From Thraustochytrium sp. TN22 (lineage: Eukaryota; Sar; Bigyra; Thraustochytrida; Thraustochytriidae): DNA of 37,150 bases. Numbering within the stretch: the first letter of the stretch is position 1; the number at the start of each line of letters is the position of its first letter. The stretch covers positions 1 through 37,150 of the forward strand of contig JABLUY010000305.1 of assembly GCA_013306675.1 (NCBI GenBank), given 5' to 3'. The notes beneath the pieces were generated by a model. That model was not told the origin of the DNA. It saw only the letters and a program-made list of their open reading frames with translations, and ran no database searches. This document shows positions 1 through 37,150 of the stretch, one piece after another. The translations under genes were made by a program, and so were the position numbers.

Positions 1-937
1 TCGCCTTGCTTCTTGCTTTGCGAGTTTGCTGGTGGCGCTGGCCGTGGCGCGCGGTTGCGCGCGCGCCGGTCGGCTCACACTCTCGGCCGCACGCGGGCCG
101 GTGACGCGGCACTTGCCAGGCGGCAGCGACCAGCTCAGGCTGCACTGCTGCAGCAAGGGCGCGCGGGAAACCTCAGGTTAACTGGAAGCGCGCGCGGCAG
201 CGTCAGCCGGCGGGTGCGCGTGACGGGACCCGCCGCGCTGCCAGGCGCGCCAGGCGCTGTAATGCCGACTGAGCAGCAGCTGACAGAGCCTGACGCGCGC
301 GGGCGAGCCTTGCGAGGGGAGCAGGGCGGCGACCCGGACGGGGCGGCCCTCTGCGGCCGGCGCCGCCCTCACTCTCAGGCCGAGCGAGCCAGGTTGCGGC
401 ACGTGCACGCACGCGCTCGGGCCGGCCGGCGGCGCAGTCGCCGCAGAGGACAGTGCTAGCTAGCTAGCTCGCTGCACGCGCGGGGCCGCTCACGCGGCCG
501 GACTTGGCGGCTGGGCGCTCCCGCGGCCTCGGGCCGCACGGCGTAGCGGCCGTAGGCTCGTAGCCACTGGCAGACCGTCCGGCCGCCGCCTTCGCGAGCC
601 GGCACAAGAACCGTCGGGACAGCCAGGCGCAGCCAGGCAGGTGTAGGCAGGTGCAGGAAGGTGGTTGCAGTGGTGCACGCAGGTGCACTGCAGTGCAGGC
701 GGTGCAGCTCTTCTTCAGCCTGGACAGCGGCCAGCGAAAGGCCGACTTTCGCGCTTGAAAGAGTTGTCTCCCGCCTGCCATGCTGTGCAGTGTGCACCCC
801 AGCCGGGTAGGGTCTGGTTGGGGCTAGCAAGCGCTAGCAATGTCAACCGCATCTCCTTGGTGCATAATTAGGTGGGTGCGTGCTCGCGCGGATCTGTGTT
901 CTCACGGCCAAGCACTCTGATTCCGATTCACGTCGAT
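1..937. other. 5' intergenic region, no supported gene
   Basis: About 0.9 kb of GC-rich DNA. The short open frames here are Arg/Ala-rich on every frame, as expected from base composition, and show no domain, signal peptide or splice context. Visible sequence features are a GCTA-repeat tract at 455-470 and a perfect 14-bp palindrome TGCACTGCAGTGCA at 684-697. It is probably promoter and upstream DNA of the gene at 1081, or 3' flank of a gene beyond the left edge. Confidence 0.5.
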
Positions 938-943
938 TATAAG
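938..943 (+). promoter_or_regulatory. Possible TATA-like element upstream of the secreted protein gene
   Basis: TATAAG occurs in a locally AT-rich pocket about 140 bp before the ATG at 1081, in otherwise very GC-rich DNA. Spacing fits a 5' UTR of roughly 100 nt. This rests on a single short match, and most other genes in the window show no TATA element. Confidence 0.25.
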
Positions 944-1080
944 TCAAGAGTGCGTGCCAGTGGAGTACTATACCAGATCAAGGGGCTCTGACGCTGAGTG
1001 CTGTGTGTGGCTGCTTGCTTGGTTGCTTGTAAGTTATCCGAGTCCCGTCTGGCGCCAGCGCGCAGCAGCAGGCAGCAGCC

Positions 1081-3149
1081 ATGTTCTCGAAAACGGCGGC
1101 GTGCGTGCTGGCGGCGCTGATGCTCGAGGCCGCGGCGAGCAACGCGCAGACGCCATCAGCAAGCCCCACGACCCCGCACCCGACGACCACGCAGCTGTTC
1201 CCCATGAGCGAGGCGTGCTCGCTCACGGGCGAGACCATTCCCTCCCACGTGGACGGTCAGCAGATTCCCACCAAGGAGTGCGACTCGAGCGTCCTGGCAG
1301 TGGACGCCTTCCACCACGAGGCTTGCAACTTCCGTGCTTTCGACTACGACGACGTGAATCTCTTCAGCACAGGCAACAAGGGCTACGAGAGGCAGCACTC
1401 GGCCTTTTTAAATGCACGAGCACGCCCATCAAGCCTCTCCGGTACAAGGACTCGACCAACAATCTTTTTTCGGACACGGACATTTGGACGTACTGCGCGG
1501 AGCAGTGCATCAACATCACGCTGGAGGACAACGGCTTTCAATGCAATAGCGACTGGATGGACTATGTGGCTAGTGACGACCACTGGAACTGCTCCCCGCT
1601 GGTGTGCGTGGGTCCCGACCAGGCCGCGGAGGCGACAGCCCTGTGGCCGGTCCCGGAGTACCAGGACGTCTCGTTCGACTACCACCGCAGCTTCTGGATG
1701 AACAACATGACCGAGTGCGAGGCCGCGATCCCGGACGGCGGCTATGTGCCACTGCCGCCAGAACCGGACGAGACCTCAGTGAATCCTTGGGCGGACTTCC
1801 CGGCAGACGGCATTTGCCAGTCCATGGACCCGCGCGAGTTCTACCCGAGCGAGGCCATGGGCCGCTACGTGCCAGGGCTGGAGTGCGACGAGTCGTCGGC
1901 GCCCAAAAGCGTCCACCCGTACGACGAGTGCGACTTCCAGACGCTGGACCTGGACAATATCATGTTCGCGGACAAGTCGCACGTGACCGAGGGCGCGCGG
2001 CTGACGTGCGCGGGCGGCTCCGAGATCGTGGGCCCGACGCAGTACAACGGGCTTCTGGGCAACCACTACCAGATGTGCGCCGAGCGGTGCGTGGCGCTCT
2101 CGCTGGATGATACCAACAGCTTCACGTGCAATTCGGTCAAGGTGCAGTACGACGGTTCGGACTTGTACAGCTGCAGGGCGTCCGACTGCGTGGGCCCGAC
2201 GCAAGAGTCCTACGACGGGTACGACGTTGCCGTGATCGAGGCGGCGGGCAACTACCGGCACCGCTACCTGTGGTTCGAGGACATGGTGCAGTGCGTGCAG
2301 CGCATCAACTCGCCGCCCACCTCGGCGCCCACGCAGCTGCCCATCGCGTCGCCCACGGCGCTGCCCACCGCGTTTCCGACTGCGCTTGCCCACGGCGCTG
2401 CCGACAGCGTTCCCTACCGCGGAGCCCACGCAGCCGCCCAACTACGTCACGGGCAACGAGAACTGCAAGGCTCTCTTCCTGGGCGAGAACGAGAAGTCAC
2501 CATGCCGGCGGGCTACCGCTTCGGCACGGCCGTGAACGGTCTCGGCCGGGACCCGTCGGACCCGACCTTCTCGTGCCGCAACGAGAACCACCGCTGCGAC
2601 AGCCCCATGCATACGGACGCCGAGAGCCCCGCGGCGTGCGCGGCGCGCTGCGAGAACAAAATCTCCAACGGCGCCGCGTGCTCCGGCTTCTTTTTCCGCT
2701 TCCAGTGAGACGACAGCACGAACCGCGTCTCGTGCGACGCGGACACGCTGACCTGCGACACGGACTCGCGCTGCATGCTGCACTTCAACGGCGGCTGCGA
2801 CAACACCACGGCCCCAACCGGCCAGTACCAGTATGACGCGAGCATCTGGCTCAACTACCACCGCATCCTGGAGGAGGATCCTGTCTTCAGCCCGACCGTG
2901 ATGGTGGACAGCGAGGCGTGCAACGCGCTGTACGATGGCGTCGGGGCCATGACCCCGGCCGGCTACCAGATGGGCGAGGCCACGGCCTTTGCGGGCCTGG
3001 CCAGCGGCTCGAACGGCTTCCGTTGCTCGGAGCTGGGTGGCGGCCTGCTCGGCTCGTGGGCTGCGAAGGGCCGCACCGCAGGCGGCGCAGGACTCGAGGA
3101 GAGACAGAGAGAGAGTGGCTCGCAGCTGCCGCACAAGAGCACGAGATGA
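1081..3149 (+). pseudogene. Cys-rich secreted or surface protein with three PAN/apple-like repeats, disrupted
   Basis: Reading from the ATG at 1081, a clear signal peptide (Met-Phe-Ser-Lys, then a hydrophobic Ala/Leu core ending Ala-Ala-Ser-Asn-Ala) leads into a Pro/Thr/Ser stretch. Three Cys-rich modules follow (about 1210-1720, 1820-2310 and 2460-3040). Each has a CAxxC-type core and a later CNS or CRN segment that loosely resembles PAN/apple domains, and modules 2 and 3 are joined by a Pro-Thr-Ala linker. The frame is broken four times: a -1 step near 1407-1413, a +1 step near 2385-2395, a compensating step near 2495, and an in-frame TGA at 2706-2708 with clearly homologous sequence on both sides. 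Module 3 is also cut short, and the last ~40 residues look non-coding. It is either a decaying gene or a gene with several sequence errors. Role unknown; an extracellular adhesion or carbohydrate-binding role would be inference from the module type. Confidence 0.6.
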
Positions 3150-3458
3150 CCTTTTTTTGTATAAATTGAGCCCAGCCCGGGCTGCGTGCGTCCTCGCGCT
3201 CGCAGCCGCCGCAGCCGACGCAACGTGCGATCACAGACAACAGAAAGAGTACAGGATGGCTTTGTTGACGAGATGAGCCCAGCCAGGCCCGGGCTGCGTT
3301 CTCGTTCTTGCCTAACGAAATCGTGATGCTCTCTTCCGGCGAGAGGTCCGTGCAGTGGGACTTGCCGCCCGTGCCGCCCGTGCCCGCGCGCTCCCAAGCG
3401 AGCTAGAGCTAGAGCTAGCGGCTCGCAGGCCCACAGGCTCACAAGCGCTCTTGTTGAA
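3150..3458. other. Convergent 3' junction with an imperfect direct repeat
   Basis: This is the 3' flank of both the secreted-protein gene and the Pol III subunit gene. It holds a T-run followed by TATAAA (3151-3168). An imperfect direct repeat of GAGCCCAGCC..GGGCTGCGT lies at about 3167-3186 and 3273-3296; the core AGCCCGGGCT is palindromic. A GAGCTAGAGCTAGAGCTAGC tract lies at about 3399-3418. No gene is seen. Confidence 0.5.
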
Positions 3459-4337
3459 CTAAAAGTCAGCGCCAGCATCATCGTCGCCGTCGCCCACATC
3501 GTTGTAGTCGTCGTCGTCGTCGTCAACCTGGTACTCGGCGCCGTAATCACCCTCGTCCTCCTCCTCCTCCTCCTGCTCCTCGCCAGAGGCGTCTTCCTCG
3601 GCATTCTCGTCGACAGAGTTGCGGCGCTCCTGCTTGGGATCCTTGGCCTCGCGCGCCTCGATGCGCGCCAGCACGTTGACCGCCTTGCGCTTGCGCGGGT
3701 TGTGCCCGCGGCTGGCCGGCGTGGCGCGGCTCAGGCCCACGGCCTTGCCCAGCTCGTCCAGCTTGGGCACGCACGCCAGCGCCAGCTCGCCCGGCACGTA
3801 CAGCAGCGACAGCGGCCGCGTCAGCGTCGACGCAATGTCCGTGCACCCCATCTCGATCTTGGCGTGCGTCATCGAGTCCCAGGTCTCCACCTCCTTGGAC
3901 TTGTTCGGCACGTGCAGGTTCGTTGTCGCGCTCTTGAGCCGCTCGTGGAAGTCCGCCGCCCAGTGCACGCGGTCCCACTGCGACTCCTCCATCTCCAGCG
4001 TCGCCTTGGGCTTGAGCTCCTCCAGCAGCTGCGCCTCGTCCTTGAAGTCCTCGAGGTCCGCGTCCGCCGCCGCCGGCGGCCGCGGCGGCTCCCCCGCGCC
4101 GTTCTGCTGCTGCCCCTGCTGCAGCTGCTGCTGCTCCCGCTTGCGCTCTAGCTGTTTCGCCTTGACGCGCGCCTCCGCCAGCTGCGCGCGCTCCGCCGCG
4201 CCCAGGAAGCGCCGCGTCCACTCCTCATGCTGCGGCCGCCAGCTGCGCTTGCGCGCCGGGTACGTCTCCGGCGGCTTGAACACCGGCCGCGGCGTCGCGC
4301 CCGAGTCCAGGTAGCCTCCGCCGCCGCCCGCGCCGCC

Positions 4338-4369
<32 letters not shown>

Positions 4370-4373
4370 TCAT
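3459..4373 (-). CDS. RNA polymerase III subunit RPC7 (POLR3G/Rpc31 family)
   Basis: Predicted 304-residue protein with the layout of the Rpc31/POLR3G family. It has an Arg-Gly repeat start (MSGRGRGRGRG), then a VFKPPETYP segment like the 'KPP..FP' element of POLR3G at about residues 31-39. A basic, helical, Gln-rich middle and a conserved-looking Trp-rich core (about 130-200) follow, and the last ~55 residues are almost wholly Asp/Glu and end GDGDDDAGADF. This family forms the RPC3-RPC6-RPC7 trimer that helps Pol III open promoters of tRNA and 5S genes in the nucleus; that role is family knowledge. The ATG at 4371-4373 starts directly with the family-type RG tail, and the stop is TAG. The gene is intronless and slightly longer than the human protein (about 220 residues) because of Gln/Ala-rich insertions. 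Confidence 0.78.
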
Positions 4374-4758
4374 GCCCGCGTGCGCGCTGCGCCTTCAGTT
4401 TGGCTTCTGCGTTGCGCTGCGCTGCTTGTGCTTGCGCCCGGACCTGTCCTTGTCACATAACTATAATCTAACTAGCCTCCCTGGCCTATCAGTGGATGAG
4501 CTCGCGTGCGGCTCGCTTGCTCGCTCGCTTGCTCGTACCATGTGGACTCGAACCGTGCCCGCGTCCTCACCCGAGGCTCGACCAAGACATGCAAGCGAGT
4601 CTGTGCTGGCTGCGAAGAGCCCATGAGCATTTCGACGCTGGGGCTGCGCCCGCGCCGTGCTGGTGCCTCACGTGTCTGATGGAGAGAAAGAACGACCCGC
4701 TCTCATCGTGCGCCTCTCTTCGCCTCTCTGGTCGTGCGACGCGGCTCCAGTCGGTGAC

Positions 4759-5084
4759 GAATCGCATCACCACCATCTCCCGTTGTCTTACGGCATGTCT
4801 TGACGGGGTTGATGCCGCCCACCACTGCACTCCAGGCTAACACGCTACCATGGGGCCATCCCTGCACTGCACTGCACGGCCTCCAGGCTAACGTTGTCGT
4901 TTTTGCACCCGACCACGCTCTGTCTCATGATCGAAAAAGCGAATCACCTCATCATCATCTCCGTTGTAACTTACGGCATGTCAAGACGGGGTTGATGCCG
5001 GCCACCACTGCACTGCATGGCCTCCAGGCTAACGTTGTTGTTTTTGCACCCGACCACGCTCTGTCTCATGATCGAAAAAGCGAG
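4759..5084. repeat. Two-copy tandem duplication, about 180 bp per unit
   Basis: Copy 1 (about 4759-4938) and copy 2 (about 4940-5084) share long near-identical stretches: CTTACGGCATGTC, GACGGGGTTGATGCC, CCACCACTGCACT, GGCCTCCAGGCTAACGTTGT, and a block running from TTTTTGCACCCGACC to TGATCGAAAAAGCGA. Copy 1 carries about 40 extra bases in the middle. The copies are intergenic and not obviously coding. Confidence 0.85.
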
Positions 5085-5147
5085 CCTTGCTCGCCTTGCT
5101 CGCCTTGCTCGCCTTCCTCGCCTTGCGTGCCTTCCTCGCCTTCCTTT
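5084..5147. repeat. 9-bp minisatellite (CTTGCTCGC)n
   Basis: About seven degenerate head-to-tail copies of CTTGCTCGC (variants CTTCCTCGC and CTTGCGTGC) follow directly on the second copy of the ~180-bp duplication. Confidence 0.85.
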
Positions 5148-5428
5148 GCTAAACCGTCAAGCCGACAGCGCGCGCACGGCACAGGTCCAGAACGGTCCTG
5201 GATCGGTCCGGGAATCGCGGACAGCCTGAGACAGTGGTCCTAAAGATGGTCGCCGGCGGCCAGAACTGCTTTTCTCCGCGCGGGCGGCCAGCGGGCGGGC
5301 GCTCAGCCGCCTCTCTCAAGACGCACGCATCAGCACTGGCACGCGCGCGAGCGCGCCAGAACGACGCTGCCCTCATAGCAGCGGCGCTAGCTCTCTGGAG
5401 CTAGCTGTGCGCTGGCAAAAGCCGCAGC

Positions 5429-7000
5429 ATGGCCGCGGAGGCGCTCGCCGAGGCGGCGGAGCTGCGCGAGCAGGAGCTGGAGGTGCTGGAGGCCGTGCTG
5501 GGCGAGGAACTCGTGGTGGAGACGGTAGAGCTAGAGACTCAGGACGGCGGCACGCGGTCGATGCAGCGGCTGCAAATCATGGTGCAGAGCAACGGGCTGG
5601 AGAAGATCTGCCAGCGCGTCATCGTGCTCGAGGTCACGCTGCCGGTCATGTACCCACTGTCGCTGCCGGCCGTGGCAATCGAGGCGCACGGGCACGTGAG
5701 CCAGGCGCAGGCAGACTCGCTGCACGAGGAGCTGCTGACGTGGGCCTCGGCGCACCTGGGCGAGCCCATGGTGCTGGAGCTCGTCAACATGGCGCGCGAC
5801 TTCGTGGTGGGCGTCATCGAGACGAACGCGCACGTGGCGGCGCGCAGCAGCGCGCCCTTCCTCCGCGAGCACGGCCTGGCCATTCTGAACGCGCTGCGCT
5901 CGGAGATGGCCGAGCCGGACGCAGCCGCGCAGCCGCGCCTGCTCACCGTTGGCGTTCCAGCAGACGCGTATGCCATCACGCCGGATGACCCGTACTGGGC
6001 CGAGTACCAGGAGTACCTGGCACGCGGCATGGACGACATCGAGATCGCGCTGCTCGCCGCCAAGCGCGCAGAGGAGGCGCGTCTGCCGCTCGTCTCGGAT
6101 TTCATCACCATCACCGACCTCTTCCGCCTGCTGCCGGAGGACATGGCCATCCTCAAGATCGAGAACGTCATGCGCTCCGACATCGCGCAAAAGTTCCAGA
6201 CCTGCCGCGAGGACCTCGCGCGCCGCGCCAAGGCCGCAGGTCGCGAGGTCAGAGGTCACGAGATCATGTTTCACGGCACGCGTGCCGACTCCGCAGCCAG
6301 CATCGTGCGCACCGGCCTCATCCCGCCCGGCAAGCGCGGCGTGCAGATCGTCAACGGCGCTGCCTTTGGCGCCGGCATCTACTTCGGCAAGAACCCTGCC
6401 ATCTCCCTCAACTACTGCTGGCCTGACGCCAACAGGACGTGCCGCCTCTTCATCTGCGCCGTGCTCAAGGGCGAGTCGCGCCAGGAGCTCGTTTACGACC
6501 ACAACGACTTCGCCGTCATCGGCAACGCCGAGCAGGTCCTTCCGCTTTACGTGGTGCACTTCACCTACCACCCAAACCACTACGGCAGCGTCATCGCCAT
6601 GAGTGATGCCGGCACACTCCTCGCGGTCCCAACGTACTTCAACAGCAGCATCAAGAACAACAACCGCACCTTCTCCAACCGCCTGCGGAACGATGACGAC
6701 TCCCTGCGGAAGACCGCCAAGGACGCCGCGCGCGCCGCCGCCATGGAGAACGCCGCGCACTACTTTGACCTCAAGCGCTACCAGGTCCTCGACGTCGCCG
6801 AAGTCGACGACGACGACGACTTCACGCAGTACTTGGGCCGTGCCGACCTCCTCCCCATTGTCATCGACTCCAACGCTGGCGTTGAGGCGCGCTGCGTTGG
6901 CGGCTACGTGCAGACCAACTCGTATCAGGTCGACCGTGTGGTTGTGGTTGCCGAGGACGCCCACATTGCCACAAAGTCATCCAACGACGCGGACCCATGA
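5429..7000 (+). CDS. RWD domain plus PARP catalytic domain protein (ADP-ribosyltransferase)
   Basis: 523 residues starting at the ATG after GCCGCAGC. Residues about 8-125 have the RWD pattern: an N-terminal helix rich in Glu/Leu, strands, then the YPLSLPAV segment in the usual YP..P place. RWD domains are protein-interaction folds, often on ubiquitin-pathway proteins. A helical linker leads to a PARP-type catalytic fold at about 230-390, with the NAD-binding His in FHGT (His282), the Tyr in GAGIYFGKN (Tyr318), and a C-terminal strand VLPLYVVHF. At the place of the PARP1-type catalytic Glu the local sequence is Asn-Asp-Phe-Ala-Val-Ile, with Phe361 aligned and Asp360 beside it. This predicts mono- rather than poly-ADP-ribosylation (inference). 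The ~130-residue C-terminal tail, with a DDDDD run, is unrecognised. The gene is intronless and converges on SIL1 with 79 bp between the stops. Confidence 0.85.
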   Translation: MAAEALAEAAELREQELEVLEAVLGEELVVETVELETQDGGTRSMQRLQIMVQSNGLEKICQRVIVLEVTLPVMYPLSLPAVAIEAHGHVSQAQADSLHEELLTWASAHLGEPMVLELVNMARDFVVGVIETNAHVAARSSAPFLREHGLAILNALRSEMAEPDAAAQPRLLTVGVPADAYAITPDDPYWAEYQEYLARGMDDIEIALLAAKRAEEARLPLVSDFITITDLFRLLPEDMAILKIENVMRSDIAQKFQTCREDLARRAKAAGREVRGHEIMFHGTRADSAASIVRTGLIPPGKRGVQIVNGAAFGAGIYFGKNPAISLNYCWPDANRTCRLFICAVLKGESRQELVYDHNDFAVIGNAEQVLPLYVVHFTYHPNHYGSVIAMSDAGTLLAVPTYFNSSIKNNNRTFSNRLRNDDDSLRKTAKDAARAAAMENAAHYFDLKRYQVLDVAEVDDDDDFTQYLGRADLLPIVIDSNAGVEARCVGGYVQTNSYQVDRVVVVAEDAHIATKSSNDADP

Positions 7001-7079
7001 CCAGCAAGGAACGCCTTAGGCCTAGCTAATGACTATTTCTTACATCTGTGTGTCCCATCTAACGTTACGACCAGCTAAC

Positions 7080-8204
7080 TTAAGCCTCCGCGAGAAAGAA
7101 CGAGTCCGGCAGCCGCTGCACAGGGCAGTTGGCCGCCTGCAGCGCCTGGCGCAGCTTCGTCTTGGCCTGGCGCTCCATCGGCTGCGCGTCACGCGACGAG
7201 AGCGTGTCCAGCAGACTCAAAGCCTGCTGCTCCAGGCTGGCGCACAGTGATGACGATGACGACGACGACGACGACAACGGCAGGCCGTCGCCACTGCCGT
7301 CCGAGGAGGACGCGTTCACGTCCCACTGTGCAGGGCACGCCGGCCACTCTGTGAAGCTGTCGTGCACGAGCGCACACAGCTTGACAAGCACGCGCGTCTC
7401 CAGCTCCGGCTCGGCCAACAGACGCGAGAACGTGTCCAGCAACCCCTGCTCGATCACTCGCGCCTGGCTTGCCTCGTGCCCGCGCACCAGCGAGCTAATG
7501 GCGTACAGCATCTTGGCGCATTCCTGCGCCTGCGCCTCATCGTGCCGCGCGCAAGGCGCCAGCGTCGACTCCAGGTGTGCCTTGACCACCGGCACGAGCC
7601 CGGCCTCCAGCGCGATGATCTGGAGGCTCGGCGCGTTCTTGATGGCGCTGCCCACGGCGTGCGCCGCCAGCGCGCGCACCTCGCCGTGCTGGTGCTCATG
7701 AATCAGCGACACGCACCGCTCGATGCCGCCCAGGATCGCAAAGTGCATCGCGTGGTCCACCTGCGACACCATGTCCTCCAGGTCCACGAGCGCCTGCACC
7801 AGCTCAGCCGGCGCCGCGTCCATGGCCGCGCCGGCGACCTTCTCCGTCAGGTTCCGCATCACCGAGCCTTGGTCGTCCATCTTCTCCATCGCCTCGCGCA
7901 CCTCCTCCTGCCGCTTCTGCCAGATCTTCGCCAGCACCGCCTGGTACTCCTCCGCGCTCATCGCGCGCCGCTCCGCCGCCGTCGGGAGCCTCGCGTCCGG
8001 CTGCGGCAGGCCCGTCAGCACGCGCTCAATCATGCCGGCCTGCTCGGGGCTCATCCCGCCTGCCTGTTCCGCGCTCGGCACCTCCACGTCCTCCTGCGCC
8101 GGCGCGTGCGCCGTCTCCACGAGCCCCTGCGCGGCGCCCAGCGCCACGGCCAGCGCCACCACCACCGCGACCAGCGCCAGCGCGCGCCGCGCCCCGCGCC
8201 GCAT
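7080..8204 (-). CDS. SIL1: SIL1-like nucleotide exchange factor for ER Hsp70 (BiP)
   Basis: 374 residues from the ATG at 8202-8204; the open frame extends 32 codons further upstream, but this Met begins a textbook signal peptide (MRRGARRALALVAVVVALAVALG). The body is an all-helical armadillo-like Fes1/SIL1/HspBP1 domain, best seen in ALVDLEDMVSQVDHAMHF, LGGIERCVSLI and VRALAAHAVGSAIKNAPS (about residues 140-230). The family opens the nucleotide-binding lobe of Hsp70 to release ADP. The signal peptide places it in the ER lumen, hence SIL1 rather than cytosolic Fes1. A ten-residue poly-Ser run near residue 315 is coded by a TCN repeat (GAC-type triplets on + at 7246-7274). The protein ends FFLAEA with no KDEL/HDEL-like retention tail, so retention would have to work otherwise. 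Confidence 0.8.
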   Translation of the reverse strand: MRRGARRALALVAVVVALAVALGAAQGLVETAHAPAQEDVEVPSAEQAGGMSPEQAGMIERVLTGLPQPDARLPTAAERRAMSAEEYQAVLAKIWQKRQEEVREAMEKMDDQGSVMRNLTEKVAGAAMDAAPAELVQALVDLEDMVSQVDHAMHFAILGGIERCVSLIHEHQHGEVRALAAHAVGSAIKNAPSLQIIALEAGLVPVVKAHLESTLAPCARHDEAQAQECAKMLYAISSLVRGHEASQARVIEQGLLDTFSRLLAEPELETRVLVKLCALVHDSFTEWPACPAQWDVNASSSDGSGDGLPLSSSSSSSSSLCASLEQQALSLLDTLSSRDAQPMERQAKTKLRQALQAANCPVQRLPDSFFLAEA

Positions 8205-8895
8205 CGTCGGGCCTGCCTTCTTCGCGCTGCCTCGCGGAGCCTCGCAATGCCTCGCTTGACCACGATCGATTCGCCTTTGATTGGGTTCTGCTGCCGCCAC
8301 TGCTGCGCGCTCTCCACGACCGCCTCGAGCCCGACCTTCGAGAGAGCGGAGGGCCGCGGGGGCAGTTCCGGCGTGCCGGCGCAGCGGGCGCGCGCGGGCT
8401 CACGCGACGCGAGCTGCGCGGGGACGCCGGCGCGGCCGCTCGACTCCCAGGACGCCCCCTCCAGCGTGGCCCGGAAAGCCCGCGTCCCACGGAGCGCTGG
8501 ACGTGCGGAGCGACGGCCATGGCGGCCACGGCGACAGCGTGGAACCCTGTCGCATCGCCCTTAGACGGAGCTTAATCAGGGCAAGGAGGAGCGGGAGGAG
8601 GGCCTTGGCTGGCGTGGAACATGCACGCGGGAATACGACGATGAGGAGGAGGGACGAGCCAAGACGTATTACGCAACCGCGCCCGTGGTGTTGCCATTGA
8701 TGGTGGTTAAATGGAGCCAGCGTCGTCCAGCGTCGCGATGTCCTGGCGTTCATTGAGAAAATGCAAGCGAGCCAGGGAAAGAGCGCTAGGCTCAATGCCT
8801 CGCTTTAGGTGCAGACTTCAAGGCAGCCGTCCTGGCTCGACGCCTTTCTTATCAACGCTTCCAAGATAACGTCAAGCTCTCTGTACGGCAGGCAC
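8205..8895. promoter_or_regulatory. Upstream region of SIL1
   Basis: This lies upstream of the SIL1 start and downstream of the USP gene's repeat tail. Open frames here are shadows of GC-rich sequence. The CCAAT-type pentamer appears in reverse (ATTGG) near 8280. No gene is supported. Confidence 0.4.
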
Positions 8896-8944
8896 GCGCT
8901 GCGCTGCGCTGCGCTGCGCTGCGCTGCGCTGCGCTGCGCTGCGC
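8896..8944. repeat. 5-bp minisatellite (GCGCT)n
   Basis: Nine perfect tandem copies of GCGCT and a partial tenth. It borders the degenerate 3'-end duplications of the USP gene. Confidence 0.95.
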
Positions 8945-8948
8945 CGTT

Positions 8949-9250
8949 TCATGGGCCATTCTGGTGTCGTGTGTGTATGTAGCCACGTTTTCATTTGTTT
9001 TGATGAGCTTGTTTCCAAGTCATTCTGGTGTCGAGTGTGTGTGTCTCCACGTTCACAAGTGCTTTGATGGACTTGCACCAGCAGCGGCGACAGACCTGGC
9101 CTTGTGTTGTTCTCCTTCTCGCGCTACGCTGTCGTCCTGGGCTCATTTGCCATGGTTGGTGTCACATCTGCGTCCACATTTTGCGATTGCTTTGATGGGA
9201 CTTGCAGCAGCAGCAGCAGCAGCGACAGACTCGACCTTCTCTTGCTCTCC
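8949..9250 (-). repeat. Degenerate tandem copies of the USP gene's 3' end
   Basis: Three decayed units (about 8949-9018, 9019-9118 and 9128-9250) resemble the segment 9293-9400, which covers the last ~30 codons and stop of the USP gene. Shared landmarks read on the - strand are an AAGGYCNRGTCTGTCGC block, a GCTGCTGCTG run, CAAGTCCCATCAAAGCA (copies 2 and 3), and AARTGAGCCCA around the stop (third unit and true end). The unit is about 100-165 bp. The copies lie just downstream of the functional stop and are not expected to be translated. Confidence 0.75.
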
Positions 9251-9307
9251 CGGCCAAGACTCTAGCTAAACCTGCTTCAGAGAGATTACCTACATGTCGT
9301 CATGGGC

Positions 9308-12300
9308 TCACTTGGCGTCATCTTCGTTTGCACTTGCCGTTGCAGCAACAGCAGAAGCAGCAGCAGCAGCGACAGGCTTGGCCTTTTGCTGTTCTGGCTC
9401 AGGGATGGGAACGCCATGCTTGTCGCAGTGGGCGCGCAAATCCACAAGGAGGCCCTCAATGTAGCCGTCTGCAAAGCCGGGAATGAAGGCACTTGCGTGG
9501 GGAGGGGAGGCGATCGTGAGCCAGAGGACGAGTGCTGCGTGCTGGTGGTCACAGGCTAGGTCGGGGTGTGCGTGAAAGAGGGTGCGCAGCGCGGCGAGCG
9601 TGAAGACGCCGAATTGGCTGATGCCGAAGGCGGCCTGCCCTGCGGCGATAGACTTGGCGTGCACATAGACGAGGTCGGCCTCGGAGACGGCGGGCATGGC
9701 GCGCTGCATCTCGCGGCGCAGACCGGCGGCGAGCTCGCGCGCGAGCGCCTGGAGCGCCTCGGGCGCGTGGTCGGCCTCCACGATGCTGCAAACGAGCTTA
9801 AAGGCCTGGCGCGCCTTCTTGGGGCGCTCGCCGGTCGAGTGGGAGCTCGAGTATTGGCAGAAGCCAGCATTCTCGCGCACTTCTGCGATGCCCTTGCGGA
9901 CAGCCGCGGCCGCGTCAAAGTGACCACAGCGCACAAAGTGCTCGATCATTTCCGCCAGAGAGCGCTCCCCGGCTGAGTACTGAGTAAATACCGCGCCGAT
10001 GAATGCCTCGGAACCGAGCATGGCGGCTGACAGCTGCGAGAGGCCGTCCGCACGCCCAAAGTAGTCAATGGCGCGCACAAGCGGGCCAACATTGGCGACC
10101 GAGGAGCCCTCAGGCGCTCCGATGGCCGGCAAGCCGGCGCCGCCCGGCAGCTTCTTGGCCGGGCTGCGCGCGCCGAGGCTCAGATGGACCAAGGTCGCCA
10201 CCGCGTCCGCATCTGAGGTGATCTGCAGGAGCTTGGGCTGCGCCGCGGCGGCCAAAGCAGCCCAGACGCGGCCCAGACGCTCCAGCGTCTGCACGTGCTT
10301 GGCCGCGTACACGGTCTCCTCCAAAAGGCGCTCCACGAGCGTGCGGACCAGGGCAGCGCCGTCGCCCTGCTGCTCCTGCTGCTCCGGCTCGTGGTCCAGC
10401 GTCACCTCGACCGCGGTGCGCAGCAGGCGCAAGGTGGCCTCGAACGAAGGGATGTGCGTGCAGTCGATGAGCTGGGCGCGCGTGCCGCGTGCCGCCAGCA
10501 GCGGCGCGCCTACTTGCTGCAGGGCGGCGGAGTACTGCTGCAGCCGCGACAGAAGCGCCATGGCGCCCTCCATCTCGGCCATCTCCTCCGAGACGCGGGT
10601 CTCATCTACAAAGACGGGCCGCTCCATGGCGAACTCCTCCAGCACGTTGCGCGCGAGACGCGGGTGGTCGCGAAGGCCCTGCGCGAGCCGCTCGGTCCAC
10701 TCCGAGAGACCCGACAGGTGCGCCTGCCGGTTGCGCACCACGACGTGGAAGAAGATGCGCAGGCAGCTCTCGCACACCAGTTCGCGCGCGCTCAGAGGCT
10801 GCTGCTGCTGCTGCTGCTGCTGCCCCTCGCGTTTGTCCTGCGCCTGGTCTTCCTGGAGGGCGGGCGTGGCGGTCGCCAAAGCCGTTGCCGCCCCGTCGTC
10901 GTTCTCCGCGGCCGCCAGGTCATCCACGAGCGCGCTGTCGGAGCCGCCTGCGAGAAACGCGGACTCGTCGCCCTCCTCGAGGCTGGCGGCGAGCACATCG
11001 CCATGCGACGAGGGCCCGCCACGCAGCAGTCGCGTGGGCTCCTTGGCGTCCGGGTCCTGCGCAATGGCGAGCTGTTGCAGCGCCATCGAGATGACCAAGT
11101 GGTCGAAGAGGACCGCCTGCTTGGCGTAGGCCACATTGCTAATGCGAATCTCCTCGTTGAGCAGCGCATTGAAGCGGCGAGAGACCCAGTCGCGGTGCTG
11201 CACGATGAGCCCACTCAGCGTGCTCTCCTTGAGCGACTGCGGCACGGCGCCCACGCGACTGACGCCCGAGCGACCCGTGCGCGAGCCACTGCCGCCGCCC
11301 TCGCCGTGCCCACGCGCCTTGGCACCCACGGCAACACTGTTGGCGCCGCCGGTCACAGACCCGCCGGCACCGCCCACGCGACCTCGGCCGGCGCCAGAGC
11401 TCGCGGGCGGCACCGCGGTGCCAATGGCCACGCCAGCGCCCAGGCCCAGGCCCAGGCCCGTGTGCTGCTGGTGCTGCTGCTGGCCGGCCGCGGCCGCAGC
11501 CATGAGCGGCGACACCGAGGCGCCCAGCGAGAGCCGCCGCCGCTCCGCCTCGTGGCTCCGGTGGCGGCGCATGCGGCGCGCCGGGCGCCGCCGCGAGCCG
11601 CGCGACGCGGAGAGCAAGCTCGACAGCACGGGCGAGTGCGGAGTGGAGGAGAGCAGCGAGCCGCGCCGCGGCAGCGGCGAAAAGGGCAGGTCGCCGCCCG
11701 ACGACGTCCCGCTGGCCGGGCCCACCGGCCGGCGCTGGAACGAGGGCGGCGAGGCGGAGGCGGCATGCTGCAGCATGGGCTGCTCCACGGGTTCTACCGG
11801 CTCCACCACGCGCTCGTACAGGAGCATGAAGGCGTTCCACTCGCGTTCCACCTTTTCGGTGCGGACTGTACCCCAGTTCGTCGTGGTGGTGCGCTCCACC
11901 GAACCGCCAAAGCACTCGGACTCCAGGCCTGAATGCGCGCTGCTCGGCTCGAAGCCCGTCACCTTGCTGTCGTCGAAGCGGAACCAGCCCTGCTTGGGCG
12001 TCTTGAAGAGCGACGAGCCAGCGCCTTGAAGCTCGTCCAGGCGCTCTGCGATGCTCGAGGGCGAGACATGTTTGAACGAGTAATAGTGGCCGCCGCCGGC
12101 GCGCCCGCGGTGCACGAGCACGCCCGACAGCACGTACTGGCACTTCATACGAGCGTCCTCGACCTCCTCCTCGTTCAGCGGGCCATTGCTCCAGAACGAG
12201 GTCGCGTCCAGCCGTCCGCCGCCCATGCCGCCCGACGGCACACTGGCTGCCGTGGTTGCTGGCGACGGCGTGCGGTTCGCGGCGCGCGTCTGCCGGACCG

Positions 12301-15300
12301 CCTCAACGGCGCGCCCGTCGCGCGTGTACGGGAACATGTCCAGGTGCGTGGGGAAGGTGATGCGGTGATTCAGCTTGACCGTCTGCATCGTGTACAGGTC
12401 AAAGGTGAAGCGTTTCGGGTGAATGAAGAGGTAGTCCGGCAGCGCCGTGACGCAGGAGACAAAGGTGCACGGCATGCGCGCCTGGCACTGCTCGCAGTCC
12501 ACCTTGTTGTCGCCCGTCATCACCTCGGGCGCCACGAAGCTCTCCAGGCATTCCTCGAGACTGTTCTTCTCGACGCTGTGGTCCTTGGTCATGAGCTCCA
12601 GTCGGTAGAAGTTTTCCTCGCGGCTCGTGCTCACGCGCCCGCACGTGTGGCACCGCTTCAGCTTCGTCTGCTGGCCCAAAAAGCACTCCTTCATCTCGTC
12701 CAGGAACGGCGTGCCTTCCAGGCTCGCCTCCAGGTTGTCCAGCAACTTGTCATAGAACTCGCTCGTGTCGTTCTGAGACGTCACCGGGAACTGCAGCTTA
12801 AGCATCGAGCACGAATCCACCAACGGCACCGGGTCGTAGCAACCCTTGTTGCAGTCCTGCAGGAAGCGAAACGTGCGCTGCAGCTGCCGCAGCACCTCCA
12901 GGTCTGGTCGGTCGCCCGACCCGTCGCCGCCGCCGCCCGACCCGTCGCCGCCGCCCGCCGGCCGCGCCGCCTCCGTGACGGCTTCCGCGTCCGGTGCCTT
13001 GGGCGTCGAGCAAATGTGGCAGTGCGTCGCGCTCAGCTCGTTCACGCCGCTGCATCGGCAAAGCCAGCCCACCACAGTGCGCTGCGGCACCTCCGACGAC
13101 TTGCGCGAATGCCCGGTCCCGTTGCTCGCATTCTCCACGCTCCCAGACTCGCTCCCGCTCGCGCCACCGCTGCTGCTGTGAGCGGCGCCGCCCGCGGCGC
13201 CGCCGCCCGTCACCAGCGAGTGCGGCGGCGTCACGGGTGCGCTCAGAATCGACCGCCGGAAACGCGGCACGTGAAAGAGCAGCTGCAACAGCGAGTTCAT
13301 GTAGCACGTCGACCCGCGGTTGCGCAGGCCCACGTGCCCTGTGTCGTTGCGCCCGCGGAACTCGCTCGAGTATGGGCCCTGCGGCAGCGGGTCGAACTCC
13401 CAATCCGGCACCATGCTGCGCCCGCGCGCCGCCTCGCACAGGGGCAGCGGCGTCGTGTTCGAGAAGACCTCGATCAGCCGCGCCAATTCATGCGACTGCA
13501 TGAGGTCGTCGCGCCCCAACGTGCACAGCAGTCGCGTCAGCGCCTCGCGCGAGAGCGCCGTCTCGCACACCGGCCGCGTCGTTGTGTCGCCGTCCAGCCC
13601 GACGATGAACCGCCGCCACAGCACGCGCACGAGGTTGTCGTCGCCGAACTTGGCGCGACTCAACCGCGTGTGCGCGGCCTGGTGCCGCAGCTCCCCGTGC
13701 GTCTCCAGAATGCGCGAGAGCGCCTGCACAAAACCCACAAACAGGTTCGTCTCCGCGGCTTCCATGCCGTCCGGCTCCGAGGCCGGCCGGTCCGGCCACT
13801 CCAGCACGAGTGCCACCATGCGGTGCACGAGCTCGTGGTCGTCCGGCGAGATGGCCGCGCCTTCGCGCGGGTCCGGCACAAACGAGTGGAAGAGCGAGAA
13901 GAAGTCGTCGCACGAAATCGCATACCGCTGCCCCTCTAGCTCGCGCTCCGCCTCGCGCATCGCCTTGCTCAGGTGCTCGTGGTGCTGCGGCAGCGCCGTC
14001 GAGAACCTCGTCAACATCGCGCACGCCTCGCGGCGCAGCTCCGACACCGTACAGTACAGCACCAACTGCCGCACGATCGTCATGCACGTCGACCCGCGCG
14101 ACAGAAAGCGCCGCGCGATCGCCTCGTGGCCCACCACGATCGACTCGAACGCGCTCAGCAGGTGCAGCACCGCGCGCACCAGCCGCCGCGTGTTCAGGCA
14201 GAACGCGCACACCGGCGCGCGCAGGCTCAGCAGCGCGCGGTCCAGCGCCGGCGGCTCCATCGACCGCAGCCGCATATCCTCCGCGTCCACGAAGGCGTCG
14301 CCCGTCAGACGCGGCAGGTCCAGTGGCACGCCCAGAAACTCCCCGAAGCAGTTGCACGAGTGCACGCTGCGCCCGGCCTTGCGCTTCTCGAGCTCGTCAC
14401 GCGTCACGAGAATCACGCGCAAGAGACCTTCCGCCGTCTCCTCCAGCAACTCGCGCGACAGCCCGCCGCCCACCTCTGTCTCCGATTCCTCCACGCACAG
14501 GCGCACCGTGCGCGCCACCAGCGGCAGCGCCGCGAAGAGCGCCGTGGGGTCCGCCGCAGCACCAGCAGGCGCTACGCCCGCCATGCCGCCCCCGTTGTCC
14601 ACCGGCAGCGACGTGCGCATGCTCGACGAGCCTGCACCGCTGCTCTGCCCACTGCCCCCGCTCCCAGCCGTCCGCGTGCGCTTGCCCATGCCCACGTAGC
14701 CGCACTGTCGCAGCATGCCCTGGAAGACGCGCAGCACCGACGGCACGGCGTCTGGGAGCGCCAGGAATTCGTCTGCCGTCACCAGTCGCCCCAAGGCGAG
14801 CCCGCACACAGAGAGCACGCTTGCATCCTCCGTCTTTTCCGGCAGGAGGACAAGGTCACCCAGCAGCCGCAACGTGTACGCCACGTGCCACAGGTCTCCG
14901 TTCTGCAGTACCGCTAGCAGCTCCACGCACTTGTCCTCCGGCCGTGCCTCGCCCGGCACCAGCAGCCGCTCCAGCTCCCGTAGGAACGGCGGCATGTGCA
15001 TGAGCAGCTCCAGCAGTTCCAGACGGTCCTCCTTGTCCGCGGACTCCAGAAGCTTAAAGAGCATCTCCGCGCGCTCTGCCTGACACGCCACCAGGCCGCC
15101 CGGCGTGCTGACAAAGGACGAATCGCACAGATCAGCAAAGCCAAAGACCCGGCCGGCGCGTCTGGCCTTGGGCGCAATCTCCTCTCCGTCACTGGTGCCT
15201 GGCTCCGGATGATTGTCGGTCGCGACTGGGATTTCCTCTCGGACCTGCTTGGGCTGGGCCTGCTGCTTGGGCTGGTCCTGCTGGAATTTGACCATTTGCA

Positions 15301-18300
15301 TCTGCTCCGGCTTTTTGCTGGCCGCCGCCGCCGCCGCAGCCGCCGGTGGCGGTGCGATCTGGAGGACAACTCGCGGGGCCGCCACCCCGGCGAGCCCGAG
15401 CTCCTCCAAGACGAGGTTGCGGTGCGAGGCCAGCGTGACCGTGAGGTCATACGGCGCCGACGACAGTGTCGCGTCCGCGTTGAAGGGGATGTTTAGACTG
15501 ATGCGCGACGGGTCGCACTCCGCCGCATCCGCAAAGTCCTGGATGAGGTCCGCCACACTCGCGCGGGTATGGGTCGGCAGCACCGAGAGCGCCTGGAGCG
15601 CCTCGGGCGCCTCGGAAGGCAGCTCTACGTGGAGCTCCAGTGCGTCGCCGGCGCCAACGCCGGCCAGCTTGCGCGGCGACCGCGTCTTGGCGTCCAACTG
15701 CCACTCCAGCTGCTGCACGTAGAGGTGCAGAAAGTGCAAGCAACGCGACAGGTGGCTCGCGTCGGCCATGTCCGACATCTCGACGCCGAACTGGCTGTCA
15801 CTGCCGCCCGAGCCGGACACGTCGCCGGCCGCACCGACGTGGTGCGCGTGCGCGTGGTGGTGCTGAGGGTTCTGCTGCAGCGAGTTCGTGGGCGACGACG
15901 GCACGCTCTGCGCGCCCGAGTGCGAGTCCCCCCGCGAACTGTTGCCGGCCAGCGAGCCCTCGAGCTCCTCAAAAACGTGCTCGACAAAGAGATCCACCTC
16001 GAGCGCGCCAGGCTCGCCGTCGTCGTTGCCCACCACCTCCTGCTCACCGCCCTCACCCTCGCCAGCACCGGCGCCCGCGTTGGCCGCCACCATATCGAGG
16101 CGCACGCGCTCGTAGAGGCCGAGCAGCAGGTTAAAGGCCTGCACCGCCACAACGGGCAGCTCGCCGTGCAGCGCGACGGCCCAGACGGTCTCACGACCGG
16201 CCAGGTCGAGCACGTTGACCTCCTTGAAGTCGACGCGGCCTGCCATGGCGCGCTCGATCGGCGGCAGCAGGTGCCAACGATCGAGGCGCGAGAGGTCCTT
16301 CTCCTCGGCGAAGCCGTTCACGTACTCGATCTTGTGCAGGTTGGACCAGGTGATGTACTTGATGATCTCGCCGGGCGCCATGGCGCCCGTTTTGAGCAGG
16401 ACCGAGATGCGGCGGCCCACCAGCGCCGGGCCCTCCAGGCCCTTGGGCGGGCCGCGCGTGCGGAACTGGTACTCCTCCGCGACGGCCTCGGCGTCACGCG
16501 CCTCGAGCAACTTATCGTGCGCGTTGACCAGCACAAAGTGCGACTGCAGACAGTAGAAGGTCTTTGGCCCAACGCGCACCAGGTCGAGACGGTTCTGGAA
16601 GAGCTCACACAGGACGTACTTGCACACTTCGGGTTCGACGCAGCCATAGCGCTCGTCGCAGCTCGTGATGCGCAGCCAGAGCATAAAGGTCTCCTGCGTC
16701 GTGTAGTTGCCCAGGTTAAGGTCGTAGCACGGCATGCAGCACGAGGTCCACAGGCGCTCCATGTCCTCGGCCGAGAGCGCGAGCCGGCCCGCCGAGCTGC
16801 GCACCACGACCGACAGCGTGCGCAGGCGCGCCTTCTCGTGCTGCTGCAGCTCGTCTGCAAGGCGTGACTCCTCCGAGGTGAGCTGGGCGATGCTGTTCTC
16901 AAAGGCAGCGGCGGCCGCGGCCGAGGTGACGGCCATGCTGGCCGCGTTGGAAGCCTGGGTCTCGATGGACGCCTCGATCTTGTCCAGGCGCGCGCGCACT
17001 GGACTGAGGCGCAAGAAGGCGTCGAACTCGTTCAGCAGGAGGTTCTTGAGGTCCCAGGCGTCATCGAGCGCCGAGATGAAGCCGCCGCGCTCCTCGGTCG
17101 CGCTGGCCAGCACGAGCGAGCGGAAGACGTTGTAAGCCACAACTACAGACTCGGGCGTGGTGGACGTCACGCGCAGGCCCTCGACGTCGACCAGGGACTC
17201 TTCGGGTCGCATGGCGTGCGCGTCGGCCAGTGCCGGCGCGAAGGCGTCGTCGTCGTCGTCCGCCGCAAAAAAGCCCATCGAAAGGGAATCCTGCACGACC
17301 GTGTCCACGAGGCCTGCGCTCGCGTTGTTGGCCATGTTGGTACGTTTGATGAGCTCGAGCGCGCGCTCCGCGAATCGCATGCGCAGCGGCGCGGCGCTGT
17401 CCTTGGCAACGCGCGAGAAGGCCTCCATGAGCTCCTCGATGCGCTCCGCGCTCAAGCCCAGCGCCCCGGCAATTGTGTGAGCTGCCGTATCCGCCTCGCC
17501 CTGCGGTGGCTGCGGCTGCTGCGATGGCTGCGGCTGCTGCGCCAGGCGATCCCCAAAGCCGCCCCCCGGAGGCGCCCCCGGGCCCGAGACCGAGGCCGAG
17601 GCAGCCGCCAGGTGGCCGCCGGCCCGCGAGCTGGGCCGCTGCTGCTTGCGCGCGAGCGGGTCGCGCGCGGGCGAGTCGACGCGCGGCGGCGGCGTGACCG
17701 AAGCGACGGCGTGCGCCGGCGCCTCCACGGAGCTGCAAAACAGGAGCGTCCAGAGCGCGCCGAGGCTGGCCTCCATGGCGCAAGGGCCCTTGCGCGTGAG
17801 CGCCTCGCGTACAAAGGCCTCGCCGGCCAGGAGCGCAACGATAAGCTTGTATGCGCCGTAGTCAGCCTGTGAAATGACGGCGCGGCTCAGCTCCACGAGC
17901 ATGTGCTGCGCCAGGTCCTCGGAGAAGCTCGACTGCTGCGCGACGGAGACGAGCATCTTGCGCATGGCGCGCGAGTTCGTGTTGGTGAGGAGCAGGTCGA
18001 GAATATCGACGTCCAACGCCGAATTCTTGAGCATCGACTCACTGCACGAGACCACGCGGTCGTCCATGCGGTCGCCAAAGATCTCCTCGTACACCTCGTA
18101 CGACTTGTACAGGTCCGTGAGCTCCTGCACCGAGAGCCTGTTGTTGAGCGTCAGCGAGGAGCTCAGCCGCCCAACCTGCTCGATGCCGAACCGTCTGAAG
18201 CGCAGCTTGTCGGACTGGACGAAGCGCATGTACTGCGCCAGGGTCGCCTCCGTCACGCGCCGCGCGCCCAGACCGCCAGTGTATGCGTCCTCCACCTGCG

Positions 18301-19504
18301 TGAGCGCCTCCATGAGCTGCTGGTGCCTTGTCGCGCGGTCCGAGACGCCCGTCAAGGACCATCTCAGCTGCGCGTCGCAGACCGTAGCCAGCAGGTCTTC
18401 TAGAGACCCCGTTTCGCCTGCATTGTGCAGCTCTTTGGCGTTCCGCGCGACGGTCTGCGCGAGTGTCAACAGCTCCTCTGGCCCATCCGCCTCAGCCAGC
18501 CGCTGCGCCGCATCCACGAGGACTCCCATGCCGTTCGCCTTGCGAAACTCCTCTAGCGCCGCCTCATGCAGGTGCGGGGCACCGGCGTTCGATCTGCGGG
18601 TGGCAAACGAGGACGACGATCCGCCGCTGATGCCGGACGAGGCCGGCCGGCTCGCGTAGCTTATGTTTGTGTGCGTCGAGTGGTGGTACCGCCGCGTGCG
18701 CGGGTCCAGCAGCGTGCCCAAGAGGCTCAGCCGACGCGTGTCACCGCGTCGCACTAGCTCCACCAGGATGCGCGCGCTCGCGCGCACGGCGTCCTCGAAG
18801 GCTGTCTTCATGCGTCGGCACACGGGTCCGTCCTCTTCGTGTTGCTGTTGTTGTTGCTGCTCGTCCGCGGTTGATCCTGCTGTTGGCGGTGGTGGTGGCG
18901 TGCCTGCGGCATCCTTGCCGTCCTCGTCGGCAGGCTGAGACTTGTCCGCGGCGTCCCAGGCCTGGACGAGCTCGGCCCAGGCGCGGACCGGACTCGGGTC
19001 AGCATCTGCAGCATCGAGCAGCTGCTTGACCGCGGGCACGAGCGCGGTGTCCAAAAAGGCCGCGAGGGTCGCGTCGGCTGGCCCGCTCGTTGTGACGGTG
19101 CCGCGAGGTAAGTGGCCAGCGACAGTCTGGAGCGCGAGGCAGAGCCTAAAGTAGTCCGGGCGCGTCTTGGCGACGAGCTCGGCCTGGACCTCCTCCAGGA
19201 GCGTGTGCCAGGGTGTGTCCTTCTGCCAGCTGTCCATGTCCTGCAGCGAGGCCGGCTTGGGCGCCGTGGGCAGAGTGGGCTTGCTACCCGCGGATGCGCC
19301 CTTGACGGCCGCGGACTCCGCGGCCTCGGCCGCTTCCCGGAGTTTTTGGGGCCTCGCGGGCGCGGCCTGGGCCTGCTGCAGGTTGCGCAGCTCGGACCGC
19401 GCCGAGGTGCCGGCCGCGTTAGGCCGCTGCGTGTTGCATATTTCGCAGCGCGTCCTGGCGCCCAGGTTGCGGAATGTGCATGCTTCGCAGCTCCATTCCG
19501 CCAT
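9308..19504 (-). CDS. Giant ubiquitin-specific protease (C19; USP9X/USP24/USP34-like) with RanBP2 zinc fingers
   Basis: 3398 residues in one uninterrupted frame. The ATG at 19502-19504 is chosen because the codon two before it is GTG, not ATG, and a zinc finger follows at once. Residues 2-30 form a RanBP2-type finger (EWSCEACTFRN..CEIC). A long helical region with poly-Gln follows, then a ubiquitin-like segment at about 1289-1382. The peptidase domain starts at GLRNRGSTCYMNS, with nucleophile Cys2067. A second RanBP2-like finger (GWLCRC..CHIC, Trp2147) is inserted in it, followed by the CxxC pairs of the fingers subdomain. The His box is GGHYYSF (His2473) and WFRFDDSKV supplies Asp2511/2512. 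A ~900-residue helical C-terminus has another poly-Gln run near 2898. The enzyme should remove ubiquitin from proteins; targets are unknown. It shares a divergent promoter region with the primase gene. Confidence 0.93.
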   Translation of the reverse strand: MAEWSCEACTFRNLGARTRCEICNTQRPNAAGTSARSELRNLQQAQAAPARPQKLREAAEAAESAAVKGASAGSKPTLPTAPKPASLQDMDSWQKDTPWHTLLEEVQAELVAKTRPDYFRLCLALQTVAGHLPRGTVTTSGPADATLAAFLDTALVPAVKQLLDAADADPSPVRAWAELVQAWDAADKSQPADEDGKDAAGTPPPPPTAGSTADEQQQQQQHEEDGPVCRRMKTAFEDAVRASARILVELVRRGDTRRLSLLGTLLDPRTRRYHHSTHTNISYASRPASSGISGGSSSSFATRRSNAGAPHLHEAALEEFRKANGMGVLVDAAQRLAEADGPEELLTLAQTVARNAKELHNAGETGSLEDLLATVCDAQLRWSLTGVSDRATRHQQLMEALTQVEDAYTGGLGARRVTEATLAQYMRFVQSDKLRFRRFGIEQVGRLSSSLTLNNRLSVQELTDLYKSYEVYEEIFGDRMDDRVVSCSESMLKNSALDVDILDLLLTNTNSRAMRKMLVSVAQQSSFSEDLAQHMLVELSRAVISQADYGAYKLIVALLAGEAFVREALTRKGPCAMEASLGALWTLLFCSSVEAPAHAVASVTPPPRVDSPARDPLARKQQRPSSRAGGHLAAASASVSGPGAPPGGGFGDRLAQQPQPSQQPQPPQGEADTAAHTIAGALGLSAERIEELMEAFSRVAKDSAAPLRMRFAERALELIKRTNMANNASAGLVDTVVQDSLSMGFFAADDDDDAFAPALADAHAMRPEESLVDVEGLRVTSTTPESVVVAYNVFRSLVLASATEERGGFISALDDAWDLKNLLLNEFDAFLRLSPVRARLDKIEASIETQASNAASMAVTSAAAAAAFENSIAQLTSEESRLADELQQHEKARLRTLSVVVRSSAGRLALSAEDMERLWTSCCMPCYDLNLGNYTTQETFMLWLRITSCDERYGCVEPEVCKYVLCELFQNRLDLVRVGPKTFYCLQSHFVLVNAHDKLLEARDAEAVAEEYQFRTRGPPKGLEGPALVGRRISVLLKTGAMAPGEIIKYITWSNLHKIEYVNGFAEEKDLSRLDRWHLLPPIERAMAGRVDFKEVNVLDLAGRETVWAVALHGELPVVAVQAFNLLLGLYERVRLDMVAANAGAGAGEGEGGEQEVVGNDDGEPGALEVDLFVEHVFEELEGSLAGNSSRGDSHSGAQSVPSSPTNSLQQNPQHHHAHAHHVGAAGDVSGSGGSDSQFGVEMSDMADASHLSRCLHFLHLYVQQLEWQLDAKTRSPRKLAGVGAGDALELHVELPSEAPEALQALSVLPTHTRASVADLIQDFADAAECDPSRISLNIPFNADATLSSAPYDLTVTLASHRNLVLEELGLAGVAAPRVVLQIAPPPAAAAAAAASKKPEQMQMVKFQQDQPKQQAQPKQVREEIPVATDNHPEPGTSDGEEIAPKARRAGRVFGFADLCDSSFVSTPGGLVACQAERAEMLFKLLESADKEDRLELLELLMHMPPFLRELERLLVPGEARPEDKCVELLAVLQNGDLWHVAYTLRLLGDLVLLPEKTEDASVLSVCGLALGRLVTADEFLALPDAVPSVLRVFQGMLRQCGYVGMGKRTRTAGSGGSGQSSGAGSSSMRTSLPVDNGGGMAGVAPAGAAADPTALFAALPLVARTVRLCVEESETEVGGGLSRELLEETAEGLLRVILVTRDELEKRKAGRSVHSCNCFGEFLGVPLDLPRLTGDAFVDAEDMRLRSMEPPALDRALLSLRAPVCAFCLNTRRLVRAVLHLLSAFESIVVGHEAIARRFLSRGSTCMTIVRQLVLYCTVSELRREACAMLTRFSTALPQHHEHLSKAMREAERELEGQRYAISCDDFFSLFHSFVPDPREGAAISPDDHELVHRMVALVLEWPDRPASEPDGMEAAETNLFVGFVQALSRILETHGELRHQAAHTRLSRAKFGDDNLVRVLWRRFIVGLDGDTTTRPVCETALSREALTRLLCTLGRDDLMQSHELARLIEVFSNTTPLPLCEAARGRSMVPDWEFDPLPQGPYSSEFRGRNDTGHVGLRNRGSTCYMNSLLQLLFHVPRFRRSILSAPVTPPHSLVTGGGAAGGAAHSSSGGASGSESGSVENASNGTGHSRKSSEVPQRTVVGWLCRCSGVNELSATHCHICSTPKAPDAEAVTEAARPAGGGDGSGGGGDGSGDRPDLEVLRQLQRTFRFLQDCNKGCYDPVPLVDSCSMLKLQFPVTSQNDTSEFYDKLLDNLEASLEGTPFLDEMKECFLGQQTKLKRCHTCGRVSTSREENFYRLELMTKDHSVEKNSLEECLESFVAPEVMTGDNKVDCEQCQARMPCTFVSCVTALPDYLFIHPKRFTFDLYTMQTVKLNHRITFPTHLDMFPYTRDGRAVEAVRQTRAANRTPSPATTAASVPSGGMGGGRLDATSFWSNGPLNEEEVEDARMKCQYVLSGVLVHRGRAGGGHYYSFKHVSPSSIAERLDELQGAGSSLFKTPKQGWFRFDDSKVTGFEPSSAHSGLESECFGGSVERTTTTNWGTVRTEKVEREWNAFMLLYERVVEPVEPVEQPMLQHAASASPPSFQRRPVGPASGTSSGGDLPFSPLPRRGSLLSSTPHSPVLSSLLSASRGSRRRPARRMRRHRSHEAERRRLSLGASVSPLMAAAAAGQQQHQQHTGLGLGLGAGVAIGTAVPPASSGAGRGRVGGAGGSVTGGANSVAVGAKARGHGEGGGSGSRTGRSGVSRVGAVPQSLKESTLSGLIVQHRDWVSRRFNALLNEEIRISNVAYAKQAVLFDHLVISMALQQLAIAQDPDAKEPTRLLRGGPSSHGDVLAASLEEGDESAFLAGGSDSALVDDLAAAENDDGAATALATATPALQEDQAQDKREGQQQQQQQQPLSARELVCESCLRIFFHVVVRNRQAHLSGLSEWTERLAQGLRDHPRLARNVLEEFAMERPVFVDETRVSEEMAEMEGAMALLSRLQQYSAALQQVGAPLLAARGTRAQLIDCTHIPSFEATLRLLRTAVEVTLDHEPEQQEQQGDGAALVRTLVERLLEETVYAAKHVQTLERLGRVWAALAAAAQPKLLQITSDADAVATLVHLSLGARSPAKKLPGGAGLPAIGAPEGSSVANVGPLVRAIDYFGRADGLSQLSAAMLGSEAFIGAVFTQYSAGERSLAEMIEHFVRCGHFDAAAAVRKGIAEVRENAGFCQYSSSHSTGERPKKARQAFKLVCSIVEADHAPEALQALARELAAGLRREMQRAMPAVSEADLVYVHAKSIAAGQAAFGISQFGVFTLAALRTLFHAHPDLACDHQHAALVLWLTIASPPHASAFIPGFADGYIEGLLVDLRAHCDKHGVPIPEPEQQKAKPVAAAAASAVAATASANEDDAK

Positions 19505-19617
19505 CACCACATGCCGCGCGCCGCGGCCTGCGGGGCCGCGGCCTAGCTAGGCGGGGCGCCCTCCGTGCGCCGCGCCGCCCACCGCGAGCGAGCCCGGCGA
19601 GCCCTCGCTGGTGTGCC

Positions 19618-19678
19618 CCTGGCTTGGCTTGGCTTGGCTTGGCTTGGCCTGGCCTGGCCTGGCCTGGCTTGGCTTGTC
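19618..19678. repeat. 5-bp minisatellite (TTGGC/CTGGC)n
   Basis: About eleven head-to-tail copies of TTGGC with a central block of CTGGC variants, inside the divergent USP-primase promoter region. Confidence 0.9.
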
Positions 19679-19863
19679 TGCTCGCGGCCGCTGCCGACGC
19701 GCAGCCGCGGCTGCTCGGGGCGCGCCTGCGGGCTGGCCGCGCCTCCTTGCTCGCGTGGGCCCTGCCGCGGGCCGCTCGCCCCTCGGCCGCCGCGCCGCGC
19801 CGCGCCGCGCCGCGTCGCGCCGCCGTGCCGCCGCGAGCCGCCGCGCCGCCGCGAGCCGCGCGT

Positions 19864-19879
19864 TCAAATTCGAATTTGA
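19864..19879. promoter_or_regulatory. 16-bp perfect AT-rich palindrome
   Basis: TCAAATTCGAATTTGA is identical to its reverse complement and is the most AT-rich stretch in this GC-rich divergent promoter. It lies about 360 bp from the USP ATG and 500 bp from the primase ATG. A dimeric transcription-factor site is one reading; no known factor is assigned. Confidence 0.35.
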
Positions 19880-20380
19880 TCCTTCTCGTCTCGTGCGCGC
19901 CCCTTCTTCCCGCGCAGCCGTGGCCACCGCGCGCCACTGCGGCCTCGCGCGCATTCCGCACTTGCGCGCGCCGGACGCCCACTTGCGCGCCCACGCGGCA
20001 AGTGCAAGATACCGCGGCCGCGCCTACGAGGCGCTCGCTGCGCCCACGCCGCGGTGCGCGCAACGCGATTTCACATCGTGTCTCCGTGCTCGCAGGCGTT
20101 CCGTTCCTTTTGAAAAGCATATGGGAACGAACAGACCGGTTGCGAGGAACGGAACGGAACACGCCGCGGCGAGGGCGCCGTCGTTAGGTTGGCGAGAGTC
20201 GTGCGTGGGATCAATCAAGGTCGTTGGCGCGCGGCGACGGCGAGCGCGCAGTGCAGCAAGCGGCGGGCAAGCGGCGGCGGCGGCGGCGGCGGCGGCGGTA
20301 GCGCGGCGGGCGGAGCGTGCGCTTTGGTTCGCGCGTGCGTGTGCTGCTGGATTGTCGCTTGGCTGCGCGGCGGGGCGCCC

Positions 20381-22123
20381 ATGGAGGTCGACGAAGGCAT
20401 GACGGCCGCCGGCGCCGCGACGGTCGAGCAGGACAACGCCGCGGCGGCTCCGGCGGCTCCGGCGGCGGCAGAGAAGGCAGCCGGAGGGGAGAATCCGGCC
20501 GCGGAGGCCATGGAGGAGGAGGAGCAGGAGCAGCAGCAACGGGAGGAGGAAGAAAAGGGGCAGGAGGCACCTGCGAGCAAGCCGTCAAAGACGAACGTCT
20601 TCGACGAGGAGCTGCTGCGCGTGTACTACGCGCGGCTGTTTCCGCACGAGGCCATGTTCAGATGGCTGAGCTACGGAAACGACCCAGACCGCGCGGACCA
20701 GCAGCCGCAGATCGCGAGCGACTTCTTCATGCGGCGCGAGTTCTCCTTCACCATGGCGGACGACGTGTACATCCGGTACCTATGCTTTCGCGATGCTGGC
20801 GAGATGCGCAAGCTGATTGAGCGCAAGAACCCGCACAAGATCGATATCGGCCCGCTGTACACGCTCCCGCCCAAGAACCACAAGACCGTCAAGGCGACGG
20901 CCTTCAAGCCCGAGGAGCGCGAGCTCGTCTTTGATATCGATCTCACCGACTACGACGAGGTGCGCCTCGGTTGCACGCCCGACATGATGTGGGACAAGGG
21001 CAGCTGGCTCTACATGTCAGTGGCCGTCAAGATCATCGACGAGGCGCTTCGCCAAGACTTTGGTTTCGAGCACATCGTCTGGATCTTCTCCGGCCGCCGC
21101 GGTGTCCACTGCTGGGTTTGCGACAAGCGCGCGCGCCATCTTGAGGACAAGGAGCGCAAGGCCGTGGTCGATTACCTCACACTGATCATCGGCAATGAGA
21201 ATGCTGCTCAGCGCGTGCAGGTTACGCACCCGCTGCACCCGGTATGTTACTCCTTTGCGCGCATCGTGCTCTCTCTCTCTCGCTCTCGCTCGCACATTCG
21301 CACATTCGCACATTCGCGCATTCTCGCATTCGCACATTCGCGCATGTTGACTGACTCTTTCCTTTGTTCGCCACGCGCACTGCACAGTCGATCGAGCGGG
21401 CTCTGCCGAAGCTCGAGGAGGTCTTCGACCGGATGGTTCTCAGCCAGGACGGCCAGGACATTCTCGGCGCGAAAGAGCGCTGGGACAAGGTGCTCAGGTA
21501 CGTGCCGGACGAGGCGCTCGCGAAGCGCCTCGACGAGGCCTGGGCTCAGGACGAGGACCGCGACTCCAAGTACCGCTGGAAGCAGCTCAAGCGCTCCGTG
21601 GAGGACGAGATCAAGCGGCTCTCCAAGGAGCGCGCCACCAACTTCAAGCAGGTCGCCGCCATGCGCAAGGCCATCTCTACTATCCTCATCGTCTTCTCCT
21701 ACCCGCGCCTCGATGTCAACGTGTCCACGCATAGGAACCACTTGCTCAAGAGCCCCTTCGTCATCCACCCCAAGGTAAGTCCGTGGGCCGTGTCCAACCA
21801 AAGTTCTCACTCGACTAACTTGACCTCGCGCTCCCGTTCCCTCTCTTCTCTGTTTGCTTCAGACGGGCAAGGTCTGTGTTCCAATCCTCGATGTGGCGAA
21901 CTGCGACGAGTTCGATCCAGACGCCGTGCCCACGCTCGTCAAGCTTGTGGAGGAACTCAACGATGCCGATGCTTCCAGCGACAAGCCACTCTACGAGCAA
22001 ACGTCCATGAAACCATATCTGGACGGCTTCGAGAAGCAGTTCCTCAAGCCGCTGTACGCCTCCATCAAGCGCGAGTGGCACGACGCGAACGAGAAGCTCG
22101 CAGCAGTGAGCGGGGACTGGTAA
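20381..22123 (+). CDS. PRIM1: DNA primase small (catalytic) subunit, three exons
   Basis: Exons 20381-21241, 21388-21774 and 21863-22123 join in frame to 502 residues. The first ~75 residues (Ala/Glu-rich, starting MEVDEG) precede the conserved fold. Landmarks are VFDIDLTDYDEVR with the metal-binding Asp185 and Asp187, SGRRGVHCWVCD, the third catalytic Asp396 in PRLDVNVS, and HLLKSPFVIHPKTGKVCVP, which spans the second intron. The protein makes RNA primers for DNA replication within the polymerase alpha-primase complex. The segment after DEVR, which holds four zinc-binding Cys in other eukaryotes, keeps only one here (RLGCTPDMMWDKGSW). The usual length is about 400-420 residues, so the excess is the N-terminal extension and small insertions. 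The start is the first in-frame ATG; upstream codons in the open frame lack an ATG. Confidence 0.95.
21242..21387 (+). other. Intron 1 of the primase gene (146 bp, phase 0)
   Basis: It begins GTATGT and ends TGCACAG, and removal restores the primase frame between HPLHP and SIERALPK. The middle has a CT-repeat followed by a run of about six to seven CACATTCG/CGCATTCT-type 8-9-bp units (about 21290-21345). Confidence 0.93.
21775..21862 (+). other. Intron 2 of the primase gene (88 bp, phase 0)
   Basis: It begins GTAAGT and ends TTTGCTTCAG with a pyrimidine-rich tract. It contains CTAAC, a good branch-point match. Removal joins FVIHPK to TGKVCVP, a continuous conserved primase motif. Confidence 0.95.
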
Positions 22124-22301
22124 GACAGGGCGGCGGCAGCACACACCCCTGCGTGCCGTGATAGCGTGCTTATGTAGTAAATGGTTCTGGGCAATCACGA
22201 GAAACTTAGAGAGAGAGAGAGAGAGAGAAATCAACATGATGTTGTACAAGCTGAGAGAGGCACGCCCGCCTCCGTCTCACATACACACAAAGACCGCGTC
22301 C
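22124..22301. other. Convergent 3' junction with a (GA)n microsatellite
   Basis: 178 bp between the stops of the primase gene and the secreted Cys-rich gene. It contains a GA dinucleotide run at about 22208-22228. No gene. Confidence 0.6.
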
Positions 22302-23063
22302 TCAGACCTCGACGGTGGTGCGCAGCTTGCGCGCCATGAACTGGATCTCCTCGACGCCCGCCTCGGCTTGCTCGGCCTCGACGGCGGCCTCAACGGCAGC
22401 CCGAGCGGCGCGCTCCTCAATGGCCTTGATGGCACTCGCCTCCTCCGGGAGCGGCGCCTCCGGCTCCTCGTAGCCGTCGAGGGGAAGGTCCTCAGGCTCC
22501 GAGGCGACCGGCTTGACTGGCTCTGGCGCAGCCGGCTTGACCGCAACAGCGGGCTTGGTCGGAGCGGCAGGCACCTCGTCCTGCGACGGCACCTCCGAGG
22601 CACACATCTCGTCAATGCCGGCGCGGAGGAGCATGCCCTTGGAGGCAAAGGTCGAGGTACCGGCCCTGACGCCGGTCTCGCAGGACGTCCGCGTGAAGAG
22701 GCCCTGGTGGCCGCCCTCGAACTTGGCGCAGATCTGGCGCTGCTTCACGAGCTCATTGCGGTTCGCCACGACGTTGCCCTGCATTTGGAGCTCGCAGCCC
22801 AGGCGGCACGCAATCTCGCCCGACTGCAGATAGTACTGGCGGCAGATCTTGCCGTCATAGTTGGACTTGGAATACGGCTTGGCGCAGTCCTTGACCGCCT
22901 GAAGCTCCAGCTCCTGCACCGCCTCCGGGTCGGTCGGCCTGATCAGGTTGCCGCAGGCCGCCGTGCAGTGCTGCGCCACACCCGTGGCCTCCACGCAGGC
23001 CGCCTGGGATGCGGCCAGCAGCACGGCCGCCGTCACGATCAGCAGCATGCCGACACGCGCCAT
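22302..23063 (-). CDS. Secreted or ER Cys-rich protein with acidic helical tail, unrecognised
   Basis: 253 residues from the ATG at 23061-23063; the frame is open further upstream, but this Met begins a signal peptide (MARVGMLLIVTAAVLLAASQA). The mature part has a Cys-rich domain at about residues 22-170, with spaced cysteines in CVEATG, QHCTAACG, VKDCAKPY, KICRQYY, IACRLGCEL, QICAKF, TSCETG and EMCASE. An Ala-Pro-Lys linker with an acidic stretch follows, then an Ala/Glu-rich C-terminal helix likely to form a coiled coil. No transmembrane segment is seen after the signal peptide. I do not recognise the family; disulfide bonding in the secretory pathway is inference. It is divergent from the DH-PH-FYVE gene. 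Confidence 0.8.
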   Translation of the reverse strand: MARVGMLLIVTAAVLLAASQAACVEATGVAQHCTAACGNLIRPTDPEAVQELELQAVKDCAKPYSKSNYDGKICRQYYLQSGEIACRLGCELQMQGNVVANRNELVKQRQICAKFEGGHQGLFTRTSCETGVRAGTSTFASKGMLLRAGIDEMCASEVPSQDEVPAAPTKPAVAVKPAAPEPVKPVASEPEDLPLDGYEEPEAPLPEEASAIKAIEERAARAAVEAAVEAEQAEAGVEEIQFMARKLRTTVEV

Positions 23064-23647
23064 CTTCTCGCTGGCCTGTTCGCCCGCTTCGGCTCGGCTG
23101 GCCTCGGCGCCTTTTCTTGTCTGGTCTCTTGAGGGTCTGCGCGCTGGCCCTGGCCGCCGCCACGCGCCTGCTTTGCAGGAGTTATGCACGCGGAAGCCAG
23201 GGCTCCCCCCGTTTCCAACTTGAAACAACCATAAAACTAGCCGCTGCAGACCGCTCGTGTCTCTGCGGCGTCCACGTACGAGGCCATCTGCGCCCTCGAA
23301 CGCCCGCGCGCGCAGAGGCGTGACCGTTTGCCGGTTACTTTTCGACCAAGTTCTCCGGGACAGCCGGTGCGCGCCACCGCGAACGGGGACCGCCACGTGC
23401 CGTCCCGCGCCAGAATTGGACGCTCAGCGAGCGAGCGAGCGAGCGCGCGCGCGCGAGAGAGAGAGAGCGCGCGCGCGCGCATCGCCGCAGAGCACCGCGC
23501 CGCATCGCGCCGCGCAGGGCAGGCCAGACTAGGCTAGGCTAGGCTCGGGCACGCCTGGCGAGGCCACGCCCGGCCACGCCACGCCACGGCCAGGGCGGCG
23601 CGCTACGCGCTCGTTGCGACCAGGCCACGCCAAGCTTGCTTGCCAGC
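23064..23647. promoter_or_regulatory. Divergent promoter region of the secreted protein and DH-PH-FYVE genes
   Basis: 584 bp with no gene. It contains a mixed GAGC/GC/GA simple repeat (about 23428-23482) and short AGGCT and CCACG repeats (23520-23590) just upstream of the + strand start. Confidence 0.5.
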
Positions 23648-26600
23648 ATGATGACGTCCATGGAGGAGACGCGTAGCACGGAGCTGCTCGAGGTGGTGCG
23701 CGAGTTCGCCGGCAAGCTCGGCGTCTTCCGGCGCGTCTTCGTGACGGCGCTCTGGGCGGATCTGCGAGCGCAGCACACGGGCATGAGCACGCTGCTGCCG
23801 CGCAACGCGTGGAGCGTGGCCTTTTTGCGCACAGCCAGCACCATCTTCACGCTCAATGAGCACCTGGAGCGCGAAATGGACGAGGTCGCGCGCCGAGACA
23901 CCTACGCAGCCGAGCTGGAGACCGTTCTGCTCCACTTCGCGCCGCTCTTCTCAGTCTACGCACAGTATTACGAGTGCAAGAAGCCCTTCGCGGAGCTCGT
24001 GCGCGCCGGCCGCCGTCGCGCCCCAGGGCTCGTCGCCTTGGTCCAGGAGACCGAGAGCCGCGTCGGTATGGATCTCGACAGTATTCTAGACCTGCCTCTG
24101 GAGCAAGTCATCGCACTGCGCGGCTGCCTCAGCAAGCGCCTGGGCCGTGCCGACGAGGCCGAGGTCCACGAGGCGCTGAGGCCCGTCGCGCGCATGCTCG
24201 AGTCCGTGCAGTCGGCCCTCAACGAGATCGAGTCCAGACATGCCAGCGAGGCGCTCCTCGTGCAGATCGACGCGGCCTGGGACGTTGGGCCGCACCTGTT
24301 TGCCATCAAGCGGCCCGGCCGCCTTGTGCTCAAAGAGGGCGCCCTCGTCAAAGTCTCGCGCCGCAAGGAGGCGCGCTATCAGTTCGTGCTCTTCAACGAC
24401 GTCCTTCTCTACGGCTCGCGCGCATCGACGCTGACTGGCTCGCGCCGCCGCTTCCGCATGCACAACGCGCTCAACCTCGCCTCGGTGCGCGTCGGCGTCA
24501 TCTCCCTTGGCGACGAGGTGGACCACGGCGCGGCGCCTGGCTCGCCGCCCTCGGGTGCTCGGCGCTCGCGTGAGGCCAGCCCGGTTCGCAGCAGCGTCGG
24601 GTCACCAAATTCCGGCGCTGTCGTGGCGCAGGATGTCACTGTGGGCAGCGCGGTGCTCTCCCTGCTGTCCTCTTTGGCGCCCTCGCAGCAGGGCGACCTA
24701 AGCTTCAACATCTATTCCGCGGACGGCAACAAGAGCTTCCGCGTCAAGGCAGCAACCCCGGCCGAGCTCTGTGACTGGTGGCTCGCACTCTCGCGCGCGG
24801 TCGCAAAGCTGCGCAAGCCGAGCCAGGCGATCACCAATATTGGGTCCCTGGAGCTCTCCCCGGTGTGGCAGCCGGACAAAGCCTCGTCGGCCTGCACGCA
24901 GTGCTCGACGCCGTTCACTACGCTGCGCCGCCGCCACCACTGCTATGCGTGCGGCCTGCTCTTGTGCGGCAGCTGCTCTCGCTACCGCGGGACGCGTCAG
25001 GTGTCAGGCCTCGCGAGGCAGAGTACGCTGCAGCGCGTCCTCTCGCGCCAGGCGTCGACCGGCCTCAGCGACCGCGCCGAGGAGAGCCGCACCGAGTCTC
25101 GCGACGTGCGCATGTGCCGCTCGTGCTATTTCATGTCTCACGAGACTTCGACAGCAGCGGCAGCGGCGACGACAATGGCGGCAACGGTTCCGGCGACGAC
25201 GGCGATGCCGGCAGCGGCGGCGATGGCAGCAGCAACGGCAGCAGCAGAGGCAGAAGCAGAAGCAGAAGTCGCCTCGGTGGCGGCGTCCGCAGCAGCGCTG
25301 TCTTTGCAAAATTGCGAGACAACGGGCCTCCTGGCCTCGGTGAACTCTGCGCCAGCCTCACCGCCGGCTTCGTCCATGTCCGAGCACCTTCGCGTGGCGC
25401 TGGACATCTTGCACTCGGAGCAGTCATACCTGGAGGGTCTGCGCACGCTGCTCCACGTGTACGTGCGGCCCTTGTTGGACGACTTCCGGTCCGACGCGAG
25501 GCTCGTGGGCGGTGAGATGGTTGGCATCGTCAAGACGGCGGACCTGGCGTCCATCTTTGTCTTCTTGGCGGATGTCCAGTACATTGCCGCGCTGAGCGGG
25601 CGGCTCATCGAGGCCCTGCAGGAGCACTGCTTCGCGACGCAGGACGCGACCCAGGACGGTCACGTCAGTCTTACCGGGTCCATCGCCGAGGTCTTTCTGC
25701 GCATGAGCCCACTTTTCCAGCTGTATGACGAGTACTCGAGCTCGTTTGAGTTCGCGAATCGCACATTGGTGGAGAAGACGTACGCGCTGCCGGCGCTGCG
25801 GGCCTTTTTGGACAAGCAAAAAGTGAAGCACGGCGAGGAGCTGCGCCGCGTCGGCGCGCAGTGCATGCAGAGCCTGCTCATTCTGCCGATCCAGCGGCTG
25901 CCACGCTACATTATGCTCCTGGATCGTCTGCGCAAGCACACGCCACCTGCCAGCGCGGAGCACGAGCGTTTGGGCGTTGCGGTGGACGCGATCCGGGCCA
26001 TGACCACGCACATCAACGAGCGCATTCGTGAGCGGGAGGGCCTGGTGCGCATGCACGAGCTCACGCAGGCGTGGGGCGACGTCATCATTGACCGGGCGCC
26101 GGCAGACCGACAGTGCGTGCGCGAGGGCCAGCTCGTGAAGCAGTCGCGCAAGGGCCAAAAGCGGTACGAGTTCGTGCTCTTCTCGGACGCGCTCATGTAT
26201 GGCGAACGCGAGGACTTTGGTCAGGGCGTGCGCCACCACCGCACGCTGCTTACGGCACACTGCAGGGTGGCCCGCGTTGCGGGCGACGCGTGCGCGATCG
26301 AAGTGGTGGGCCGCGAAAAGTCCTTCTTGGTGCGCGCCCCGGACGAGGCGGTCTGCACAGCGTGGTTTTCTGACCTGCAAGTCACGATTGGCGCGGCGCG
26401 GGCGCGCCAACGCAGCGTGGAAAGCGAGACGGCCCCGGTGTGGGCCAAGGACACGCCGCGGTGCATGCGCTGCGAGACCGTCTTTTCGCTCTTCGCGCGG
26501 CCCCACCACTGCCGCCGCTGTGGAAGATGCCTGTGCGGCGATTGCACGCCTGTGCGTTGGCTGCTGGAGCACATTGACCCGGTCAAGCCGCAGCGCGTCT

Positions 26601-26743
26601 GCCTGGATTGCTATGGCACGCTGTACGCGGCCTTGGGACCGCCCTGCGACCCGCGCGAAACTGAGCATTCCAACAAGTCGGCTGTGGAGGGCAGCAAGGC
26701 CGCTGCCTCGCGCGCCACGGAGGAAGAGGAGAAGACGACGTGA
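23648..26743 (+). CDS. Internally duplicated DH-PH-FYVE protein (FGD-like Rho-family GEF)
   Basis: 1031 residues in one exon. The start is the ATG at 23648 (a second in-frame ATG lies at 23660); the frame upstream has only a TTG. The protein is two copies of one layout. First half: helical DH-like domain (about 5-205), PH (217-390, with YQFVLFNDVLLYG), FYVE (407-510, with WQPD and RRRHHCYACG). Second half: DH (578-790, with LHSEQSYLEGLRTLL and LLILPIQRLPRYIMLL), PH (819-915, with YEFVLFSDALMYG), FYVE (930-1005, with WAKD and ARPHHCRRCG). The QRLPRY helix makes the second DH the better candidate for exchange activity; the first lacks it and may be regulatory. FYVE domains bind phosphatidylinositol 3-phosphate, so an endosomal membrane role is expected. 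An Ala/Thr-rich linker (500-575) joins the halves. The stop codon lies in a microsatellite. Confidence 0.92.
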   Translation: MMTSMEETRSTELLEVVREFAGKLGVFRRVFVTALWADLRAQHTGMSTLLPRNAWSVAFLRTASTIFTLNEHLEREMDEVARRDTYAAELETVLLHFAPLFSVYAQYYECKKPFAELVRAGRRRAPGLVALVQETESRVGMDLDSILDLPLEQVIALRGCLSKRLGRADEAEVHEALRPVARMLESVQSALNEIESRHASEALLVQIDAAWDVGPHLFAIKRPGRLVLKEGALVKVSRRKEARYQFVLFNDVLLYGSRASTLTGSRRRFRMHNALNLASVRVGVISLGDEVDHGAAPGSPPSGARRSREASPVRSSVGSPNSGAVVAQDVTVGSAVLSLLSSLAPSQQGDLSFNIYSADGNKSFRVKAATPAELCDWWLALSRAVAKLRKPSQAITNIGSLELSPVWQPDKASSACTQCSTPFTTLRRRHHCYACGLLLCGSCSRYRGTRQVSGLARQSTLQRVLSRQASTGLSDRAEESRTESRDVRMCRSCYFMSHETSTAAAAATTMAATVPATTAMPAAAAMAAATAAAEAEAEAEVASVAASAAALSLQNCETTGLLASVNSAPASPPASSMSEHLRVALDILHSEQSYLEGLRTLLHVYVRPLLDDFRSDARLVGGEMVGIVKTADLASIFVFLADVQYIAALSGRLIEALQEHCFATQDATQDGHVSLTGSIAEVFLRMSPLFQLYDEYSSSFEFANRTLVEKTYALPALRAFLDKQKVKHGEELRRVGAQCMQSLLILPIQRLPRYIMLLDRLRKHTPPASAEHERLGVAVDAIRAMTTHINERIREREGLVRMHELTQAWGDVIIDRAPADRQCVREGQLVKQSRKGQKRYEFVLFSDALMYGEREDFGQGVRHHRTLLTAHCRVARVAGDACAIEVVGREKSFLVRAPDEAVCTAWFSDLQVTIGAARARQRSVESETAPVWAKDTPRCMRCETVFSLFARPHHCRRCGRCLCGDCTPVRWLLEHIDPVKPQRVCLDCYGTLYAALGPPCDPRETEHSNKSAVEGSKAAASRATEEEEKTT

Positions 26744-26848
26744 GGTGAGGTGAGGTGAGGTGAGGTGAGGTGAGGTGAGGTGAGGTGAGGCGAGGTGACG
26801 TGACGTGAGGTGAGGTGACGTGAGGTGACGTGAGGTGAGGTGACGTGA
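26740..26848. repeat. 5-bp minisatellite (GTGAG/GTGAC)n
   Basis: About twenty copies of GTGAG with GTGAC and GCGAG variants toward the right. The first TGA of the array is the stop codon of the DH-PH-FYVE gene. The convergent metal ATPase gene ends about 60 bp further on. Confidence 0.95.
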
Positions 26849-26910
26849 CTAAAAAATTAGTTTGTTTCCAAGGATGCATTGACTTTGCAGCGAATGTGGG
26901 GAGCTCACCG

Positions 26911-29037
26911 TCAGGCAGACATGGCGCGGAGCGCGGAGAGAACCGCGCCGAGGTCAACGCACTCCTGTGCGATGGCACTCGCGAGCGGCGTGCTGAGCCC
27001 GGCTGCAGCCGCCGTCATCATACATAGGGAGAGCGACATGCCGCCCACTACGGTTTGGCGCGCGACGCGGACGACCGTCCTGCTCGCAGCGACGAGGCTG
27101 GCGATGTTATCAAGGTCGGAGCTAAGCAGGACGACCGAGGCACTCTCGGCAGCGAGGTTGGTCTCGCCGATGCTCATGCCCACATCGGCGGCGGCGAGGG
27201 CCGCGGAGTCGTTGGCCCCATCGCCCACCATGATGACGACCTCGCCCTCGCGCTGCAGCGAGGTGACGACTTGCGCCTTCTCGTCGGGCCAGCAGGAAGC
27301 GTACTCGGAGACGCCAAGCTCGCGCGCGACCTGCGCCAGGTGCTCGCTGCGGTCCCCGCTGAGCACCATGACGCGCAGGCCGAGGTCGTCGCGCAGCCTG
27401 CGCATGAGAGGCGCCGCAGACGGCCGCAAGTTGTCCCGGAAGGTGAAGCGGCCGTGTGCACGGACCTCCCCGCGGTCGAGCACCACAAAGCACGCCTCGA
27501 TGTCGGCGTCGGCCTGGTCGATGGTCTCTTGCACGGCCACCTCTCGGCCCTGGAAGCAGAACCTGCGCGAGCCCACAACGACCTCGAGCGGCGGCGACGT
27601 CTTGTCTGTTTGCACTGTGGCGGCGATGCCACTGCCGTCCTGCTGGTCGATGTGTGCGACCGGCAGGCGGCCGACGCGGGCCCCAGCCCTCTTTTGCTCC
27701 TCATCAAAGAAAGCACAGATGGCTTCCGCGAGCGGGTGCGTTGAGTACTGCTCGGCGCTAGCGACGAGGCGCAGCAAGGCGAGGCGCGCCGCGTCCTGTT
27801 CCTGGCACTGGCCGTCGTTGTCGCCGTCAAGGCTTCCAGTGGCGGTCCAGCCGGTGACAGTGGGCTCCCCCTCGGTGAGCGTGCCAGTCTTGTCCAGTAC
27901 AACGACGGTGGCCTTGGCGAGCGCCTCGAGCGCCGCGCCGGTCTTGACGGTGGCGCCACAGCGGCGGCTCGCGACGCTCATGCCGGAGAGCATGGCGATG
28001 GGCACGCCGATGCCGGCCGGGCAGGGTGTGGCGGACATGAAGACAGCCAGCACGGCCTCCCAGGAGCGGCGCGGGCCGGCGCTGCGCCATTTTGCGACGA
28101 TGCTTGCGAGCGCTGCGAGAGCAAAGGTGAGGGGCGTGAAGAAGGCGACGAAACGCTTAGACTTGAGCTCCATATCGCCGCGGCGCTCGAGCGCCTCTGC
28201 GAGCGCCGCCTTCATGCGCGCCAACACGGAGTCGCCGTAGCGGCACTCGACACGGACACGGCAGGCGCCGCCCACGAGGCGAGAGCCGGCGAGCACGCTC
28301 TGGCCGACGTTCTTGACCTGCGGCAGGCCCTCGCCGGTGAGCACGCTCTCGTCGAAGGCGGGCCGCTCACGGGTCTCGAGACCGTCCACGAGGCCGTCCA
28401 CCGGCACGGTTTCGCCCTTCTTGAGCAGGATGAGGTCGCCGGCCAGGAGGTCCTCGCTCGCCACGTCCTCGACCCAGCCCGAGAGCGGGTCCACGCGGTG
28501 CGCGAGGCCCGGCGCCTGCTCAAGCAGCGAGTGCAGGGCGCTGCCAGCCTTGTTGAGCGCGTGCTCCTCGAAGGCCTCGCCGCCCGTGAGCATGAGCAGA
28601 ATCACCGCCACGGCGCGCACCTGGTTCAAGCAGAGCCCGAGCTGCATGGCGATGAGCGCCGGGATGTCGGCCTCGCCGCTCGTGAGCGCCTCAGAGCCCT
28701 GGCGCACGGCCTCGGCCAGCTCCGGCACCATGCCTGCAGCGACCGTTGCCCACAGCACGGCCCTCGCACGTGCCCCAGCACGCGCGCCCAGCAGCCTGGC
28801 GGCGGCCACGTCGGCTGCGAGGCTCGCCGCTGCGGCGGCCGGCACCGCCGTGGACGGCAGGCGCTCCAGCGCCGTGCGGACCTTTTTCGAGGCCAGCACC
28901 ACGGCGACGAGCACCCATTGCAGCGCCAGCGTCTTTTTGCCAGCGCGCGAGGCCACGCGCCGCAGCCCGCCGAGCTGCAGCGCGAGCGGCACGAGCGCCG
29001 CCGCCGTGAGGCCCAGGGCCGCCCTGCCGCCCGCCAT
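26911..29037 (-). CDS. P1B-type heavy-metal transporting ATPase
   Basis: 708 residues from the ATG at 29035-29037. Core motifs in order: actuator loop FDESVLTGEG (near residue 240); a transmembrane metal site TPCPAG with Cys339 (TPC where most copper and zinc pumps have CPC); phosphorylation motif DKTGTLTEG (Asp382); STHPLAEAI, the His-Pro of the P1B nucleotide domain; and GDGANDSAALAAADVG, the hinge. There is no N-terminal CxxC metal-binding domain; the first ~150 residues are hydrophobic helices. It should pump a transition-metal ion across a membrane using ATP; TPC-type pumps are metal-uncertain, so I assign none. The C-terminal helix before the stop (ECVDLGAVLSALRA) matches the usual P1B end. 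It has no introns and converges on the DH-PH-FYVE gene. Confidence 0.92.
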   Translation of the reverse strand: MAGGRAALGLTAAALVPLALQLGGLRRVASRAGKKTLALQWVLVAVVLASKKVRTALERLPSTAVPAAAAASLAADVAAARLLGARAGARARAVLWATVAAGMVPELAEAVRQGSEALTSGEADIPALIAMQLGLCLNQVRAVAVILLMLTGGEAFEEHALNKAGSALHSLLEQAPGLAHRVDPLSGWVEDVASEDLLAGDLILLKKGETVPVDGLVDGLETRERPAFDESVLTGEGLPQVKNVGQSVLAGSRLVGGACRVRVECRYGDSVLARMKAALAEALERRGDMELKSKRFVAFFTPLTFALAALASIVAKWRSAGPRRSWEAVLAVFMSATPCPAGIGVPIAMLSGMSVASRRCGATVKTGAALEALAKATVVVLDKTGTLTEGEPTVTGWTATGSLDGDNDGQCQEQDAARLALLRLVASAEQYSTHPLAEAICAFFDEEQKRAGARVGRLPVAHIDQQDGSGIAATVQTDKTSPPLEVVVGSRRFCFQGREVAVQETIDQADADIEACFVVLDRGEVRAHGRFTFRDNLRPSAAPLMRRLRDDLGLRVMVLSGDRSEHLAQVARELGVSEYASCWPDEKAQVVTSLQREGEVVIMVGDGANDSAALAAADVGMSIGETNLAAESASVVLLSSDLDNIASLVAASRTVVRVARQTVVGGMSLSLCMMTAAAAGLSTPLASAIAQECVDLGAVLSALRAMSA

Positions 29038-29674
29038 CCCGCTCTCGCTCGCGACCTTGCGACCTCGCGACCTGGTGGGCGCGGGGCGAGCGCCGGCTGC
29101 GACGCGCAGCGCCGCACCGCGCCGGAGGGGCGCCTGCCCGCCGCCGCCGCGCCGCCGCGCGGAGGGCTCTGCCGCGCGCTCGCCCGCGTCAAGTTCCGCC
29201 CTTGCCGTGCTCGTCCTCCCCTTCTTCGCGCCGTCGCGCCGCCCCTGCCGCGGCGGCGGCGCGTCTCGCGGCGCGGCGCGACGCGATGGGCGGCGCGTGC
29301 GCGCGGCGCGGGCGCGGGGCGCTCAGGCTCGCCGGCGGCCTCGCGCGTCCAAGCGCGCGCGGCGTTCTGCGATGCGCGGGAAGGTTCACCTCGTGCCGCT
29401 GTGCTGCGCTGCGCTCTGAGCGCTGCGCATGACACGCACGTGCAGCGAGCTGGCGGCCTGGCGCGCGCGGGCGGCGCGAGCAGGCAGCGCTTGCGTGCGT
29501 TGCGATCCGCGGCTACCGGTGCCAGCTCGAGCTGCGCTGCACTGCGCTGCGCTGCAGTCGAGAGGCTGTTCAAGTCTTGCCAGCCCTGGCGCTTGCCACT
29601 GCCCGAGGCACAGGCTGCCAGCAGTCGCGGCGGCTGTCAACTGTTCAGGGTCATGGGTGACCTGGAGAACCCTG
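29038..29674. promoter_or_regulatory. Upstream region of the metal ATPase gene
   Basis: GC-rich DNA up to the transposon. No gene is supported. Before the insertion this was the ATPase side of a divergent promoter shared with the Sfi1/IQ gene. A short GCTGC repeat run lies at 29403-29415 and again at 29537-29555. Confidence 0.45.
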
Positions 29675-29682
29675 CGACGGCG
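29675..29682. repeat. Target-site duplication, left copy
   Basis: CGACGGCG directly abuts the left terminal inverted repeat. The identical octamer follows the right terminal repeat at 34859-34866. Confidence 0.93.
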
Positions 29683-29694
29683 TCTAAGGTATCG
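29683..29694 (+). repeat. Left terminal inverted repeat
   Basis: TCTAAGGTATCG. With the adjacent CG of the target duplication the inverted match to the right end is 14 bp. Beyond it the two ends differ. Confidence 0.93.
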
Positions 29695-29724
29695 ATTTGG
29701 GGGTCCTTTTGAGAGTCGCGGTCT

Positions 29725-29794
29725 CGGACCGGGGATTTCGCAGTGCCGACCGGGCCTTTTCGCGCCGGACCGGGGAAAACGCAGTGGCGACCCG
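29725..29794. repeat. Subterminal direct repeat, two copies, 41-bp period
   Basis: CGGACCGGGG..CGCAGTGCCGACC at 29725 and CGGACCGGGG..CGCAGTGGCGACC at 29766. Paired subterminal repeats near transposon ends are often transposase-binding sites; that role is inference. Confidence 0.75.
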
Positions 29795-30108
29795 GGGGGG
29801 CGCGCTCGGGCACCGCGCAAAGCGCGGTGTCAGGCCGCGTGTTCCCTGGTGTGAGGAGCAAATACGGCGAAGTGCTTGAGGCGTCTCCATCGGAGTACCA
29901 TCGCGCGGCATGGAAGGCTGAGTTGATCGAGGTTCGCGTTCTGGCTACGCGGGCTGCGCGCGCTTGGAAAGAGCACTCTGATGGAGACAATGGAGCCGCC
30001 CGCTGCTCGCGCAGATGCCGCGCACAACGTCGAGCTGGTGCGACGCGAGCACATCGCTGACGTGGCGCCGCGCTGCCAGCAGGGGCTGCATGCCCAATCG
30101 ACCGTGCC

Positions 30109-30231
30109 CGAGTCGCGGGTTCGGTTTGTGGATGCCACGGCAACGCCATGCTCAAATGCCTCGGCTGCGAGAACTGCAACACCTCGATGTGCCCGTCGGA
30201 GATCTCCATGCGGAAGACAAAATGTTGAACA
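30109..30231 (+). other. Cys-cluster coding segment inside the transposon (possible exon)
   Basis: The frame around 30130-30225 reads VCGCHGNAMLKCLGCENCNTSM with further Cys and ends at a TGA at 30226-30228. The regular CxC..CxxCxxC spacing looks like a zinc-binding cluster. An upstream stop at 30058 in the same frame means any exon must start after it. No start codon or splice site can be fixed, so it is listed only as a candidate exon. Confidence 0.3.
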
Positions 30232-30866
30232 TCTTTTCACGCAGACCTATTCGTCTCTACAGCGCAGACTAGAGCGCTTCCCGCTCTTGCTATCTCAGAT
30301 ATCTGCTGTTTCGTTCGGCTCCGAAGGCGTCGAGGCGCGGCGCGCGCGAGACCCCGGTGGTCTTCTTCTCCAAGCGCTCCGCGCCCGACCGGGTCTCGGC
30401 ATCTGCGCGCGCGGGAAGCCGCCGCGCCTGTGAAGCTGGGATGCGCAGCTCGCTGGGCTCGTCCCAGCAACGGGTGTTAACCACGCTGCCGGGGCTGGGC
30501 AGCCGACCGGTCCGGCGCTGTGGCTCGAGGGCGCGCGCGCGCGCGCGCCGTTGCTGCTGCTGTCGTAAACCTGCAGGAGCGCCATTTTCTTACCGAGTGA
30601 AAGCTCGTATCAGCGTAGCCATCGTGCTCACTGGCCGCTGAGCCTGGGTCGGCGATGAACAGCTCTTTGAAGAGGTGCCATAGCCAAAAGGAAAGCGCAT
30701 GCTCGCTCTCAGATCAGGAAATGGTCCGCTGGGGCAGCGCGTGTGACCCGTGCAGTCAGCCTGAGTGCGTCTTGGTCCAGACGCCGCTCATCAGCGACAC
30801 GCACACGCTTGCCCGCCTGGAGATTGTCCTTCTTGAAGAACTCAAGCCCGGTCATTCTGGCCCTGT

Positions 30867-31067
30867 TTGAAGCACGCGGGCGCATCCTGTGAGCTCCACG
30901 AGCTCGCGCCAAGGCCGCTGCTCGTGTACTGTGCGAGTCATCACGCAATCAACACGGTTGGCGTGCAGCCTGGCGGCGCGCTTGCTGGGACAATCGAGGC
31001 TTTCAACAAGCTCCCGTGCCAACTCCTCCGGAATGTGCTCGACGAGGTCCAGCAAACATTGGCGTGA
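30867..31067 (+). other. Protein-like segment inside the transposon (possible exon)
   Basis: Open frame of 66 codons with high GC at third positions, reading ELAPRPLLVYCASHHAINTV and then GTIEAFNKLPCQLLRNVLDEV to a TGA. The VYCASHHAIN stretch faintly recalls the 'HC.aH.lnl' motif of hAT-like transposases, but nothing around it confirms this. The same frame is open again at 31077-31742. Confidence 0.3.
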
Positions 31068-31076
31068 CGTCTCGCG

Positions 31077-31742
31077 ATGGACTCGCACAGCTTCGCGTTC
31101 CCAGGCTGCGCGCCCTGTCCTCATCGCAAGCCGATGTCGAGCACCCGCAAGTCGCAGTTCCGGACGCGTCGCCGCCGCAAGGAGACGGACAATTCTCATT
31201 CCCTGCTGGAGCATACCGCGCCCGCGCGACACGCAAAGGCCAGCCACGCTGGACTCAAAGAAGATCCATCATGCCATCGCTGCTTTGAGGGCCCGTTGAG
31301 GGCCGCTGAGCACATGTCATTTCCGAGGTGCCTGATGCCGCTCACGAGCGCGATCACCTCACCGTTGATGGTGCGGAGGTCGGCCCGGTCGCTTTCGCTT
31401 TCGGTGTCCTCTTCGTTGGCAATGAAGAAGCGAGCCCGCCATCGGCATCGTCGCTACCGCCGCTCCCATCGGCGTCGCCGTCACCAACGCTGTCCTTTGC
31501 GCGCTCTATGTTTCAACCTCCTGCCGCAATTGCTTGCGCGCCTTCGTCGGCGGGTGCGCGAGGCCGCTGACCTCACGTTGGTGAAGCACCTTTGCAAGAC
31601 CCATCGTCGCGCAGCTGGGACTACGATCACGGTACAACATCCGATCTCCATTCTGACCGAGAAGAAGCTACAGCCCTACGCAGCGTACTTGAGGAGCTTG
31701 TTGCTCGTCTTGTTAGTATTGTCCTGCATGCGACGCTCGTAG
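31077..31742 (+). other. Basic protein-like segment inside the transposon (possible exon)
   Basis: 221-codon frame, the longest on the + strand of the element. It includes CAPCPHRKPMSSTRKSQF, an Arg/His-rich tract, and a well-formed stretch (about 31560-31700) reading LTLVKHLCKTHRRAAGTT then ILTEKKLQPYAAYLRSLL. The Arg-rich middle may be out of frame. A GTTAGT that could be a donor site follows at 31713. Product unknown. Confidence 0.3.
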
Positions 31743-32092
31743 CCATCTTCGCGACGACCTTGTCCGTGAAGAGCACCAAAGAGTCCAAGGCTGAGTGGAT
31801 CATGATGCAGGAGCCTGAAGCTTGAATCCCCCGGCCTTCCCGCGCGGCAAGGTTCATGGCCTCTTTGGACACGACGCTTTAAGCTCGTCGTGGCGAGCCG
31901 TAAGGCGAGCTCTGCCTGCCGCAGCCGCCGCGCCGCGACTGCTGTGACGTGGCGTGGATTCGAGAGGCTAGAGAACTTGCCTCTCAAGCTCGTGTCTGCA
32001 ATCTGCAGAGGAAGCAGTCCTGCCGCCGCGCCCTCGCCGCGCCGTAGCCGCCCCGCTGCACGCCGTCCCTCGGCAGGCGCTTGATGATGGGA

Positions 32093-32109
32093 CACTGGCA
32101 CTGCCAGTG
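32093..32109. repeat. 17-bp palindrome CACTGGCA-C-TGCCAGTG inside the transposon
   Basis: Perfect 8-bp arms around one base. The same TGGCAGT/ACTGCCA motif recurs near 32316, 32498, 32558, 32830, 34610, 34647 and 34835, including very close to the right terminus. Confidence 0.6.
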
Positions 32110-32908
32110 AAGAAGGCCGAGGCCTTCAAGTTGTCAGAGTGCATTTTCGAAGGCGAAGTTCAACTTTCAGACTGGCAAAAGGCGGTGCCAGCCTCGCTAT
32201 GATGCAACGCGGCGCAGGGCCGGCCAGGGGTGGCTGGCGCGGCGCACGCGCGGCCGAGGGCGGCCGAGGCCAGCCAAGGCCGGCTCAGCGCACGCCGCGC
32301 GGCCCTTGCTGTGCGCTGGCAGTGCCCTTCGTCCGCGTCGCACAGGCCGCCGCCCATCATGAGGCAGTCGAGTCCCGCTCGCCGCCGCGCTGCCAGAGCC
32401 CTCGCCATCGCGCAGAGATCCGCACGCGACTCTGGCCGGCGGGGCGGCGGCAACCGGGGCGGGCGGCCGCAGCCCGCCAGCTGGCAACTCGCTCGCACTG
32501 GCAGTGAGGCCGTGCCGGCCGTGCCACGTCAGTACTATGCCTAGGCCTTGGCCGCCCTGCCAGTGCGCAGAACAGGCCAGGACAGTACACGGCCCGGCCG
32601 GCCGCCGCCCAGCGCCTCCAAGCGCAACGCCCAGCAACGCCCATCGACGCCCAGCGACGCCCACCAGCACGGCACTCATTCCGCCGCACACCCAGGCTGT
32701 CACCACCTTCAAGTTCTGAGCCCGCGGGCCGTCCGAAATCCGTCAGCAGAACTTGAACTTGAACAGCTTCATCAAGTCTGGGCAAGTCTGGCAAGTCCGG
32801 GTCGGTAAGGGCAGCCAGAGCGCTGGAACTGGCAGTACCGTAAGGCTGCCATCATGGGGTACTAGACCGTGGCCTTCACCGTGGCCTTCACCGTGACCGT
32901 GCCCATGC

Positions 32909-34029
32909 ATGCCGTCCGAGTCGAGCTTGGGCGCGGGCCCGGACACGGCAGCCAACGAGAGCACGCCCAGCCAGAGCACGGCCAGCGAGTGCACAGCCAC
33001 GGAGACATTGGTCGACATGAGCAGGGTCCCGGACTCGCCGACCGATACGAGCCGAGCCTCGCAGGTGCCGGTCAATGACATCGTGGCAAGTCGCATGCAG
33101 CGTAGCCGCGTGCGCGAGCTGCTCTTAGGCCTCGAAGAGGTCCTGAGCGCGGCAGCTAGGCCTGAGAGTGTCCCTTTGGCCGAGTTGCGTCAGATCACCC
33201 CAACCCCCGCGGGAGGCCTTGGTGGCGCAAGTCAACCTCGGCTCGCCCTCTTCATAGAGATGCTCTTCTCTCTGTCGGTTCAGATGCTCTCGGACCAGGA
33301 CTTCTCGTGCGTCATGAGCCTTGAGATCTTCTTCTGGGTGCTCTGGCTCAGGTGCACGATGGCACTCTGGCAGGGGATCATAATTGCGGTTGCTCGCGCG
33401 GGTGCCATTCTCTGTGCGAGACAACGAGCTGGCCTCGCCCGTAAGTTTGTCCTGCTGATCAGAGCAGAATCTCCACGACGGAGAACTCGATTGTGCGGCT
33501 GACTCGCTGCTTGATTACTGAGCGCTGACAGTAAGTGCAACTCAGACAAGCATCTCCGACAAGCGCACCGTCTTCAAGTCCAAGGCCACGCCCGAGAGAT
33601 CGATACAATCCCTCGAATGCTGAACGCCCTCATCCCTGGCAACACCGAGAACATGTGCAACCCCAGTAGCCCACCGTCCTTGCGAGCCAACGCGGGCGAC
33701 CAGCTGCGCTCGGCGGCCGTACTTGCCGGCATTTCGAAGAACATGCACCCAATGCAGTGCCTTCCTAGTCGCAACGCCGCCGTTCCTCTGGTTCATCAAG
33801 GGCGGTCCGTCCTCATGACAGACACACCGTCCACCCGGGATGTGCTCTTGGGCCGTGGCCCTCGCGCCCGGCGCAAGACTCTCTTGGTATGTTTGATTCG
33901 AGACTCTGTGGTCGCGTGCACAACTAACAGGCCGACGTGCAGGCTCCGACGAGGCTCGCCACGAGCGCTCCGATAACGACGCAGACGACAGCGCAGACTG
34001 AGAACAATGTGACGTCGGGCCAGGCTTGA
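32909..34029 (+). CDS. Predicted three-exon gene inside the transposon, product unknown
   Basis: Exons 32909-33440, 33546-33886 and 33943-34029 join in frame to 319 residues. Intron 1 has donor GTAAGT, a GCTGAC branch-like site and acceptor AACTCAG about 20 nt later. Intron 2 (56 bp) has GTATGT, CTAAC and GTGCAG. These donor types are the same as in the primase gene. The product begins with a Ser/Thr/Ala-rich region (MPSESSLGAG), then a helical part (RVRELLLGLEEVLSAA), a hydrophobic stretch (IFFWVLWLRCTMALWQ) and a polar C-terminus. I recognise no domain. The ATG follows a TGA in the same frame, but an upstream exon spliced in is possible. Exon A also reads plausibly on the other strand, so confidence is limited. 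Confidence 0.4.
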
Positions 34030-34133
34030 ATCCTAAGGTTGTCGTTCTCAATGCGGCCTGGGGAGCTACTGTTCCTTTTAGTCGGGTTTGCTGGACCCGT
34101 CTCGCCACTAACACTGCCAGAAGCTCTTCGAGC

Positions 34134-34520
34134 TGGTGCTTGTGCAGGAGCTCGCATGGCGCTGGGCATGGCTAATGGATGCCACAAGACAGATGTTGTA
34201 TGGTTCCGAGCCACAGTCGCGGGCGCTTCTGGCTCGGGCCGCGCGACGTAACCCACTTACGGCGGCGCTCAGGGTCAGAGCACAGGCTTGCGTGGTCGTT
34301 GCGTGGGCGCGACCCAGCCACTCGAAGAGGTCTGCGCAAAGACTCACACCAAGTACTTGCCCTTCACGCACATGGTCGCCTCTTTTCGGACAGCAGCAGA
34401 TCCAAGAAGACTCGCCGCGGCAAGCGTCTCGCGAAGAACAGTCCTCGTGAGAGCTCTCCGCCGACCAGCTGCCCTGTGACATCAGAAGGCGATGAGTCGA
34501 TGCATGAGACATACCAGTAG
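34134..34520 (+). other. Protein-like C-terminal segment inside the transposon
   Basis: After a CTAAC..CTGCCAG acceptor-like site near 34110-34122, the frame KLFELVLVQELAWRWAWLMD runs to about 34260. A different frame ends the region with RSKKTRRGKRLAKN, a basic nuclear-localisation-like run, and stops TAG at 34518-34520. Joining them needs an intron or a frameshift that I cannot place. Confidence 0.3.
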
Positions 34521-34690
34521 GCATAAAGAAAAATACATCGAATGCTTTTTGGGATACTGCACAGTATTTGGTCGCAAAATTGCAGCTCCGTACTGCCCCA
34601 CGCTCAGACGGCAACTGCCATAATTGCTGTCCGCAACCGCCAATCTGGCAGTCCAAACCATCAAGTTCCCAGCCTGTGGACTACCAAATC

Positions 34691-34784
34691 GCCGGTCGGC
34701 GGGGGGACGGGAACACTCCGTCCCCCCTTCCTAGCCTGCCCCCCCGCCGGGGGAAACCCGGAATTTGGCGGTCTGCCGACCGGC
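34691..34784. repeat. Nested inverted repeats near the right end of the transposon
   Basis: Outer arms GCCGGTCGGC (34691-34700) and GCCGACCGGC (34775-34784) are perfect inverted repeats. Nested inside is a perfect 10-bp stem GGGGGGACGG / CCGTCCCCCC (34701-34710 and 34718-34727) with a 7-base loop. An approximate direct repeat CTAGCCTG..ACCCGGA(A/C)TTTGGC follows at about 34731 and 34811. Confidence 0.85.
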
Positions 34785-34846
34785 AAATCGGCCGAATTTT
34801 GAACTATTTTCTAGCCTGTCTGGAGACCCGGACTTTGGCAGTACCC

Positions 34847-34858
34847 CGATACCTTAGA
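34847..34858 (-). repeat. Right terminal inverted repeat
   Basis: CGATACCTTAGA is the exact reverse complement of the left end at 29683-29694. Confidence 0.93.
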
Positions 34859-34866
34859 CGACGGCG
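34859..34866. repeat. Target-site duplication, right copy
   Basis: CGACGGCG is identical to the octamer at 29675-29682, and begins immediately after the right terminal repeat. Confidence 0.93.
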
Positions 34867-35050
34867 CCGGCGCGGAGTCCGAGTCCAGCGAGAGCGAGAG
34901 CGTCCCGGTCCCGGTCGCGGCATCGGCAGGCAGGGGCTCTAGCTAGAGCTGGAGCGAGGAGCAGATAGGGGTTGTATACAGAGGAAGAGACTAGGTACAG
35001 CCAGCAGGCAGGCAGGCAGGCAGGCAGGGCCGGGAGCGGCGAGCGGCGAG

Positions 35051-36583
35051 ATGGAGCTGCTGGCGCGCGGCGGGCGGCGCGCGTCGGAGCGCGAGGCCGT
35101 CTGGAAGGACGTGCGGTCGCTGCAGGCGCTGCACTTCGAGAAGCGCGTGTTCGCGCTGCAGAGGGAGTTTGAAGAGAAGCAGCGCGACGCGCAGCGGCGA
35201 GCGAAAAGGCATGACGCCTGCGTGCGGGCGCGCATGCGCACGGCGATGCGCAGTGCCAAGGAAGCCGGCAGCGCCGGGCAGACGAGGGGGCTGCGCAGTC
35301 TGCGCAGATCGCGAGAGCACTTTGAAAGCGAGACGCGGGACGCGCCCGCCAGCGTTGTGGTGCACTCACGGCACGCAGGGCGCTACAAGGTCGGCCGCGA
35401 GGAGGACCTGCTCCTCGCGGACGGCGCGGTCGTGCGCGGGACCGTCGCAGGGCTGACATTTCGGTCGGCCGATGACGTCCTCGTTCGCTTGCGGCGCGGG
35501 CACGCGCCAGCGTTCGCCGACTGGCAGACGCAAGCGTACGAGCTCGAGGCGCGCGCCGCCATGCTCGACGCCATGAACAGTGAGTTCGAGGCCTGCATGG
35601 CGTGGGCTCGCGCCGGCCTCGACGATGAAGATACCGGCGCTGAGCAGGCCTCGCTGCCCGTGACGTCCCTGGGAGAAACGCCGCGGCACGGGCAGGGCGA
35701 CTCGGAGGCGCTCGCACGGAGGGGCGTCCAGGTCGCGCTCGCCCGAGAGCAGCTCGAGGACGCGCTGCTGTACCGCGAGCTCTATGCGCGCTACGGCGGC
35801 TTCGAGGACGCGAATCTGGAGCGGCCCGGCGCGGCGCTCGCGTTTCGCGTCAAGCTCGCCTCTCGCAACCTCACGCGGTGGTTCCAGGGCCTGGCTGCGC
35901 GGCGTCAGCAGCGACGAGAGCAGCTGGTGGTTGCCTTCCAGGCGAGGTGTCGCGGCGTCCAGGCGCGCCGCGTCGCGGCGGCGCGCCGTGGCGCGCAGCA
36001 GCGATCGCTCCGGGCGCGCGAGGCGCAGGCTTCGGCTGATGTCCGCGAGGCGTTCTCCGCGTGGAGGCGACAGGTCGCCGCGCGGCGGCGGGCGCGCTCC
36101 GTCATGGAGGCGCTTCACCTGCGCCGCGAGCGCCGCGTCTGGGCCGCTTGGCGGGCCCTCATGCGCGAGCGCTCGGACTGCCGCGCCCGCGGCACGCGGC
36201 GCCTCATTGTCATGTGCGCGCAGCCGTGGTTCGAGCGGTGGCGGCAAACGACGGGCCGCATCCGGGTCCGGCGCGCCGCGGCGCAACTCGGGCGCAGGTT
36301 GCGGCTGCGGCGCGTTTTGGAGCAATGGGTCGAGGTCACCGTGGACGCACTCGCGCAGACGCACCTGCGGCGGCGCGCGGCGGCCACCGAGATCCAGCGC
36401 GTGTTTCGAGGCAGCCTGGCGCGGGGCGAGGCGGTACGGCACTGGCGGTCCATCACCGCGCTGCAGGCGCTGGCTCGGGGTCAGAGCAGTCGGCGTGAGT
36501 TCGAGCGCTTCAACGGGCTCCGCATGCGGCTCGAGCGCCAGCGCCAGCGCCGAGACGGGGCCGCCCAGCGCGCCCTCGTGTAG
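35051..36583 (+). CDS. Sfi1/IQ-type centrin- or calmodulin-binding protein
   Basis: 510 residues, one exon, ATG in GCGAGATGGAG. The first ~110 residues are a charged coiled coil (EKRVFALQREFEEKQRD). A middle segment (about 115-290) has no recognised fold. The C-terminal ~230 residues are Arg-rich helices with Trp-centred repeats of Sfi1 type (AFSAWRRQVAARRR, VWAAWRALMRER, WFERWRQTTGRIRVRR, VLEQWVEVT). IQ-like motifs are also present (VAFQARCRGVQARR; EIQRVFRGSLARG; LQALARGQSSRREF). Such repeats bind centrin or calmodulin in centrioles, basal bodies and flagella; family and location are inferred from repeat type only. The upstream promoter is cut off by the transposon, whose right end is about 190 bp away. 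An 8-bp-arm hairpin (AGCCAGCG/CGCTGGCT) overlaps the TAG stop. Confidence 0.75.
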   Translation: MELLARGGRRASEREAVWKDVRSLQALHFEKRVFALQREFEEKQRDAQRRAKRHDACVRARMRTAMRSAKEAGSAGQTRGLRSLRRSREHFESETRDAPASVVVHSRHAGRYKVGREEDLLLADGAVVRGTVAGLTFRSADDVLVRLRRGHAPAFADWQTQAYELEARAAMLDAMNSEFEACMAWARAGLDDEDTGAEQASLPVTSLGETPRHGQGDSEALARRGVQVALAREQLEDALLYRELYARYGGFEDANLERPGAALAFRVKLASRNLTRWFQGLAARRQQRREQLVVAFQARCRGVQARRVAAARRGAQQRSLRAREAQASADVREAFSAWRRQVAARRRARSVMEALHLRRERRVWAAWRALMRERSDCRARGTRRLIVMCAQPWFERWRQTTGRIRVRRAAAQLGRRLRLRRVLEQWVEVTVDALAQTHLRRRAAATEIQRVFRGSLARGEAVRHWRSITALQALARGQSSRREFERFNGLRMRLERQRQRRDGAAQRALV

Positions 36584-36600
36584 CCAGCGCCGCGCTGGCT
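36582..36600. repeat. Hairpin at the stop codon of the Sfi1/IQ gene
   Basis: AGCCAGCG and CGCTGGCT form a perfect 8-bp stem with a 3-base loop; the left arm begins in the TAG stop. It could affect 3'-end formation, but no function is shown. Confidence 0.5.
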
Positions 36601-36641
36601 GACTGTGAGGCCCGACCGGCTGACCGTGAGGCCCGACCGCC
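36600..36641. repeat. 21-bp direct repeat, two copies
   Basis: TGACTGTGAGGCCCGACCGG and TGACCGTGAGGCCCGACCGC lie head to tail in the 3' flank, differing at two positions. They are followed by a GCTAGCTAGCTAGCTAGC run at about 36663-36681. Confidence 0.85.
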
Positions 36642-36711
36642 TCTACCACAAGAGTGCCCCACGCTAGCTAGCTAGCTAGCAGCAAGCTCCAACTTAGAGC
36701 TAGCCTTTCAG

Positions 36712-37150
36712 TCAGATGGCCGCGAAGATGTCAAGCTCGTCCACAAAGCGCGCGATCATGTCATGGCCCTCCTCTTTGGCCACGGTCTCAAACCGGCGCA
36801 CGAGCGGGATGGTCAGGTTCCCTCGCTCCACGATGGCGAGGATCATCCTGCCGAGCAGCACCTCGCCCATGCCGTACAAGTCATGCTGCAAGACCGCCTC
36901 ATTCGGCCTCTCTCCGATGGCCGCCAGGCAGCAGTCCATGAGCGACGGCGGGTTGAACACGCGCTGCGCGCCCTCCAGCTCGCGCGGCCTCCTGCGCGTC
37001 GGCCTGGCGCCCAGCGTCGCCGCCGCCGCCGCCTCCGCCGCGGCGGCCGCCACCTCCCCTCGCGCCGCCGCGTCCGCGTCCGCGCCCGCGTCCGCGCCGC
37101 CCGCCCCGCCCGGGCCCCCCTCGCCGCCGCCGCCGCCCGCGCGCGCGGCC
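36712..37150 (-). CDS. 3' part of an unidentified gene running off the right edge
   Basis: The frame is open to the window edge with no ATG upstream of the conserved part, so the start lies beyond 37150. The first visible ~60 codons are low-complexity Gly/Ala/Asp. The C-terminal ~85 residues look folded: RVFNPPSLMDCCLAAIGERP, then YGMGEVLLGRMILAIVERGN, and VRRFETVAKEEGHDMIARF before the stop. PPSLMDCCLAAI loosely recalls the short BC-box helices of elongin-A/SOCS-type adaptors, but this is only a suggestion. The gene is convergent with the Sfi1/IQ gene. Confidence 0.55.
   Translation of the reverse strand, partial: AARAGGGGGEGGPGGAGGADAGADADAAARGEVAAAAAEAAAAATLGARPTRRRPRELEGAQRVFNPPSLMDCCLAAIGERPNEAVLQHDLYGMGEVLLGRMILAIVERGNLTIPLVRRFETVAKEEGHDMIARFVDELDIFAAI

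Follow-up and report, generated by a model that had tools for sequence, protein, structure and literature searches.

The element at positions 29681 to 34860 of the window (the whole stretch of 37,150 nucleotides that was analysed) is a genuine mobile element that has multiplied recently, as near-identical copies exist in which homology ends at the terminal inverted repeats (TIRs) and the flanks differ. Very probably, it is a non-autonomous copy from a divergent lineage that resembles Plavaka and lies within the CACTA/EnSpm-Mirage-Chapaev-Transib (CMCT) clade. The kinship to Plavaka is drawn from one sub-threshold profile match, the catalytic motifs and the length of the target duplications, and not from a tree.

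Copies, ends and target duplications

The original prediction described TCTAAGGTATCG (29683-29694) and an exactly complementary copy (34847-34858), flanked on both sides by CGACGGCG, and all of these are present. When two mismatches are allowed, TCTAAGGTATCG has no match in the window beyond these two. However, 11 of 100 shuffled windows also contain at least two such 12-mer matches, so the inverted pair alone is not proof of an element. The same 12-mer was searched in the genome (37,891,866 bases, 37.9 Mb, in 453 contigs, labelled Cn below; the window is contig C228). It occurs exactly six times, three forward and three reverse, while the 12-mer read backwards as a control gives 1 and 0 matches. 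The six form three inverted pairs, in the window, C62 and C233, spanning 5176, 5130 and 5127 bp, which rules out a chance origin of the TIR pair.

A search for further copies had been proposed at the outset, and it yielded two, 99.2% identical to the window copy outside gaps. With gaps excluded, C62 has 42 mismatches over 5123 aligned bases and C233 has 32 over 3832. Homology between the three copies ends at the TIRs and their flanks are unlike each other. The C233 copy contains 1284 N; an apparently non-homologous 1.3 kb, which looked like captured cargo, is this N stretch. An empty site was sought by joining the flanks of the window element, and within the assembly the joined sequence matches only the window's own two flanks. 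The genes on either side of the element are divergent: on the left, on the minus strand, a P-type ATPase (26911-29037), and on the right an IQ-motif protein whose ATG at 35051 lies 190 bases past the end of the element.

More distant relatives were found in two ways. Using the element as a DNA query detects C152, C7 and C222, plus fragments at C66 and C48; C152 and C7 are 4703 bp each and 99.94% identical to each other, and the C222 relative is 7741 bp. Using the C222 transposase as a query detects a second diverged group, consisting of two elements on C206 (C206a and C206b) and one each on C77, C106 and C418. A pattern made from one end of this group matches at those five places and none elsewhere, and its backward-read control gives 0 matches. 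When one mismatch to the TIR is allowed, 10 places in the genome match; the control gives 13 matches, so many of the 10 are likely to be chance.

The ends had been thought clean enough to define the element to the base. However, every one of the 11 copies for which both ends were seen has its conserved end 2 bp (CG) further out, with the consensus CGTCTARG...CYTAGACG. The element therefore covers 29681-34860 and the window TIR is 14 bp long:

29681..34860, no strand: whole element, 5180 bp, non-autonomous copy; ends common to C62, C233 and the diverged groups
29681..29694, plus strand: left TIR, CGTCTAAGGTATCG, 14 bp
34847..34860, minus strand: right TIR, exact complement of the left TIR, 14 bp
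29677..29680, no strand: left target duplication, ACGG, 4 bp (2 bp in the other 10 copies)
34861..34864, no strand: right target duplication, ACGG, 4 bp
29725..29795, plus strand: two subterminal direct repeats of a 30-nt unit (29725-29754 and 29766-29795), possible transposase binding sites
34752..34849, plus strand: two subterminal direct repeats of a 28-nt unit (34752-34779 and 34822-34849)

A TIR starting at TCT, with CG as the target duplication, fitted the first three copies. This alternative is disfavoured, as exact 2-bp matches lie just outside the CG in 10 of the 11 copies, which favours counting the CG to the TIR.

With the conserved ends applied, 10 of the 11 copies have flanks that agree for exactly 2 bp, and the window copy is the one exception, with 4 bp (ACGG). 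The duplications are CG in C62, GC in C233, AG in C222, TG in C152 and GC in C7, and in the second group GC in C77, CA in C106, CC in C418, and GC in both C206b and C206a, i.e., six different sequences (CG, GC, AG, TG, CA, CC) among ten. In the fetched sequence, the chance rate per site at such spacing is 0.076 for a 2-bp match and 0.006 for a 4-bp match. The binomial probability of at least 10 of 11 copies having 2-bp matches is about 7e-11, to be read with the reservation that C206a and C206b abut around one common GC and hence are not independent. None of the 11 copies has the 8-bp duplication that was originally described. In the window, CGACGGCG reads as CG, ACGG and CG, and one CG per side belongs to the TIR; the apparent 8-bp duplication is ACGG together with the CG of the TIRs and the neighbouring CGs.

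The window copy and other probable deletion derivatives

The prediction of a DNA transposon with perfect TIRs and no intact transposase agrees with the content of the window copy. Only decayed pieces of two genes are present, identified by tblastn with the proteins of the C222 relative described below, its transposase (P0001) and its second gene (ORF2):

31643..31885, minus strand: N-terminal remnant of the transposase, about residues 6-95 of P0001, CxxC/zinc-finger-like region, one internal stop
31286..31411, minus strand: transposase remnant, residues 257-298
30585..30806, minus strand: C-terminal remnant of the transposase, residues 1146-1215
32921..33882, plus strand: ORF2 remnant, residues 15-350, decayed, frame broken (E=3.9e-13)
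34115..34483, plus strand: 3' remnant of ORF2, residues 411-537, decayed (E=2.9e-5)

Residues 299-1145, which hold the catalytic core, were not found in the window copy by tblastn. Judged from these remnants, the window copy is internally deleted and non-autonomous, the latter having been considered from the start. The statement that no transposase is recognisable is right in that no intact one exists; however, remnants of both genes can be recognised once a relative is available. A Pfam search of ten of the 48 open frames gave a single match (E=0.012, 17 residues long), which was regarded as chance, and an Rfam search of 29600-34900 gave 0 matches.

C62 contains the same three transposase regions as the window copy, and C233 contains two of them, its N stretch covering the place of the third. 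As three copies share the deletion of the catalytic core, the group multiplied after loss of the enzyme, and as these copies occupy different places, it was probably moved in trans. The nearest source of transposase found in the assembly is C222, whose TIR differs from that of the window at 2 of 14 positions. Therefore, either C222 cross-mobilises the window group, or the actual partner has died out or is absent from the assembly. Other members look like further deletion derivatives. In C152 and C7, both element genes are reduced to pieces, and C77, C106, C418 and C206b match the C206a element on either side, while some 3 kb of its transposase is missing from them.

Fuller members and placement of the lineage

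C222 contains an open frame of 1230 codons on the minus strand, with the first Met at residue 7. The corresponding transposase P0001 has about 1220 residues and an N-terminal zinc-finger-like region. Relatives with long open frames are found in C206 (1293 codons), C432 (1307) and C161 (1044), and are 37%, 30% and 29% identical to P0001, respectively. ORF2 of C222 is divergent to the transposase gene, on the opposite strand, and encodes 539 residues when one inferred 61-base intron is removed. ORF2 is common to C222 and C206 (28% identity over 225 residues, E=6e-18), i.e., it is present in two groups, and remnants exist in two more. The ORF2 protein P0002 matches 0 Pfam families, and for the ORF2 protein P0006 seven families are listed, none over the cut-off and the best (E=0.0058) in a glutamine/histidine-rich part.

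Profile searches against transposase families, as had been suggested, gave one Plavaka match. P0004, the transposase of C432, matches Pfam Plavaka (PF18759) with E=4.9e-5 and 23.1 bits, under the curated cut-off of 26.3. The match covers residues 483-729 and 232 profile positions, and it takes in the C(2)C motif as well as the first and second catalytic D. P0001, P0003 and P0005, as well as four core fragments, have no Plavaka match in Pfam, and no match to any CACTA transposase family was found in the Pfam scans of the transposases. Scanning the genome in six frames with PF18759 gave no match; as P0004 was overlooked too and none of the control genomes matched, this search is insensitive. A scan of bacterial and archaeal genomes with P0001 gave 10 pattern matches, none of them a relative.

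Catalytic positions were picked by eye on a MAFFT alignment of the four transposases. In three of them (P0001, P0003 and P0004), the motifs D, D, CxxC (C(2)C), HxxxH (H(3)H) and E occur in order, with C(2)C and H(3)H located between the second D and the E. P0005 keeps CxxC and HxxxH, but its first D position reads E then D, its second D position has a GD one column off, and its final E is replaced by K; from these substitutions, it is probably inactive. As the signature of the CMCT clade, Kojima (2025, PMC12730594) gives a DDE triad whose second D and E enclose C(2)C and H(3-4)H. In the same source, target duplications are given as 2-5 bp for the CMCT clade, 2 bp for PlavakaA and 2-3 bp for PlavakaB. 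The lengths found here, 2 bp in 10 of 11 copies and 4 bp in the window copy, lie within the CMCT range of 2-5 bp.

The lineage thus resembles Plavaka (PF18759; fungal PlavakaA/B) in the DDE motifs with C(2)C and H(3)H, in the 2-bp target duplications, and in the sub-threshold profile match of one member. It differs in that the transposase is very diverged, in the opposite-strand second gene without a convincing Pfam match, and in its ends, CGTCTARG...CYTAGACG. The termini given by Kojima (2025, PMC12730594) are TGT...ACA for PlavakaA and CATCA...TGATG for PlavakaB; CG...CG agrees with neither, nor with the CA...TG of most CMCT elements. As the termini match neither Plavaka type, we use the term Plavaka-like rather than PlavakaA or PlavakaB. 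Similarities to CACTA/EnSpm are also seen, namely a short TIR, subterminal repeats, duplications of 2-3 bp and a DDE transposase. Plant CACTA elements carry a second gene beside the one for the DDE transposase, as the fuller member C222 does here. However, a CACTA/CAC terminus and a match to a CACTA family in Pfam are both missing here.

The strongest competing explanation, though still improbable, is that the element stands apart from Plavaka in a lineage of its own, marked by CG...CG ends and 2-bp duplications, which would be a further branch of CMCT or a DDE superfamily in itself. The terminal differences from both Plavaka types listed in PMC12730594 would fit this, as would a Plavaka match in just one of four transposases and below the cut-off. 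PDB sequence searches gave no convincing relative either: 0 matches for P0001, and for alignment A1 four weak matches, the best (E=0.1) to a zinc finger. However, the Plavaka match of P0004 covers the first two catalytic D and C(2)C, and the CMCT motif set is present in three of four transposases. The earlier suggestion of an undescribed group holds in part, given a Pfam Plavaka match in a single transposase of the four, and that one under the cut-off.

A superfamily with 8-bp duplications (hAT, P, Merlin or KDZ/Zisupton), as initially considered, is very unlikely. The apparent 8-bp repeat of the window copy, perfect around the inner 12-bp TIR, is all that the element shares with these superfamilies, while under the conserved ends the duplications are 2 bp in 10 of 11 copies and 4 bp in the window, and the fuller members encode a transposase of the Plavaka/CMCT type, one of which matches Plavaka. 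KDZ (PF18758) is unmatched in the genome and in the four transposases, with the control genomes also silent, and the sole hAT-dimer match (C199, E=0.003) is on another contig. Finally, an immobile segmental duplication or an assembly artefact resembling TIRs is next to impossible: the assembly is imperfect, with 1284 N inside one of the three close copies, but the element boundaries refute it, as homology ends at the TIRs in the compared copies, the flanks differ, and ten target duplications are precisely 2 bp.

Proposed mechanism and implications

We suggest that the Plavaka-like element moves as follows. A fuller member such as C222 would contribute two divergent genes, encoding a DDE transposase and a further protein about 540 residues long. 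The transposase would bind the CGTCTARG ends and the subterminal repeats, and the element would be excised by a DDE RNase-H reaction. Insertion would then occur with a 2-base stagger, and a stagger of 4 in the window insertion alone. The window copy itself was probably mobilised in trans by transposase made elsewhere.

Tentatively, and with slightly less than even confidence, we propose that this is a third Plavaka-type or new CMCT lineage in which terminal recognition has switched to CGTCTARG...CYTAGACG and which travels with ORF2 as a divergently oriented partner. ORF2 may be a required helper, either for recognition of the ends or for escaping silencing.

The example shows that one lone copy can mimic an 8-bp duplication. 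The CG...CG ends represent a terminal type beyond the two given for Plavaka in PMC12730594, and the transposases of this Plavaka-type group are here at the edge of profile detection. Plavaka outside fungi is already in print, in Amoebidium (PMC11244446), and it is also named in the green alga Auxenochlorella (PMC12633428). As to the host, the chlorophyll-binding family (PF00504) has no match in the genome, with the controls silent as well, and Zn_clus (PF00172), a mainly fungal domain, has 7 matches with at most 9 candidates scored, so the host may be a fungus. If the host proves to be non-fungal, the range of the Plavaka-type group would be widened. An apparently complete two-gene element together with recently amplified deletion derivatives provides a useful set for probing the role of the second gene.

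An insert within the window element

The alignments of the window element, a non-autonomous Plavaka-like DNA transposon, to the diverged copy on C152 and to the family fragment on C48 reveal that about 256 bp of the element (window about 30296-30551) are missing from both, and that both alignments continue across the position of the missing stretch. A region of another contig that carries a family fragment, C66:262545-262781, has 78% identity to this stretch. By this comparison, the stretch is a separate insert in the window element's group of copies.

Other genes in the window and Zn_clus in the host genome

The window also holds a gene and a long open frame:
5429-7000, + strand, gene that encodes an RWD domain and a PARP catalytic domain
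23636-26743, + strand, open frame of 1035 aa, in which two FYVE stretches accompany a RhoGEF and a PH domain

A profile search of the contigs gave seven Zn_clus (Zn2Cys6) matches above the cut-off in the host genome, on C143, C177, C201, C122, C23, C306 and C166.

Paired, solitary and altered relatives

On C206 (about 8232-18944) two elements of the same family are arranged head to tail, separated by a single GC; it seems that one of them integrated at the other's target duplication. An exact CGTCTAGGCTATCG end stands alone, without a partner end, at C410:156411-156424, and is either a truncated copy or a copy cut by the assembly.

The transposase relative P0005 on C161 retains a long open frame with altered catalytic positions, and is adjoined by a long tandem array, several frames of which are open. 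P0005 could be either dying or co-opted.
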